Origin: Rhodococcus maanshanensis NBRC 100610
GTDB lineage: Bacteria; Actinomycetota; Actinomycetes; Mycobacteriales; Mycobacteriaceae
Length of the DNA stretch: 64,000 bases
Direction of reading: 5' to 3'
Assembly: GCF_001894865.1 (NCBI RefSeq)
Contig: NZ_BCXA01000026.1
Coordinates: 1-64,000, forward strand
This document shows, piece by piece, positions 1 to 64,000 of this stretch. Within the stretch, counting starts at the first letter, position 1; each line of letters begins with the position of its first letter. The position numbers and the translations under genes were made by a program. The notes under the pieces were generated by a model. That model worked only from the letters and a program-made list of their open reading frames with translations, was not told where the DNA came from and made no database searches.

Positions 1-1
1 C

Positions 2-493
2 CTAGGTCGGCGGTGCGGGCAGCGGGTTCACCTTGTCCGTGTCCCACGTCAGCTTCTGATCGGGCGATACCCGGTACGCCTCCAGATCCGGCCACTCGGT
101 GTCCCACCCCTCCCAGGTACCAGCCCAGACGACCCCGGAATCGGCTCCCACGTGCCTGAGTACCTTGGCTAGGCCGCGCGCGACGGACTCGGGCAAGGAA
201 CCACAGTCCGGGCTCTCCTCCCAGGTGGGCGGCTGCGCATCTACAGACCACGATCCTGTTATCGACCCCCACTCGACCTCGGGATGCATCCGCCGCCCGT
301 TGGCGCGCGCCACCTCGTCCCAACGGACATCAACGCAGGTACCTCCTTCTACGCGCCCCGCCGGATGGAGGATCCGAACATAGACCGGGAGATCGACGCC
401 AACGAGGTCGGCGACAGTTCGCGGAGCTCGCACCGAACTACCGTCGAACCACTCGACCGCCGTGAGATCGGGAACCTCACTCATGAGAACCAC
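2..493 (-). CDS. hypothetical protein, 163 aa
   Basis: I do not recognise a family. The product is a soluble, acidic, Trp-rich protein with no signal peptide or membrane helix; Trp residues cluster in the second half. The reading frame opens with GTG at 493, and an ATG three codons inside (base 484) is an equally good start. Small acidic Trp-rich proteins in decaying accessory regions often turn out to be immunity-like proteins, but nothing here proves that. The stop codon lies at bases 2-4, so the gene is complete. It is transcribed towards the window edge, upstream of the duplicated element at 542-920. Confidence 0.55.
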   Translation of the reverse strand: MVLMSEVPDLTAVEWFDGSSVRAPRTVADLVGVDLPVYVRILHPAGRVEGGTCVDVRWDEVARANGRRMHPEVEWGSITGSWSVDAQPPTWEESPDCGSLPESVARGLAKVLRHVGADSGVVWAGTWEGWDTEWPDLEAYRVSPDQKLTWDTDKVNPLPAPPT

Positions 494-541
494 CGTCGTC
501 TTCGATAACCAGCAACGCCGAGCTTGTCGGCCTCGTGCATC

Positions 542-920
542 GGGTCTTCGAGAACTGTGACCGCGTCGGGGTCGGCGTTGCCGGGGTTTCCAGGTGGGTG
601 CTCACTCAGCACGGCTGGTGGTCCCGTCACCTCCGCGCCGTCGGTTCTTGCCCTGATTGATGTACAGCCGAACACCGTCATACACCACGGTGTAGGGCAC
701 ATTCTCGTCGTTGTCCGGATCGCCGGAATCCGAAGGATCCGGCAGCTCTGCCATCTCCTCGATGACGATCTGTGCTCGCGCCCCACCGGGATCGAACATC
801 TCCTGAAATGGCCCGACGATGCCCGCGAGCGTACCGATTGAGTTTCTCGGCTCCGTCTGGAAGAGGTTCGGCGTTCGGCGAACAGCGAGATCGGCTGTTC
901 AGTTTGGCCTGGTTGACGAT
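542..920. repeat. Direct repeat copy A (with a 99-bp deletion)
   Basis: This stretch is nearly identical to 2902-3379 in the same orientation. Both start with gggtcttcgagaactgtgac and both run out at a shared gacgat. Copy A carries an internal 99-bp deletion near base 820 relative to copy B, plus scattered substitutions and one-base indels. The right-hand third is more diverged than the left. Confidence 0.85.
602..829 (-). pseudogene. Truncated copy of the small membrane protein at 2961-3278
   Basis: The residual frame encodes the same C-terminal half as the gene at 2961-3278 (MFDPGGARAQ through YDGVRLYINQGKN). The 99-bp in-frame deletion removed the start codon, the only membrane helix and the following basic stretch. 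The codons just before the deletion (encoding IGTLAG) are now joined directly to VGPFQEMFDP. No start with a ribosome binding site remains upstream, so it is called a pseudogene. A short soluble peptide from the internal ATG at 799 cannot be excluded. Confidence 0.75.
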
Positions 921-922
921 CC

Positions 923-1462
923 TCAATCAGTGCACGCCCCTTCTGCCTTGGGAACCTGAAAGAAGTCGCAGGCGGCACCCTTGTATGAGCGTCGATCCAC
1001 GAAGATGAAACCGACCTTCTCCAGTACACGGACGCTCGCATGGTTTCCGACCTCGACGTACGCACAGATGCTGCTCGAGGATTGATCGCCAGGCAGATGT
1101 TTGTTGTGCCAGTGGACCAGGCCCGCGGCGATCTCCGTGGCGAGACCGCGGTTCCAATGGTCTGGACGCAAGGCGTACGCCAACTCACGGCCTACATCGC
1201 TCGCTCCGAAGCCGGCGCGACCGATCATGTCGCCGTCACGATTCTCTACGCGCCACTTGGTCCAACCTCGAACCCGTTGTTCGTCGCAGTATTCCGTAAT
1301 CCTGGATCGCGCTTCGTCGAGGGTTTCAGGGCGCCCGCTCCCGATGAACCGCATCGTGACAGGGTCGGCGTGCAGCACGGCGAGATCATTCAAGTCCGAG
1401 GGGAGCCACGTCGTGATCCTCACCCGGTCAGTACTCAGAATCGTCAGACGACCCACGCTCAT
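923..1462 (-). CDS. GNAT family N-acetyltransferase (RimJ/RimL type)
   Basis: About 179 residues with the GNAT fold of the ribosomal-protein-alanine acetyltransferase subgroup. It opens with 'TDRVRITTWLPSDL..LAVLHADP', has the acetyl-CoA loop region 'LRPDHWNRGLATE' and ends with the typical 'NHASVRVLEKVGFIFVDR'. The frame is open further upstream, but ATG at 1462 is preferred: it has a purine-rich GGAAGGGAAGGG directly upstream, and the extra N-terminal residues do not look like protein. It probably transfers acetyl from acetyl-CoA to an amine or protein N-terminus; the substrate is unknown. It follows the AHSA1 gene on the same strand with a 43-bp gap, so the two may be co-transcribed. Confidence 0.85.
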   Translation of the reverse strand: MSVGRLTILSTDRVRITTWLPSDLNDLAVLHADPVTMRFIGSGRPETLDEARSRITEYCDEQRVRGWTKWRVENRDGDMIGRAGFGASDVGRELAYALRPDHWNRGLATEIAAGLVHWHNKHLPGDQSSSSICAYVEVGNHASVRVLEKVGFIFVDRRSYKGAACDFFQVPKAEGACTD

Positions 1463-1505
1463 CCCTTCCCTTCCGATCTCGGACGAGCAACCGGTGAACC
1501 TCACG

Positions 1506-1955
1506 TTAAGACTCGTCGAATACGTCCCGGAGTCGCGACAAGGTGACCTTCCAGCCCCGCTCCAGGGCATCACGGGCCATCTTCTGCCGGCGGTCCTCGA
1601 TATCAAAGCCTGTTTGTGTCAACAGAAGTCGCGTGCCGCGGCCCTGCGGATGGAGCATCCAGTCCACAATCCACCGCGCAGGATCCTCAGCTCGCAAATC
1701 GACCCAGCTGAACTTCAACTGCTCACCTGGCCGAGCCGCCAGGACTTCGCAGGCAATCTCACCGGTCGGCTGAGTTGGTATTGCGAAAATGAACTGCGTT
1801 CCCACTGACGCAGCGAACCCGGTAGGTCGCATCATCCATCGCTCGAGCAGATCCGGATCCGTCAGTGCACGCCAAATGGTGTCTGGCGACTGCGGGAAGA
1901 AACTGCCGATCTCGACCGCAGCGGGATTCAACTCTGAGTCAGCAATCATCGGCAT
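1506..1955 (-). CDS. SRPBCC/AHSA1-domain protein
   Basis: 149 residues forming one START-like SRPBCC domain of the AHSA1 (activator of Hsp90 homologue 1-like) group. It shows 'PQSPDTIWRALTDPDLLERWM' at the start, the central 'RPGEQLKFSWVD' and the closing helix 'MARDALERGWKVTLSRLRDV'. Members have a deep hydrophobic cavity and are usually uncharacterised; they often sit next to ArsR regulators, but none is visible here. ATG at 1955 fits the domain start. It is upstream of the GNAT gene on the same strand. Confidence 0.85.
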   Translation of the reverse strand: MPMIADSELNPAAVEIGSFFPQSPDTIWRALTDPDLLERWMMRPTGFAASVGTQFIFAIPTQPTGEIACEVLAARPGEQLKFSWVDLRAEDPARWIVDWMLHPQGRGTRLLLTQTGFDIEDRRQKMARDALERGWKVTLSRLRDVFDES

Positions 1956-2199
1956 CTACCCCCATAGAAAGTAACGGTCGGTCTGTGTGTCCGATCGAGC
2001 GGGAACAACGTTACGAACGAGACCACGCCGAGGCACGTGTCGCTTGGCTGTCCGCTTCTGACGATCATGCCGAAACCGGAGACGTAGAACCCACTGTTGG
2101 CGGTGGTATGTGACTGTCGTGTAATAGATCGTCAGTCAAGACACCGTCGTCGGCATCGCGCTGGCGCCGCGAGCGAACCGACCAAGTAACAATGACTGG

Positions 2200-2784
2200 G
2201 TGAGTTTCGAACTGTGCGAGGACGCGTCGACCGCCGATTGGCTCGTCGAGCAGGGACTTCCGTGGTATCGATTGGCAGGCCGCGGCCCGGTCGGATATCC
2301 GAGCTATGCGCGGGTGAGATTCATACCCGATCCGGGCTTTCCTGGACAGAAGATGAGCGACGTCGATTTCGATCAGCACGCATTGTCGGAGAAGGAGCAG
2401 ATCGGCGTAGCGCTGGAGGTCCTGTCTCGATACACAACCACACCAGATGAGTGCTACTTCTGCATGTGGGATGGGTGGAGCACGATCACCATCGACTCAG
2501 CGCCCAACTTCGCGATTCCCAATCGCGACTACTGGTTGTTCCGCGGCACACTGGCGGACTATGCGGACTGGAATAGCACCGACCCCGCGCGGTGGCCGTA
2601 TGGCGGCTCACCCGACCCCGCATTCATTTGGCCGGCAGACCTTGCCTGGTGCATCACAAACGACGTTGATCCACACTTCGCCACCATCGGTGCCAGCGCG
2701 GACGCAATAAATCGCATTGTGGCCGGCGAGCGAATCGATGCAGTACTCGATGATCCGGCACGCGAGCCACCGTACTGGGAATAA
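2200..2784 (+). CDS. hypothetical protein, 194 aa
   Basis: A soluble acidic protein rich in Trp, Tyr and Asp, with a GTG start. I recognise no catalytic motif. Notable stretches are 'DECYFCMWDGWSTI', 'PNRDYWLFRG' and 'WPADLAWCITNDVDPHFATIG'. Its composition and the pattern of a conserved Trp/Tyr core with a 'WPADLAWCI' strand resemble uncharacterised actinobacterial proteins often found near polymorphic-toxin or immunity loci, which is inference only. It sits between the two copies of the duplicated element. Confidence 0.65.
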   Translation: MSFELCEDASTADWLVEQGLPWYRLAGRGPVGYPSYARVRFIPDPGFPGQKMSDVDFDQHALSEKEQIGVALEVLSRYTTTPDECYFCMWDGWSTITIDSAPNFAIPNRDYWLFRGTLADYADWNSTDPARWPYGGSPDPAFIWPADLAWCITNDVDPHFATIGASADAINRIVAGERIDAVLDDPAREPPYWE

Positions 2785-2901
2785 TCGAACATGGTCGGTT
2801 TGCGTCCCTTCGAGCAAATCTGGGGTGCGCAAGCGGTGTCCCGTAGGACGATCGTCGAGTCGGATGGGTCGCGGTCGACGATGACAGTTCAGGACTGGTA
2901 T

Positions 2902-3379
2902 GGGTCTTCGAGAACTGTGACCGCGCCGGGTCGGCGTTGCCGGGGTTTCCAGGTAAGTGCTCACTCAGCACGGCTGGTGGTCCTGTCACCTCCGCGCCGT
3001 CGATTCTTGCCCTGATTGATGTACAGCCGAACACCGTCATACACCACGGTGTAGGGCACATTCTCGTCGTTATCCGGATCGCCGGAATCCGAAGGATCCG
3101 GCAGCTCCGCCATCTCCTCGATGACGATCTGTGCTCGCGCCCCACCGGGATCGAACATCTCCTGAAACGGCCCGACGAACGCCCCACCGAGCCCGCGGTG
3201 CTTCGCACGAATAGCCGCCCACCCGAACAGCGTCAGCGGTCCGATCGTAACGACCAGCAGTAACAAGTCCCCACCCATACCCGCGAGCGTACCGATGAGT
3301 TTCTCGGCTCCGCTTGGAAGAGAGGTTCGGCGGACAGCAAGACCGGCTGGGTCAGTTCTAGCCAGTCCTGTTTGACGAT
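2902..3379. repeat. Direct repeat copy B (full length)
   Basis: The longer partner of 542-920. It contains the intact gene 2961-3278 plus its upstream region. The two copies are 2.36 kb apart and bracket the GNAT, AHSA1 and 194-aa genes, the arrangement expected from a duplication followed by insertion or divergence. The right end abuts a perfect 9-bp inverted repeat (3377-3396). Confidence 0.85.
2961..3278 (-). CDS. Small single-pass membrane protein, 105 aa
   Basis: ATG at 3278 gives an N-terminal hydrophobic helix (residues 4-22, 'LLLLVVTIGPLTLFGWAAI') followed by a basic stop-transfer region (RAKHRG). A soluble, Asp/Glu-rich domain follows, with 'YTVVYDGVRLYINQGKNRRRGG' split into acidic and basic halves. 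This suggests a membrane anchor with a cytoplasmic acidic tail. I do not recognise the family. A degraded second copy exists at 602-829. The frame stays open upstream to 3395, but without a plausible start. Confidence 0.6.
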   Translation of the reverse strand: MGGDLLLLVVTIGPLTLFGWAAIRAKHRGLGGAFVGPFQEMFDPGGARAQIVIEEMAELPDPSDSGDPDNDENVPYTVVYDGVRLYINQGKNRRRGGDRTTSRAE

Positions 3380-3680
3380 GATGCTGGAGCATCATCGATC
3401 GGCGTGCAGCCCGGGATGGACGAAGTTCTGAGATATGCTAACCGCAGGCAGTGGAGCCTCCTGCCGAGCCCGGTCTGCGATGTTGCCGCTGGCCTGCTCT
3501 CTACGCCCCGTACGCAGTTCTCGCGTCGAGCGGATCGAATGCTCTCCTTCTTCCCGGTCAAACTCTGACGCCGGGCATTTCGTCCCACTCGAAACTGATC
3601 GCTGCTGCGCCGCCTTCCTCATTCAGCACCGGTCCTCAACCCGCGGGCCGTTAACCGCACTAGAGAAATGGAGTGAAAGC
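3279..3680. other. Non-coding stretch, about 400 bp
   Basis: I see no convincing gene. Short open frames on the minus strand give Arg/Ser-rich translations without domains. The stretch contains the end of repeat copy B and the inverted repeat at 3377-3396. It also holds the presumed promoter of the DinB gene; GAGAAATGGAGTG directly before its ATG can serve as ribosome binding site. Confidence 0.5.
3377..3396. repeat. Perfect 9-bp inverted repeat at the repeat-B boundary
   Basis: gatgatgct - gg - agcatcatc. It is immediately preceded by gtcctgtttgacgat, which occurs again inside the large palindrome at 5877-5910. It could be an operator, a weak terminator of the small membrane protein's upstream region, or a remnant of a mobile-element end. 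No T-run follows. Confidence 0.5.
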
Positions 3681-4184
3681 ATGAGTACCTACGGACTTAC
3701 CAACGGCACCGAACGAGCGATCCTCGAGAACATGCTCGACCGCAACCGCGAAGCACTCATCGAGACCACACGCGGTCTGTCCGAGGACGATGCCCGTCGC
3801 CGCCTCGTCGCGTCGCTGACCACACCGATCTCATTGATCAAGCATGCCGCTTGCGCGGAACGGATCTGGTTCCAGCGGTTTTGGGCAGGGCTCGACGAGT
3901 CCGAATGTGATGGCTACTCGCGCCGCGACGAGGGCACCTTCGTCGTGGGCGACGAAGAGTCGCTGGCGGACGTAATCGCCGAATTCGAGCGCGCAAGCCA
4001 ACGATCGCGGGAGATCGCGTCCGCATTCGACCTCGACGACACCAAGGGCAATCCCCGAGAAGGAACCGTCAGCATGCGATGGACGCTGCTCACATTCATC
4101 CAGGAGTTCGCCCGGCACGCAGGCCACGGAGACATCCTTCGTGAACAGATTGACAGGCCCCCACTGCGTCAGCCGGAGTCATGA
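3681..4184 (+). CDS. DinB/DUF664 family protein
   Basis: 167 residues of the DinB four-helix bundle in its DUF664 subgroup. It begins 'GTERAILENMLDRNREALIETTRGLSEDDARRRL', has the conserved first metal-ligand helix 'SLIKHAACAERIWFQRF' and ends with 'FIQEFARHAGHGDILREQID', which gives the third His pair. Such proteins are metal-dependent, often mycothiol-linked, transferases or isomerases of detoxification; the substrate is unknown. It overlaps the degenerate dihydrofolate-reductase frame by 4 bp (ATGA), so the two were once an operon. Confidence 0.88.
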   Translation: MSTYGLTNGTERAILENMLDRNREALIETTRGLSEDDARRRLVASLTTPISLIKHAACAERIWFQRFWAGLDESECDGYSRRDEGTFVVGDEESLADVIAEFERASQRSREIASAFDLDDTKGNPREGTVSMRWTLLTFIQEFARHAGHGDILREQIDRPPLRQPES

Positions 4185-4591
4185 AACTCGGGCACTCCCG
4201 AGAGCCCGATTCGGTCACTGTTCTCACGTTGCCGAGTTGCCGTGATCCGAGTTCGTCCCTGCCGCTGCCTGGTCGCCGCACGATCGTGGTCTCCGCGCGC
4301 GACGACTACCCGGCGGATGTGTGGGTGGCGCGGAGTCTGAGCGAGGCGGTCGCGATGGCGGATACGTCGGATTAGATCGAGGACGTGATCGTGTTCGGCG
4401 GCGCGATGCTTTACGAGCAGGCGCTCGTCGACGACGTCATTGACGAGTTGCAGGTGACTGTCGTGTCCGGCACGCATGGGTGTGACACGTTCTTCCCGGA
4501 AATTCCGAGCGTCTACGCGCTGTGTTCTACGACTTCGGGCCGGTACGGGCGGGAGTGGGCGGAGCACCAGGTCTACCGGCGCGGAGCGTGA
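4181..4591 (+). pseudogene. Degenerate dihydrofolate reductase-like gene (RibD C-terminal fold)
   Basis: One reading frame carries the C-terminal two thirds of a folA-type dihydrofolate reductase: 'PLPGRRTIVVSARDDYPADVWVARSLSEAVAMAD', then after an in-frame TAG at 4373-4375 'VIVFGGAMLYEQAL..DELQVTVV' and 'GCDTFFPEI'. The N-terminal 50-60 residues of the fold, which hold the folate-binding Asp/Glu and the first nucleotide-binding strand, are replaced by an unrelated 26-residue leader. The gene therefore lacks its active-site half and is interrupted as well, so I call a pseudogene. It starts inside the stop of the DinB gene. Confidence 0.8.
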
Positions 4592-4656
4592 CGCCGCCCG
4601 GCCCGGGTAGTGCGGATCGAACAGTGCGTGTCGGTGACTCCTGGAACGATCGGTCG

Positions 4657-5229
4657 ATGCATCCTGTCGTTCGCTCCGTCCACGACCTCGTTTCCAAGAT
4701 CGAGCCACTCGACGACCTTGAACGTGAACACCTCTCAGATGCGCTGGCCTGGATCGAGAGCACCGACGACATCTTTCGCCACGCCAAGCCAGCAACTCCA
4801 CCACGCCACCTTGTGTCATACGCGGTCGTGGTGGACCCATCCGATCAGAGCCTGTTCCTCGTCGACCACATCAAATCCGGGCTGCAGCTCCCCACCGGCG
4901 GGCACGTCGAGCCCGGCGAACACCCCATGGTTGCGGCCAGACGGGAGACGAGGGAAGAGCTCGGCCTAGAAGCCGACTTCACCATTGCTGGAACGGAGCC
5001 GATATTCCTCACGGTCACTGCAACGGCGGGGGCCGACAACAACCATGTCGACGTCAGCCTCTGGTACGTGATCGCGGCCCGCCGCGACACGCAATTCACC
5101 CTCGATCCCCACGAATTTCGTGGCGGCCGGTGATGGACAGCGAACGAAGTGCTGACGAGCGACCCCCACCAGTTCGATCCGCAGTTCCGCCGATTCATCG
5201 AGAAGTTGCGTTCTGCAGACCCGGCCTGA
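4657..5229 (+). pseudogene. Nudix hydrolase gene interrupted by an in-frame TGA
   Basis: ATG at 4657 starts a 190-codon frame. The Nudix box is intact: 'GGHVEPGEHPMVAARRETREELGL' fits GX5EX7REUXEEXGU. The frame hits TGA at 5131-5133 right after 'DPHEFRGGR', but continues in the same frame as 'WTANEVLTSDP..FDPQFRRFIEKLRSADPA' to the natural end at 5229. In this family the expected sequence here is RWW or RWF, so TGA most simply arose from TGG (Trp). The truncated 158-residue product keeps the catalytic box and might still fold. Readthrough and sequencing error are alternatives. Confidence 0.75.
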
Positions 5230-5396
5230 CGTCAGGGCCCGGGCGCCGAGATCTACAGATCCGGGCATTCCCTGGAGACCAGCTGCGGTGAGTCATCCGG
5301 CGAGAGCCCTCGGCTCGGTGTCCTGTGTGACCATCGATCAACAAGACGTTGACCGCGCTTTGGCACCCTCGTCACCGAGCCAGCTACGGTTCCCGA

Positions 5397-5771
5397 ATGA
5401 CGAGTGTGGGTGTCGTGGCCGACTGGCACGGTGAAGAAGGTTGGGGTGTCATCGAATCGTCGGACACCCCGACCGGATGCTGGGTGCACTACAGCAATAT
5501 CTGGACACTGAACCATCCGCCTCTCCGCCGCGGGGAATCGATCCAGGTCTACGGACAAGCCACAGACCTCCAGGTTGGCGAAACCGTCGACTTCGACTGG
5601 GAGTCGGCGATGCAGGATGGTTTCTCATTCCGAGCCGTCGACGTTCGCCCGCGACGGCAGCCGCCACTGCGAACAGTGGAGTTTCGGGTCGAGGGCGAGC
5701 GAGTTCCATGGCCTGTCGATCGCTTCGGCGAGCTCCCGCACGGCGGCCATTGGACTGAATCGACCGGTTAG
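5397..5771 (+). CDS. Cold-shock-like (CSD) domain protein, 124 aa
   Basis: The N-terminal half reads like an OB-fold cold-shock domain: 'GVVADWHGEEGWGVIES' and 'GCWVHYSNI' match the RNP1-like GxVxWFxxxKGxGFI and the DxFVH positions, although several aromatic RNA-contact residues are altered. 'LRRGESIQVYGQATDLQVGETVDFDWESAMQDGFSFRAVDVRP' completes the barrel. The tail (residues 85-124) is Pro/Arg-rich and unassigned. Likely a nucleic-acid-binding protein; whether it is cold-induced cannot be told. ATG at 5397 follows a weak ribosome binding site. Confidence 0.75.
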   Translation: MTSVGVVADWHGEEGWGVIESSDTPTGCWVHYSNIWTLNHPPLRRGESIQVYGQATDLQVGETVDFDWESAMQDGFSFRAVDVRPRRQPPLRTVEFRVEGERVPWPVDRFGELPHGGHWTESTG

Positions 5772-5876
5772 TGCGTCGAATCGTCACGTCTGTCACGAGT
5801 TGAGTATCTGATCGCGCGATCCAGGAGGCGGTGGTCGATCCCCGAAGCTTCACCATCCACATTCGCCTTGGTTGGA

Positions 5877-5910
5877 GGTGTCCTGTTTGACGATCGTCGA
5901 ACAGGACACC
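5877..5910. repeat. 34-bp near-perfect palindrome upstream of the NmrA-type gene
   Basis: The left arm ggtgtcctgtt and right arm aacaggacacc are perfect complements, and the 12 bp between them are themselves palindromic (gacgatcgtc) apart from one mismatch. Perfect symmetry through the centre favours a protein-binding site or recombination site over a terminator, which would have a loop. The 15-mer gtcctgtttgacgat recurs at about 3365-3379. Confidence 0.7.
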
Positions 5911-6029
5911 TTCGAGGGAAAGTGTTGGCGTGGCACGGATCACGATGACGTTCACTCCGACAAGGTTGACCTGAACCGTGGTTCATGTTTGACAGTTGTG
6001 TCATCGATCGCCGAGATGAGGAGAGTCCG

Positions 6030-6875
6030 ATGACACAGCCCAAGATCCTGGTGGCCGGCGCGACCGGAAAAGTCGGCGGCGCGGTGGTGACCCAACTGCA
6101 CGCGGCGGGCGTGCCCGTGCGGGCGTTGACGAGAGGGAAGGTCTCCTTCCCGGAGGGGGTGCAGGCGGTACGCGGGGACCTCAGCGATCCCACGTCGCTC
6201 GACGCGGCACTGGCGGGCATCGATTCGGTCTTCCTGGTGTGGCCGTTCCTGAGCGCCGAGGGCGCGCCGGCCGTGATCGACGCGATCGGGAAGCATGCCC
6301 GGCGGGTGGTGTACCTGTCCTCCGCCGGGGTCGGGGACGAGAAGCCGGGCGAGGCCATCACCATGTTCCACACGGAGCTGGAGCGATTGATCGAGGCGTC
6401 GGGTTTGGATTGGACGGCGCTGCGGCCCACCGGGTTCGCGAGCAACACGCTGGGTTGGGCCGAGGAGGTCCGCACCACCGGCGCAGTACGCGCGCCGCTG
6501 CCGAAGCTGGCCCGCCCGCTGATCCACGAGGCTGACATCGCGGCGGTCGCCGTCCAAGCTCTGACGACCGACGCCCTGCTCGGCGCCCGCCCCTTGATCA
6601 CCGGCCCCGAACTGGTCACCCAGGAACGGCAGGTGGCGCTGATCGGCGAGGCGATCGGGCGTCCGGTGCGGTTCGAGGAGATCACGCTGGATGAGGCCAT
6701 CGAGCAGATGAAGGCCGCGGGCTACCCTGTCGAACTGGTGGAGGCTGTGATGCCGGCCCAGGCAGAGATGCTCAACAATCCGGAGCCGGTCAACGACGAG
6801 GTGAAGCGCATCACGGGCACCCCGGCCCGGCCCTTCCGGGAGTGGGCGGTGGATCATGCGGCGGACTTCCGCTGA
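6030..6875 (+). CDS. NAD(P)-binding NmrA/YtfG-type reductase
   Basis: 281 residues of the atypical SDR (NmrA/quinone-reductase-2-like) family. The Rossmann dinucleotide motif is 'ILVAGATGKVGGAV' (GxxGxxG, residues 8-16), followed by 'AVRGDLSDPTSLDAALAGIDSVFLVWP' and the membrane-free substrate half with 'LDWTALRPTGFASNTL'. Relatives bind NAD(P)H and reduce quinones or act as redox sensors; the exact substrate is unknown. ATG at 6030 has GAGGAGAG 6 bp upstream. The large palindrome at 5877-5910 lies in its promoter region, and a strong hairpin (6939-6982) follows the gene. Confidence 0.85.
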   Translation: MTQPKILVAGATGKVGGAVVTQLHAAGVPVRALTRGKVSFPEGVQAVRGDLSDPTSLDAALAGIDSVFLVWPFLSAEGAPAVIDAIGKHARRVVYLSSAGVGDEKPGEAITMFHTELERLIEASGLDWTALRPTGFASNTLGWAEEVRTTGAVRAPLPKLARPLIHEADIAAVAVQALTTDALLGARPLITGPELVTQERQVALIGEAIGRPVRFEEITLDEAIEQMKAAGYPVELVEAVMPAQAEMLNNPEPVNDEVKRITGTPARPFREWAVDHAADFR

Positions 6876-6938
6876 GGGAGATGTCAATACTCATTGAAGG
6901 TCACTCACTCCGCCGTACGTGTCATGGCTGAATAGCGG

Positions 6939-6982
6939 ATGCCTTCGGGCTGGCCAACAAGAGTTGGTCAACCCGAAGGCAT
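6939..6982 (+). terminator. Long hairpin downstream of the NmrA-type gene
   Basis: atgccttcggg (6939-6949) pairs with cccgaaggcat (6972-6982). The inner ctggccaac and gttggtca also pair, allowing G-T wobbles, leaving a 4-nt loop. The hairpin is 19-20 bp long and has only a short T stretch (attt), so it can stop transcription from either side. It lies between a plus-strand gene and a minus-strand gene end, as expected for a bidirectional terminator. Confidence 0.75.
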
Positions 6983-7047
6983 TTCACCTGCTCTCGCCCC
7001 TCCGGGAGATTCCAATCCGCTCGGCTTCGGTCACTGACCCGCGGACG

Positions 7048-7365
7048 TCACCGTCGGGACAGATCGGGCCAGGGCGGACGGCGGAGGACGGCCAGCGTCG
7101 CCAACACCGCCGACGCCAGGCCGATGGACAAGGCCATCAACGCTATTCGGGTCTCGTCGACGGCGGGCTTCCAGGCGACTTCGCCGTCGTGGATGACGAA
7201 CACACCGACGGGCACCGCCACGGCGCCGCTGGTGCCCATGCGGCGGCCACCGATCCTGGCGACGGTGATGATCGTGGCGCCGTTGGCGGTCTCGTACGGC
7301 TCCCCGTAGACACGCAGGCCACCGGCACCGGGCGGCAGCCGATCCGCGACCTTCCGAATCTCCAT
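7048..7365 (-). CDS. GerW/YtfJ-like small membrane protein
   Basis: 105 residues. The N-terminal half ('GEPYETANGATIITVARIGGRRMGTSGAVAVPVGVFVIHDGEVAWKPA') has the order of strands and the 'GATII.V' and 'PVGVFVI' motifs of the GerW (spore protein YtfJ) family. A single membrane helix follows ('ALMALSIGLASAVLATLAVL'), then a basic tail. ATG at 7365 with GGGGGAGTG upstream is preferred over GTG at 7371. In Bacillus the family is germination-related; non-sporulating actinobacteria keep copies of unknown function. It lies 85 bp downstream of the PEBP gene on the same strand and could share its transcript. Confidence 0.6.
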   Translation of the reverse strand: MEIRKVADRLPPGAGGLRVYGEPYETANGATIITVARIGGRRMGTSGAVAVPVGVFVIHDGEVAWKPAVDETRIALMALSIGLASAVLATLAVLRRPPWPDLSRR

Positions 7366-7450
7366 GGTCACTCCCCCGTTCCGGCCGACACCGAGGCGCG
7401 CCGGGACCCTCGCCCGATCGGTTCGAGGGCCCCGCGCGCCGATCCGTCCG

Positions 7451-7984
7451 CTACTGCTCGTACGTCCCGGTCAGCGTCGCGCGCGCGATCGCGTGGCTGA
7501 AGAGGTTGAACCCGAGACGCCCCGGGCTGACCGACGTGTCCACGTCCAGCTTCTCCACCCCGACCGCGTGCACCGCGACGATGTACCGGTGCGGGCCGTG
7601 CCCGGCAGGCGGCGCGGCACCGAGGTACCCGTACAGGCCGCCGTCGTTGAGCAGCTGCACCGCACCCTCGGGCAGCCCGGATCCGTCCGCGGTACCCGCA
7701 CCGGACGCCAGCGAAGTCACCGTCACCGGGATGTTCGCGACCGCCCAGTGCCAAAAGCCGGAGGCGGTGGGGGCGTCCGGATCGAACACCGTCACCGCGA
7801 AGCTCTTCGTCTCCGCAGGGAACCCGGACCACGACAGCTGCGGCGAGATGTCCTGGCCGCCTGCCCCGAAGATCCCGCTCACCTGGGCGTTGGCAAGAAC
7901 CTGGCCGTCCTCGATGTCCGTCGAGGTCAGCGTGAACGACGGGAGCTCGGGAAGCGCGTCGTAGGGATTGTGCGAGGAAGCCAT
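7451..7984 (-). CDS. YbhB/YbcL family PEBP-like protein
   Basis: 177 residues, full-length phosphatidylethanolamine-binding-protein fold of the bacterial Raf-kinase-inhibitor-like group. The signature is '[42 protein letters not shown]' with the DPDAP and HW ligand-pocket residues, followed by '[12 protein letters not shown]'. No signal peptide, so it is probably cytoplasmic. A ligand-binding or proteolysis-modulating role is suggested for the family, but none is demonstrated. ATG at 7984 with AAAGG upstream. Confidence 0.93.
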
Positions 7985-8044
7985 GGTGGGACCTTTCAGC
8001 GGTGAGGGGGCGGAACCGGTGCGATCACTCGATGGATGCTGGCA

Positions 8045-9421
8045 CTAGCAATTATGGAGAAAGTGCTCGAGAACGCGGGTACCGAACTCGAGCGCGTCGA
8101 CGGGCACCCGCTCGTCGACGCCGTGGAAGAGGGCGGTGAAGTCCAGATCGGGCGGCAACTGCAGCGGAGCGAACCCGAAGCAGCGGATCCCCAGCTTCGC
8201 GAACGCCTTCGCGTCGGTGCCGCCGGACAGCATGTACGGCACCGTCCTGCCGTTCTCGTCGTGCGCCAGGATCGCGGCGTTCATCGCGTCCACCAGGTGC
8301 CCGTCGAAGGTGGTCTCGTAGGAGTCCAGCTTGGTGATCCATTCGCGGGTGACGTCCGGCCCGATCAGCTCGTCCACCTCCCGTTCGAAGGCGGCCTGCC
8401 TGCCGGGCAGCACGCGGCAGTCGACCACTGCCTCGGCGGTCTGCGGGATCACGTTCGCCTTGTACCCGGCGCTGAGCATGGTCGGGTTCGCGGTGTCACG
8501 CAGCGTCGCCCCGATGATCCGCGAGATCGTCCCGAGCTTCTCGAGCGTGCCGTCGATGTCCGGGGAGGCCGGGTCGAACTCGACCCCCGTCTCCGCACTC
8601 ACCGCGCCGAGGAACTCGGCGACCGAGTCGGGCACCACCAGCGGGAAGGTGTGCCTGCCCAGCCGGGCGACCGCCTCGGCCAGGATCGTGACGGCATTGT
8701 CCTCGTGCAGGAAGGATCCGTGTCCGGCGCGGGCCTTGGCCGTCAGCCGCATCCAGCCCAGCCCCTTCTCCGCCGTCTCCACCAGGTACAGCCGGGCCTC
8801 GCTGCCGTCGGGGCGCGGCACGCTCAGCGAGAAGCCGCCGACCTCGCCGACCGCCTCGGTGACGCCGTCGAACAGATCCGGGCGGTGCTCGACCAGCCAC
8901 TGCGACCCGTACTTGCCGCCCGCCTCCTCGTCGGCGAGGAACGCGAACACCAGATCGCGCGGCGGCACGGCGCCCTCCGCCTTGAACTGGCGAGCCAGCG
9001 CGAGGGTCATCCCGACCATGTCCTTCATGTCGATCGCCCCGCGGCCCCACACATAACCGTCCTCGACCGCCCCGGAGAAGGGGTGCACGCTCCAATCGGC
9101 GGGCTCGGCGGGCACGACGTCGAGGTGACCGTGGATCAGCAGCGCGCCACGCGTCGGGTCCGCGCCCCGCAGCCTTGCGAACACATTCCCGCGGCCCGGC
9201 GCGCCGGATTCCACGTACTCGGTCTCGTATCCGACCTCCTCGAGCCGGGCGGCCACCCACTGGGCGCACTCACGCTCCCCCTTGGTGGTGGCGAGCTCAC
9301 CGGTGTTGGAGGTGTCGAATCGGATCAGCGCGCTGACCAGATCGACGACTTCGGCCTCGGCTCGGCCACGATCGGAGTTGATCGCCGCGGCGGGGCCGTG
9401 AGTGTTCTCTGCGTCTGACAC
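8045..9421 (-). CDS. M20 family metallopeptidase (dipeptidase/deacylase type)
   Basis: 458 residues. Di-zinc site motifs are all present: 'LLIHGHLDVVP' (His, Asp), 'WGRGAIDMKDMVG' (bridging Asp), 'FLADEEAGGKYG' (general base Glu and Glu ligand), and the C-terminal 'MLSGGTDAKAFAKLGIRCFGF' with its His-containing end 'LFHGVDERVP'. The dimerisation lid lies in the middle (about residues 200-330). It resembles the actinobacterial M20/M25/M40 group that hydrolyses dipeptides or N-acyl amino acids; the substrate is unknown. The GTG start at 9421 has AGGAAAG upstream. No export signal is seen. Confidence 0.93.
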   Translation of the reverse strand: MSDAENTHGPAAAINSDRGRAEAEVVDLVSALIRFDTSNTGELATTKGERECAQWVAARLEEVGYETEYVESGAPGRGNVFARLRGADPTRGALLIHGHLDVVPAEPADWSVHPFSGAVEDGYVWGRGAIDMKDMVGMTLALARQFKAEGAVPPRDLVFAFLADEEAGGKYGSQWLVEHRPDLFDGVTEAVGEVGGFSLSVPRPDGSEARLYLVETAEKGLGWMRLTAKARAGHGSFLHEDNAVTILAEAVARLGRHTFPLVVPDSVAEFLGAVSAETGVEFDPASPDIDGTLEKLGTISRIIGATLRDTANPTMLSAGYKANVIPQTAEAVVDCRVLPGRQAAFEREVDELIGPDVTREWITKLDSYETTFDGHLVDAMNAAILAHDENGRTVPYMLSGGTDAKAFAKLGIRCFGFAPLQLPPDLDFTALFHGVDERVPVDALEFGTRVLEHFLHNC

Positions 9422-9546
9422 CCCACTTTCCTACCACCGAACACCCCCTCCTAGCAGCGCAGACGCGCTGATTTTGGCGTGGGGCCCTGCATCAGCTAAT
9501 CTTTCCCAGCACGCAGAAAACGGCGGGCAAACAACAAGGTGTGCAA

Positions 9547-9632
9547 GCGCGAGTGGCGGAATGGCAGACGCGCTAGCTTGAGGTGCTAGTGTCCTACTAA
9601 TGGACGTGGGGGTTCAAGTCCCCCCTCGCGCA
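9547..9632 (+). tRNA. tRNA-Leu (GAG)
   Basis: 86-nt class II tRNA. The acceptor stem GCGCGAG pairs with CTCGCGC (9625-9631) with discriminator A at 9632. The D arm contains GGAATGGCAGAC. The anticodon stem CTAGC/GCTAG encloses the loop TTGAGGT, so the anticodon is GAG. The long variable arm is tgtcctactaatggacg, and the T arm is GGGGG-TTCAAGT-CCCCC. CCA is not encoded. A strong terminator follows 18 bp downstream. Confidence 0.96.
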
Positions 9633-9650
9633 CTCTGAGTTGAGACAGAC

Positions 9651-9686
9651 GCGAAAGGCCCCGGATCACGATCCGGGGCCTTTCGC
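9651..9686. terminator. Bidirectional intrinsic terminator
   Basis: A perfect 17-bp stem (gcgaaaggccccggatc and its complement) around a 2-base centre, followed by gttt on the plus strand. It sits between tRNA-Leu and the 3' end of the minus-strand subtilase gene, so it can end both transcripts. Confidence 0.9.
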
Positions 9687-9715
9687 GTTTCTCCGAAACA
9701 TCCTGTCCGACATCA

Positions 9716-10927
9716 TCATCGGCCCATCGCCGCCTCCGTCCTCGCATGCTCGGCCGCCGTCAGCTCGCGCATCGCGAGATCCTTCGCGCATGCGAGCAGC
9801 GAGCCGACCGCGCTGACCCTCGGGAAGGACAGCCCGGTGTGCCCGACGTTGTCGTGCTCGTCGTCGCCGTCGTAGATGACGGTGGCGCCGCGCACCAGCC
9901 ACCGCTTCACATCGGCGACCGACGGCAGTTCACCCCTTGTCCGCAGGTAGAAGGACTGCAACAGCAAAACGACGCCCGTCGCGACCGGTGTCGCCTGACT
10001 CGTCCCGAACTGGAGCGACTCACCTGTGTCGTTGAGGATGCCCGCCGACGTCACCGGCGACCCCGGCGCGAAGATGTCCGTCGCGCACGGCCCGCCGATC
10101 TTGCGGTGCAGCCGCTGCGAGAACGGCGTCATCCGATCGGCCGCCGTCTCGAACGCCTTCGCCCCGTCCCGGTAGCGGAAGCTGCCCTCGTCGGCGTCGT
10201 AGACCGACCCGACACTGATCGTCTGTCTGAAGATCGCCGGGTAACTCATCCCCTGCATGCCGCCGTGCGCGTAGTAGTCGTTGCCCGCCGACACACAGCA
10301 GCAGACGCCCTCGTCGGTCAGTTCCTGGAGCAGGGCACCGATGCCGTCGCCCGGCATGTCGGTGTCGGTCGTCCGGTTGTCCGACGCGCCAAGCGCCATG
10401 CAGACGGCGGAGATGCCAAGAGACGACCGACGCTCGAGCACCCAGTCCAGTCCGTCTCGAATGTCCGTGAAGCTCCCGCCTCCGCTGTCGCCGAGGACCT
10501 TGACAGGAACGATCCGCGCGTTCGGGGCGACGCCCGTGTGGATCCGCGCGGCGCACGCGATTCCCGCCACGCTCGTGCCGTGGCCGTGCGCGTCCGTGAC
10601 GTCAGCGGGGTCGCCCCCGTTGTCCCGGGTGAAGTTGCGTCCCGGCACCACCCGGCCCGCGAAATCCACGTGTGTGGTGCGTAATCCGGTGTCGAGCACG
10701 GCGACGGTGACACCGGAACCACCGACGTTGAACTCACGGCGGGCGTCCGCCGCCCGGACGAGGAGATCGACCTCCGTCAGTTCCGGCAGGAACGGTCCGT
10801 CCTTCTGCACCGGGGCCTCGACGGGTATCACCGACTCGACGTGAAGCAGCGAATTCGGACGCGCCATGTCGTCGGTCACTGCTGTCGGGAACCGGGGCGG
10901 ATCCGTGGAACCATTCAACTCATTCAT
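9716..10927 (-). CDS. S8 family serine peptidase (subtilase)
   Basis: 403 residues with the complete Asp-His-Ser triad: 'VTVAVLDTGLR' (Asp), 'DAHGHGTSVAGI' (His) and 'GTSQATPVATGVV' (Ser), plus the oxyanion Asn region 'CCCVSAGNDYYAHGG'. There is no signal peptide. The N-terminal 60 residues before the first strand ('MARPNSLLHVESVIPVEAPVQK..FLPELTEVDLLVRA') resemble a short pro-segment. It is therefore either cytoplasmic or exported by a non-Sec route. ATG at 10927 has AAAGG 9 bp upstream. It is transcribed divergently from the SDR gene at 11114. Confidence 0.92.
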   Translation of the reverse strand: MNELNGSTDPPRFPTAVTDDMARPNSLLHVESVIPVEAPVQKDGPFLPELTEVDLLVRAADARREFNVGGSGVTVAVLDTGLRTTHVDFAGRVVPGRNFTRDNGGDPADVTDAHGHGTSVAGIACAARIHTGVAPNARIVPVKVLGDSGGGSFTDIRDGLDWVLERRSSLGISAVCMALGASDNRTTDTDMPGDGIGALLQELTDEGVCCCVSAGNDYYAHGGMQGMSYPAIFRQTISVGSVYDADEGSFRYRDGAKAFETAADRMTPFSQRLHRKIGGPCATDIFAPGSPVTSAGILNDTGESLQFGTSQATPVATGVVLLLQSFYLRTRGELPSVADVKRWLVRGATVIYDGDDEHDNVGHTGLSFPRVSAVGSLLACAKDLAMRELTAAEHARTEAAMGR

Positions 10928-11113
10928 GATCTCGGCCTTTCGGTGATCGGCATCGACTGCCGACGAATCCCCCGATACCGAAAATCCTCCTCGGGCTTGT
11001 GAGCGATGTCACCACCTGAGCCGGTGGAAACTGCGATGGTCTCGGCCCATCCCCTGACTCGGTAGAATCCGACCTCGACCGGCACTTCGAGATCAGAACT
11101 GAGCGACCTACCG

Positions 11114-12553
11114 ATGGCACAACCAATGACGGGCATCGATCCCGCCGACCTGGAGATCTGCCTGCGCGTGCTGTCCGAGGCCGGCAGCCTCGACGCCGAC
11201 CACCCGGATTCGATGGTCCTCCAGCGCGCCAGCGGCAAGATGTTCAAGCAGCTCAAGCGGCGCCGCCGGGTTGAGGCGCGCGACGCCGTCTCCGAGGCCG
11301 ACCGCCAGGTCGTGGCCGCGACCGCCACCGGTTCGCCCGAGCGCATCGACGACGAGACCGCGGGCGTGCTGCTCACCTCGAACGCACCCGGCGCGAGCGC
11401 GGGCACCCTGATCCGTCCGCGGCCCTGCTACATCTGCAAGCAGCGCTACACGGTCGTCGACGCGTTCTACCACCAGCTCTGCCCCGAGTGCGCGGCCAGC
11501 AGCCACGCCAAGCGCGACGCCAGCACCGACCTGACCGGCAGGCGGGCGCTGCTCACCGGCGGTCGGGCCAAGATCGGCATGTACATCGCGCTGCGGCTCC
11601 TGCGCGACGGCGCGCACCTCACCATCACCACCCGCTTCCCCAACGACGCGATCCGCCGGTTCAAGGCGATGGAAGACAGCGGCGACTGGATCCACCGGCT
11701 GAGGGTGGTCGGCATCGATCTGCGCGACCCCGCCCAGGTCGTCTCGCTCGCCGACTCGGTGGCCGAGCAGGGTCCGCTCGACATCCTCATCAACAACGCG
11801 GCACAGACCGTCCGACGCTCCCCCGGCGCCTACTCCGCGCTCGCGGAGGCCGAGTCCGGGCCGCTGCCCGCCGGCGAGCTCCCGGACGTGCTGACCTTCG
11901 GCAAGACCAGCGACGCGCACCCGGCCTCGCTGGCGAGCTCGCTGCCGACGGCCGAGTCGGTGATCCATCAGGTCAGCGAGCTCGCGCTGGTCGCAGGCTC
12001 CGCCTCGCTCGAACGCATCGAGCAGGGCATCGCGATCGACGCGGGCGGGTTGGTGCCCGACCTCGCGCACACCAACAGCTGGGTCCAGACCGTTGCTGAG
12101 GTCGATCCGATCGAGCTGCTCGAGGTTCAGCTGTGCAACTCGGTGGCGCCGTTCATCCTGGTGTCCCGACTGCGCCCCGCCATGGCGGCCGCGGCGGCAC
12201 GCCGCAAGTACGTCGTCAACGTCTCCGCGATGGAGGGCCAGTTCAGCCGGGCGTACAAGGGTGCGGGGCATCCGCACACCAATATGGCCAAGGCCGCGCT
12301 GAACATGCTGACCCGCACCAGCGCCAAGGAGATGCTGGATCAGGACGGAATCCTGATGACCGCCGTCGACACCGGCTGGATCACCGACGAACGCCCGCAC
12401 TACACCAAGGTCCGCCTTGCCGACGAGGGCTTCCACGCCCCGCTCGACCTGGTCGACGGCGCTGCCCGGGTGTACGACCCGATCGTGCAGGGTGAGCAGG
12501 GCGTCGACCTGTACGGCTGCTTCCTCAAGGACTACAAGCCGTCACCCTGGTGA
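11114..12553 (+). CDS. SDR oxidoreductase with N-terminal zinc-ribbon-like module
   Basis: 479 residues, about 200 longer than a classical SDR. Residues 1-135 form an extra module with a helical region and 'CYICKQRYTVVDAFYHQLCPEC', i.e. CxxC-x(14)-CxxC, a likely zinc site. The Rossmann part starts at about 143 ('RRALLTGGRAKIGMYIAL'), with 'LDILINNAAQT' and 'VVNVSAMEGQF'. The catalytic YxxxK is altered: the Lys is kept in 'HTNMAKAALNML', but the Tyr position is Thr. A further insert of about 100 residues lies between NNAA and the catalytic segment. Function unknown; the altered motif argues against ordinary dehydrogenase chemistry. A GCS2 ligase gene follows 80 bp downstream. Confidence 0.85.
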   Translation: MAQPMTGIDPADLEICLRVLSEAGSLDADHPDSMVLQRASGKMFKQLKRRRRVEARDAVSEADRQVVAATATGSPERIDDETAGVLLTSNAPGASAGTLIRPRPCYICKQRYTVVDAFYHQLCPECAASSHAKRDASTDLTGRRALLTGGRAKIGMYIALRLLRDGAHLTITTRFPNDAIRRFKAMEDSGDWIHRLRVVGIDLRDPAQVVSLADSVAEQGPLDILINNAAQTVRRSPGAYSALAEAESGPLPAGELPDVLTFGKTSDAHPASLASSLPTAESVIHQVSELALVAGSASLERIEQGIAIDAGGLVPDLAHTNSWVQTVAEVDPIELLEVQLCNSVAPFILVSRLRPAMAAAAARRKYVVNVSAMEGQFSRAYKGAGHPHTNMAKAALNMLTRTSAKEMLDQDGILMTAVDTGWITDERPHYTKVRLADEGFHAPLDLVDGAARVYDPIVQGEQGVDLYGCFLKDYKPSPW

Positions 12554-12633
12554 CGCTGGGCATCGCGGCTGCGGTGCGGGGCCCGAAGCGGGGATACTGA
12601 GTCCAGGGCGTCAGCACCGGCCGAGGAGTACCC

Positions 12634-14130
12634 ATGGGCCACGAGGTGACACGGCTGAAGTTCTCGCACCGGGACCGGCAGGACTTCCGCGAGAAGGTGC
12701 AGACCTGTCTCGATGCCCTGACGACCGTCCTCGAGAAGGCCGAGGCCGAGATCCCCAGCCCGAAGATGGGCATGGAGATCGAGCTGAACCTCGTCGACGA
12801 GAACTGCGACCCCGCCATGGTGAACGCCGCGGTGCTCGCCGACCTCGCAGGCCCGAACTATCAGTCCGAGCTCGCTCAGTTCAACATCGAGATCAATGTC
12901 GAGCCGAGGCACCTGGCCGGCGCGAATCTCGCCGCACTCGATAGCGACCTGCGCGCCTCGCTCGACCTCGCGGATGCCCGCGCCCGCGAGTCCGGTGGCC
13001 GGCTCGCGATGATCGGCATCCTGCCGACCCTGCGCGAGGAGCACTTCGAGCAGAAATGGATGTCGGCCGACACCAGGTACACCGTCCTGGAGGAGCAGAT
13101 CCTCGCCGCAAGGGGCGAGGACATCGAGCTGAGCATCGCGGGGGTACCGCTGCCCGGCCGCTCCAGCGCCGAACGCCTGACCACCGTCGCCCAGACGATT
13201 CTCCCCGAGGCCGCGTGCACCTCGGTCCAGCTGCACCTGCAGGTGGCCCCAGGCGACTTCGCCGCGTATTGGAATGCCGCCCAGATACTGGCCGCGGCGC
13301 AGGTGGTGCTCGCCGCCAACTCGCCGTTCTTCGCAGGAAAAGCGCTGTGGAACGAGACCCGGCTCCCGCTGTTCGAGCAGGCCACCGACACCCGGCCGCG
13401 GGAGCTCAGGAATCAGGGGGTCCGACCGCGGGTGTGGTTCGGCGAGCGCTGGATAACGTCGATCTTCGACCTGTTCGAGGAGAACTCGCGCTACTTCCCC
13501 GCGCTCCTGCCGGATTGCACGCCCGAGGACCCCATCGCGGTGGTCGCAGGCGGCGGCACACCCGACCTCGCCGAGCTGACGATGCACAACGGAACCATCT
13601 ACCGGTGGAATCGTCCGGTCTACGACCCAACGGACGCCCGAGCACCGCTGCGCCTGGAGAACCGCGTGCTGCCCGCAGGGCCGACCATCGTCGACACAGT
13701 CGCCAATGCCGCGTTCTACTACGGCACGCTGTGCTCGCTCGCCCGTTCCGACCGACCGGTGTGGACGCAGATGCCGTTCGCCTCCGCAGAGGAGAACCTC
13801 CGGGTCGGCGCGATCAACGGCTTCGACTCCGTCATGCAGTGGCCCGGGGTCCGCGCGGTGAGCCCACAGGATCTGGTGCGGCGCACCCTGTTGCCGATGG
13901 CGGAGGCCGGCCTCGAGGCCCTGGGGGTCGACGCCGCCCTCCGCGACAAGTACCTGGGCGTGATCGAGGGCCGCGCCCGTGCGGCCCGCAGCGGATCGGT
14001 GTGGCAGCGCGAGTGCGTCGCCTCGCGGGAACGTGCCGGTCAGTCGCGCGACGACGCCCTGAGGGCCATGCTGTGCGAGTACCTCGAGCGGATGCACTCG
14101 GGCGAGCCGGTCCACACGTGGAGCTGGTAG
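12634..14130 (+). CDS. GCS2-type glutamate-cysteine ligase family protein (carboxylate-amine ligase)
   Basis: 498 residues. The glutamine-synthetase-like core is visible from 'SPKMGMEIELNLVDENCDPAMVNAAVL' (metal/ATP Glu residues) through 'YQSELAQFNIEINVEPRHLAG' and 'TSVQLHLQV', to the C-terminal 'NGTIYRWNRPVYDP..PLRLENRVLPAGPTIVDTVANAAFYYG'. It belongs to the bacterial carboxylate-amine ligase family (YbdK/EgtA relatives) that joins glutamate to an amine or cysteine. Actinobacteria make mycothiol and ergothioneine rather than glutathione, so the physiological acceptor is open. ATG at 12634 with GAGGAG upstream. Confidence 0.85.
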   Translation: MGHEVTRLKFSHRDRQDFREKVQTCLDALTTVLEKAEAEIPSPKMGMEIELNLVDENCDPAMVNAAVLADLAGPNYQSELAQFNIEINVEPRHLAGANLAALDSDLRASLDLADARARESGGRLAMIGILPTLREEHFEQKWMSADTRYTVLEEQILAARGEDIELSIAGVPLPGRSSAERLTTVAQTILPEAACTSVQLHLQVAPGDFAAYWNAAQILAAAQVVLAANSPFFAGKALWNETRLPLFEQATDTRPRELRNQGVRPRVWFGERWITSIFDLFEENSRYFPALLPDCTPEDPIAVVAGGGTPDLAELTMHNGTIYRWNRPVYDPTDARAPLRLENRVLPAGPTIVDTVANAAFYYGTLCSLARSDRPVWTQMPFASAEENLRVGAINGFDSVMQWPGVRAVSPQDLVRRTLLPMAEAGLEALGVDAALRDKYLGVIEGRARAARSGSVWQRECVASRERAGQSRDDALRAMLCEYLERMHSGEPVHTWSW

Positions 14131-14173
14131 CACCGCGGCCGTGAACGGTGCGTTCCGCGTAGGGTCCTGATAC

Positions 14174-15415
14174 ATGACCCGCACTCGCGATCTAGACATC
14201 GTCGTCTACGGCGCCACCGGATTCGTCGGCAAGCTCACCGCGGAGTACCTGGCCAGGAGCGCCCCGCGCCGGGCCCGGATCGGCCTCGCCGGACGGTCCA
14301 CCGCCAAGCTGGAGAAGGTGCGCGCCCAGCTCGACCCGTCCGCCGCACAGTGGCCGATCATCATCGCGGACGCGGACGATCCCACCTCCCTCACCGCGCT
14401 CGCCGTGTCCGCCCACGTCGTGATCAGCACCGTCGGCCCGTACGCCAAGTACGGCATCGACCTGGTCCGTGCCTGCGCCGAGGCGGGCACCGACTATGTC
14501 GACCTCAGCGGCGAGGTGCTGTTCGGCCGGGAGAGCATCGACAGGTTCCACGAGGTCGCGGTGGCCTCCGGGGCCCGGATCGTGCATTCCTGCGGATTCG
14601 ACTCCATCCCCTCCGACATCGGCGTGCACGTCCTGCACAAGCAGGTCGCGGCCGACGGCGAGGGCGACCTCACCGACACCACGCTGGTGGTCACCTCGAT
14701 GCGCGGCGGCATCAGCGGCGGCACCATCGACTCGATACGCAACCTCGTCGACACCGTCAGGGCCGACAAGTCCGCGCGCCGCATCGCGGTGAACCCGTAC
14801 TCGCTGAGCCCGGACCTCGCCTCCGAACCCGACCTCGGCCGCCAGTCCGACGTCGAGATGCTCAAGGGATCGGACATCGCGCCCGGCCTCGGCGGTCGCA
14901 CCGCGCCGTTCCTGATGGGCTCGACCAACACCAGGGTCGTGCGCAGGAGCAATGCGCTGCGCAAGTGGGAGTACGGCCGCGCGTTCCGGTACCGCGAGGT
15001 GATGAGCGTCGGGCAGTCCGTCCTCTCGCCCGTCTTCGCCGCGGGAGTGTCCGCAGGCCTCGGCGCCCTGATGGCGGGACTCGCCTTCGGCCCGACCCGG
15101 TACCTCCTCGACCGGGTACTGCCCAAGCCCGGCGAGGGACCGAACGAGAAGTCGAGGGCCTCAGGCCATTTCACGACCGACACCTACACCACCACCAGCA
15201 CCGGCGCCCGATACGTCGCCCGGATGCGGGCGAAGGGCGACCCTGGCTACGCCGCGACCGCGGTGATGCTGGGCGAATCGGCGCTGGCCCTCGCGCTCGA
15301 CCGGGATGCCCTGCCCGACGCGGCGGGCGTGTTGACGCCCGCGACGGCGATCGGCGACGCGCTGGTCGACCGGCTGCGTGCCGCGGGCTTCGAGATCAGC
15401 GCGCGGCGGAACTAG
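14174..15415 (+). CDS. Saccharopine dehydrogenase-like / trans-acting enoyl reductase family protein
   Basis: 413 residues. It begins 'DLDIVVYGATGFVGKLTAEYLA' (GxxGxxG Rossmann motif) followed by 'RIGLAGRS', 'VVISTVGPYAKYG', 'YVDLSGEVLFGRESIDRFHEVA' and 'IVHSCGFDSIPSDIGVHVL', all hallmarks of the mycobacterial trans-acting enoyl reductase family (Rv2953/Rv2449c type). In mycobacteria one member reduces a double bond in phthiocerol and phenolphthiocerol synthesis. No polyketide synthase is nearby, so the substrate is probably another lipid. A helical hydrophobic stretch at about 280-300 suggests membrane contact. It overlaps the convergent YhhN gene by 20 bp. Confidence 0.9.
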   Translation: MTRTRDLDIVVYGATGFVGKLTAEYLARSAPRRARIGLAGRSTAKLEKVRAQLDPSAAQWPIIIADADDPTSLTALAVSAHVVISTVGPYAKYGIDLVRACAEAGTDYVDLSGEVLFGRESIDRFHEVAVASGARIVHSCGFDSIPSDIGVHVLHKQVAADGEGDLTDTTLVVTSMRGGISGGTIDSIRNLVDTVRADKSARRIAVNPYSLSPDLASEPDLGRQSDVEMLKGSDIAPGLGGRTAPFLMGSTNTRVVRRSNALRKWEYGRAFRYREVMSVGQSVLSPVFAAGVSAGLGALMAGLAFGPTRYLLDRVLPKPGEGPNEKSRASGHFTTDTYTTTSTGARYVARMRAKGDPGYAATAVMLGESALALALDRDALPDAAGVLTPATAIGDALVDRLRAAGFEISARRN

Positions 15416-16103
15416 TCGCGGCGGGGTGGGGCTGACGGGGGGCGCGTGCGGCCGCCAGCACCCCAACCGTGAGGAGCAGCTGCCCGGCGATGTAGGTGGA
15501 CATGATCAGGAATCCGGACGCGGGCGGGTCGAACCAGTCCGCGAAGGCGCCGAGGGCGATCATCGAATCCGAGACGAGGAACAGCGCGCCGCCGACGGCC
15601 GCGACGACCCCCAACCCGGTGGACAGCGCGGCCATGGTGCCGAGGCAGATCCCGTAGATCAGCGCCGGGACAAGCAGCGCGCCCGCGCCCGCCGCACACG
15701 CCGCGACCAGGCCCGCCACCACCACCCCGTAGCCGAGCACCACCGAACGGCGCACCGCGCCGCGATACGGCCAGAACGCGGCGATGTAGGCGAGCTGGGC
15801 GAGCAGGAAGAACCCGATCATCACCAGGAACGCCGCGTCGCCGCCGGTCAGATCGGGCGCCGAGTCTCCGAGCCAGGAGAATCCGAGTGCGATCAGCGTC
15901 AACGTGACCAGCCGCGGCCGCGGAGCGGGAGCCGCCAGCAGCAGGACGAGCGCCAGCAGCGGCATGAGGAACCACTGGCTCACGTTCGCGGCCCCGTCGG
16001 CGCCCGCCAGTTGCGCGACCAGGTGCGCGACGGACACGGCCGCGAAGCCACCCAGTGCGGCGAGGGCCGGTCGACTCAGAGTTGATGCGACGGCGCGAAT
16101 CAT
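15396..16103 (-). CDS. YhhN family membrane protein (lysoplasmalogenase-like)
   Basis: 235 residues with about eight hydrophobic helices and the family motifs 'FSWLGDSAPDL' and 'LFLVSDSMIAL' (the paired acidic residues considered catalytic), plus the closing 'STYIAGQLLLTVGVL'. Animal TMEM86 members hydrolyse the vinyl-ether bond of lysoplasmalogens; bacterial members are largely untested. The start at 16103 lies 32 bp from the divergent CoA-transferase gene. The short shared region must hold both promoters. Confidence 0.88.
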   Translation of the reverse strand: MIRAVASTLSRPALAALGGFAAVSVAHLVAQLAGADGAANVSQWFLMPLLALVLLLAAPAPRPRLVTLTLIALGFSWLGDSAPDLTGGDAAFLVMIGFFLLAQLAYIAAFWPYRGAVRRSVVLGYGVVVAGLVAACAAGAGALLVPALIYGICLGTMAALSTGLGVVAAVGGALFLVSDSMIALGAFADWFDPPASGFLIMSTYIAGQLLLTVGVLAAARAPRQPHPAATSSAAR

Positions 16104-16135
16104 CGCGTCATCGTAGTCTTCGGTACCGTTGCGCC

Positions 16136-17467
16136 ATGGGGCCTCACGAGGAACTGCGGCACGACTACGAACGCGAGTGCCGCCTGACCGCGGGGCCCGC
16201 CGCGATCGACTGCGAGCCCGACACCGGGTTCCTCAGCGCCCGGTTGCCGGTGCCCTCGCTCGCCTTCGGTTCCGTCGCAACCCTCGCCTCTGCTGTCAAC
16301 CGGCTGCTGGCTGCGGGCGGCCTGCCGCCGCAGGACCGCAGGCTGGACCCCGAGCGCATCGCGTCCTCGTTCGCGGGCGACAAGGCGATGCGGATCGACG
16401 GAGCGCCCGTCTCGGGGTTCGCCCCGCTGTCCGGCTTCTTCGCCGCCTCGGACGGCTGGGTCCGCACGCACGCGAACTACCCGCATCACCACGCGAGACT
16501 ACTACGTGCCCTTGACCTTTCGGCCGATGCCGACCCGGGCCTGGTCTCCACACGGATCGGAGAGCTCCCGAAACAGGAGGTCGAGGACCGGGCCGCCGAG
16601 GAGGGCGCCATCGCGGCCGCGGTGCGCACGGAGACGGAATGGCTGGCCGGTCCGCAGGCCACCGCAGGACCGCTGGTCCGAATGACCGCCGGCGGTGCGG
16701 GCACCGCGGGCGAGCGCGGCGCGCCACCAACCGATCCACACCGCCCGCTGGCCGGGGTTCGGGTTCTCGACCTCACCAGGGTGCTGGCCGGGCCCGTCGC
16801 CGGCCGCGCGCTGGCACTGCTCGGGGCGCAGGTGCTGCGGATCGACCCCCCGCACCTGCACGAGATCGACTGGCAGCACCGGGATACCGGGCAGGGAAAG
16901 CGGTCCGTGCTGCTGGATCTCGGCAGCACCGAGGGCGCAGCCACCATGCACGACCTGCTCGACACCGCGGACGTCCTGCTCACCGGGTACCGCCCCGGCG
17001 CCCTCGACCGGTTCGGGCTCGGCCAGGACCGGCCCGGCCTGATCCGCGGAAGCGTCAGCGCCTGGGGAACAGAGGGACCGTGGGCGGAGCGCCGCGGCTT
17101 CGACTCGATCGTGCAGGCCGCCAGCGGGATCGCGCTGATCGAGGGCGACGAGCACCCGGGAGCGCTGCCGGTGCAGGCGCTCGACCACGGCAGCGGCTAC
17201 CTGCTCGCGGCCGGGGTCGTCGATGCGCTCGCGATGCGCACGGGGGACGGCATCGGCCGGACCGTCTCGGTGTCGCTGGCCCGCACCGCACGCTGGCTGC
17301 TCGAGGCACCCGGCCGAACCGAAGCGCCATCGGCACCGAGGCTTCCAGGACCGTCGACAGTGGTCACCCACGGCGCGACCACCGCGGCTCGGCCACCACT
17401 GGCCGAGTACGACCAGTACCCGTATCCGGCTCACGACTGGGGCGCGGATGCGCCGCACTGGACCTGA
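16136..17467 (+). CDS. CoA-transferase family III (CaiB/BaiF type)
   Basis: 443 residues. The C-terminal half is a classical family III core: 'LAGVRVLDLTRVLAGPVAGRALALLGAQVLRIDPP' and 'KRSVLLDLGSTEG', then 'ADVLLTGYRPGALDRFGL' and 'RRGFDSIVQAASGIALIEG'. The catalytic Asp is expected in the 'HRDTGQGKRSV' to 'DLLDTADV' region. The N-terminal 190 residues are a diverged second copy of the fold ('RLPVPSLAFGSVATLASAVNRLL'), as in other actinobacterial members. It moves CoA between carboxylic acids; the acyl group is unknown. ATG at 16136 is preferred over the longer frame, whose extra residues are not protein-like. Confidence 0.87.
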   Translation: MGPHEELRHDYERECRLTAGPAAIDCEPDTGFLSARLPVPSLAFGSVATLASAVNRLLAAGGLPPQDRRLDPERIASSFAGDKAMRIDGAPVSGFAPLSGFFAASDGWVRTHANYPHHHARLLRALDLSADADPGLVSTRIGELPKQEVEDRAAEEGAIAAAVRTETEWLAGPQATAGPLVRMTAGGAGTAGERGAPPTDPHRPLAGVRVLDLTRVLAGPVAGRALALLGAQVLRIDPPHLHEIDWQHRDTGQGKRSVLLDLGSTEGAATMHDLLDTADVLLTGYRPGALDRFGLGQDRPGLIRGSVSAWGTEGPWAERRGFDSIVQAASGIALIEGDEHPGALPVQALDHGSGYLLAAGVVDALAMRTGDGIGRTVSVSLARTARWLLEAPGRTEAPSAPRLPGPSTVVTHGATTAARPPLAEYDQYPYPAHDWGADAPHWT

Positions 17468-17521
17468 CCGGACCGGCGAAGCAACGGCCCTTCGTCCACC
17501 CTTCCCGAGAGGATCCGCCCC

Positions 17522-17992
17522 GTGCGCGAGCACCACTACGAACTGACCGTCACCTGGACCGGCAATCACGGGGCGGGCACGACCGACCCGCGCTCCTACG
17601 GCCGCGAACACCTGGTGACCGCGGACGGAAAGCCGGATCTGACGGGCAGCTCGGATCCCGCGTTCCGGGGCGACCCTACGCGGTGGAACCCGGAGGAACT
17701 ACTGGTCGCCGCCCTGTCGCAGTGCCACATGCTCTGGTTCCTGAATCTCGCCGCCCTCGCGGGCGTCGTGGTGACGGACTACCTCGATCGCCCGACCGGG
17801 ACGATGACCGAGGAGCCCGGCGGGGCAGGACAGTTCACGGAGGTCGTGCTGCGGCCGGAGGTCACGGTTGCGGCGACAGACATGCTCCCGAAGCTGGCCG
17901 AGTTGCACACGGCCTCGCACGAGAAGTGCTTCATCGCCCGCTCGGTGAACTTCCCCGTGCAGCACCGGCCCACGGCCCTCGTGGGGGCCTGA
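17522..17992 (+). CDS. OsmC family peroxiredoxin-like protein
   Basis: 156 residues. Both redox cysteines are present: 'LLVAALSQCHMLWFLNLAALAGVVV' and 'HTASHEKCFIARSVNFPV'. The N-terminal 'HHYELTVTWTGNHGAGT' and 'RWNPEELLVAALSQC' match the family's beta-sheet and helix entry. OsmC proteins reduce organic hydroperoxides using a low-molecular-weight or lipoyl thiol. The GTG start at 17522 is preceded by GAGAGGAT. The nucleoside hydrolase gene starts 1 bp after its stop, so the two form an operon. Confidence 0.92.
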   Translation: MREHHYELTVTWTGNHGAGTTDPRSYGREHLVTADGKPDLTGSSDPAFRGDPTRWNPEELLVAALSQCHMLWFLNLAALAGVVVTDYLDRPTGTMTEEPGGAGQFTEVVLRPEVTVAATDMLPKLAELHTASHEKCFIARSVNFPVQHRPTALVGA

Positions 17993-17993
17993 G

Positions 17994-19046
17994 ATGCCCG
18001 GTACCGAGCCGTCCACCGTGCCCCTGATCGTCGACGTCGACACCGGCATCGATGATTCACTCGCGCTGCTCTACCTGCTCGCCAGCCCCGAGGCCGAGAT
18101 CCTCACGATCGCCAGCACCGGCGGCAACGTGCCCGTCGCACAGGTCGCCGCGAACAACCTTGCGTGGCTGGAGCTGTGCGGCCGGCCGGACATCGAGGTC
18201 ACCCTCGGTTCGCCTGCGCCGCTGACCGATCCACTGCGCACCACCGAGGACACCCACGGCCCACAGGGCGTCGGCTACGCGGAGCTCCCTGCATCGACCA
18301 GGTCGGTGTCGGCGCGCAGTTCGGCGCAGGCCTGGGTCGACATCGCACGCGACCGCCCCGGCGAGGTCACCGGGCTTGTCACCGGACCACTGACCAACCT
18401 TGCCCTGGCGCTGCGGATCGAGCCAGCACTGCCGACCCTGCTGCACAGGATCATCGTGATGGGCGGCGCGTTTCACCATCCGGGTAACACGACACCGAAG
18501 GCGGAGTGGAACATCTCCGTCGACCCCGAGGCCGCCCGCGAGGTCTTCGATGCGTTCTCCGCCGCCCCCGCCGACCGCAGGCCGGTGATCTGCCCACTCG
18601 ACGTGACCGAGACCATCGAGATGCGACCGGAGCACCTGCGCCGGCTCGCGGCGGTCGCGGGCAGCACTCCCGCCGAGGTGATATCCGAGTCGGATCCGGT
18701 CGGAACCCGCTCGCACGCAGCGAATCCGATTGTCCGGCACCTGTCCGACGCCGTCCGCTTCTACCTCGAGTTCCACCGCGACCACGGTCAGGGATTCCTC
18801 GCGCACATGCACGACCCCTTCGCGGCGGCCGTCGCCCTCGGGACCGTCGACTATCGTGCCCGGTCCGCCACCGTGGACGTCGAGTTGACCGGAACTCTCA
18901 CGCGCGCCTGCACTGTCGCCGACTATTACGGAATGTGGGGACGTCCGTTCAACGCGGACATCGTGGTGGAGACCGATCCCGACGAGTTCTTCTCCTCCCT
19001 GGTGGACCGAATCGGACACTGTGCGCGTCGGACTCCGTTCGGTTGA
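17994..19046 (+). CDS. Nucleoside hydrolase (IUNH family)
   Basis: 350 residues. The calcium site motif 'LIVDVDTGIDDSLALLYLLA' (DxDxxxDD) is at residues 10-29. 'LVTGPLTNLALAL' and 'IIVMGGAFHHPGNTTPKAEWNISVDPEAA' (the ribose-binding Asn and Glu) and the C-terminal 'HMHDPFAAAVAL' (catalytic His, Asp ligand) complete the active site. It hydrolyses the N-glycosidic bond of ribonucleosides; pyrimidine versus purine preference cannot be read safely. It is coupled to the OsmC gene and lies 50 bp upstream of the first BPL_N gene on the same strand. Confidence 0.94.
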   Translation: MPGTEPSTVPLIVDVDTGIDDSLALLYLLASPEAEILTIASTGGNVPVAQVAANNLAWLELCGRPDIEVTLGSPAPLTDPLRTTEDTHGPQGVGYAELPASTRSVSARSSAQAWVDIARDRPGEVTGLVTGPLTNLALALRIEPALPTLLHRIIVMGGAFHHPGNTTPKAEWNISVDPEAAREVFDAFSAAPADRRPVICPLDVTETIEMRPEHLRRLAAVAGSTPAEVISESDPVGTRSHAANPIVRHLSDAVRFYLEFHRDHGQGFLAHMHDPFAAAVALGTVDYRARSATVDVELTGTLTRACTVADYYGMWGRPFNADIVVETDPDEFFSSLVDRIGHCARRTPFG

Positions 19047-19096
19047 CCGCATTTCTGTAATGTCTTGTCCCCGGGGGCGAACGAGAGCGAGGCGCG

Positions 19097-20239
19097 GTGC
19101 GAAACCACCAGAGAATCTTGGTTGTCCTTTGGCTCGTGCTCGCTCTCGTCGGCATGCCCGTCGTCGCAACGGCACAGCCGAACTCGAATGCCACGGCGAG
19201 CGGACCACTGGCGCTCGTCTATCGCGGCCCCGCCTCATGCCAGGGGTGCCCCGAGTCGGTCGCGGTGATGCTGCGCAATTCACCGTCGCACTTCCGCACC
19301 GAGTACGTCGGGCCGAACGACACACCCATCACGGCTGAGACGCTGGCCCGCGCCAGCGTGTTCGCTCAGCCGGGCGGGCCCAGCCTGAGCAAGGCATGGA
19401 AGGCGATGAAGCCGTACTCCGGCATGATCCGCGACTGGATCCGCAACGGCGGCAACTACCTGGGCTTCTGCGTCGGCGGATACCTGGCCGGGGCGACTCC
19501 CGGCTACGACCTGCTGCCCGGAGACACCTCGCAGTACAGCGCCAAGCCGGGTGCAACGGTGTGGGACGCCCAACCGCACCGCTCCACAGTCGTGTGGCGC
19601 GGTCAGGAGAAGACCGCCTACTTCCAGGACCCGCCCGCGTTCGATCTGGAGCCCGGACACGACGCGACCATCCTCGGCACCTACAAGGGCGGCGAGATCG
19701 CGGCCCTTGCGGTCGATTTCGGGAAGGGACGGGTCGGCGTCACGGGACCCCACGTCGAAGCGGATGCGAGCTGGTTCATCGACGACGGACTCTCTGCTCA
19801 GGACGCGGTGCACATGGACTTGGCGCACGACCTGGTGGAGACGACAGTGCACCGCGGTGCCGGAACGGGAACGTCTAGTGCGACCACGCTGGTAGCGACA
19901 CCCGTGCCCGGACCCCTTCCGGTCCCCATGCCCGCGGAGACACCCGCTCCCGCGCCGACCGTGCCGGCAGAGCCCGCACCAACGGAAGCGCCTGCACCAT
20001 TGACCATTCCGGCGCCGGTCGAGGCCACACCGCCGACGACGGCCGCACCTCAGGAAACCGAAGCGACACCGCCGACCGGCACTCCCCCGGCGAGCACGCC
20101 CCCGGTCGCCACGCCCCCCGCACCGCAGCGTCCGCCGCTACCGTGGCCACTGAACCGTCTCGCGGAGGACCCGTTCTTCGGCCAGTTCTTCCCGGGTGCG
20201 GCCCCGACAGGTCAACCGTCGGCGCGTCCACACTCCTGA
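19097..20239 (+). CDS. BPL_N paralogue 1: secreted GATase1-like protein with Pro/Ala/Thr-rich tail
   Basis: 380 residues. Residues 1-26 are a Sec signal peptide ('ILVVLWLVLALVGMPVVATA', cleavage near ATAQ). Residues 37-253 are a BPL_N (biotin-protein-ligase N-terminal-like) domain of the class I glutamine amidotransferase fold. The nucleophile elbow is 'YLGFCVGGYLAGA' (Cys125), and the catalytic His219/Glu221 pair is in 'GPHVEAD'. A CxxC pair (Cys48, Cys51) lies near the N-terminus. Residues 255-380 are low-complexity Pro/Ala/Thr, typical of wall-spanning linkers. No biotin-ligase catalytic half is present. It has two paralogues at 24673 and 26569, so a role with the Pls-like enzyme is inferred. 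GTG start; a small hairpin overlaps its stop. Confidence 0.88.
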   Translation: MRNHQRILVVLWLVLALVGMPVVATAQPNSNATASGPLALVYRGPASCQGCPESVAVMLRNSPSHFRTEYVGPNDTPITAETLARASVFAQPGGPSLSKAWKAMKPYSGMIRDWIRNGGNYLGFCVGGYLAGATPGYDLLPGDTSQYSAKPGATVWDAQPHRSTVVWRGQEKTAYFQDPPAFDLEPGHDATILGTYKGGEIAALAVDFGKGRVGVTGPHVEADASWFIDDGLSAQDAVHMDLAHDLVETTVHRGAGTGTSSATTLVATPVPGPLPVPMPAETPAPAPTVPAEPAPTEAPAPLTIPAPVEATPPTTAAPQETEATPPTGTPPASTPPVATPPAPQRPPLPWPLNRLAEDPFFGQFFPGAAPTGQPSARPHS

Positions 20240-20249
20240 CTGTCAGGAG
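20233..20249 (+). terminator. Small hairpin at the end of BPL_N paralogue 1
   Basis: ctcctga - ctg - tcaggag: a 7-bp stem overlapping the stop codon, without a T-run. It is at best a weak terminator, so readthrough into the Pls-like operon remains possible. Confidence 0.35.
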
Positions 20250-20683
20250 CCACATCCCCCGATCTGCTCACCGCTGAGGTTCGCGCCCGGGCGAAGCGTC
20301 GCGCGGACGCTGAACGGGTGTCGACGTCCCGGTGAACGGGATGAATCGACGGGTGGAACGAAGGCCACCCGGCACCTGCGATCGGGTGGCGCGCGCTCTG
20401 GTAGCCTCCCTCCTCGTCCGGTCCGCCGGACCCCCGGATGCATGCCGTGCACCACCTCGTGGCCAGCTCGACGGCCTACTCAGATGGCCATGGCGACACC
20501 GGAATCGACGCGCCCGGTCCGAACATGACCATGCCGCGACGCGACCCGGACCCACCCCTCCGAGCCCCGCGCAGCGCCTCGCGTCCACGCCGCCGTCGAC
20601 CCCCCCGATCGAGATGCCCGGACGTGCTCACTCAGCGCGCCCGAGATTCCGCGTTTCCCGCGGCTCACCACCACGAGGAAGCC
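20240..20683. other. 444-bp leader of the Pls/BPL_N operon
   Basis: I see no convincing gene here. The frame of the synthetase stays open back to 20438, but the extra 82 residues are Arg/Pro-rich and unlike protein, and the good ribosome binding site (ACGAGGAAG) is just before ATG 20684. The stretch should contain the operon promoter. A 6-bp hairpin gtccgg-tccg-ccggac lies at 20416-20431. No known riboswitch is recognised. Confidence 0.5.
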
Positions 20684-23600
20684 ATGTCCAGTGCTCAAAC
20701 CCAGCCATTTCTGTCCGGTCGGGCATGGCTCGACACACCGATGCGACGTCTCGAGCACGTCTTCGAGGCCTCCGTCGCACGCGTGCCGCACGCCGTCGCG
20801 GTCGAGTGCGACGACCGACACCTGACCTACGCCGACCTCGAACAACGCGCGAACCAGATGGCCCACCATCTGATCGGCCGCGGCCTCGGCATCGGTGCCC
20901 GCGTCGCGATCCTGCTCGAGCGTTCCCCGGAGACCTACATCGCCCTGCTCGCGGTGCTCAAGGCCGGGGCGGCCTTCGTCCCGATCGATCCCGCCTCGCC
21001 CGCCGACCGCATCGCCTACATCACCGCGGACGCCGACGTCGACCTCGTGCTCACGAGCTCGGCGTTCTCGGACATCCTCGGCGGCCTGCAGGTGCCGTGG
21101 ACCGAGGTCGACAGTGAGTCCGCCTTCATCGCCGGGCAGCCGACCACCCGCCCGAGCTTCACGGTGACACACCGCGATCCGGCGGCGTACATCATCTACA
21201 CATCGGGCTCGACCGGACGGCCCAAGGGCGTCGAGATCGCTCAGTCGAGCATCTGCAACTTTCTCGACATCGTCCCCACCGTCTACGACGTGCAGCCGAC
21301 CGATCGGGTGTACCAGGGCATGACCATCTCGTTCGACTTCTCCATCGAGGAGATCTGGCCGACGTGGGCCGTTGGTGCCACTCTCGTCCCCGGACCCACC
21401 GGCGCGGGTCGGCTCGGCGGCGAACTCGCGGACTTCCTCGAGTCGCGTGCCGTCACCGTCATGTACTGCGTGCCGACGCTGCTCGCCACGATCCCCCGCG
21501 AGCTCCCACTGTTGCGCAGCATCCTCGTCGGCGGCGAGGCCTGCCCGCGCGAACTGGTCGAGCGATGGGGCCGACCCGGCAGACGCATCCTCAACACCTA
21601 CGGACCGACCGAGGCAACCGTGACCGCGACGTGGTGCGAGCTCGTGCCGGGTCGCCCGGTGACGATCGGTGTCCCGCTTCCCACCTACTCGGTGGTGATC
21701 CTCGACGAGAACCGCGAGCCGGTCCCCCACGGTGGCGTCGGTGAGATCTGCATCGGCGGACCAGGCGTCGCCCGCGGATACGTCGGCCGCCCCGACCTGA
21801 CCGCCGACCGGTTCCTCGACCTGCCGATCACGGGCATCCGCGGCCGCATCTACCGCACGGGCGATCTCGGCCGGATCACCGAGAACGGCGAAGTCGAGTA
21901 CCTCGGCCGCGCCGACAGCGAGGTCAAGATCCGAGGGCACCGCGTCGATCTCGGTGAGATCGAGAGCGTTCTGCTCGTCGACGACGCCGTCGCCAGCGCG
22001 GTCGTCTCGAAGGTCACCGTCGCCGACGTCGAGCAGCTCGCGTCGTGGGTGGTGCTCATGCCGGGCGCAGACGCAGGCGGCGCCGCGATGGCCGCACTGA
22101 TCGCCCGCGTGCACGACGAGCTGCAGAGACGGCTCCCGGACTACATGGTGCCGACCTTCCTCGACGTCGTCGACGAACTGCCGATGATGCCGAGCGGCAA
22201 GGTCGACCGACCCCGCCTGCCCGCTCCCACCGGCCGACGACTGTCCGGGCCGACCGGCCCCGTCGTCGCGGCGGCCAACGCGGTCGAGCACGACCTGCGC
22301 AGATTGTGGGCCGACCTGCTCGGTCTGCCCGACGACGAGGTGTCCGTCGAGGCCGACTTCTTCACCGAGCTCGGAGGCCACTCACTCGCCGCGGCCCAGC
22401 TGGTCACGCGGTTGCGCGAGAGCGGGATGCACCCGACCGCAGGCATCCGGGACGTGTACGCCCAGCCGACCATTCGTGCGATTGCCGCGACACTGATCGG
22501 AATCGGCCGAGTCGGCGGAACCGGCTGCGCGCTCCCCCCTGCCCCGCCGACACACCACACCGTCGGCGAACCGATCGGCAGTGCCGCCGTGCGACGCGCC
22601 GGGGCGCTGCAGGCCCTGTTCGTCCTCCTCGTCCTGCTCGTGGTGACCATCCCGGTCTCGATCGTGTACGTCCGCCACGGCGGTCAGCCGTCGTTCGACG
22701 CCCTCGTCGACCTGCTGATCGCCACCGTTCCGTCGTACCTGGTGGTGCGGTGGGTGGTCCCGGTCGTCGCGATCCGGCCGCTGTCCGCGGGCATCGGCCC
22801 CGGCCGCTACCGACTCTGGGGCGCAACGTATCTACGTCTGTGGATGGTCGACCACCTCATGCTGCTGGCGCCGATGCCGGTGCTCAGCGGATCGCCGCTG
22901 ATGGCTCCGTTCCTGCGGGCCCTCGGCGCCAGGGTGGGTGCAGGCGCCCACATCGGCACCTCGACCGTCTCGTTCCCCTCGCTGGTCACCATCGGCGCCG
23001 GGGCCTCGCTCGGCACGAACACCGACGTGCGGCCGTGGCGGGTCGTCGGCCGTCAGGTCGTAGTGGCGCCGGTCGTCGTCGGTGCGCACGCATACGTCGC
23101 CGCGAACTGCGCACTCGAACCGGGCGCCGTCGTCGGCGACGGCGCGATGCTCGGCGACCAGTCCGTGCTCGCGGAGGGCGCGACGATCCCCGCGCACAGC
23201 CGCTGGTCCGGCTCGCCGCCGCGCCAGGTGCGCGCCCTCGACCCGCGCATCGAAGCGATGGCCGCGGACGAGCCTGCACCCGAGTGGACCCCGAAGTTGC
23301 TGATGTTCACCGCGTTCGGTGTGCTCACCCTCGAGGCGCTGACGATCGCGACCATCGTGCCGAGCCTGGTTCTGGTGTGGGCGGTGCTGCTCGAGTACGG
23401 GATGATCGCCTCGTTGCTGGCGACGCTGGCTTCCGGCGCCGTCTACGTTGCCAGCGTGTGCGCCGTCGTCGCGCTCGGCAAGAAGCTGATCCTGCCGTCG
23501 CTGCCGATCGGCACCTTCCCCGAGGCGTCCGCGCTCGGCGTCAGGAAATGGGCCACCGACAAGCTGTTCGAGATGAGCCTGCTCTACACGAACACCCTCT

Positions 23601-24676
23601 ACGCGACCCTCTACACGGTGCCGTGGCTGCGCCTGCTCGGCGCCGAGGTCGGCCGCGGCGCCGAGGTCTCGACCGTCTCCCACATCGACCCCGACCTGCT
23701 GACCATCGGCGAGGAGAGCTTCGTCGCCGACATGGCGAGCCTCGGCGGCAGCACGTTCTGCAACGGCCGGATGACGTTCGCCCCCACCGAGATCGGTACC
23801 AGGGCGTTCATCGGCAACGCCGCGGTACTGCCGAGTGGAATGCGCACCGGCGACGGTTCACTGGTCGGCGTGCTCACCGTCCCGCCTGCCGAGGGCGTTC
23901 CGCCCGACACCTCGTGGCTCGGCAATCCGGCGTTCTACCTGCCCGCCCGCCAGGACAGCGGCCAGTTCGACGAGACGGAGACCTTCGCACCGAGCCGAGC
24001 GGTGGTCGCCCACCGCTGGTGGATCGAGTTCTTCCGGATCGTCTTGCCGCCGACGGTGATCGGGGTGAGTCTGTACTTCTATCTGCTCGGGCTCTCGCTG
24101 ATCGCCCGTGCCAGCACCCTCACCTGGACGATCCTGTCTGCTCCGCTGCTCGCACTGGCAACGGCGCTCGGGGTGGTCCTGTTCTCCGCGGCGGTGAAGA
24201 AGAACCTGGTCGGCACCTACCGGCCTCGGGTCGAGCCGCTCTGGGCCAAGTTCGTACGACGGTCCGAGTTCGCCACCGGCATGTACGAGTCCGCGGCCGT
24301 CCCGGTACTGCTGGGCCAGCTCACCGGAACCCCGTTCCTGCCGATGATCCTGCGCTGGTACGGCGCGGGCATGGGCAGGCGGGTCTGGATGGGTACCACC
24401 TATCTCACCGAGTTCGACCTGGTGCAGGTCGGCGACGACGCGGTGATCGGGGCCGGGGTGTCGCTGCAGACCCACCTGTTCGAGGACCGGGTGATGAAGA
24501 TGTCGACGGTGACCGTCGGCGCAGGCGCGACAGTCGGCACCCGTGCGGTGGTGCTCTACGACGCGGTCGTCGGCGAGCACGCCGAACTCGGTGCCCTGTC
24601 CCTGCTGATGAAGGGCGACGAGCTGCCGGCCAACACCCGGTGGGAAGGCGTCCCGGCGCAGGCGGTGCACGCGTGA
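20684..24676 (+). CDS. Pls/PosA-family non-ribosomal peptide synthetase (poly-epsilon-lysine-synthetase-like)
   Basis: 1330 residues, nearly the size of Streptomyces epsilon-poly-L-lysine synthetase. Residues 25-510 are an adenylation domain: 'IIYTSGSTGRPKG' (171-183), 'YGPTE' (306-310), 'YRTGD' (390-394), 'RGHRVD' (418-423) and 'PSGKVDR' (503-509, catalytic Lys506). Residues 530-605 are a carrier domain with 'GGHSL' (Ser567 for phosphopantetheine). From 640 on there are about six membrane helices alternating with three left-handed beta-helix (hexapeptide) domains, e.g. 'GARVGAGAHIGTS', 'GAEVGRGAEVSTVS' and 'GAGMGRRVWMGTT', the arrangement used by Pls for iterative amide-bond formation. There is no condensation or thioesterase domain. 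Aligned to GrsA, the substrate pocket reads D-F-E-Y-L-G-T-V-T-K; the Glu at 239 suggests a basic amino acid (inference). It is coupled by a GTGA overlap to the next gene. Confidence 0.93.
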   Translation: MSSAQTQPFLSGRAWLDTPMRRLEHVFEASVARVPHAVAVECDDRHLTYADLEQRANQMAHHLIGRGLGIGARVAILLERSPETYIALLAVLKAGAAFVPIDPASPADRIAYITADADVDLVLTSSAFSDILGGLQVPWTEVDSESAFIAGQPTTRPSFTVTHRDPAAYIIYTSGSTGRPKGVEIAQSSICNFLDIVPTVYDVQPTDRVYQGMTISFDFSIEEIWPTWAVGATLVPGPTGAGRLGGELADFLESRAVTVMYCVPTLLATIPRELPLLRSILVGGEACPRELVERWGRPGRRILNTYGPTEATVTATWCELVPGRPVTIGVPLPTYSVVILDENREPVPHGGVGEICIGGPGVARGYVGRPDLTADRFLDLPITGIRGRIYRTGDLGRITENGEVEYLGRADSEVKIRGHRVDLGEIESVLLVDDAVASAVVSKVTVADVEQLASWVVLMPGADAGGAAMAALIARVHDELQRRLPDYMVPTFLDVVDELPMMPSGKVDRPRLPAPTGRRLSGPTGPVVAAANAVEHDLRRLWADLLGLPDDEVSVEADFFTELGGHSLAAAQLVTRLRESGMHPTAGIRDVYAQPTIRAIAATLIGIGRVGGTGCALPPAPPTHHTVGEPIGSAAVRRAGALQALFVLLVLLVVTIPVSIVYVRHGGQPSFDALVDLLIATVPSYLVVRWVVPVVAIRPLSAGIGPGRYRLWGATYLRLWMVDHLMLLAPMPVLSGSPLMAPFLRALGARVGAGAHIGTSTVSFPSLVTIGAGASLGTNTDVRPWRVVGRQVVVAPVVVGAHAYVAANCALEPGAVVGDGAMLGDQSVLAEGATIPAHSRWSGSPPRQVRALDPRIEAMAADEPAPEWTPKLLMFTAFGVLTLEALTIATIVPSLVLVWAVLLEYGMIASLLATLASGAVYVASVCAVVALGKKLILPSLPIGTFPEASALGVRKWATDKLFEMSLLYTNTLYATLYTVPWLRLLGAEVGRGAEVSTVSHIDPDLLTIGEESFVADMASLGGSTFCNGRMTFAPTEIGTRAFIGNAAVLPSGMRTGDGSLVGVLTVPPAEGVPPDTSWLGNPAFYLPARQDSGQFDETETFAPSRAVVAHRWWIEFFRIVLPPTVIGVSLYFYLLGLSLIARASTLTWTILSAPLLALATALGVVLFSAAVKKNLVGTYRPRVEPLWAKFVRRSEFATGMYESAAVPVLLGQLTGTPFLPMILRWYGAGMGRRVWMGTTYLTEFDLVQVGDDAVIGAGVSLQTHLFEDRVMKMSTVTVGAGATVGTRAVVLYDAVVGEHAELGALSLLMKGDELPANTRWEGVPAQAVHA

Positions 24677-25356
24677 GGCACCCGTACCACCGCCCCCTCG
24701 CCCTCGTGTACCGCGGCGGGGGCGCAACGCTGCCCGGTTGTGCGGAGTCCGTGGCCGCACTGCTCTCGCTCAGCCGGTGGGACTTCGACGTCCGCTACGT
24801 GGGCCCCGGCGAGGACCTGCCGCTCGCACCCGACGTCCTGCGGTCCGCGGCCGTCTACGCCCAGCCCGGCGGTGACGAACTGCTCCCCGCCTGGCGGCGG
24901 ATGCGTCGACACCGGGACACGGTCCGCGAGTATGTCGCAGGCGGCGGTCGCTACCTGGGGTTCTGTCTCGGCGGGTACCTCGCGGGCGCCACGCCTGGCT
25001 TCGATCTCCTCCCAGGAGACGCCGACCGTTACATCTCCACCGATCGGTCCGAGGTCGCCGGCCCCGAGGCCACCGTCGTCGACGTGCGGTGGCGGGGCCG
25101 TCCACAGCCGATGTACTTCCAGGACGGTCCGACCTTCGAACTGCCGCAGTACTTTCCGCCCGGCATGTACGTGCTGGCCGCGTACGCCAACGGCCAGGTC
25201 GCCGCGCTCACCGCCCGCTTCGGTGCGGGGCGTGTCGGGGTCGTCGGCCCGCACCCGGAAGCCGACGCCGATTGGTTCGCCGATTCCGGACTGCCCACTC
25301 CCACCGGCGTCGGTACCGTCGCCGGCCTCGACCTGATCGACGCGGTGATGAGCTGA
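24673..25356 (+). CDS. BPL_N paralogue 2: cytoplasmic GATase1-like protein
   Basis: 227 residues, starting with GTG that overlaps the synthetase stop (GTGA). There is no signal peptide: the domain begins at residue 9 ('LALVYRGGGATLPGCAESVA'). The nucleophile Cys98 is in 'YLGFCLGGYLAGA', and His194/Glu196 are in 'GPHPEAD'. Shared signatures with the two paralogues are 'YAQPGG', 'FQDGPTF' and 'GRVGVVGPH'. Of the CxxC pair found in the paralogues, only the second Cys remains. It is the only member predicted to stay inside the cell. An amidotransferase, amidase or hydrolase role on the polymer or its precursor is possible but unproven. Confidence 0.88.
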   Translation: MRHPYHRPLALVYRGGGATLPGCAESVAALLSLSRWDFDVRYVGPGEDLPLAPDVLRSAAVYAQPGGDELLPAWRRMRRHRDTVREYVAGGGRYLGFCLGGYLAGATPGFDLLPGDADRYISTDRSEVAGPEATVVDVRWRGRPQPMYFQDGPTFELPQYFPPGMYVLAAYANGQVAALTARFGAGRVGVVGPHPEADADWFADSGLPTPTGVGTVAGLDLIDAVMS

Positions 25357-25357
25357 C

Positions 25358-26572
25358 ATGACGACACTGACCGACACTCCCGTTGCCGCCGTCCCCGCAC
25401 GGCGGCGGATCCGCCTGCGCGGCATCGACCTGGCCCGCAGCCTGGCCGTGCTCGGCATGATCGCCGTGCACTCGCTGGACGACTACGACGCCGACGGCAA
25501 CCCGACCATGTCGTACAGCCTCTCCGCCGGACACGCATCGGCGATGTTCGCGGTGCTGGCCGGAGTCGCGATCGCCTTCCTGTCCGGTCGTCGCCGGCTG
25601 CCGCGCGGGCCGCAGTCTCTCGGCACCGCCGCGTCGCTGGTCGCCCGCGCCGGGATGCTCGGGCTGATCGGGTTGTCGTTGGGATACACCGAGATCGACT
25701 ACGGGGTGGTGATCCTTCCCTACTACGCCGTCATGTTCCTGCTCGCCGTACCCCTGGTGTATCTGGGCACCCGCGCGCTGGCGGTGCTGGCAGTGGCGTC
25801 CGCCGCGTTGATGCCTGCGCTCAGTCAGCTCGTGCGCCCTCATCTCCCTGAGCCGTTCACCCGGCAGTTGTCCTGGGAGACAGTGCTGGTCAAGCCGTTC
25901 GAGTCGCTGGCCAATCTGATCTTCACCGGTGAGTTCCCTGTGGTCGTGTGGATGACCTACGTGCTGGTTGGCATCGTGGTGGGCCGGCTCGACCTCTCGT
26001 CTCTGCGGATCAACGCCTGGCTCACCGGCTTCGGCGCGCTATTGGTCTCGCTATCCGCCACCCTGTCCTGGATGGTGCTGCACCCGTTCGACGGCCTGAA
26101 CCGACTCGAGGCGATCACCGATCCCGACACCCTGGCGGAAGTCCTCGCGTTCGGCTCCGACGGCACCGTGCCCACCGACACCTGGTGGTGGCTGGGGGTC
26201 AACGGTCCGCACACCGGCACCTCGCTGGACCTGATGAACACCATTGGCAGCTCGCTCCTGGTTCTCGGCCTGTGCCTGCTGCTGTTCTGGATCGGCCGGC
26301 CGACCCTGGCTCGTGCCGTCAACATCCTCACCGCGCCACTGGTTGCCGTCGGCACGATGTCGCTGACCGTCTACGTCGGCCACATCATGTTCATCAACTC
26401 CGACTTCGACATGTACGACGCCACGGAGGGCTATCTGCGGCAGGTCCTGGTGATCTGCGTCGTGGCACTCGCCTGGCGCGCGACCGCCGGTCGCGGCCCC
26501 CTCGAGGGTCTCGTCACCGCCGTGACCACCCGGGTCCGCCGGGCCGTCGAGTCCAGGGTTGGCCGCACGTGA
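25358..26572 (+). CDS. Multi-pass membrane acyltransferase (HGSNAT/DUF1624-DUF418 type)
   Basis: 404 residues with about ten hydrophobic helices. It opens with 'RIRLRGIDLARSLAVLGMIAVHS', the signature of the heparan-alpha-glucosaminide N-acetyltransferase/DUF418 superfamily, including the conserved His at the end of helix 1. A late 'MSLTVYVGHIMFINSD' matches the C-terminal 'LTxYxxQ/H' helix of the family. Such proteins pass an acetyl group across the membrane onto an amine or hydroxyl. It starts 1 bp after paralogue 2 and overlaps paralogue 3 by GTGA, so it belongs firmly to this operon. N-acetylation of polymer amino groups is the obvious hypothesis. Confidence 0.85.
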   Translation: MTTLTDTPVAAVPARRRIRLRGIDLARSLAVLGMIAVHSLDDYDADGNPTMSYSLSAGHASAMFAVLAGVAIAFLSGRRRLPRGPQSLGTAASLVARAGMLGLIGLSLGYTEIDYGVVILPYYAVMFLLAVPLVYLGTRALAVLAVASAALMPALSQLVRPHLPEPFTRQLSWETVLVKPFESLANLIFTGEFPVVVWMTYVLVGIVVGRLDLSSLRINAWLTGFGALLVSLSATLSWMVLHPFDGLNRLEAITDPDTLAEVLAFGSDGTVPTDTWWWLGVNGPHTGTSLDLMNTIGSSLLVLGLCLLLFWIGRPTLARAVNILTAPLVAVGTMSLTVYVGHIMFINSDFDMYDATEGYLRQVLVICVVALAWRATAGRGPLEGLVTAVTTRVRRAVESRVGRT

Positions 26573-27354
26573 ACAGAACCGCGGGCCAGGTGACGCGACG
26601 GCGGTTCCTGATCGGAGCGGCCGGTGCAGGCGCAGTCGGCGCTGCCGCCGCCGTCGGCCTTCCGCGTCTGCTCGAGGACGACCGCCCCGTCGCACTCGTG
26701 TACCGCGGTCCCGCGACGTGTGCCGGATGCGCGGAGTCGGTGGCAAGCTTGCTCGAGTCTGCCCCGACGCCGTTGCGTCCGGTGTACTGCGGTCCCGACG
26801 AAGAGGTCGATGTCACACCCGAATCCCTCGCAGGCGCAACGCTCTACGCACAACCGGGTGGCGGGACCCTCGACCCCGCGTGGCGCCGCGTGCGGGGCTA
26901 CGCTCCGCACCTCCGTGAGTGGGTGGCGTCGGGCGGCACCTACCTCGGCTTCTGTCTCGGCGCCTACCTCGCAGGCGCCGACCCGGGCTACAACCTGTTC
27001 CCGGGGCGGGTACGGCAGTACATCGGGACCGACGAGGCCACCGTCGACGACACCGAGGACACCGTCGTGGAGGTGACGTGGCGCGACGAGCGACGCCACA
27101 TGTTCTTCCAGGACGGCGCTGTGTTCAGGGTGCCCGGTGACGACTGGGGCGCGGTCGGTGCCACGGTGCTCGCCCGCTACCCGAACGACACCGTCGCTGC
27201 CGTCGTCAGCCCCTACGGCAGCGGCCGCGTCGGCCTGGTCGGCCCCCACCCGGAGGCCGACGAATCCTGGTACCGCGGGCCGGACCTGGTGAACCCGGAC
27301 GGCATCCGATACGACCTCGGGCACGATCTCATCACGACCGCACTGCAGCGCTGA
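26569..27354 (+). CDS. BPL_N paralogue 3: Tat-exported GATase1-like protein
   Basis: 261 residues. The N-terminus 'VTRRRFLIGAAGAGAVGAAAAVGLP' is a twin-arginine signal (RRRFLIG followed by an Ala/Gly-rich hydrophobic stretch), possibly kept as an anchor because no clear cleavage site follows. The BPL_N domain covers residues 40-258: CxxC at Cys51-Cys54, nucleophile Cys129 in 'YLGFCLGAYLAGA', and His227/Glu229 in 'GPHPEAD'. Export by Tat implies folding, and perhaps cofactor or ligand loading, in the cytoplasm, in contrast to the Sec-exported paralogue 1. It is the last gene of the operon and converges with the NlpC/P60 gene 8 bp away. Confidence 0.88.
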   Translation: MNRTAGQVTRRRFLIGAAGAGAVGAAAAVGLPRLLEDDRPVALVYRGPATCAGCAESVASLLESAPTPLRPVYCGPDEEVDVTPESLAGATLYAQPGGGTLDPAWRRVRGYAPHLREWVASGGTYLGFCLGAYLAGADPGYNLFPGRVRQYIGTDEATVDDTEDTVVEVTWRDERRHMFFQDGAVFRVPGDDWGAVGATVLARYPNDTVAAVVSPYGSGRVGLVGPHPEADESWYRGPDLVNPDGIRYDLGHDLITTALQR

Positions 27355-27362
27355 CGCGTAGC

Positions 27363-27953
27363 TCAGAACCGTTGCACGTTGTGGATGGGCGGCAGGTCGG
27401 CGAGCCCGGTCAGACCGATCGGGACATCCTCGTCGTATGCGTTGAACACCTGCCCGAATCCCGCGTAGATGCCGACGTGGTCGGCGGCATCACGGAAGGT
27501 GATCACGTCGCCGGGAGCCATCGCCTCGACCGGAATCGGTTCGCCTGCCAGTGCCTGATCCTCGCTCACCCGCGGCAGATCCACTCCTGCCTGCCCGAAT
27601 GCCCACTGCACGAGGCCCGAACAGTCCCACGCGTCGGGCCCGGTTCCGCCCCAGCTGTAGGGCTTGCCTGCCTGTGTGTAGGCGGCGGCGAGTGCTCTCA
27701 GGCCGGCAGAACTCCCCACACCCTCGGGGAGGGTTATCTCCGAGGGTGCGGCGGATTCCTCGACTTCGTCCGATTCGCTCAACCGGTCGAGCTGATCGGC
27801 GGTCGAGTGCGCGAGCAACGGCGGCACCACCATCGCGCTGGCGACCGCAACGAGCAGCCCGGTCGTGGCGAGCGCGGTTCCGAATCGGGCACGACCACCG
27901 CGTGGCGCGGCCGCGTCGGCATCGCCCCGCGATGTCACAACGGACGCGTCCAC
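27363..27953 (-). CDS. NlpC/P60 cell-wall peptidase, membrane-anchored
   Basis: 196 residues from the GTG at 27953, which has AGAAGGAT 6 bp upstream; a longer frame to 28028 lacks a ribosome binding site. One membrane helix ('ALATTGLLVAVASAMVVPPLL') is followed by an acidic linker and a C-terminal NlpC/P60 domain: 'YSWGGTGPDAWDCSGLVQWAFGQAG' (catalytic Cys) and 'FRDAADHVGIYAG' (catalytic His). Members cleave the D-Glu-diaminopimelate bond in peptidoglycan stem peptides. It converges on the Pls/BPL_N operon; a functional link is not shown. Confidence 0.9.
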   Translation of the reverse strand: MDASVVTSRGDADAAAPRGGRARFGTALATTGLLVAVASAMVVPPLLAHSTADQLDRLSESDEVEESAAPSEITLPEGVGSSAGLRALAAAYTQAGKPYSWGGTGPDAWDCSGLVQWAFGQAGVDLPRVSEDQALAGEPIPVEAMAPGDVITFRDAADHVGIYAGFGQVFNAYDEDVPIGLTGLADLPPIHNVQRF

Positions 27954-28091
27954 TGCCAATCCTTCTGTGCCACACAAACTCCGTTCAGCAAACCGCAGAG
28001 GCACCGACATGGTACAGAGAGGTGACAACCCGGGTCGCGACAGGCACGACCCGGGTTGTCAGCCGGGATTCGACGATGCGGGTCGCAGCGC

Positions 28092-29084
28092 CTAACTGTC
28101 GAACGCGTCCAGGATCTGATGCGCAGCCAGCGCCGCGGTCAGCGAGCCGTCCCGCACCTGCTGCTCGACGTCGTGACGGATCGCCTTGACCTCGGCGTCG
28201 GTCTCGAGCCGGCGCAGCAGCTGGTCGTGCACCATCGACCAGGTCCAGTCCACCTGCTGCTGGTGACGCTTGGCCTCGAGCTCCCCCGCGTCGCCCAGCA
28301 CCTTCCGATGCCGGAGCACGGTGTCCCAGAACTTGTCCACGCCAACGTTTTCCAGCGCGCTCATGGTCAGCACCGGCGGCTTCCAGAGCGCGTCGTGCGG
28401 GTAGATCAACCGCAGGGCCCCTGCGAGTTCACGCGCCGCGGCCTTGGCCTCGATCGCGTGCTTGCCGTCGGCCTTGTTCACCGTCACGATGTCGGCGAGC
28501 TCGAGCACGCCCTTCTTGATGCCCTGCAACTGGTCGCCGGTACGGGCCAGGGTCAAGAACGTGAACGTGTCGACCATGTTCGCCACGGTCACCTCGGACT
28601 GCCCGACGCCGACGGTCTCGACCAGGATCACGTCGTAGCCGGCGGCCTCGAGCAGCACCATCGTCTCGCGGGTGGCCTTGGCGACACCGCCGAGCGTGCC
28701 CGAGGTCGGGGACGGCCGGATGTACGCGTTCGGCTGCACCGACAGGTTCTGCATCCGGGTCTTGTCGCCCAGGATCGAACCGCCGGTCCTGGTCGACGAC
28801 GGGTCGACCGCCAGCACCGCCACCTTGTGACCGAGCTCGAGCAGGTGCATGCCGAGCGCCTCGATGGTGGTCGACTTGCCCACCCCTGGGACGCCGGTGA
28901 TGCCGACACGGATCGCGCCGCCCGCGTGCGGGAGCAGGCGCAGCAGCAGCCGCTGCGCCTGCTCCCGGTGGTCGGCCCTGGTCGATTCGACCAGCGTGAT
29001 GGCCTTCGCGAGCTGTGCGCGCTTGTTCGCGAGCACGGCATCGCCGAGGGCCGTCAGATCGAGGGCAGGCCTGTCAGCTGGCAC
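28092..29084 (-). CDS. meaB: Methylmalonyl-CoA mutase-associated GTPase MeaB
   Basis: 330 residues of the G3E P-loop GTPase family. The Walker A motif is '[15 protein letters not shown]', '[22 protein letters not shown]' gives switch I and Mg contacts, '[13 protein letters not shown]' gives switch II, and 'IVTVNKADG' is the guanine-specificity NKxD. MeaB loads adenosylcobalamin into methylmalonyl-CoA mutase and protects it from inactivation. It overlaps the mutB stop by 11 bp, and is the third gene of the mutA-mutB-meaB operon. Confidence 0.96.
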
Positions 29085-31332
29085 TCAGATCGTGCCCCAA
29101 CTGCGCGGCCAGCTTCTCCAGCAGACCGGTGGCCGCGTCGGCGATCACCGTGCCAGGCGGGAAGATCGCGGCAGCGCCGGCCTCGTACAGCTCGTCGAAG
29201 TCGCCGGGCGGGATGACGCCACCGACCACGACCATGATGTCGGGCCGGCCCACCGCGGCGAGCGCCTCCCGCAGCGCGGGCACCAGCGTCAGGTGTCCGG
29301 CGGCAAGGGAGGAGACACCGACCACGTGCACGTCGGCGTCGGCGGCCTGGTTGGCCACCTCTTCGGGGGTCTGGAACAGCGGTCCCACGTCCACGTCGAA
29401 GCCGAGGTCCGCGAACGCCGTGGCGATCACCTTCTGCCCTCGGTCGTGTCCGTCCTGGCCCATCTTGGCGACCAGGATGCGGGGGCGACGGCCCTCCGCC
29501 TCGGCGAAGGCCTCGACGAGTTCGGTTGCGGTTGCGATGTTCTCCGCCTTTCCGGCCTCGTCCCGGTACACACCACTGATGGTCCGGATCTCGGCCTGAT
29601 GACGCCCGTACACCTTCTCCAGCGCGTCGGAGATCTCGCCGACGGTGGCCTTGGCGCGGGCCGCGTTCACGGCGAGAGCCAGCAGGTTGTTCTCCATGCC
29701 ACCCTCGGTGGAGGTGGCGGCCCTTGTCAGCTCGGCGAGCGCGGCCTGGGTGGCCGCCTCGTCGCGCTCCGCGCGCAGGCGCTCGAGCTTGGCGAGCTGC
29801 TCGGCACGCACCTTCGTGTTGTCGACCTTGAGCACCTCGATGCTGTCCGGCTCGTCGGGCACGTACTTGTTGACGCCGATCAGCGGCTGCCTGCCCGAGT
29901 CGATGCGGGCCTGCGTGCGGGCCGCGGCCTCCTCGATGCGGAGCTTCGGGATGCCCTCGCCGATGGCCTGCGCCATGCCGCCTGCCGCCTCGACCTCGGC
30001 GATGTGCGCGCGGGCGCGGTTCGCGAGCTCATGGGTGAGCCACTCGACGTAGTTCGAGCCGCCCCACGGGTCGATCGGGCGCGTGGTGCCCGACTCCTGC
30101 TGCAGCAGCAGCTGGGTGTTGCGGGCGATGCGGGCCGAGAAGTCGGTCGGCAGCGCGATGGCCTCGTCGAGCGCGTTGGTGTGCAGCGACTGGGTGTGGC
30201 CCTGGGTCGCGGCCATCGCCTCGACGCAGGTACGGGCGACGTTGTTGAACACGTCCTGCGCGGTGAGCGACCACCCGGAGGTCTGCGAGTGCGTGCGCAG
30301 CGACAGCGACTTGCTCGACTTCGGGTCGAACTTCGCGACCAGCTCGCTCCACAGCAGGCGGCCTGCGCGCAGCTTGGCGACCTCCATGAAGAAGTTCATG
30401 CCGATGGCCCAGAAGAACGACAGCCGAGGCGCGAACGCGTCGATGTCCATGCCCGCGTCGAGACCGGCCCGGATGTACTCGACGCCGTCGGCGAGGGTGT
30501 ACGCCAGCTCCAGGTCGGCGGTCGCCCCGGCTTCCTGGATGTGGTAGCCGGAGATGGAGATCGAGTTGAACTTCGGCATCTTCGCGCTGGTGAAGGCGAA
30601 GATGTCGGAGATGATCCGCATCGACGGCTTCGGCGGGTAGATGTAGGTGTTACGGACCATGAACTCCTTCAGAATGTCGTTCTGAATGGTTCCGGCCAGC
30701 TGGTCGGGCGTGACGCCCTGCTCCTCCGCTGCCACCACGTAGAGCGCGAGGATCGGCAGCACCGCGCCGTTCATCGTCATCGACACCGACACCTGCGAGA
30801 GGTCGATGCCGTCGAAGAGCTGGCGCATGTCGAGGATGGAATCGATGGCCACACCGGCCATTCCGACGTCGCCCTGCACGCGCGGGTGGTCGGAGTCGTA
30901 GCCGCGGTGGGTCGCGAGGTCGAAGGCGACCGACAGGCCCTTCTGCCCGGACGCCAGGTTGCGGCGGTAGAAGGCGTTGGACTCGGCCGCGGTGGAGAAC
31001 CCGGCGTACTGGCGGATGGTCCAGGGCTGGTTGACGTACATCGTCGGGTAGGGCCCGCGCAGGAACGGGGCCGCCCCGGGGAAGCTGTCGAGCGGGTAGC
31101 CCTCGGACTGGGCCTCGTCGCGGTCCGCCCTGGTGTACACCGGCTTGACGTCGATGCCCTCGGGCGTCGACCACACCACCTCGTCGGCGGTGTAGTTGTT
31201 GGCGGCCGCCGCCTCGGCGACGTGCGCGGCGACCTGGTCGGCGGTCGGCGCCTTCGGCGCGGGGAAATCCGGGTCCGTCAGCGGCACGTCGGCGAAGCTG
31301 CCGATCACGTGCTTGACCTCGCGGGTGGTCAT
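29074..31332 (-). CDS. mutB: Methylmalonyl-CoA mutase large subunit
   Basis: 752 residues. The N-terminal TIM barrel carries '[43 protein letters not shown]' segments that line the acyl-CoA channel. The C-terminal cobalamin domain has the base-off motif '[10 protein letters not shown]' (DxHxxG, about residue 625) with '[12 protein letters not shown]' and '[11 protein letters not shown]'. It interconverts (R)-methylmalonyl-CoA and succinyl-CoA in propionate and odd-chain/branched lipid metabolism, which also feeds methyl-branched lipids. It forms a heterodimer with MutA; the start codon overlaps the mutA end by 4 bp. Confidence 0.97.
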
Positions 31333-33227
31333 TTCACTCCCAGGGTGTCGAGCAGGTCGGCGAGCGCCGACACCGCATCAATGCGGGCGGTGAGGAATCC
31401 GTCGGGACGGTCCTGGCCTTCCGCCTCGGCAAAGGTCTTCTCCGGGCCGGCCAGCAGCACGGTGGTGATGCCGGCCGCGCGCAGCGCGTCCACCGCGGGG
31501 ACGCCGTCGGCGACGTACCGCTTGTCGGTGCCGCAGAGCACCGCGACGGTGGTGCCTGCCTCGCGCACGATGCCCGCGACCGTGGCCAGGTCGAGGGTGC
31601 CCGGGTTCACGGCCTCGATGCCGCCCGAGGCGAGCAGGTTCGAGGCGAAGGTGGTGCGACCGTTGTGCTCGGCCACCGGGCCGAGCGCGGCGAGGAACAC
31701 CTTCGGCCGGGATCCGTTGTCCGCCAGGTACTTGTCCGAGCGGTCCCGCAGCGCCTCGAAGGCGGCGCCGTAGCGGGCGACGTCGGCGAGCGGCGACTGC
31801 GCGTCCAGCGGCAGCGGCTTCTCGTCGAGGTTCGGGAACTCGTTGACCCCGGTCACCGCGGTCTTGCGGTGCGCGATGTCGGACTCGCGGGCGGCGCGGG
31901 TGGCCGCGATCCGGTCCGCGATCAGGCCGGACTCCAGCGCGGCCGCGTAGCCGCCGTCGGCCTCGATCTGCTGGAAGAACTCCCACGAGCCCGCCGCGAT
32001 GGCGGCGGTGAGGTCCTCGACGTACCAGGACCCGGCGCCGGGGTCGAGCACCCGGCCGAGGTGGGACTCCTCGAGCAGCAGCAGCTGGGTGTTGCGGGCG
32101 ATGCGGGCCCCGAACGACTTCGACGTCTCGAGCGTGCCCTCGGGCACCGCGGCGTCGAAGGGCAGCACGGTCACCGCGTCGGCCCCGCCGACGCCTGCGC
32201 CGAAGGCCGCGAGGGTGGTGCGGAGCATGTTCACCCACGGGTCACGCTGGGTCATCATCGCCGCCGAGGTGACGGCGTGCTGCGGCGCTCCGCCGAACTC
32301 GGAGGCCCCACAGACCTGCGCGATGCGGGCCCAGAGCTGCCGAGCCGCACGGAACTTCGCGATCGTCTGGAACTGGTCGTCGGTGGCGGAGAACCGGAAC
32401 TCGATCTGGCCGAGGGCCGCCGAGATGGTGACGCCCGCACCCGTGAGCGCGCGCAGATACTCCAGTCCGGCCGCGATCGCCGCACCCAGTTCCTCGGCGT
32501 CGCTCGCACCCGCGTTGTGGAACGCGGTGCCGTCGACGGTGATGGCGCGGACCGTCTCGGCCCGGCCCGCCGCGGCCTGCGCGAGGGCAACGGTTGCGGC
32601 GAGGTCGACGTCGCCGCGACCGGCGAAGGCACTGGTCAGCGGGGCGGCACCGAAGCCGACCGTGACCGCCGAGCGATCCGTCACGCCGTCGCCTGCGGCC
32701 GCGCGCTCGTCGAGCAGCGTCAGTACCGCCTCCGCGGCGGCGGCCGTCTCGACGCCGGCGTCGAGGGTCAGCGGCGCCAGATCGAGCAGCACCCCGTCCA
32801 GGGCCTGCGCCACCGCGGCTGCGGGCACGTCGCCGCCGCCGGCGCTGAGCCAGATCGCGCTGATGCCGTTCTCGAGCCCGTCCAGGATCGCCTGGTTGAC
32901 GGCCTTCGGATCAGCCTCTCCCGCACCGAATCCGGCGCTGACGAGCCAGCCGCGGTTCACGTCGCGGTGGGCGTCCCGGCCTCGGATGAAGGGGAACTCC
33001 CCCGGGAGGGTGGTTTCGGGGGTCTCGTTGCGGCGCGTGTACAGCGGCGCGACGGTCACACCGTCGTACGTGGTGGTGTCGAGCAGCCGCTCGGGCTCGG
33101 CGGGCATGTCAGCCACATCGACCTTGCGGGCCTTCGCCAGCACCGCGGCCACAGCCTTCTGCCACTTCGCGTAGTCGCGTGCAGCGTCCTCGGCCTGTGA
33201 AGCGTGTGACACAGGAGCTTGTGACAC
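31329..33227 (-). CDS. mutA: Methylmalonyl-CoA mutase small subunit
   Basis: 632 residues from the GTG at 33227, which has GGAGAGGAAG upstream; ATG at 33263 is an alternative that adds 12 residues. It has the mutase barrel and a degenerate cobalamin domain: the DxHxxG motif is missing at the expected place ('[22 protein letters not shown]'), as is normal for the small subunit. '[34 protein letters not shown]' matches the barrel motif shared with MutB. It is first in the mutA-mutB-meaB operon and divergent from the thioesterase gene. Confidence 0.95.
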
Positions 33228-33337
33228 GGTGTCTGCTTCCTCTCCATATTCGGACACAGTCATTGTTTCTGTGATGCTAGCCGCACCCTTTCGGCCACTA
33301 TCGCCTGGATCACCTACCCTTCGGTAACCTCCACCCA

Positions 33338-34207
33338 ATGAGCATTGCGAACGTCAGGACGGGCGCCGAGCGGAGGACGCCGCAGGCCCTGTTCCGGGTC
33401 AGCCCGGCCACCCGCGCAGACGAGGTGAACCGGATGACGATGGACCTGGGCGCGCCCGAGTCGCACGGCGGGACCGCGTCGCTGGGGGTGCTCCTCGACG
33501 ACTGCCTCGGCTTCACCATGTACGAGCGGCGCGGCGATCGGGCGGGCCTGGTGAGCGCAGACCTGTCCGTCGACTTCGTCCGGCCGACCGGTTGGACCGG
33601 GGCGCACCTGACCGCCGAGGGCAGGCTCGAGACCCGCGGCGAGGACGGTGCGATGGCTTCGGTGCGGGTGTACGACTCCGCGGGCGAGCTGGTCGCCACC
33701 GGCACCGCGTGGGGCAATTTCATCGACGGCGTCCAGCAGTCCCGCGACGACCGCCCGCTCGTCCCCGCCGACGGGTCCGTACCGACATCGACGACGCCGC
33801 TGGAGGCGATCGGCGGCAGGCTCGAACGGACCGAGCGCGGCGCGCGGCTGACCGTGCCACCGAACCGGTCGCTCGCGAACGCTCTCGGCGTCATGCACGG
33901 CGGCGTGCAGGCCTGCGCCTACGATCTCGCGGGCAACGCGGCCGCGGCCGGGTCGGCGGGCGCCATGGACACCAGTTCCCTGCGGATCAACTTCTTCCGG
34001 ACCGTGCCGCTCGACCGCCCGGCCGTCTTCGAGGCCGAGGTCCTGCGGGCCGGGCGCCGGGTGGTCGTCAGCCGGGTCACGTGCACGGATGCCGACGGCC
34101 GCGAATGCGGGGTCGCGACGGTCACCTGCCGCCGCGCCACGCCGGGAGACCGGGCACCGCGTGCCGCCGCGGGTACTCTTGGCGAACGTGACCAGGCACC
34201 TTCGTGA
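33338..34207 (+). CDS. PaaI-type thioesterase with two hotdog domains
   Basis: 289 residues with two tandem hotdog domains. The first (20-130) has 'DLGAPESHGGTASLGVLLDDCLGFTMY' and 'LSVDFVRPTGW'. The second (150-270) has 'NALGVMHGGVQACAYDLAGNAA' and 'SLRINFFRTVPLDRPAVFEAEVLRAGRRVVVSRV'. The 'MHGG' helix start in domain two and 'SHGG' in domain one are the typical active-site regions. It probably hydrolyses an acyl-CoA; location next to the mutase operon is suggestive of propionyl/methylmalonyl metabolism, but they are divergent. It overlaps the VTT gene by 20 bp. Confidence 0.87.
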   Translation: MSIANVRTGAERRTPQALFRVSPATRADEVNRMTMDLGAPESHGGTASLGVLLDDCLGFTMYERRGDRAGLVSADLSVDFVRPTGWTGAHLTAEGRLETRGEDGAMASVRVYDSAGELVATGTAWGNFIDGVQQSRDDRPLVPADGSVPTSTTPLEAIGGRLERTERGARLTVPPNRSLANALGVMHGGVQACAYDLAGNAAAAGSAGAMDTSSLRINFFRTVPLDRPAVFEAEVLRAGRRVVVSRVTCTDADGRECGVATVTCRRATPGDRAPRAAAGTLGERDQAPS

Positions 34208-34865
34208 TCCGAAGCTGATCGCGGGGCTGCTGGTCGCCGCCGCGCTGCTGGTCGCCGCGCTGATCGTCCCGCTTCCGTCCATCGACCAGGTTCGGGAGTG
34301 GTCGCGCTCCATCGGCCCCGCGTTCCCACTGGTGTTCTTCGCCGTGCACGCCCTCGTCACGGTCGCCCCGGTCCCGCGCACCGTCTTCACCCTCAGCGCC
34401 GGGGTGCTGTTCGGCGCCGCGACCGGGATCCTGATCGCCGTCGCCGCGACCACCGTCAGCGCCGTGCTGGCGCTGTTGCTCGTGCGCGCCGTCGGACGGG
34501 ACGCGTTCGCGTCGCGGATGACCCACCCGGCGATCCAGGCGATCGACGATCGGCTCGCCCGGAGGGGCTGGCTGGCCGTGGGGTCGCTGCGGCTGATCGC
34601 CGCGGTTCCGTTCTCGGTGATCAACTACTGCAGCGGCGTGTCGTCGGTCCGGGTCCTGCCCTACATGCTCGCCACCCTGGCCGGGGTGCTGCCCGGCACC
34701 ATCGGTGTCGTGGTGCTCGGCAACGCCCTCGGCGGCGACACCAACCCGGCGCTGCTCGCCTTCTCCGCGGTCTGCATCGCCATCGGCGTCCTCGGCCTGG
34801 TGCTGGACGCCCGAATGGGCGTGCCGACCCCGAGAGACATCACCGAGGTCAAGTCCGCACGCTAG
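34188..34865 (+). CDS. TVP38/TMEM64 (VTT-domain) membrane protein
   Basis: 225 residues with about six helices. The VTT core includes 'PVPRTVFTLSAGVLFGAATGILIAVAATTVSAVLALLLVRAVGR' and the re-entrant motif 'GWLAVGSLRLIAAVPFSVINYCSGVSSV' (the family's F/LRL..PFxxxNY). Relatives are DedA-superfamily transporters or scramblases linked to lipid carriers. GTG at 34188 places the start inside the thioesterase gene; the longer upstream frame is a shadow of that gene. Confidence 0.87.
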   Translation: MTRHLRDPKLIAGLLVAAALLVAALIVPLPSIDQVREWSRSIGPAFPLVFFAVHALVTVAPVPRTVFTLSAGVLFGAATGILIAVAATTVSAVLALLLVRAVGRDAFASRMTHPAIQAIDDRLARRGWLAVGSLRLIAAVPFSVINYCSGVSSVRVLPYMLATLAGVLPGTIGVVVLGNALGGDTNPALLAFSAVCIAIGVLGLVLDARMGVPTPRDITEVKSAR

Positions 34866-34925
34866 ACCACGGCAAGTCAAGTGAAGAACCTTGACTTCAT
34901 AGGATCCAGTTCCTAGCCTTGACAG

Positions 34926-35507
34926 ATGTTCGTCATGACGGTCGACCAGCGCGGCAGCCGCCGGGACGTCGACCGCGTCGATCCGATCCTGCACGAGTTC
35001 GCGGACGCACCGCTGCTGCGCCCCTTCGAGCGAACCGCGGGCGACGAGGTGCAGGCCGTTGCGGACCGCGCCGACCTGGTTGTCGACCTCGCGCTCGAAC
35101 TGGCGGCACGCGGGTACTGGAGCGTGGGAATCGGCATCGGTCCGGTCGAGAGCCCCCTGCCCGCCAGCACCCGAGCCGGCCGCGGGCCGGCCTACGAGGC
35201 CGCGAGGGACGCGGTCGATCGGGCCAAGAACCTGCCCGGCTCGATCGCCGTCACCGGCCCCGACACCGCGTCCGCCACCGACGCGGAAACCGCGCTCATG
35301 CTGGTGTCGGCACTCATGTCGAGGCGGTCCGAGCCGGGTCGGGACGCGGTCGCCGCGATGCGGGAGGGACTCACCCAGGCCGAGGCCGCGGAGCGACTCG
35401 GCATCAGCAAGCAGGCCATCTCGCAGCGGTTGGCAGTGGCCGGATGGCAGGCGGAGTGCGCCGGACGCACCCTCGCCCGGCGACTACTCCAGGAGGCGGC
35501 CCGATGA
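34926..35507 (+). CDS. SatD-like protein with C-terminal helix-turn-helix
   Basis: 193 residues. The N-terminal part ('FVMTVDQRGSRRDVDRVDPIL' and 'RTAGDEVQAVADRADLVVDLALELAARG') follows the SatD family pattern, whose founding member is in a stress locus of streptococci. The C-terminal 40 residues are a sigma-like HTH ('GLTQAEAAERLGISKQAISQRLAVAGW'), so it probably binds DNA. ATG at 34926 or 34935 could be used. It is coupled by an ATGA overlap to the membrane protein downstream. Confidence 0.75.
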   Translation: MFVMTVDQRGSRRDVDRVDPILHEFADAPLLRPFERTAGDEVQAVADRADLVVDLALELAARGYWSVGIGIGPVESPLPASTRAGRGPAYEAARDAVDRAKNLPGSIAVTGPDTASATDAETALMLVSALMSRRSEPGRDAVAAMREGLTQAEAAERLGISKQAISQRLAVAGWQAECAGRTLARRLLQEAAR

Positions 35508-36013
35508 CCACGCTCGCCCTGGTGCTGCTCGGCCTCGCCGCGCTGTGCCCTGTGGTGCTCGCCGGCGGCCGGATCCGGCCCTGGATCAGCCCGACCCTCA
35601 CGGCGCTCGCCCTCGGCGGCGCCGCACTCGCCGCAACGGCGACCCGGCCCGTCACCGGATTCGCGCTGGGTGCCACGCTGGTGCTGGCAGTGCTTGCGGC
35701 AGCCACCGGCGGAGCGCCGTTGGTACGCGCGGCATTTCGCATCGCCAAGCGCCAGGAGGACGCGGGACCGACGCCCGAGAAGGGTCCGTTGTATGGCGGC
35801 CGGATTATCGGTGTACTCGAGCGCAGCGCCGTCGCGGTGGCGATCCTGGCCGGCTGGCCCGAGGGCCTCGCGATCGTGCTCGCGGTCAAGGGCCTGGCGC
35901 GCTATCCCGAACTGCGCGAACCCCATGCGTCCGAACAGTTCATCATCGGCACCTTCACCAGCGTGCTGTGGTCGGTGGCGGTGTGCGGGGTCGCGAAGGG
36001 GCTCATCACTTAA
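35504..36013 (+). CDS. Multi-pass membrane protein, 169 aa
   Basis: About four hydrophobic helices (residues 1-20, 28-45, 50-72 and 108-130), then a C-terminal hydrophobic segment. AGGAGG lies 8 bp before the ATG, and the start overlaps the stop of the SatD-like gene. 'GGRIIGVLERSAVAVAILAGWPEGLAIVLAVKGLARYPELRE' is the most conserved-looking stretch; a similar segment is known from small actinobacterial proteins of unknown function. It may work with the SatD-like regulator as a pair. Confidence 0.75.
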   Translation: MTTLALVLLGLAALCPVVLAGGRIRPWISPTLTALALGGAALAATATRPVTGFALGATLVLAVLAAATGGAPLVRAAFRIAKRQEDAGPTPEKGPLYGGRIIGVLERSAVAVAILAGWPEGLAIVLAVKGLARYPELREPHASEQFIIGTFTSVLWSVAVCGVAKGLIT

Positions 36014-36023
36014 ACGCCTACGA

Positions 36024-37220
36024 CTACGCGGGCGGCAGCTGCCCACCCGGATCCGCCGGGCCCGCCGGGAGCTCGCTCGCCTCGTGACGCTGCGGCTCGA
36101 GCTGGTGCTCGGGCACAAGCGAGGTGTCGACAGGTTGGCGCGCAACGGCTTCCGCCGCCGCGACCGCGCGCGCGACGGTCGGGTCCGACTTCGTCTCGAA
36201 CCAGTCGGCGACCTCCGCCGAGTCGTCCTCCGGCTTCGGCAGGTCCTCCTGAGCCTGGCTGGGCTCGTACCGGAACACCCCGTCCTCCCCCGGCGCCCCG
36301 AGGGTCCGCGCGAAGCCCTTCAGCGCATCCCCGAAGTCGCTCGGCACCAGCCACACCTTGTTCGCATCACCCTGCGCCATCTGCGGCAGGGTCTGAAGGT
36401 ACTGGTACGCAAGCAGTTCCGGCGTCGGCTTGCCCGCCTTGATGGCCGCGAAGACCTTCTCGATCGCCTTCGCCTGACCCTGTGCCTGCAGGTACTTCGC
36501 GGCCCGCTCGCCCTGCGCGCGCAGGATTCGGGACTGCCGCTCGCCCTCCGCGCTGAGGATCGACGCCTGCTTGGCACCCTCCGCCGCGAGGATCCGCGAC
36601 TGCTTGTCGCCCTCCGCCGTCTTGATGGCGGATTCGCGGTGGCCCTCGGCCGTGAGGATCATCGCCCGCTTCTCGCGGTCCGCCTTCATCTGCTTCTCCA
36701 TCGACTCCTGGATCGACGGCGGCGGATCGATGCTCTTGAGCTCGACGCGGGCCACGCGCAGGCCCCAGCGGCCGGTGGCCTCGTCCAGCACCCCTCGGAG
36801 CTGCCCGTTGATCGAATCGCGCGAGGTCAGCGTCTCCTCGAGGGTCATGCCGCCGACCACGTTGCGCAGCGTCGTGGTGGTCAGCTGCTCCACACCGACG
36901 ATGTAGTTGTTGATCTCGTACACCGCGGCCTGCGGGTTGGTGACCTGGAAGTAGACGACGGTGTCGATGTTCAGTGTCAGGTTGTCCTGGGTGATCACCG
37001 GCTGCGGAGGGAAGGACACCACTCGCTCGCGCAGGTCGACCTTGGCCCGGATCCGGTCGACGAACGGAACAAGGAAGGTCAGCTGGCCGGACACCGTCCT
37101 CGCGTAGCGGCCGAGCCGCTCGATGACTGCCGCCTCCGCCTGCGGGACCAGGGCGACCGACTTCGCCACCACGATCACCACCAGCAGCACGATGACGGCA
37201 AGAACGATCAGTGCGGCCAT
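36024..37220 (-). CDS. SPFH/Band 7 (stomatin/flotillin-like) protein
   Basis: 398 residues. An N-terminal membrane helix ('ALIVLAVIVLLVVIVVAKSVALVPQ') is followed by the SPFH domain ('VIERLGRYARTVSGQLTFLVPFVDRIRAKVDLRERVVSFPPQPVITQDN'). An Ala/Glu-rich coiled coil follows with repeated 'AEGxxQSxI' units (about residues 190-245). The extra tail after 300 is Pro/Glu-rich. It probably forms large membrane-associated rings as a scaffold. It sits directly after the NfeD gene with no gap, the standard pair for quality-control complexes. Confidence 0.94.
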   Translation of the reverse strand: MAALIVLAVIVLLVVIVVAKSVALVPQAEAAVIERLGRYARTVSGQLTFLVPFVDRIRAKVDLRERVVSFPPQPVITQDNLTLNIDTVVYFQVTNPQAAVYEINNYIVGVEQLTTTTLRNVVGGMTLEETLTSRDSINGQLRGVLDEATGRWGLRVARVELKSIDPPPSIQESMEKQMKADREKRAMILTAEGHRESAIKTAEGDKQSRILAAEGAKQASILSAEGERQSRILRAQGERAAKYLQAQGQAKAIEKVFAAIKAGKPTPELLAYQYLQTLPQMAQGDANKVWLVPSDFGDALKGFARTLGAPGEDGVFRYEPSQAQEDLPKPEDDSAEVADWFETKSDPTVARAVAAAEAVARQPVDTSLVPEHQLEPQRHEASELPAGPADPGGQLPPA

Positions 37221-37652
37221 TTACGGTCCCCTCCATACGACGGCGGTCGCGCCGTCAATCTCCATCACGGTCACGGTCGTCCCCGGCGGATACACCTCGG
37301 AGCTGTCGAGCGGGCGGGCCGTCCACACCTCGCCTGCGAGCTTGATCTGGCCCGCGTGCTCGGCAACCTCCTCGAGCACCAGCGCGTGCTTGCCCGTCAG
37401 CGCCTCGACGTTGGTCGGCAGCAGCGGCGGCTTCGCGAAGCGGCGCAGCAACGCTGGCCGCACCCCGACGACGAGCGCGAGCGACACCACGCCGAACACC
37501 ACTGCGTCGATCCACACCGGCCAGTCGGTCACCGCGCTGACCCCGGCCGCGGCAAATGCGCCACCTGCCAACATCAGCAGGAAGAAATCCCCCGACAATG
37601 CCTCGGCGGCGGCCAGCAAAACCCCTGCTATCAGCCAGACAAGTGCTGCCAC
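37221..37652 (-). CDS. NfeD-like membrane protein
   Basis: 143 residues: three or four membrane helices in the first 75 residues ('WLIAGVLLAAAEALSGDFFLLMLAGGAFAAAG'), then a soluble OB-fold of the NfeD C-terminal type ('TGKHALVLEEVAEHAGQIKLAGEVWTARPLDSSEVYPPGTTVTVMEIDGATAVV'). It is upstream of, and contiguous with, the SPFH gene, and the two products are expected to form one membrane complex. Confidence 0.93.
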   Translation of the reverse strand: MAALVWLIAGVLLAAAEALSGDFFLLMLAGGAFAAAGVSAVTDWPVWIDAVVFGVVSLALVVGVRPALLRRFAKPPLLPTNVEALTGKHALVLEEVAEHAGQIKLAGEVWTARPLDSSEVYPPGTTVTVMEIDGATAVVWRGP

Positions 37653-37706
37653 AACACCATCTAACCAGAGTTCCCCTCCAGTGCGGCCCGGGAAACGACG
37701 GCGGGA

Positions 37707-38537
37707 TCAGTCCGCGGCTGTGACGAAGTCGACCAGCCGCTCGACCGCGCCGATCAGTGGCGACTCCAGGTCGCGGAAGCTGGACACGGCGCCGTAGACG
37801 CGGCGCCACCCGTCCTGCGGGGTCCCCCAGCCCAGCTCCCGGCAGATTCCCGTCTTCCAGTCCTGGCCGCGCGGGATCTTCGGCCACGCGGCGATGCCGA
37901 CCGCCTTGGGCCGCACCGCCTCCCACACGTCGATGTACGGATGCCCGGTGACCAGCACGTGCGGTCCGACGTTCTGCGTCATCCTGGACTCCTTCGAGCC
38001 CTCCACCAGATGGTCGGCGAGCACGCCGACCTTGCGGCCCGGTCCCGGCCGGAACTCGGCCAGCCGGTCGGCGAGGTTGTCGAGTCCCTCCAGGTGCTCG
38101 ACGACGACGCCCTCGACCCGCAGGTCATGGCCCCAGACCCGCTCGACGAGCGCGGCGTCGTGGATGCCCTCCACCCAGATCCGGCTGGGCAGCGCGGTGC
38201 GCGCCTTCAGCCCCTCCACCCGGGTCGAACCGGACGCGGACCTGGTGGCCGCGGCCGGCTTCTTCGCAGCGGTCGGCCGCACCAGGGTCACCGGCTTGCC
38301 GTCGATCAGGAAGGCCGCCTCACGCATCGCGAACAGTCGCGTCTGGCGTCGCGCGTCCTCGAGACGGACGTAATCGCCGTCGTACGTCTTCTCCATGCCG
38401 ACCACGGCGCCGCAGTAGCCGGTCGCCGAGTCCTCGACCACGAGCCCCTTGTCCGCGGGGACCTTCGGGTACTCCGGTCGTCGACTACGGGTGTGGCCGG
38501 AGAAGATGTTTCCGCCGTACATATCGCGTGAACTCAC
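37707..38537 (-). CDS. DUF3097 family protein
   Basis: 276 residues from GTG at 38537 (ATG at 38522 is an alternative). The family signature is visible: 'KGLVVEDSATGYCGAVVGMEK', 'RIWVEGIHDAALVERVWGHDLRVEGVVVEHLEGLDNLADRLAEF', 'GPGRKVGVLADHLVEGSKESR' and 'VGPHVLVTGHPYIDVWEAVRPKAVGI'. The segment with 'VEGIHDAALVERVWG..LEGLD' resembles a Toprim-like fold, so a nucleic-acid role is possible, though no activity is established. It is conserved beside the NfeD/SPFH pair in mycobacterial-type genomes. Confidence 0.85.
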   Translation of the reverse strand: MSSRDMYGGNIFSGHTRSRRPEYPKVPADKGLVVEDSATGYCGAVVGMEKTYDGDYVRLEDARRQTRLFAMREAAFLIDGKPVTLVRPTAAKKPAAATRSASGSTRVEGLKARTALPSRIWVEGIHDAALVERVWGHDLRVEGVVVEHLEGLDNLADRLAEFRPGPGRKVGVLADHLVEGSKESRMTQNVGPHVLVTGHPYIDVWEAVRPKAVGIAAWPKIPRGQDWKTGICRELGWGTPQDGWRRVYGAVSSFRDLESPLIGAVERLVDFVTAAD

Positions 38538-38604
38538 GGTCGCCAACGCTAGGACACCGATTCGGTTGGTCGCCGCCCGCCACGCCGACCTATGCTGGAA
38601 TACC

Positions 38605-39417
38605 GTGTCCTGTTCCAGCACCACCTTCACCGTGTGGGCCGCCGCCTGGCTCGCCGGCACCAGCTCCCCAGACGACGTCATCGACGCCGTCCAGTCCTGG
38701 GCGCCCATGCACCTGGTGGGGGCCGGCGATGCCGAGGTGGCTCTGCGCCTGGACCTGCCATGGCCGCAACTCCAGGACAACGGACCGATCGTGCTGATGC
38801 GGATCGCCCGCAGGCTCAGCACCGAGGATCCGGACACCCAGCTCACCCTCGTGTTGCCTGCACCCGGCGATGTCCGCGGACTGCCGACCGGCACCGACTT
38901 CGCCGCGGCAGCCATCCACGCCGAGGAAGGCATCCTGGTCGGCGCGCCCGGCAGGCAGGGTATCGGCATCGTGCCGACCGTGGAGGGGCCGGATGTGTTG
39001 CGCTGGACGGTGTTCCCGGTCCCGACCATCCCGCAGCCCGTCGAACAGATGGGGCTGGGTGAGGCCGAGTTCGAGATGCGCCGCGCCGTCCGCGATGCCG
39101 CCGACACGCTCGCGTCGATGCGCGGCGGTTTCGCGGCCGACGACCGCGACTCTCGCGCCCGCATCGCCGAGGCGATCGAGGAGTTCTCGCACCACAGCTA
39201 CCCCGACTCCACTCCCGATCGCGCGCTGCGCATCTTCGACACCGCCGACCAGGTCGCCGCGATCCTCACCGTCGCGGGCGAGACCGGGGTCCGGGCGCAG
39301 ACCGCCGCAGGCGTGGCGGCGCGCGAGGAGACCCTCCGACCGCTCTGGTCGACCATCAGGGCGGCCCGTCTCGGGGCGGTCGCCGCGACCGTCCGAGCGG
39401 CCCGGCCGCGGGTGTGA
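38605..39417 (+). CDS. Conserved hypothetical actinobacterial protein, 270 aa
   Basis: GTG at 38605 gives a soluble protein of 270 residues. 'TTFTVWAAAWLAGTSSPDDVIDAVQSWAPMHLVGAGD' at the start and 'LLLPAPGDVRGLPTGTDFAAAAIHAEEGILVG'-like text in the middle are characteristic of an uncharacterised mycobacterial family. A long helical C-terminus ('RIFDTADQVAAILTVAGETG') follows. No catalytic motif is recognised. It is divergent from the DUF3097 gene (67 bp apart). Confidence 0.75.
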   Translation: MSCSSTTFTVWAAAWLAGTSSPDDVIDAVQSWAPMHLVGAGDAEVALRLDLPWPQLQDNGPIVLMRIARRLSTEDPDTQLTLVLPAPGDVRGLPTGTDFAAAAIHAEEGILVGAPGRQGIGIVPTVEGPDVLRWTVFPVPTIPQPVEQMGLGEAEFEMRRAVRDAADTLASMRGGFAADDRDSRARIAEAIEEFSHHSYPDSTPDRALRIFDTADQVAAILTVAGETGVRAQTAAGVAAREETLRPLWSTIRAARLGAVAATVRAARPRV

Positions 39418-39424
39418 CCCGTCG

Positions 39425-40324
39425 CTATTTCGTCGCCGTCAGGTACGCCGGTGTCTGCGCCAGTTCCACGAGGTCGTCCGGCAGATCCGGGACCTCCACA
39501 CCGTAACCCGTGGTGAGTTCGACCGGACTGAACCGCTGCACGGTCCAGCCGTGCTCGGTCAACCACTGCGCCGGGTCGGCCCGTTCGTCGTCGTAGAACA
39601 ACGCCTCGACGTCGATGTCTCCGAAGGACTTGCCCCCGAAGTACTTGTCCCGCAACGCAAGGAACCGTCTCACGTCCGTCGCGGATCCGAATCCGTCCAG
39701 CGCGATCCGGCTGCCGGGGGCCGAGAGACCGTCGATCCGCTCGAACAGCGCGTCGTGCGCCGCGCCTGGCAGGTATGGCAACAGACCCTCGGCCGACCAG
39801 GCGCACGGCCTGCCCGGGTCGAAGCCCGCCGCCTCCAGCGCGGCAGGCCAATCCTCGCGCAGGTCGACGGCGACGGGCAGGCGATCGACCTTCGGCCTGG
39901 CACCGTGCCCGTCGAGCACGCCGGATTTGAAGTCCAGCACCTTCGGCTGGTCGACCTCGAAGACCGTCACGTCCGGCGCCCAGTCCAGGCGGTACGCCCG
40001 CGCGTCCAGCCCGGCGGCCAGGATCACCGCCTGCCCCACCCCTTCGGCCGTGGCCGCGGTGAAGTACTCGTCGAAGAACCTGGTCCGCACGCCCATGAAA
40101 CCAGGGAAGAAGAACGGCATCGCCTCGAGTGGGGACGGGTCGGCCAGCAGGCCGGTGAAGTGCTCGTCACCGGCCGCCTCGACGAACCATCGAGCGAACC
40201 CGTCCGTGATCAGCGGGTCGGGGCGCTCCGATTCCAGCGCCCGGAAGGTCGCCACCCCCAACGCGGTGCGGCCCACGCTGCTCACGATGTCCCAGGTGTC
40301 TCCGTCGGTACGCATCAGCACCAT
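39425..40324 (-). CDS. SAM-dependent methyltransferase, TIGR00027/LCM type
   Basis: 299 residues. 'DTWDIVSSVGRTALGVATFRALE' at the start, 'ITDGFARWFVEAAG', then the SAM site 'AVILAAGLDARAYRLDW' and 'VFEVDQPKVLDFK'. This is the large mycobacterial/rhodococcal family of putative O-methyltransferases related to leucine carboxyl methyltransferases. Substrates are unknown for most. ATG at 40324 is taken; ATG at 40315 has slightly better spacing to GGAGAGG. Confidence 0.9.
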   Translation of the reverse strand: MVLMRTDGDTWDIVSSVGRTALGVATFRALESERPDPLITDGFARWFVEAAGDEHFTGLLADPSPLEAMPFFFPGFMGVRTRFFDEYFTAATAEGVGQAVILAAGLDARAYRLDWAPDVTVFEVDQPKVLDFKSGVLDGHGARPKVDRLPVAVDLREDWPAALEAAGFDPGRPCAWSAEGLLPYLPGAAHDALFERIDGLSAPGSRIALDGFGSATDVRRFLALRDKYFGGKSFGDIDVEALFYDDERADPAQWLTEHGWTVQRFSPVELTTGYGVEVPDLPDDLVELAQTPAYLTATK

Positions 40325-40451
40325 CGCCTCTCCAGGTTCCGACGGTCCGAACACTACGCCGGTGCGCGCCTGCCTGACACCGTCGTCATCGGAGGAGGAG
40401 GATCCTCGGTGACCGTTCCCGATGCACACACGCAGGAGAGGGCAGACAACC

Positions 40452-40832
40452 GTGGACCTGAGACTCCAGCTCGTACCGCTTCCCGTCGCCGACGTCGAGC
40501 GTGCGAAGTCCTTCTACGTCGACAAGGCGGGCTTCACGCTCGACCACGACCACAGCGCGGGTGATCAGTTCCGCGTCGTGCAGCTGACCCCGCCCGGGTC
40601 AGCCTGCTCCATCTGTTTCGGCATCGGCATCGTCGACACCACTCCTGGTTCGGTGAAGGGCCTGCACCTGGTCGTCGACGACATCCACGGTGCACGTGCC
40701 GAACTCGCGGGCCGCGGCGTGGAGATGGGTGAGGTCGAAAAGATGGGCGCCCCTGGCAAGCCGACCGTCTCCTACGCAGCCTTCACCGACCCGGACGGGA
40801 ACAGCTGGACCCTGCAACAGATCTCCGGCTGA
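40452..40832 (+). CDS. VOC family (glyoxalase/bleomycin-resistance fold) protein
   Basis: 126 residues from GTG 40452, with GGAGAGGG upstream. A tandem beta-alpha-beta VOC unit: 'LVPLPVADVERAKSFYVDKAGFTLDHD' and 'GLHLVVDDIHGARAELAGRGVEMG', ending 'YAAFTDPDGNSWTLQQI' with the metal-ligand Glu position replaced by Gln. The changed ligand suggests a binding rather than a classical glyoxalase role. Substrate unknown. Confidence 0.88.
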   Translation: MDLRLQLVPLPVADVERAKSFYVDKAGFTLDHDHSAGDQFRVVQLTPPGSACSICFGIGIVDTTPGSVKGLHLVVDDIHGARAELAGRGVEMGEVEKMGAPGKPTVSYAAFTDPDGNSWTLQQISG

Positions 40833-40841
40833 GACGGGCGG

Positions 40842-41894
40842 TCAGCGTCCCGGCCTGCGCGGCGGCTCACAGCACGCCACCGCGCACAGGGCGCCGTTCG
40901 TGCCCGCCCCGTACAGCGGCTCCGAGCCGAGCCGCTGCGGGTTGCCGCCCTCCGACATCTCCCGCACCAGCGCCGAAACCAGCTGCGCGAAACGGGGATC
41001 GGTGCCAGGCGTGCCGACCCGGACGTAGCCCAACCCGAGCTCGGCGGCCCTGTCCCTTGCCTCGGTGTCGAGGTCCCAGATCACCTCGAGGTGGTCGGAG
41101 ACGAAGCCAACCGGGCACACGATGACGGCCTCGGAGCCAGCCGCGGCGAGCGCGTCCAGGTGATCGCAGATGTCCGGCTCGAGCCACGGGATCTGCGGCG
41201 GGCCCGACCGCGACTGCCAGACCAGGTCGTATTCGTCGACGCCGACCGAGCCGGCACACAGCCGCGCCGCCTCTGCGACCTGACGGCTGTAGAGCCGGCC
41301 ACCGTCGGCAGGCGGGCCTGCGGAGGCATCCGCGGAGACCGGAATGGAGTGCGCGGTGAACACGAGCCTGGCCCCCGCACGCTGGTGGGCGGGGAGCTGC
41401 TCACGGGCCGCGCCGATGGCCCCGGCGAACGCGGCGATGAGCAGTGGGTGGTCGTAGTACTGACGCAGCTTCACCAGCGCGGGAGCACCGTCTCCGACCG
41501 CGTTCCTCGCCCGCTCGATGTCCTCGTGGTACTGCCTGCAACCCGAATAGCCGCCCCACGCCGAGGTGGGGAACACCAGCGCCGAGCGGACACCGTCGTC
41601 GCGCATGCGAGCGACGGTGTCCTCGACCATCGGATGCCAGTTTCGGTTGCCGAAGTAGATCGGCAACTCGATTCCCGCATCGGCGAACTCGGCCTCGACC
41701 GTGGCGATGATGTCGCGGTTGAGCCGATTGATCGGCGACACCCCGCCGAAGTGCAGGTAGTGCTCGACCACCTCGTCGAGGCGCTCGGGCGGCACTCCCC
41801 TGCCCCTGGTCACGTTCTCCAGGAACGGGCGGACGTCGTCGGGCTTCTCGGGTCCGCCGAAGGAGAGCAACAGCAGGGCGTCGTACTCGGTCAT
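40842..41894 (-). CDS. hemH: Ferrochelatase (coproporphyrin-type, [2Fe-2S] cluster)
   Basis: 350 residues. Active-site motifs are 'FTAHSIPVS' (catalytic His) and '[17 protein letters not shown]' (Glu). Actinobacterial cluster ligands are present: Cys in '[10 protein letters not shown]' and three Cys near the C-terminus ('CAVACCEP'). In Actinobacteria this enzyme inserts iron into coproporphyrin III (CpfC), the step before decarboxylation to heme. It follows inhA by 7 bp as the third gene of fabG1-inhA-hemH. Confidence 0.96.
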
Positions 41895-41901
41895 CGGCGT
41901 G

Positions 41902-42732
41902 TCAGCCCGCGAAACCCTCCGGGAACCACATGTTGTGGCTGGCCCCGCCGTCGACGTAGATGATCGAGCCGGTCGTCGCAGGCAGCCAGTCCGAGAGCAC
42001 CGCGCAGATCGACTTCGCGACCGCGGTCGGATCCCCGACGTCCCAGCCGATCGGCGACGCGCCGTCCCAGTAGGACTGGAGCTGGTTCAGCTGCTTCGCG
42101 TCGTCGGTCGCGGTGCCCGCGATCGCCTTCGCCGCGAGGGTCTTGATCGGACCGGCCGCGACCAGGTTCGAGCGGATCTTCTTCGCCTCGCCGACCTCCC
42201 GCGCCACGTACCGGTTGACCGACTCGAGCGCGGCCTTCGCGACGCCCATCCAGTTGTAGTACGGCATCGCCGTGCGCGGGTCGAAGTCCATGCCGACGAT
42301 CGAGCCACCCTCGTTCATGACGGGAAGCACGGCACGGGCGAGGGCCGCGTAGCTCCACGCCGAGATCTCGAACGACTTGGCCGCGTCGGGTCCCGGGCCG
42401 TCGAGGAACGGCTTGGCGTCGGGCCCCATCAGCGTCCGGGGCGCGAAGGCGATCGAGTGCAGGACACCGTCGACACCCTCCGGCGCCACCTCGCGGACCC
42501 GGTCGGCGAGCGCGCTCAGGTGCTCCTCGTTGGTGGCGTCCAGTTCGATCGCGGGCGGCACCGGCTGCGGCAGGCGCTGCGCGATGCGGTCGATCAGCCG
42601 GAGCCGGTCGAAGCCGGTGATGATGACCTTCGCGCCCTGCTCCTGCGCCACCTTCGCGGCGTGGAACGCGATCGACGAATCGGTGATGATGCCGGTGACG
42701 AGAATCGTCTTGCCTTCGAGCAATCCGCCCAT
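41902..42732 (-). CDS. inhA: NADH-dependent enoyl-ACP reductase InhA
   Basis: 276 residues. '[38 protein letters not shown]' is the InhA cofactor start, and the catalytic Tyr/Lys pair is in '[14 protein letters not shown]' (Tyr-x6-Lys). '[11 protein letters not shown]' is the substrate loop and '[39 protein letters not shown]' the C-terminus. It reduces long-chain enoyl-ACP in FAS-II, feeding mycolic acid synthesis, and is the isoniazid target in mycobacteria. It follows fabG1 by 52 bp. Confidence 0.97.
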
Positions 42733-42784
42733 GCTTGTACTCCTGTAGGTGAAAGTCTGTGTGTTGGTTGCGCTTCGAGCGGAA

Positions 42785-43516
<732 letters not shown>

Positions 43517-43578
43517 CTATCTGTTCGGGTACGCCGCGTTGGCGTCGGTCGGTGAAATTGTGACGGGTCATCGCCCCG

Positions 43579-44559
43579 TCAGGGCAGGCGTTGGCGCAGA
43601 ACCAATGCCAGGGCGAGCCCCGCCGCGGTGCACAGCACCCCGAGCACTAGCCACGGCCTGCTGGCGTCGCCCCTGGTCGTCTCGAACCCGATCTGTTCCT
43701 CGAGGGTGTCGTAGACCTTGCGCAGTTCCTCGAGGCTGGACGCCGTGAAGAAGCTACCGCCGGAGAGGTTCGCGATCTCCCGGAGCGACGGGTCGTCGAC
43801 CGGGACCGGGATCCGCTCGTCCTCGATATCGACGGTGCCGTAGGTGGTGCCGAACGAGATCGTCGAGATCGGCACGCCCTTCTCCTTCGCCTCCCTTGCC
43901 GCGGTGTAGCCGCCGCGCTGGGCGTCGGGATCGTCGGGGACGGTCTGCTTCCCGTCGGAGAGGAGCACGATCCGCGCGGGCGGCGCCTGATCCCCGCCTC
44001 CGAGGACCGCGCCGAGCGTCTCGATCGACTGCAGCGAGGTGAAGATGGCCTCGCCGGTCGCCGTTCGTTCGCTCAGCTTGAGGTGATCGATCGCGGTCTT
44101 GGTCTCCTCGCGATTGATGGTCGGCGAGACCAGGACCGAGGCGGTACCCGCGAACGCGACAAGCCCGAGGTTGATCCCGGGTGTCAGCCCGTCCGCGAAG
44201 TCCTTCGCGGCGGCCTTGGCGGCGTCGAACCGGGTCGGCTCCACGTCGGTGGCCTTCATCGACAGGGATACGTCGATCACCATGATCACGGTGGCCCGGT
44301 TCCTCGGCACCCGCTTCTCCGACGTCGGGCCCGCGAGCGCCACCGTGAGCAGCAACAGTCCGCACAGCACCAGCGCGGTCGGCACGTGCCGATAGCGCCC
44401 CGGCCGCGACGGGGCGACCTTTTCGAGGAGCTCGAGGTTGGAGAACCGGAGCAGGTGCTTGTGCCTGCTCCGCTGGACCAGGACGTAGGCGACGGCGAGG
44501 GCCGCCACCACCACGAGGAACGCCAACCACATGGGGGACGCGAAATCAGCGAAGCTCAC
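43579..44559 (-). CDS. VWA-domain membrane protein
   Basis: 326 residues. Two N-terminal membrane helices ('[17 protein letters not shown]' and '[16 protein letters not shown]') precede a von Willebrand A domain with a MIDAS motif '[15 protein letters not shown]' (DxSxS) and '[11 protein letters not shown]'. A C-terminal helix follows ('[17 protein letters not shown]'). It belongs to the BatA-like partner set of MoxR and DUF58 proteins. The start overlaps the DUF58 stop by 4 bp. Confidence 0.93.
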
Positions 44560-45524
44560 TGGCGCGGCACCCGATTCACCCGAGCACCATAACTGTGCCG
44601 GCGCGACGCCACGAAGCGAACGACATCAGCGATCCAGTCCCGGTCGGTGCGCAGCGCCAGGACGGGCGCCCCGCACCCGCGCAGCGTGTGCTCGACCGCG
44701 CGACGGTGCGCCTGCGCGGCCGCGGCGAAGTCCGCGCGCAGTCCCGGGGTGGTGTGGAACTCCCGGGTCCGGCCCGTCTCCGGATCGTGCAGCACGACGT
44801 CGCCAACGTCCGGCAGCTCCAGGTCGCGGGGATCGAGCACCTCGATGCCGAGCAGGTCGTGCCGGCCGGACACCGCACGCATCGACCGCTCCCAGTCGAT
44901 CGGACCGAGGAAGTCACTGATCACCACGGCGAGACCGCGCCTGCGCTGGGGCCTGCGCAGCGACTCGATCGCGCCGCGCAGGTCTCCGCGCACCCCGTCC
45001 GGGGCGTGTGGGGTGGTCGCGATCTTACGGAGCATCGCCTGCGCGTGCAGCCGGCCGCCGCGCGCGGGGATGCGCACGGTCCGCTCGCCGGTCGCCACGA
45101 TGGCGCCGATCCGGTTGCCGCCCCCGCTGGTGAGGTGGGTGACGGCGGCCGCGGCGGCCACCGCCAGGTCGCGCTTCTCGGCCCCGGTCGTCCCGAAGTC
45201 CAGGCTCGCGGACAGGTCGACGACCAGCCACGTCTCGAGCTCGCGGTCGGCGACGGACTCCCGCACGTGCGGATGGGTCGTCCTCGCGGTCACCGACCAG
45301 TCCATCTGCCGGACGTCGTCGCCTGGCTGGTACTCGCGGGCGTCGCCCGATTCGGTGCCCGGCCCCGGGATCAGCCCGAGGTGCTCGCCGTGCAGGACGC
45401 CGTCGAGCCGCCTGCGAACCGTCAGTTCGAGGGTGCGCAGTGCCGCGGACAGCTCCGGGTTGCGCAGTTCGCCCGAACGGAACGAGGGCAACGCGCCGCC
45501 GTCACGATGAGCCGGAGCGCTCAC
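44556..45524 (-). CDS. DUF58-domain protein
   Basis: 322 residues. The DUF58 core starts with '[40 protein letters not shown]' and continues with '[18 protein letters not shown]' (a degenerate VWA strand). GTG at 45524 overlaps the moxR stop (GTGA), giving strict translational coupling moxR-DUF58-VWA. The family is linked to MoxR chaperone ATPases. The upstream frame (to 45887) is a shadow of moxR. Confidence 0.92.
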
Positions 45525-46642
45525 CGCTGCTGGCCACCGACCGACGCGGTCGGGTCGGCGACAGCCTGTTGCTGCGGCGTGCCGTTCGACTGCGGGGCCA
45601 CCTGCGGGGCGACCGCTCCGTTCTGGGCCTGCACGGGCGGGGCGACCGGCTGGGCCGCGACCTGCGGGAGACCGACGCTCTGCAAGACCCTTGTGATGAC
45701 GTCGTCGGGCGAGACATCGTCCGCGAGGGCGTCGTAGGAGAGCACCAGGCGATGGCGGAGCACGTCCGGGATCACCTCGAGCACGTCCTGCGGCACCACG
45801 TAGTCGCGTCCGCGCATCAGCGCGAGCGCACGCGAGGCGGCGATGATCCCGAGCGTCGCGCGCGGCGAGGCACCGTAGGCGATCCACCCGGCCACATCGG
45901 TCATGCCCAGGTCGGCAGGGGTGCGGGTGGCGGCGATGACGCGAACCACGTAGTCCACGAGGGCGTGGTGCACGAAAACGGCGCTTGCTGCCTTCTGCAG
46001 GCGGATCAGCTCGGCCGGATCCAGGATCGGCTTCGGCTCGGGAGCCGCGACACCCATCCGGTAGACGATCTCGCGCTCCTCCTCGACGGATGGGTAGTCC
46101 ACGAGGATCTTGAACAGGAAGCGGTCGCGCTGCGCCTCGGGCAGCTGGTAGACGCCCTCGCTCTCGATCGGGTTCTGGGTCGCCATGACCAGGAACGGCT
46201 CGGGCATGGGGACCGTCTTGCCGCCGATGGTGACGTGCCGCTCGGCCATCACCTCGAGCAGGGCCGACTGGACCTTCGCGGGCGCCCGGTTGATCTCGTC
46301 GGCGAGCACGAAGTTCGCGACAACGGGACCGAGCTCGGTGTCGAACTCCTCCCGGCCCTGCCGATAGATCCGGGTACCGACCAGGTCGGTCGGCACCAGG
46401 TCCGGGGTGAACTGCACCCGGGAGAACGAACCGCCGACGACAGTGGCGAAGGTCTCCACCGCCAGCGTCTTGGCGACACCCGGCACGCCCTCGAGCAGCA
46501 CGTGCCCCTTCGCGAGGAGCCCGACCAGAATGCGCTCGACCAGCCGGTCCTGCCCGACAATGACCCGCTTGACCTCGTAGATCACCTTCTCGAGGATCTG
46601 CACGTCCGTACTGCCGGTCGCCCCGTCAGCTGAGGTCACCAA
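45521..46642 (-). CDS. MoxR-type AAA+ ATPase
   Basis: 373 residues. Walker A is 'LEGVPGVAKTLAVE', Walker B 'VLADEINRAPAK', sensor region 'VMATQNPIESEGVYQLPEAQRDRFLF'. The C-terminal 60 residues are a Pro/Gln/Ala-rich tail ('PPVQAQNGAVAPQVAPQSNG') that is unusual for MoxR1 and may be a flexible linker. MoxR proteins act as chaperones with VWA-domain partners, here encoded by the next two genes. It follows ripA by 64 bp on the same strand. Confidence 0.94.
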   Translation of the reverse strand: MVTSADGATGSTDVQILEKVIYEVKRVIVGQDRLVERILVGLLAKGHVLLEGVPGVAKTLAVETFATVVGGSFSRVQFTPDLVPTDLVGTRIYRQGREEFDTELGPVVANFVLADEINRAPAKVQSALLEVMAERHVTIGGKTVPMPEPFLVMATQNPIESEGVYQLPEAQRDRFLFKILVDYPSVEEEREIVYRMGVAAPEPKPILDPAELIRLQKAASAVFVHHALVDYVVRVIAATRTPADLGMTDVAGWIAYGASPRATLGIIAASRALALMRGRDYVVPQDVLEVIPDVLRHRLVLSYDALADDVSPDDVITRVLQSVGLPQVAAQPVAPPVQAQNGAVAPQVAPQSNGTPQQQAVADPTASVGGQQR

Positions 46643-46706
46643 GAATCCACCGCTTTCACATCGATCGCCTCGATCCGCCTCCGTGTCCCGGAAGGCGGTC
46701 AGGTCG

Positions 46707-48260
46707 CTACACCATTCGGACCACGTACGGGGTCATGCCGTCCCAGCGCACCGGCGACACCTTGACGATGGAACCGGACTGCGGCGCCTCCAGCATCTCC
46801 CCATTGCCAAGGTACAGCGCAACGTGCTGGCTGGCGTTCGGTCCATAGAAGATCATGTCGCCGCGTCGCATCTCCGAGGACGGCACCTGCTCACCGGCGG
46901 TGTACTGGTAGCCGGTGTAGTGCGGCAGCGAGACGCCGATGCCTGCGAACGCGTAGATCATCAGGCCCGAGCAGTCGAAACCGACCTTGTTGAAGTCGCC
47001 GTAGCTGTCTGCCACGCCACCGTCGCGGATACCGAGGGTCGGCCCGTTCTCGTCCCCGCCACCCCACGCGTAGGTGATACCGAGCTGAGACATGCCGCGG
47101 TCGATCACGGTCTCGACGGCTGCGCTGCCGGTGACGGCCGGTTTGGGCTTGCTCGGCTTCGGCTTCGGCTTGACCGGCTTGGTGGTGACCGGCGGCGATT
47201 CTTCGGACGCCTCCGACTCCTCGGCCTCCGACTCCTCGGTGCCCGATTCGACCGCGCCCGACTCCTCGGTTCCGTAGTCGGTCGCCGCGTCGTCCTCGAT
47301 CTGTGTGTGCGGGCGCTGTCCCGTTGCGAGCTCGCGGGCCCGGTCCTTCGCCGCCTGGTTCGCGGCGACACGCGCCGCGGCCGCGGCGGCGACCTCCCGT
47401 GCAGCGGCAGCGGCGGCGGCGATCGCGGCCTGCTCGGCGGCGCGCTGGGTGTCCCAGTTGACGAACGCCTGCCGCTGGCTCTGCAGCCCGGAGACGTTCT
47501 CCCTTGCCGCCGCGAGCGCGGACTCCGCCGACGACCTCTGCGCCTCGATCGCGGCCTTCTTGCCGGACTGTTCCGCCAATGCGGACCTCGCGACCGAGAT
47601 GGCGTTCTCCGCGTCCGACTTCCGGGACTCGGCCGCGCTGGCCGCGGCGTCCGCCTGCTGCTTCGCCTCGCGGGTCGACGAATCCTTGTTCGCCTGTTCG
47701 GTTCTCACGCGTTGCAGCGCGTCCATCACCGAATTCTTGTTGGTGGCGAGGATCTTCATCACCTGGGCGCGGTCGAGCACGTCGCCGGGTCCCTGCGATC
47801 CAAGGAACGACGCGAACGACGCGATTCCGGTGCCCTGCTTGTATGTTCTGGCCGCGAACTCGTCGAACCTGGTCTGCGCCAACTCGATCTGGGCGCCTGC
47901 ATCCCGCAGTGCCTGCTGGCTGATTCCGACCGCACCAGCGGCCGCGGCGGCCGCATCACGGGACATCTGCAGGTCGACCAGCGCCTTGTTCACCTGCTCA
48001 CGCTTGATCGCGACCTCGTCGTCGAGCGCGCGCAGTTGCTGGTCGGCCGCGGCCACCTCGTTGATGAGGGCGCTGACCTGACCGACACGTTCCTCGACAC
48101 CCTGGCCGGCCTGTTGCAGCTCGGATTCGCTCGGATTCGGCGGCGGTGGCGGCACCGCGGCGGCCAGCCCGGGGGTTCCCGTGACCAACGAGGCCACGAT
48201 CGCCATTCCGATCAGCAGCTGTCCACTACGAGTCCTCGTGCGCGGTGCCCTTCGCCTCAC
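46707..48260 (-). CDS. ripA: Peptidoglycan endopeptidase RipA-like (NlpC/P60)
   Basis: 517 residues. Signal peptide at 1-35 ('LLIGMAIVASLVTGTPGLAAA'), a long Ala/Gln/Glu coiled coil (45-300), an acidic linker of Glu/Ser repeats (about 315-345), a Lys/Pro linker ('KPVKPKPKPSKPKP') and a C-terminal NlpC/P60 domain with 'KVGFDCSGLMIYAFAG' (Cys) and 'SQHVALYLG' (His). In mycobacteria RipA hydrolyses the D-Glu-mDAP bond at the septum; the coiled coil holds it inactive. GTG at 48260 with GAGGGAGAG upstream. Unlike M. tuberculosis, no RipB-type second copy follows before moxR. Confidence 0.93.
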   Translation of the reverse strand: MRRRAPRTRTRSGQLLIGMAIVASLVTGTPGLAAAVPPPPPNPSESELQQAGQGVEERVGQVSALINEVAAADQQLRALDDEVAIKREQVNKALVDLQMSRDAAAAAAGAVGISQQALRDAGAQIELAQTRFDEFAARTYKQGTGIASFASFLGSQGPGDVLDRAQVMKILATNKNSVMDALQRVRTEQANKDSSTREAKQQADAAASAAESRKSDAENAISVARSALAEQSGKKAAIEAQRSSAESALAAARENVSGLQSQRQAFVNWDTQRAAEQAAIAAAAAAAREVAAAAAARVAANQAAKDRARELATGQRPHTQIEDDAATDYGTEESGAVESGTEESEAEESEASEESPPVTTKPVKPKPKPSKPKPAVTGSAAVETVIDRGMSQLGITYAWGGGDENGPTLGIRDGGVADSYGDFNKVGFDCSGLMIYAFAGIGVSLPHYTGYQYTAGEQVPSSEMRRGDMIFYGPNASQHVALYLGNGEMLEAPQSGSIVKVSPVRWDGMTPYVVRMV

Positions 48261-48626
48261 AGGTCTCTCCCTCGGTTCTCCACCGAGCCAGACGGATCAG
48301 CGCTCAGCTCGGTCGTACCCGCACAGGGAAGACGCGCAAGCTTGGCAGCACTCGACGATCAGCAGAAATCGCCGAACTCACACCACTTCCGTGGCCATGC
48401 TGCTCAAAGCGACACTTCTTCCCCATAAGTGCCAAAAGTATCGTACGACACAATGCCCACTAGTGGAACTCTAGTCACAAGAAAAACACTGGTTTGCTCG
48501 CCCGCGAGACGCCGTGAGCTGCGGGTTTGCCGAATCGGTTGCGAAAGATATTCGCGGAGTTGGGATTTCTCTCCAATGGACGGATTGATCCCGCGGTGGC
48601 GCGTCGGGCCACCCGAATGAGCCGCC
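48261..48626. other. 366-bp stretch between the ripA start and the upstream membrane-protein gene
   Basis: No gene seen. This is the ripA leader. Near its ribosome binding site the minus strand can fold a 6-bp hairpin (ctcggt/accgag, 48271-48287), which could affect translation. A direct repeat-like cactag/ctagtg pair at about 48458-48475 lies upstream. I found no firm match to a known cis-RNA. Confidence 0.45.
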
Positions 48627-49154
48627 CTATCGAGCGTCGATCTTGCCGTCGACGGGGGCCGCGGAACGTCGCGAGCGCACCCAAAAGCCCACCGCGGCAA
48701 CGCCGCCGACCAGCACCACCAGAGCCGCCGTGATGAGCCCGTACGGCGGGTCCGGTTGCGTGATCGCACCGAGGAAGTTGTCGGCGGAGGCCACCGCGTT
48801 CCCGGTGTACGCCTTGTCCTGTGCGTCCTCGACGGTGACCCGACTGAGGGTGTCGCTGTAGGTGCCGACCCAGCTCGGGCTCAACACCAGGACGGTGCCG
48901 CCCTCCTGGTGACCCACCTCGGTCGCGATGTCGCGCAGCTGGGAATCCCGCGCCGGGTTCTCCGCGAGCGCCACGACGCTCAACTCGATCCCGTCGCGCT
49001 CGGCCCGGTCCACCACGCTCCTGAGCCCGTCCACATCGCTCGCGGGTGCCGACACCCCGTCGTCCCTGACGTCGACCAGGATCGCGTCGATGCCGATATC
49101 GGGGGGAACGTCAGCCAGGACCGGACGAAACGCAGAGGTGAGAGCAGCAGGCAT
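48627..49154 (-). CDS. Single-pass membrane protein (DUF6676/Rv1476-like)
   Basis: 175 residues, predicted topology: soluble N-terminal domain of about 130 residues ('DIGIDAILVDVRDDGVSAP', 'GTVLVLSPSWVGTYSDTLSRVTVEDAQDKAY') and a single C-terminal membrane helix ('YGLITAALVVLVGGVAAVGFWV') followed by a basic end. It occupies the place of Rv1476 between acn and ripA in mycobacteria. The fold resembles a TPM/phosphatase-like domain, but function is unknown. It diverges from acn. Confidence 0.8.
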   Translation of the reverse strand: MPAALTSAFRPVLADVPPDIGIDAILVDVRDDGVSAPASDVDGLRSVVDRAERDGIELSVVALAENPARDSQLRDIATEVGHQEGGTVLVLSPSWVGTYSDTLSRVTVEDAQDKAYTGNAVASADNFLGAITQPDPPYGLITAALVVLVGGVAAVGFWVRSRRSAAPVDGKIDAR

Positions 49155-52298
<3,144 letters not shown>

Positions 52299-52305
52299 GC
52301 GCAAC

Positions 52306-52337
52306 GCGGCTGCGTGAGCCTTCGGCCACGCAGCCGC
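52306..52337 (+). terminator. Terminator after acn
   Basis: gcggctgcgtg (52306-52316) pairs with cacgcagccgc (52327-52337), with an extra gcc/ggc pair inside and a ttc loop. It starts 7 bp after the acn stop. There is no T-run, common for actinobacterial terminators. Confidence 0.8.
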
Positions 52338-52342
52338 CTCGC

Positions 52343-52483
52343 GCGTGTGCGCGTTTTCGGCCTTTCGCGAGATGGGTCACCAAATGCACAAAGCGCGCAC
52401 GACCACTGTCGAACGGACATTGCGGACCGGGAACTGTGGTCGTGCGCGCTTTGTGCCCATCTGGGCCGAAAACGCGCACACGC
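52343..52483. repeat. Two-armed 141-bp inverted repeat between acn and acnR
   Basis: Outer arms: 52343-52362 (gcgtgtgcgcgttttcggcc) is perfectly complementary to 52464-52483. Inner arms: 52386-52406 is perfectly complementary over 21 bp to 52436-52456. A 7-bp agatggg/cccatct pair bridges the two. The whole can form a very long hairpin with internal loops, ending 22 bp before the acnR start and just upstream of its ribosome binding site. Confidence 0.9.
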
Positions 52484-52505
52484 AACCGACGAAGGAGGTT
52501 TGCCT

Positions 52506-53072
52506 GTGCCTAAGGTCAGTGAAGACCACCTCGCGGCGCGGCGGAGCGAGATCCTCGACGGCGCTCGCCGGTGCTTCGCGGAGTACGGCTACGACGGTGC
52601 CACCGTGCGCCGCCTCGAGGAGACCACCGGTCTCTCACGGGGAGCGATTTTCCACCACTTCAAGGACAAGGACGGCCTGTTCCTCGCGCTCGCGCACGAG
52701 GACGCCATGCGGATGGCCGACGTCGCCGCGAACCAGGGCCTGGTCCAGGTCATGCGGGACATGCTGGCACAGCCCGACCAGTTCAACTGGCTCGGCACCC
52801 GGCTCGAGATCGCACGCAGGCTCCGAACCGACCCCGAGTTCGCCCGGGCCTGGTCGCAGCGCAGTGCGGAACTGACCGAGGCGACGATCAACCGGCTCGA
52901 ACGACAGAAGTCCGCGGGCCGGCTGCGCGACGACCTCCCGACCGAGGTGCTGGTCGGCTATCTGGATCTGGTCCTCGACGGGCTCATCGCCCGGATCGCG
53001 TCTGGCCACGCGGGCGAGAACCTGTCCGCCGTGCTCGACCTGGTCGAGGAATCGGTCCGCCGCAGAGACTGA
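52506..53072 (+). CDS. acnR: TetR-family regulator AcnR
   Basis: 188 residues from GTG 52506, with AAGGAGG 7 bp upstream. The TetR HTH is clear: 'RRSEILDGARRCFAEYGYDGATVRRLEETTGLSRGAIFHHFKDKDGLFLAL'. The C-terminal ligand-binding part has 'WLGTRLEIARRLRTDPEFARAW' and 'GYLDLVLDGLIARIASG', as in AcnR of Corynebacterium, which binds citrate with Mg2+ as inducer. The matching operator lies before acn. The large inverted repeat precedes the gene, so acnR may have its own control. Confidence 0.94.
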   Translation: MPKVSEDHLAARRSEILDGARRCFAEYGYDGATVRRLEETTGLSRGAIFHHFKDKDGLFLALAHEDAMRMADVAANQGLVQVMRDMLAQPDQFNWLGTRLEIARRLRTDPEFARAWSQRSAELTEATINRLERQKSAGRLRDDLPTEVLVGYLDLVLDGLIARIASGHAGENLSAVLDLVEESVRRRD

Positions 53073-53093
53073 GGCGACCGACGTCCGCGGTGA

Positions 53094-53318
53094 CTAGTGC
53101 GAGAGGCGGCCGCGGCGGTTCGCGCCGCCGCGGCCCCGCAGCGTCACCCCGGCCTCGGTGAGCAGAGCCCGGATGAATCCGTACGAGCGACCGGTGGCGT
53201 CCGCGAGAGTTCGGATGCTGGTGCCCGACTGATAGCGCTCGCGCAGCTCGGTCTGCAGGGCCTCCCGCGCACCCCCAGACACCCGGGCGCCCTTGGGTAG
53301 TCGCGTGAGCTCGGCCAT
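53094..53318 (-). CDS. Small helix-turn-helix DNA-binding protein, 74 aa
   Basis: ATG at 53318. An HTH is visible: 'RERYQSGTSIRTLADATGRSYGFIRALLTEAGVTLRGRGG', with a basic Arg/Gly tail. Similar small proteins sit beside the ABC-F gene in mycobacteria. Function unknown; the size and charge suggest a regulator or nucleoid-associated factor. It converges with acnR. Confidence 0.78.
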   Translation of the reverse strand: MAELTRLPKGARVSGGAREALQTELRERYQSGTSIRTLADATGRSYGFIRALLTEAGVTLRGRGGANRRGRLSH

Positions 53319-53433
53319 GGCTGACCTCCGTACAGGAGTGCGCACGAATCCCTCGCGCGCGGCGCGTGCCGTCATTCGGCGGATTTGAGCGAACACTCTC
53401 AGGCTAGCCACCCGCGCCGCGCCGCGGCAACGA

Positions 53434-55065
<1,632 letters not shown>

Positions 55066-55204
55066 CAAGAACTCCTCAACGGAAACGGAAACTTTGCGTG
55101 GCCGGGCAAACGCCGACGGCACACGAGACACAAGAACGATCCACTTTACCGTGACATTCCCGGCGGGAGTTGCACGGCGTTGTGATTCGGCTAACGTTCC
55201 GCAG

Positions 55205-55975
55205 ATGACTCTCACGAGGGATCTGCAGGGAAAAACGGCGCTGGTCACGGGCGCGAGCCGCGGCATCGGCCGGGCCATCGCGGCCGAGTTCCTCGCGCGC
55301 GGCGCCGCGGTCGCCATCACCGCCCGCAAGCCGGAACCGCTTGAGACTGCCGCGCAGGAGCTGCGGGCGGCCGTCGCGGGCGGCGTGGTGCTGCCCATCG
55401 CGGGCAATGCGGGCGACGCCGATGCGCGCGCGGAGGCGGTCACGCGGACCGTGGCCGAGCTCGGGTCGCTCGACATCCTGGTCAACAACACCGGCATCAA
55501 CCCGGTCTTCGGGTCGCTGATGGACGCCGATCTGAACGCGGTGAAGAAGATCTTCGACGTGAACGTGGTCGCCGCGCTCGGCTACATCCAGCAGGCGTAC
55601 CACGCCTGGATGGGCGAACACGGCGGCGCCGTCGTCAACCTCGCGAGCGTCGGCGGACTCCGGTCGACGGGGGTGATCGCCGCGTACGGCGCCTCGAAGG
55701 CGGCGCTGATCCGCCTGACCGAGGAACTGGCCTGGCAGCTCGGGCCGAAGATCCGGGTCAACGCTGTCGCCCCCGGCATCGTGAAGACCCAGTTCGCGGC
55801 CGCCCTCGTCGCGGCGGGCGAGGATCAGGCCGCGGCCGGCTACCCGATGAAGCGACTCGGGTCGCCCGAGGACGTCGCGAGCCTGGTCGGGTTCCTGGTC
55901 TCGGACGCCGCCTCGTGGATCACCGGCGAGACGGTCCGGGTGGACGGCGGACTGCTCTCGACGGGTTCGATGTAG
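55205..55975 (+). CDS. SDR family oxidoreductase
   Basis: 256 residues, classical SDR: 'LQGKTALVTGASRGIGRAIAAEFLARG' (TGxxxGxG), 'LDILVNNTGINPV' and catalytic Ser-Tyr-Lys in 'NLASVGGLRSTGVIAAYGASKAALIRL'. The C-terminal 'ITGETVRVDGGLLSTG' is the usual end. The resemblance to acyl-CoA or 3-oxoacyl-ACP reductases of unknown substrate is general. It diverges from the ABC-F gene and is followed 16 bp later by the VOC gene. Confidence 0.92.
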   Translation: MTLTRDLQGKTALVTGASRGIGRAIAAEFLARGAAVAITARKPEPLETAAQELRAAVAGGVVLPIAGNAGDADARAEAVTRTVAELGSLDILVNNTGINPVFGSLMDADLNAVKKIFDVNVVAALGYIQQAYHAWMGEHGGAVVNLASVGGLRSTGVIAAYGASKAALIRLTEELAWQLGPKIRVNAVAPGIVKTQFAAALVAAGEDQAAAGYPMKRLGSPEDVASLVGFLVSDAASWITGETVRVDGGLLSTGSM

Positions 55976-55991
55976 CCATGAAGGAGGCGCT

Positions 55992-56339
55992 GTGACCATT
56001 CGCCGTGTCGTGCCGGACATCCGGTGCGACGATCTGGACGGGAGCCGCCGGTTCTACGGCCTCCTCGGTTTCGTGGAGGTCATGAACCTGGGCTGGGTGA
56101 CCACGCTGGCGTCGCCGTCGAACCCGACGGCCCAGCTGACGCTGATGGGCGAGGACGCCACCGCGGCCGTCCATCCCGACATGAGCATCGAGGTGGACGA
56201 CGTGGACGCGGTGTACGCGACCGTCGTCGCGGCGGGCGCGGAGATCGTGCATCCGCTGCAGGACGAGGAGTGGGGCGTGCGCCGGTTCTTCGTCCGCGAC
56301 CCCAACGGCCAGGTCGTCAACGTCGTTGGTCACCTGTGA
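55992..56339 (+). CDS. VOC family protein, 115 aa
   Basis: A single VOC unit pair: 'VVPDIRCDDLDGSRRFYGLLGFVEVMNLGWVTTLAS' and 'EVDDVDAVYATVVAAGAEIVHPLQDEEWGVRRFFVRDPNGQVVNVVGH'. GTG start with GAAGGAGG upstream. Probably a metal-binding dioxygenase or lyase fold protein; ligands are only partly typical. Likely co-transcribed with the SDR gene. Confidence 0.88.
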   Translation: MTIRRVVPDIRCDDLDGSRRFYGLLGFVEVMNLGWVTTLASPSNPTAQLTLMGEDATAAVHPDMSIEVDDVDAVYATVVAAGAEIVHPLQDEEWGVRRFFVRDPNGQVVNVVGHL

Positions 56340-56343
56340 TCCG

Positions 56344-57507
56344 ATGACCTCCCGCGAACCGGTGGCCGATCTCGCGGTGGTCGGGCTGGGGCCCGCCGGG
56401 CGGGCGCTGGCCCATCGGGCCGCCGCCGCCGGGCTCGACGTGGTTGCGGTCGATCCGCACCCCGACCGCCGCTGGACGCCGACCTATGCGGCCTGGTGCG
56501 ACGAGCTGCCGGGCTGGCTCGACGGGCCCGCGGTGGTCGCGGCTCGGGTCGAGCGCCCCCGGGTGTGGACGACCCGCGAGCAGGTGCTGCCCCGGCCGTA
56601 CTGCGTGCTCGACAACGACGCCTTGCTGGCCGCCCTCGACCTCGGCTCCGCCCGGGTGCTCGCCGGTTCCGCCGCCGAGGTCGAACCGGGCCGGGTGATC
56701 CTCCGGGACGGCAACCGGCTGTGCGCCCGACAGGTGATCGACGCGCGCGGCGCCAAGCCCGCACCGGTGCTGGCCGAACAGACCGCCTACGGCGTCGTCG
56801 TGTCAGGGGAAGCCGCGAGCCCGGTCCTCGGGGACGGCGAGGCGTGGTTCATGGACTGGCGCGCGGACAACGGCGCACCGCCGGACGAGACCCCGTCGTT
56901 CCTCTACGCGGTCCCCCTCGGCCGCGACCGGGTCCTGCTGGAGGAGACCTGCCTGGTGGGCAGGCCGGGGCTGTCTCAGGAGGTCTTGCGCACGCGACTG
57001 GAGGCCAGGCTGCGCTCACGGGGTGTGCCGGTGGCCGCCCATGCGGAACGCGAAAGGGTGCGGTTCCCGGTGCAGGTTCCGCGCGCGGCGGCCGCGACGG
57101 CCACCTTCGGCGCGCGCGCCGGGATCATGCACCCCGGCACCGGATACAGCGTCGCCGCCTCGCTGTCCGCCGTCGACGGTGTGGTCGGTGCGATCGTCGC
57201 AGGCAACGACCCGCGGGCCGCGCTGTGGCCCAGGGCCGCCCTGGCGGTCCGCGCTCTACGGGAGGTCGGGTTGCGCGCGCTGCTCCGGCTGCCGCCCCAG
57301 CTCACCGCGGAGTTCTTCGAGGCGTTCTTCGACCTGCCCACCGTCCGCCAACGGGCCTATCTCTCGGAGCGCGCCGACCCGGCGGCGGTGAGCCTGGCGA
57401 TGGCCGCGGTGTTCCGACGTGCCCCGAACCCGGTCCGGCGCACGCTGGCGAGAGCGGTCCTGCCGACCGTCAGCCCCACGCACGGATCTCTGCCACGACC
57501 TCGGTGA
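56344..57507 (+). CDS. Lycopene cyclase family protein (CrtL type)
   Basis: 387 residues from ATG 56344. The N-terminal FAD/NAD site is 'DLAVVGLGPAGRALAHRAAAAGLDVVAVDPHP', then 'WTPTYAAWCDELPGWL' (the W..E-type motif of lycopene cyclases), 'PYCVLDND', 'VIDARGAKPA', 'FMDWRADNGAPPDETPSFLYAVPLG' and 'GIMHPGTGYSVAASL'. It should convert linear lycopene to cyclic carotenoid. No other carotenoid gene is in the window. It overlaps the convergent membrane gene by 38 bp. Confidence 0.9.
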   Translation: MTSREPVADLAVVGLGPAGRALAHRAAAAGLDVVAVDPHPDRRWTPTYAAWCDELPGWLDGPAVVAARVERPRVWTTREQVLPRPYCVLDNDALLAALDLGSARVLAGSAAEVEPGRVILRDGNRLCARQVIDARGAKPAPVLAEQTAYGVVVSGEAASPVLGDGEAWFMDWRADNGAPPDETPSFLYAVPLGRDRVLLEETCLVGRPGLSQEVLRTRLEARLRSRGVPVAAHAERERVRFPVQVPRAAAATATFGARAGIMHPGTGYSVAASLSAVDGVVGAIVAGNDPRAALWPRAALAVRALREVGLRALLRLPPQLTAEFFEAFFDLPTVRQRAYLSERADPAAVSLAMAAVFRRAPNPVRRTLARAVLPTVSPTHGSLPRPR

Positions 57508-58279
57508 CAGCGCCTGGGACACCGTCGATCGCCCAGATCGCCAGCCCCACCGCGACGAGGGTCAGCAACGGACCGAGCACCACCCGTTCGACCGTGCCGC
57601 CTGCCCGGATCGAGAGCATCGACGGCAGGCGCAGTTCCCACCATCGCCTGCGCCCCCACGGCAGTAGCGGCGCCAGGAACGGGACGCCCTCCTTGGTGAT
57701 CGCATCGCCGAGACAGTGCACCGCACATCCGAGCCCCACCGCGACACCGAGCGCCCTGGAACCCACCTCGTCCGGGTACCAGGTCCACGTGAATGCCGAG
57801 AGGGCCGCGGCGACGACGGTGACCGCGATCCAGCCGTTGCGCGCGGCCCAGCTCCCGGCCAGGCCACGCAGCGCCAGGCCGAGCGTGACGAACAGGGTGC
57901 CGATGATCGCCGGGCGCCCGAACTCGATCACGAGCGCCGAGATCCCCGCGCTCAACGCGATCGCGAACAACGCTGTGTGCGTGAGTGTCCGGTGCCCGCC
58001 GCGGCGCTTGGGGTCCCGCCGTCCGCGGGTGAGCCGGTAGTACCACAGCGAGACCTCGTCCACGCCGCGGGCGACCAGCTGACTGACCGGCCCGAAGGAC
58101 CTCGCGACCGTGGACTGCGCCGTGTCGAGGTCGGGCAGGAGTGCCGCCCCCGCGCACACCCCGGCAAAGGTGAACACCTCGGCCGTCGAGGTCGGACCGC
58201 CCCATTCGGGTGGAAGAACCTGCGCGGCAAGAAGACCCGCGACCGCGCCGGAAACAGCATGGGTAGCACCCATCACCAT
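57470..58279 (-). CDS. YdjM-type membrane-bound metal-dependent hydrolase
   Basis: 269 residues with about six helices. Metal-binding motifs are spread as in the family: 'MGATHAVSGAVAG' (His), 'GAALLPDLDTAQSTVARSFGP' (Asp) and 'GGHRTLTHTALFAIAL' (His cluster), then 'CAVHCLGDAITKEGVPFLAPLLPW'. E. coli YdjM is a LexA-controlled membrane hydrolase; the substrate is unknown. Confidence 0.88.
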   Translation of the reverse strand: MVMGATHAVSGAVAGLLAAQVLPPEWGGPTSTAEVFTFAGVCAGAALLPDLDTAQSTVARSFGPVSQLVARGVDEVSLWYYRLTRGRRDPKRRGGHRTLTHTALFAIALSAGISALVIEFGRPAIIGTLFVTLGLALRGLAGSWAARNGWIAVTVVAAALSAFTWTWYPDEVGSRALGVAVGLGCAVHCLGDAITKEGVPFLAPLLPWGRRRWWELRLPSMLSIRAGGTVERVVLGPLLTLVAVGLAIWAIDGVPGAVTEVVAEIRAWG

Positions 58280-58425
58280 GTGAGAGAAAGCCTTTCGGAG
58301 GAACCGTCGAGCAGTGCCCGATCGGAGCCGCCCACACAAAACTAGCAAGCCACTCCGACACGCCACCCGGACAGCCGTCCGCGCACACCGACCCCGAGGG
58401 CGGGATCGGTGTGCGGCAGTGACCG

Positions 58426-59433
58426 TTACGAGCCGGTCGGGACCCAACTCGGCAGGGCCGCGCCGGTCGACCCTCCCGCGACCGGCGGCGGCACCGGCGC
58501 GTCCTTCGCCAACGCGGTGCCGTCCAGGTTCGCCGGCCTCGGCACGCCCAGAATCTCGAGCACGGTCGGCGCGATGTCGGCCATCGTGTAGCCGTTGTCG
58601 ATGCCACCGGCCCGGTATCCCCCGCCGCGCACGATCACGAAGGTCGAGGCCTCCGCAGGGGTCTGACCGCCGTGCCCGCCGAGCGGCCGGTGACCGTGGT
58701 CGGCGGTGACCAGCACGGTCCACCGCTCACCGGTGTTTCGCTGACGCTCGTCCACCGCCGCGACGATCCTGCCCACCTCGAGATCGACGGCTTCGATCGC
58801 CAGGTTGTACGCCGGACCGAGGGTGCCGGTCGCGTGTCCGGCCCCGTCCACCTGGTCCAACTGGGTGAAGACGAAATCGGGCCCGTTTCCGGCGATCTCG
58901 TTCGCCACCGCCGTCGCTGTCGCGGTATCGGTCGCGCCTTCGCTGCCCGCATCCGGGGTGGTGGTCACGACATCGGCCGTCGGTGAGCCGCTGCCTGCGA
59001 TGGTGGCGATCCCACCCCAGGTCGAGATGGCCTCGGTGCGCAGAGCCGGGTCGGCCCGCTCGATCTGGGTGAACGCCGTGGGGTACTGGTCGAATCGGGC
59101 ACCGTTGAAGGAGTTGTCCTGGACGCCGTGCTTGGTGTTCCAGACGCCGGTCAGCATCGTGGACCAGGACGGCCCGGAGATGGTGGGGTGACCCAGGATC
59201 GAGGAGGACCCGGTGGTGCCCTCCGCCATCAGCCGGTGCAGATTCGGGGTGTTCGCCGTCTTGATGTGGTCGAGCATCGTTCCGTCGAGTCCGATGACGA
59301 CGACCTTCGCGGGATCGTTCGACTCCGGGGTGGTCGGAGACGCTGCGGCGGTTGCCGTTCCGGCGGAGACGGCGCCGGCAATCGCGATGGACAGTGCGGT
59401 CAGGGTGCGGGTGCGCTTCGTGGTCACGCCCAC
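58426..59433 (-). CDS. Secreted alkaline-phosphatase-superfamily phosphodiesterase
   Basis: 335 residues. A Sec signal peptide ('LTALSIAIAGAVSAGTATAAASP') is followed by the alkaline phosphatase core: 'KVVVIGLDGTMLDHIKTANTPNLHRLMAEGTTG' (Asp and nucleophile Thr region), 'ISGPSWSTMLTGVWNTKHGV', 'FTQLDQVDGAGHATG' and 'VTADHGHRPLGGHGG' (metal His/Asp). It resembles type I phosphodiesterase/nucleotide pyrophosphatases. The promoter has a DasR-like palindrome. Confidence 0.9.
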   Translation of the reverse strand: MGVTTKRTRTLTALSIAIAGAVSAGTATAAASPTTPESNDPAKVVVIGLDGTMLDHIKTANTPNLHRLMAEGTTGSSSILGHPTISGPSWSTMLTGVWNTKHGVQDNSFNGARFDQYPTAFTQIERADPALRTEAISTWGGIATIAGSGSPTADVVTTTPDAGSEGATDTATATAVANEIAGNGPDFVFTQLDQVDGAGHATGTLGPAYNLAIEAVDLEVGRIVAAVDERQRNTGERWTVLVTADHGHRPLGGHGGQTPAEASTFVIVRGGGYRAGGIDNGYTMADIAPTVLEILGVPRPANLDGTALAKDAPVPPPVAGGSTGAALPSWVPTGS

Positions 59434-59444
59434 GAGCCTGCAAT

Positions 59445-59519
59445 AGGACTAGACCAATCGCGCGCCGAGGCGACAGGGGCTCCCCACTGTTCACCACACG
59501 TTCAATATGGTCTAGACCA
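59445..59519. promoter_or_regulatory. DasR/NagR-type (GntR) operator in the phosphodiesterase promoter
   Basis: tggtctagacca at 59508-59519 is a perfect palindrome equal to the core of the DasR-responsive element (TGGTCTAGACCA). A degenerate second site (aggactagaccaat) lies at 59445-59458. Both lie between the phosphodiesterase start and the ligD 3' end. Confidence 0.7.
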
Positions 59520-59543
59520 ATTGCCGCATCCGTTCAACCGCGC

Positions 59544-61451
59544 TTAACCCAGGCCCCCGACCTGGTCCGGGTCCTTGTCCGGGCGGAGCCCGCGCCAGGT
59601 CGGGTGGCGCAGTCGTCCGTCACCGGTCAGCTCCGAGTACCGCACCTCCCCAACAATTTCCGGGCGCACCCAGTGGGCCGTGCGAGCGTCCACCGCGGGA
59701 ACCGAGTGACCGAAGGGCGAGCTGTCCGCGGACGCGTCCGCCAGCAGCCGCGCCAACCGCGTCAGGGTGGCGTCGCTGAACCCGGTCCCGACCTTTCCGA
59801 CGTACCGCAGGCCGTCGGCACCGCCTGGCACACCGAGCAGCAGCGATCCGATGCCACCGGACCGACGCCCCTCCCCCTGCTGCCAGCCGCCAACCACCAC
59901 CTCGAGGTCCGAGTAGTGCTTGAGCTTCAGCCAGGAAGCGGATCGACCGGCCCGGTAGGTGGAGTCCCACCGCTTGGCCACCAGGCCCTCCATCCGGGCG
60001 GTCCGGCTTGACTCGAGCGCCTCGCCGAGGTCCGCGGGCGCCAACTCGAGCACCCGCCAGGTCTCGTCCTCGCCGAGGCGGATCGCGTCCAGGACCTTGC
60101 GCCGGTCCCGGTAGACCTTGGCGCGCAGCGATGTCCCGTCGAGCTGCAGGACGTCGAAGATCTCCAACAGCACCGGATTCTTCGCCGCCGCCACCCGCAC
60201 GTCGCGCGGTTTGCTCAGTCCCATCCGCTGCTGCAGCCGACCGAAGCTCGGCGCGCCGTCGTCACCGAGGACCACGATCTCCCCGTCCAGCACGCCCGAA
60301 TGGCCATGCAGGCCTTCCGGAACGTCGAGCAACTCCGGATAGCCCGAGGTGAGGTCCGATCCACTGCGACTGACCAACCGAACGGTGGACACGCCGCTCT
60401 CGGCGTCGTGGTCGAAATGCACAAGGGCACGGATACCGTCCAGCTTCGGCTCCAGGGCCCACACCTCGGGGTCCGCCCGGGACGTGAAGTCCGCCACGGT
60501 CACCGCGGATGCCAGCATCGGGGCCAGGTCGCCCGTGGTGGCGGCGCGCGAGCGCCGTTGGGGGCGTGCGCGCTCGGGTGCGGGAGCAGGCGGGATCCCC
60601 GGCTGCGCGCCGCCCTCGGCTATCCGGTCGAGGACCTCATGGAAGTCCAACTGGCGCAGTCCCGGCCGGGTCAGCTCGTCCCAGGTGCGAGGGGCGGCCA
60701 CGTTCGGGCTCGCGGTGCCGCGGAGCGAATACGGCGACACCGTCGTCTTCGACGCCGAGTTCTGGCTCCAGTCCACGAACACCTTGCCCGCGCGCTCGGC
60801 CCTGGTCATCTTGGAGATCACCGACTTCGGTGTCTCCCGTTCGAGTTCGACGGCGATCTTCTTCGCGAACTCAACACACCGCGCCGCCGTCCAGCCCTCA
60901 CCGATCCCGGCGTACAGGTGAATTCCCTTGCTGCCACTGGTCACCGGAAGTGCCCCCAGACCGCTGTCCGCAAGCCGGTCACGCACCCGCAGGGCCACCT
61001 CGGCGCACTCCTCCAGGGTGACGCCCGGACCCGGGTCGAGGTCGATCACCAGGCGGTCCGGGTCCATCGGTACGCCACCCGCGCCGAATCTCCATTGCGG
61101 CACATGGAACTCGAGCGAGCCCGCCTGAGCGAAGTACACCAGGGACGCCAGGTCGTCGACGATCGGGTAGGTGATGGTCTTCGACGAGTGCGTCATGGTC
61201 CGGCGATCGACCCAGTCCGGTGTCGACGCGTCGACGTTCTTCTGGAAGAACGGGGTTGCGGAGGTGCCGTCCGGCCAGCGCTTTCTCGTGACCGGCCTAC
61301 CGGCGAGCAGCGGCACCATCAGCGGGCCGACCGTGGTGAAGTACTGCAAGATCTCCGCCTTGGTGGTCCCCGTCTCGGGGTAGAGAACCTTGTCCAGATT
61401 GGTCAGGGACAGGCGCTTGCCCTCCACCATCACCGCGGTGTTGTGACTCAT
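59544..61451 (-). CDS. ligD: Non-homologous end-joining DNA ligase D (polymerase + ligase, no phosphoesterase domain)
   Basis: 635 residues from ATG 61451. Residues 1-290 are the primase-like polymerase domain ('LSLTNLDKVLYPETGTTKAEILQYF' and 'VIDLDPGPGVTLEE' with catalytic Asp residues). The ATP-dependent ligase domain is residues 310-635: the adenylated Lys is in 'ALEPKLDGIRAL' (KxDG), then 'LDGEIVVLG', 'MEGLVAKRWDSTYRAGRSASWLKLK'. The central phosphoesterase domain seen in mycobacterial LigD is missing; only a Pro/Arg linker joins the two halves. It is divergent from ku. Confidence 0.94.
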   Translation of the reverse strand: MSHNTAVMVEGKRLSLTNLDKVLYPETGTTKAEILQYFTTVGPLMVPLLAGRPVTRKRWPDGTSATPFFQKNVDASTPDWVDRRTMTHSSKTITYPIVDDLASLVYFAQAGSLEFHVPQWRFGAGGVPMDPDRLVIDLDPGPGVTLEECAEVALRVRDRLADSGLGALPVTSGSKGIHLYAGIGEGWTAARCVEFAKKIAVELERETPKSVISKMTRAERAGKVFVDWSQNSASKTTVSPYSLRGTASPNVAAPRTWDELTRPGLRQLDFHEVLDRIAEGGAQPGIPPAPAPERARPQRRSRAATTGDLAPMLASAVTVADFTSRADPEVWALEPKLDGIRALVHFDHDAESGVSTVRLVSRSGSDLTSGYPELLDVPEGLHGHSGVLDGEIVVLGDDGAPSFGRLQQRMGLSKPRDVRVAAAKNPVLLEIFDVLQLDGTSLRAKVYRDRRKVLDAIRLGEDETWRVLELAPADLGEALESSRTARMEGLVAKRWDSTYRAGRSASWLKLKHYSDLEVVVGGWQQGEGRRSGGIGSLLLGVPGGADGLRYVGKVGTGFSDATLTRLARLLADASADSSPFGHSVPAVDARTAHWVRPEIVGEVRYSELTGDGRLRHPTWRGLRPDKDPDQVGGLG

Positions 61452-61515
61452 GCTCCGCCCACCCATTTTCGGGTACTGCCTGGCCTGATCCCGTCCTGTG
61501 CACCATCATGGTTTC

Positions 61516-62397
61516 ATGCGGTCCATTTGGAAAGGCTCCATCGCGTTCGGGCTCGTGAACGTCCCGGTGAAGGTCTACACCGCGACCGAGGACCACGACA
61601 TCAGGTTCCACCAGGTCCACGGCGCCGATGGCGGCCGCATCAAATACAACCGTGTCTGCCAGGAATGCGGCAAGACCATCCAGTTCGCCGACATCGACAA
61701 GGCCTATTCGTCCGAGGACGGGACACAGGTGATCCTCACCGACGAGGACTTCGACGAGCTGCCCGCCGCCGAGAAGCACGAGATCCCGGTCCTGCAGTTC
61801 GTGCCGTCCGAGCAGATCGATCCGATCCTGTTCGAGAAGAGCTACTACCTCGAGCCGGACTCCGCCTCCCCCAAGGCCTACCAGCTGCTCGCGTCCACGC
61901 TGACCGAGAGCGACCGCACCGCGCTGGTGCACTTCACGCTGCGTCAGCGCACCCGGCTCGCCGCGTTGCGGGTGCGCGACGGCGTGCTGGTCATCCAGAC
62001 ACTGCTCTGGCCCGACGAGGTGCGGGCCGCAGAGTTCGAGACCCTCGACAAGGCGGCCGCGCCGAGCGACAAGGAACTGGCGATGGCAAAGTCGTTGGTG
62101 GAGTCGATGTCCGAGGACTTCGAGCCCGAGTCGTACACCGACGAGTACCAGATCCAGCTGCAGAAGATGCTCGACGAGGCGATCAAGAACGGCGGCAAGA
62201 AGGTGACCCCGCCCGAGGCGGTCGTCGCCGCCAAGGAGGACGCCGAGGTCGTGGACCTGGTCGCCGCACTGCAGCGCAGCGTCGACGCCGCGAAGTCGGG
62301 GAAGTCGGGCGAGGGCTCCGCGAAGGCCGCACCGGCGAAGAAAGCGCCCGCGAAGAAGGCCGCAGCCAAGAAGGCACCTGCCAGGAAGACCGGCTAG
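61516..62397 (+). CDS. ku: Ku protein (NHEJ)
   Basis: 293 residues from ATG 61516. 'MRSIWKGSIAFGLVNVPVKVYTATEDHDIRFHQVH' is the universal start, then 'RIKYNRVCQECGKTIQFADIDKAYSSEDGTQVILTDEDFDELP' (a CxxC) and 'VLQFVPSEQIDPILFEKSYYLEPD'. The C-terminal tail is Lys/Ala-rich ('KKAPAKKAAAKKAPARK'), as in mycobacterial Ku where it aids DNA binding. Forms a homodimer ring on DNA ends and recruits LigD. The two start codons are 64 bp apart. Confidence 0.97.
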   Translation: MRSIWKGSIAFGLVNVPVKVYTATEDHDIRFHQVHGADGGRIKYNRVCQECGKTIQFADIDKAYSSEDGTQVILTDEDFDELPAAEKHEIPVLQFVPSEQIDPILFEKSYYLEPDSASPKAYQLLASTLTESDRTALVHFTLRQRTRLAALRVRDGVLVIQTLLWPDEVRAAEFETLDKAAAPSDKELAMAKSLVESMSEDFEPESYTDEYQIQLQKMLDEAIKNGGKKVTPPEAVVAAKEDAEVVDLVAALQRSVDAAKSGKSGEGSAKAAPAKKAPAKKAAAKKAPARKTG

Positions 62398-62861
62398 TCG
62401 GTCTCGTCCCTCATGAGGGCAAAGTAGAAGTGCTCACCACCGTCGAGCACATCCTTGCCGTTCATGATGCCCATCAGCGTCCGGTCGTCGACGCGCTTGA
62501 AGTGGTCGAACACCGCCATCCCGTCGTAGACCATCGTCGCGGTGCACTCGCCCCTGAACTCGACCATCCACAGGCTCGCCTCCCCCTTGCCCGCCGCGAC
62601 ATCGGAGAACAGCTCGCCGTCCGGTCCGCGACAGAGCATCGGTTGCACATCGAAGCGCGAACCGAAGTTCTTGCCGTACCAGCCCGACTTTGCGAGCAGC
62701 CTGCCCGTGCGATGACCGGTCTCGAAGCCGCTCCCCCGCCACCGCCCCTCGAGCTCGTCGATGTGCACGGTCGGCAGCGCCGCCCACAGCTCGTCGAGGA
62801 CCCGGGGATCCACCGGCCCCGCGCTGCCGAGGAGTTCGAAGAATTTCTGCTTACCGGTCAC
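62394..62861 (-). CDS. GXWXG/DUF4334 domain protein
   Basis: 155 residues from GTG 62861, with AAAGGAA upstream. The GXWXG motif region 'LEGRWRGSGFETGHRTGRLLAKSGWYGKNFGS' is followed by the DUF4334 part 'ATMVYDGMAVFDHFKRVDDRTLMGIMNGKDV'. Two uncharacterised domains usually found together; possibly a lipocalin-like barrel. Its end overlaps ku by 4 bp (convergent). Confidence 0.88.
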   Translation of the reverse strand: MTGKQKFFELLGSAGPVDPRVLDELWAALPTVHIDELEGRWRGSGFETGHRTGRLLAKSGWYGKNFGSRFDVQPMLCRGPDGELFSDVAAGKGEASLWMVEFRGECTATMVYDGMAVFDHFKRVDDRTLMGIMNGKDVLDGGEHFYFALMRDETD

Positions 62862-62905
62862 GGCGTTCCTTTCGTCGGGAGGATATGGGCGATCGATCGC
62901 ACATG

Positions 62906-63994
62906 TCAGAAGGTGAGCACCGGCTTGACCACGGCCCCGCTCGACGCCGCGGCCAGGGCCGCCTCGATCTCCTCGAACGGGAAGGTCGTGATCATCTCCT
63001 CGAACGGGAACCGACCCGCCCGCCACAGCTCGATCAGCTCGGGGATGAACGTCTGGGGGTCCACGTCACCCTCGATGACCCCGGTCACGCTGCGGCCCAT
63101 CAGCAGGCTCGATTGGTCGATCACCACCGGATTGCGTTGGCCGCGCAGGCCGAGCGTCACGCAGCTGCCCGGCGAGCGCAGGGTCGAGACCGCCAGGTTC
63201 AGCACCTCCTCGCTGCTGACCGTGTCCACGCTGTGGTCCGCGCCGCCGCCGGTCAGCCTGCGCAGTTCGCGGCCGAGCCCGGGCGTGGCGCTGTCCAGCG
63301 CGGCGGTGGCGCCGAGTTCGACGGCCAGCTCGCGCCGGGCGCGCAGCGGATCGACGACGAGGATGGTCGCACACCCAGTTGCCGCGGCCGCCAGGACCGA
63401 TCCCAGTCCGACCGCCCCGGCGCCGAAGACGATCACCGAGGAACCGGGCTGCGGACGCAACACCCGCAACAGCGCGCCCGCGCCGGTCTGGATGCCGCAT
63501 CCGAGAGGTCCGAGCAGCGGGAGCGGGAGGTCGGCGGCAACCTTGACCGCGCCCGCGGCGTCGACCACGGCATGGGTCGCGAACGAGGATTGCCCGAACC
63601 AGCCGCCGTGCACCTCCCCCGACCCCGAGTGCAGCGTGGTGCTGCCGTCCCGCCTGCGCCCCGAGTAGTTGAGCGCGGCGAAGTCCGCGCAGTACGCCGG
63701 GTGACCGCCGGTGCAGTTCGGACACTGTCGACACGACGCGAAGCTGAGGACGACGTGATCGCCTGCGCGGACCGTGTCGACCCCGGAGCCGACCCACTCA
63801 ACCACGCCCGCCCCCTCGTGCCCGAGAACCGCGGGCAGCGGAAAGGGAATCGCCCCAGCCGCCGCCGTCAGGTCGGTGTGGCAGATGCCGACGCCTGCCA
63901 TCCGGACCAGGATCTCCCGCTCCCGCAGGGCAGTGGTCCGGATCTCCCTGATCTGCGTGGGCCCGCCGTACTCCGCGAGAACCGCCGCACGCAC
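62906..63994 (-). CDS. Zinc-dependent alcohol dehydrogenase
   Basis: 362 residues. Catalytic zinc ligands are the Cys/His of 'VGICHTDLTA' and 'LGHEGAGVV'; the structural zinc Cys are in 'CRQCPNCTGGHPAYC'. 'VIVFGAGAVGLGSVLAAAATGCATILVVD' is the NAD site. It is like aryl-alcohol or benzyl-alcohol dehydrogenases of Rhodococcus. GTG at 63994 is only 6 bp from the window end, so an upstream start cannot be excluded. Confidence 0.9.
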   Translation of the reverse strand: MRAAVLAEYGGPTQIREIRTTALREREILVRMAGVGICHTDLTAAAGAIPFPLPAVLGHEGAGVVEWVGSGVDTVRAGDHVVLSFASCRQCPNCTGGHPAYCADFAALNYSGRRRDGSTTLHSGSGEVHGGWFGQSSFATHAVVDAAGAVKVAADLPLPLLGPLGCGIQTGAGALLRVLRPQPGSSVIVFGAGAVGLGSVLAAAATGCATILVVDPLRARRELAVELGATAALDSATPGLGRELRRLTGGGADHSVDTVSSEEVLNLAVSTLRSPGSCVTLGLRGQRNPVVIDQSSLLMGRSVTGVIEGDVDPQTFIPELIELWRAGRFPFEEMITTFPFEEIEAALAAASSGAVVKPVLTF

Positions 63995-64000
63995 CCGATC

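Follow-up and report, generated by a model that had tools for sequence, protein, structure and literature searches.

Epsilon-poly-lysine and other cationic polymers made by Pls-type synthetases serve as food preservatives. The locus described here raises the question of whether a synthetase of this family forms a working unit with neighboring genes for BPL_N, an uncharacterised domain, and what such a unit might do. It lies in the window, by which we mean the whole 64,000-nucleotide stretch of DNA that was analysed, and consists of five genes, all on the + strand:

19097-20239, + strand: BPL_N-1 (PF09825, 41.4 bits; translation; hydrophobic segment 4-28)
20684-24676, + strand: divergent Pls/PosA-family synthetase (TIGR02353, 559 bits; Pfam domains; hydrophobicity and motif positions; clade)
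24673-25356, + strand: BPL_N-2 (PF09825, 52.6 bits; 4-bp GTGA overlap with the synthetase gene)
25358-26572, + strand: HGSNAT_cat/TmAT-type transmembrane acyltransferase (PF07786, 34.5 bits; 1-bp gap after BPL_N-2)
26569-27354, + strand: BPL_N-3 (PF09825, 47.9 bits; 4-bp GTGA overlap with the acyltransferase gene)

The genes for the synthetase, two BPL_N proteins and the HGSNAT-type acyltransferase are joined by GTGA overlaps or a 1-bp gap, and the tight coupling described in the initial annotation of this DNA proved correct almost to the base. The third BPL_N gene indeed lies upstream on the same strand, as that annotation had it. For the synthetase, we prefer the start ATG 20684, upstream of which stands GAGGAAGCC, to the alternative ATG 20438; with this start, BPL_N-1 is 444 bp upstream and thus outside the tight operon. 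The 5.67 Mb genome contains three PF09825 matches (cut-off 24.2 bits), all at this locus, and the best stretch in the window BPL_N proteins spans approximately the first third of the model. Elsewhere in the genome there is a second Pls-family synthetase, of the canonical epsilon-poly-lysine type with a DAE-type pocket, and no BPL_N was found in the 16 kb surrounding it. Thus, the window synthetase is the divergent copy.

The synthetase and its predicted product

The synthetase scores 559 bits against TIGR02353, compared with a cut-off of 423, and contains AMP-binding (PF00501), PP-binding (PF00550) and hexapeptide (left-handed beta-helix repeats) Pfam domains. After the adenylation and carrier domains, a Kyte-Doolittle scan shows hydrophobic segments in three pairs (at 634-704, 871-940 and 1119-1173), and the carrier serine 567 is located within GGHSL. 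The pocket reads D-F-E-Y-L-G-T-V-T, numbered by what we take to be the positions of the GrsA phenylalanine domain. Its fourth letter, Y, was read by hand (YCVPT), the D at this position in five other rows is a script reading only, and the first three letters are missing in 13 of the 86 rows of the pocket survey. In the tree, window-type synthetases form one clade with the DFE...TVT pocket, apart from the canonical group.

Among known systems, the rule given for PDAP and PDAB synthetases, Phe at pocket position 2 with conserved Asp and Glu (PMC10522769), fits the window synthetase with its DFE. PDAPs of Streptomyces albulus PD-1, now S. noursei (EXU85975.1), is likewise a single-module adenylation-carrier-membrane polymerase with Phe at position 2 (PMC10522769). 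In S. noursei A-2-1, BPL_N is coupled to the sole family gene of the DFE type, which belongs to the same tree group as the window synthetase; with at most 1,422 codons, the frame of this gene falls short of the 4,338 bp ORF reported for the PDAP synthetase, lengths rather than sequences being compared, so that it is only a putative ortholog. The accessible portions of the PDAPs literature make no mention of a BPL_N partner, and the S. noursei locus yielded no acyltransferase gene. Pls proper, defined by Ala at position 2 and membership in the canonical group, has the same architecture as the window synthetase, which, however, carries Phe and falls in a separate tree group. Pls also differs in its pocket (DAE...TVV versus DFE...TVT) and in its partner, the peptidase PldII rather than BPL_N, encoded by a second gene that overlaps by 4 bp according to the available part of PMC4361855. 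PosA, the delta-poly-L-ornithine synthetase, is from the same family and has the Asp/Glu pocket positions in common with the window synthetase (PMC10522769), but carries Met at position 2 and, in the part of the literature available, constitutes a single-gene operon in Acinetobacter.

The DFE...TVT pocket makes diaminopropionate or diaminobutyrate a more likely substrate than lysine, which is disfavoured by the pocket and the clade; moreover, the genome already contains a DAE-type copy. We infer that the product is an isopeptide homopolymer of a short diamino acid, with L-2,3-diaminopropionate as the likeliest monomer. The synthetase would adenylate this monomer, load it onto its own carrier domain and polymerise it via isopeptide bonds at the membrane.

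Distribution of the synthetase-BPL_N pair

A Pls-family gene was present in 70 of 76 BPL_N loci (the best of 254 relatives), and 5 of the remaining 6 loci were interrupted by contig ends. A BPL_N gene standing alone does occur (L013, which is the same locus as L031). In an even class sample, BPL_N was found beside 3/3 window-type synthetases versus 0/31 others, the three positives all coming from one genus. In samples chosen without using BPL_N, and with the window locus included, all five window-type synthetases are adjoined by BPL_N, the gene of which often almost abuts that of the synthetase. Conversely, no BPL_N was detected within ~7 kb on each side (less at contig ends) of canonical poly-lysine-type synthetases, and 19 of the 20 BPL_N places in the Streptomycetaceae sample were not coupled to a window-type synthetase. 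The phylum and family profile searches scored 2 or 5 candidates per genome, so that the respective counts are lower bounds. Thus, the proposed cassette holds for one synthetase clade and does not extend to Pls loci in general. Its linkage in close relatives, singled out beforehand as a point on which the idea could fall, is retained in four of the five genus relatives, where the synthetase locus includes 3-4 BPL_N genes, and the fifth lacks both.

Chance adjacency of the synthetase and BPL_N is ruled out by these locus counts, and it is nearly certain that the two form a real unit. As judged from sequence comparison, coupling of the clade with the DFE...TVT pocket to BPL_N can be considered established, as can the gene set and the targeting motifs. 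Because the two occur together in numerous actinobacteria, they appear to form a functional unit that has gone unnoticed; within the limited literature searched, we found no published precedent for a BPL_N protein paired with a Pls-type synthetase. A constant partner for one synthetase clade provides a handle on chain release, length and self-protection, which are only partly understood, and gives BPL_N a testable substrate. The pairing also marks many genomes as likely makers of diaminopropionate-type, possibly acylated, polymers.

Proposed roles of the BPL_N proteins and the acyltransferase

BPL_N-1 consists of a Sec-type signal recognised by eye (MRNHQRILVVLWLVLALVGMPVVATA), a class I GATase-like domain with Cys within YLGFCVGGYLAG and His/Glu within GPHVEAD, and a Pro-rich C-terminal tail. 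BPL_N-2, in which no signal was seen, contains Cys98, His194 and Glu196 and is presumably cytoplasmic, and BPL_N-3 carries the twin-arginine motif TRRRFL and is presumably exported; the rows nearest to BPL_N-3 in the tree are second copies of relatives. The localisation of the copies to different compartments, claimed in the initial annotation, is supported by these signals and by the 14 full family cassettes, all of which combine a signal-less BPL_N beside the synthetase with at least one further copy bearing a twin-arginine motif. Signal types were assigned by eye and by pattern, and a loose twin-arginine match in the upstream read-through of four coupled copies (L044, L048, L059 and L069) was counted as false.

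In fold and motifs, BPL_N corresponds to the class I glutamine amidotransferases, its Cys/His/Glu residues being invariant. It resembles both these enzymes and gamma-glutamyl peptidase 1, with identity of at most 20 percent among the matches listed, and a PDB sequence search returned nothing under E 0.01. The closest folds are the glutaminase subunits Pdx2 and HisH, not hydrolases. Isopeptide-cleaving relatives of this fold include cyanophycinase and gamma-glutamyl hydrolase; neither is named among the fold matches listed, which excludes nothing. No activity report for BPL_N of this kind was found in the literature searched.

Our preferred reading, held tentatively, is that the BPL_N proteins are polymer hydrolases replacing the PldII degradase, in an operon devoted to another type of Pls/PosA polymer. 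BPL_N-2, whose translation is coupled to that of the synthetase, would be a Cys/His/Glu hydrolase that cleaves intracellular polymer or stalled chains, occupying the slot of the degradase gene pldII beside the poly-lysine synthetase, and the Tat- or Sec-exported copies would perform the same chemistry outside the cell. An M1 peptidase was found in 0/27 loci with a second BPL_N versus 23/38 without (kinship is ignored in this statistic). In 15 of the 65 loci, each with at least 13 kb of sequence, both the second BPL_N and the M1 peptidase are absent, so a hydrolase outside the cell is not universal. It had been proposed that BPL_N proteins amidate, cleave or ligate the polymer; cleavage appears to be favoured by the fold, the Cys/His/Glu residues, export, operon place and M1 exclusion, and the other two activities are disfavoured.

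The membrane protein is a putative extracytoplasmic acyltransferase. It scores 34.5 bits against PF07786 (cut-off 22), has DxxR and R-X10-H conserved in 36/36 aligned sequences (invariants D24, R27 and H38) and retrieves HGSNAT at all of Foldseek ranks 1-14; searching PDB sequences with its profile gave nothing at E values of 1 or below. With its PF07786 match, a first-helix DxxR and an HGSNAT-like fold, the protein agrees with HGSNAT_cat and the TmAT superfamily, for which the DxxR rule is given in the available part of PMC12423673; one difference is that most relatives listed have Arg or Lys in place of the second His of the window protein (GHAS). The suggestion that this enzyme caps polymer amines is plausible as regards amine-directed acylation, given the HGSNAT fold, with the polymer as a candidate acceptor. 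The enzyme would transfer acyl groups from cytoplasmic acyl-CoA to free amino groups on exported polymer and so adjust the charge of the latter.

Several other readings deserve consideration. A doubtful one is that BPL_N represents a new class of Cys/His/Glu isopeptide-polymer enzymes on both membrane sides, with the coupled cytoplasmic copy ending or releasing chains and the Tat-exported copies transferring the acylated polymer to the envelope or anchoring it there, amounting to a membrane-spanning assembly line across Actinomycetota. It is unlikely that BPL_N-2 serves in chain release or editing, acting on the carrier thioester by hydrolysis or transfer and setting chain length as a stand-in for the thioesterase missing from Pls-type synthetases: although BPL_N is present, often almost abutting, at 5/5 window-type synthetase loci, a Cys nucleophile suits thioester chemistry, and the release step of Pls-type synthesis is called unknown in the accessible part of PMC4668381, exported copies meet no carrier thioester yet share the invariant residues, and canonical synthetases work with no BPL_N nearby. 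Furthermore, PMC4668381 reports that pdaps by itself gave some polymer in S. lividans; the partner is thus not strictly required for synthesis, an observation that is silent on degradation.

Still less probably, BPL_N proteins are transpeptidase-like ligases that fix the polymer to an acceptor, for example the cell envelope, while the acyltransferase reduces charge. The second BPL_N occurs only alongside the acyltransferase (27/27 loci), a Cys/His/Glu acyl-enzyme could hand its acyl group to an amine, and homoserine acyltransferases, at ranks 37 and 41 of the BPL_N fold matches, have the same fold; however, the few neighbour families that could be identified include no recognisable acceptor-linked gene, and the constancy of a cytoplasmic ligase would be left without explanation. 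Glutamine-dependent amidation of the polymer or monomer is very improbable, because the exported copies, which set BPL_N apart from class I glutamine amidotransferases, have the same Cys/His/Glu invariants and would be without ATP and a synthase partner outside the cell, and none of the identified neighbour families was recognisable as a partner of this kind. That the genes are neighbours by descent only, with no shared pathway, is scarcely credible: linkage may persist among relatives, and the lipoprotein-type BPL_N near canonical synthetases in Streptomycetaceae could be such a case, but the tree shows the coupling in eight named families despite changes in order, orientation and extra genes, one genome carries two whole cassettes (L010 and L011), and in G001 the synthetase and BPL_N are both absent.

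The cassette in the window and in related genomes

All five genes of the layout proposed in the initial annotation were found as described, by profile matches and translation, and the only PF09825 (BPL_N) matches in the whole genome are the three cassette genes. The cassette and its flanking genes are as follows.

17994–19046, nucleoside hydrolase gene (PF01156) flanking the cassette; the family is kept in 5 loci
19097–20239, + strand, BPL_N-1
20684–24676, + strand, Pls/PosA-family synthetase (TIGR02353)
24673–25356, + strand, BPL_N-2
25358–26572, + strand, membrane acyltransferase
26569–27354, + strand, BPL_N-3
27363–28028, other strand, NlpC/P60 gene flanking the cassette

GTGA junctions lie at 24673–24676 and 26569–26572, and a single-base gap at 25357. 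The most probable synthetase start is 20684, which places BPL_N-1 444 bp upstream of it. In three related loci (L024, L025 and L027), the gap matching 20240–20683, just those 444 bp in the window, is occupied by a regulator-like gene of one family, the L024 member of which has a LuxR-type domain.

Within the genus, the search covered six genomes, the own among them. Five, including the own, carry 3 or 4 BPL_N genes (3–4 matches, some in two pieces), all sharing one locus with a divergent, window-type synthetase (558–571 bits); in the sixth, G001, neither BPL_N nor the divergent synthetase was found. A canonical, epsilon-poly-lysine-type synthetase is present in all six (746–765 bits). The own canonical copy (L022, G000:C12:99719-101776) has a DAE pocket and scores 608 bits to PDB 7wew; no BPL_N was found within the 16 kb examined around it.

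Across 201 family genomes, BPL_N is present in 19 and at least two TIGR02353 matches in 15, 14 being common to both sets. The exceptions are G194, which has no BPL_N and whose second copy is canonical-type (L021, DAE pocket), and G062, G078, G093, G119 and G130, each with BPL_N and a single synthetase match; in the stretches examined from three of these five (L018–L020), no window-type synthetase was found, L020 having a 61-bit match. The 13 shared genomes besides the own yielded 14 BPL_N loci, 15 with the window, and 14 of these 15 combine a synthetase, an adjacent BPL_N, an acyltransferase and at least one further BPL_N. The fifteenth (L013, from G153) is a lone BPL_N, and the second synthetase of G153 was not located. 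The synthetase and acyltransferase frames of L017 (G192, a draft 79 percent complete) are broken and were kept in that state. Each of the 14 full cassettes has at least one further BPL_N copy with a twin-arginine motif ahead of the domain, and no signal was seen by eye on the synthetase-adjacent copy. Antrihabitans cavernicola (G080) carries two complete cassettes, L010 and L011, on the same contigs as L051 and L059.

Linkage of BPL_N to one synthetase clade

A motif-based search of genome contigs (one genome per species, 84,980 species) provided, from the best 80 of 254 relatives, 76 BPL_N loci; as the closest relatives of the query, these give no rate of linkage for BPL_N in general. By script, 70 of the 76 contain a Pls-family gene, window-type in 69 and in one (L093) canonical and divergent. 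For five of the others (L070, L076, L078, L080 and L099), the sequence upstream of BPL_N is shorter than 600 bases; the sixth, L031, is identical with L013 and is a genuine lone BPL_N. The synthetase lies upstream of BPL_N on the same strand in 68 of 70 loci, at most 150 nt from the BPL_N domain start in 43 of these 68, most others having one intervening gene. The set overlaps with two other samples: L024–L028, L051, L052 and L059 also belong to the family set, and the three positives of the class sample recur as L034, L045 and L056.

Samples picked without regard to BPL_N were also searched, and every window-type synthetase located in them has BPL_N. Among 148 genomes of the class, BPL_N occurs in four, the own and three of one genus, in each case with a window-type synthetase match no more than about 0.3 kb away. 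For 34 of the 36 non-own TIGR02353 rows (two G202 fragments were left out), a profile of 64 BPL_N sequences was run over about 7 kb on each side, less at contig ends: BPL_N was found near 3 of 3 synthetases with the DFE...TVT pocket versus 0 of 31 others. In 396 genomes of the phylum, the window-type terminal-domain profile gave 1238 and 1099 bits, then a clean gap to 449; in the two genomes above the gap (the own, and G834, a draft with the synthetase split over two frames), acyltransferase and BPL_N adjoin the synthetase.

In 200 Streptomycetaceae genomes (the family of G217), BPL_N occurs in 19, at 20 places, and is therefore not confined to synthetase loci. At one place (L136) the coupling is with a window-type synthetase. 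At 13 others a canonical one lies about 25 kb away or less, but 12 of these 13 are in one genus, so that shared chromosome order may explain the closeness; near the remaining 6, several of them at contig ends, no synthetase was found in the sequence examined. The BPL_N of the 13 places (L138, the S. humicola contig of L093; L147; and 11 more) is lipoprotein-type and in two adjoins the canonical synthetase, which may reflect synteny or a looser link.

A tree was built from 119 terminal domains, 114 of them distinct, leaving out frames below 840 residues (a quick search, with a program warning of long branches); in it, 71 BPL_N-linked rows form one group (SH-aLRT 100). The sole linked-labelled row outside it is the canonical synthetase beside a window-type one in L068 (Streptomyces pinistramenti), where window-type synthetase, BPL_N, canonical-type synthetase and M1 peptidase follow consecutively (5871–9920, and from 10606 on). 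Synthetase and BPL_N distances agree (Mantel r 0.72, 52 loci), as expected if the two travel together or with the species. The cassette idea of the initial annotation holds, and more broadly than the window alone could indicate, for one synthetase clade and not for Pls loci in general. Seven class-sample loci (L107, L108, L123 and L125–L128) have TIGR02353 terminal domains in frames of about 860–1190 residues with no readable adenylation pocket, and form with L116 a deep separate group. L061, a Rhodococcus sp. IEGM 1379 contig, is labelled Cyanobacteriota in the tree; its nearest row is Rhodococcus, contradicting the label.

Predicted substrate and acyl acceptor

The first three pocket letters, readable in 73 of 86 rows, are DFE in 70, all window-type, and DAE in 3, all canonical; canonical class-sample rows read DAE, except for DAR in two. 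According to PMC10522769, position 2 is Phe in synthetases of diaminopropionate (Dap) and diaminobutyrate (Dab) polymers (PDAP/PDAB), Met in PosA and Ala in Pls, smaller residues allowing longer side chains. Phe at this position thus points to a short diamino acid as the likely window-type substrate, the pocket fitting Dap and Dab alike. Under NCBI taxonomy, S. albulus belongs to S. noursei, as does its PDAP-producing strain PD-1. Strain A-2-1 of S. noursei carries two genes of the family, a DAE-type one and a DFE-type one coupled to BPL_N. The latter is a natural candidate for the PDAP synthetase, but its frame, of 1,422 codons at most, falls short of the 4,338 bp given for the published ORF, so that this identity is inferred.

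The AlphaFold model of the HGSNAT-type membrane protein (ACYLTRANSFERASE; mean pLDDT 93.8) retrieved human HGSNAT entries at Foldseek ranks 1–14 (TM-score to query 0.49–0.56); rows 1 and 6, the HGSNAT structures 8JKV and 8JL4, are titled just 'membrane proteins'. All 36 aligned sequences share D24, R27 and H38. D24/R27 match DxxR, the TmAT-superfamily motif given in PMC12423673, which names 8JKV as HGSNAT, and R27/H38 match R-X10-H, a term used in PMC9833829, which discusses its His25. As HGSNAT is described in PMC11357348 as transferring acetyl across a membrane to an amino group on a polymer, the amines of the exported polymer would be a fair guess for the acyl acceptor.

Neighbour genes and BPL_N function

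Neighbours were counted in the 65 of 69 window-type loci with at least 13 kb of sequence, and a handful of recurring families was identified.

Table. Neighbour genes in 65 window-type loci
Acyltransferase and second BPL_N: 27
Acyltransferase alone: 6
Acyltransferase and M1 peptidase: 11
M1 peptidase alone: 12
No acyltransferase, second BPL_N or M1 peptidase: 9

A second BPL_N always comes with an acyltransferase (27/27), and the M1 peptidase is present in 0 of these 27 loci versus 23 of the other 38 (Fisher 1e-7, uncorrected for relatedness).

Four weak arguments, none decisive, converge on BPL_N proteins as polymer hydrolases: the fold has a nucleophile and is known for amide cleavage; identical residues also occur outside the cell, where amidation is improbable; BPL_N fills the slot held by the degradase gene pldII in poly-lysine operons; and second BPL_N and M1 peptidase exclude each other. 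Alternatively, the coupled BPL_N might release the chain from the synthetase, which accounts well for the constant synthetase-coupled copy but leaves the exported copies unexplained. We tentatively prefer hydrolysis inside and outside the cell of a Dap or Dab polymer, the exported amines of which the acyltransferase would cap.

The one M1 protein examined (L092; PF01433) appears lipoprotein-like by eye. A DDAH-like gene is present in 18 of the 69 window-type loci, its closest PDB matches being Alr4995 and Sll1336, presumably arginine dihydrolases yielding ornithine.
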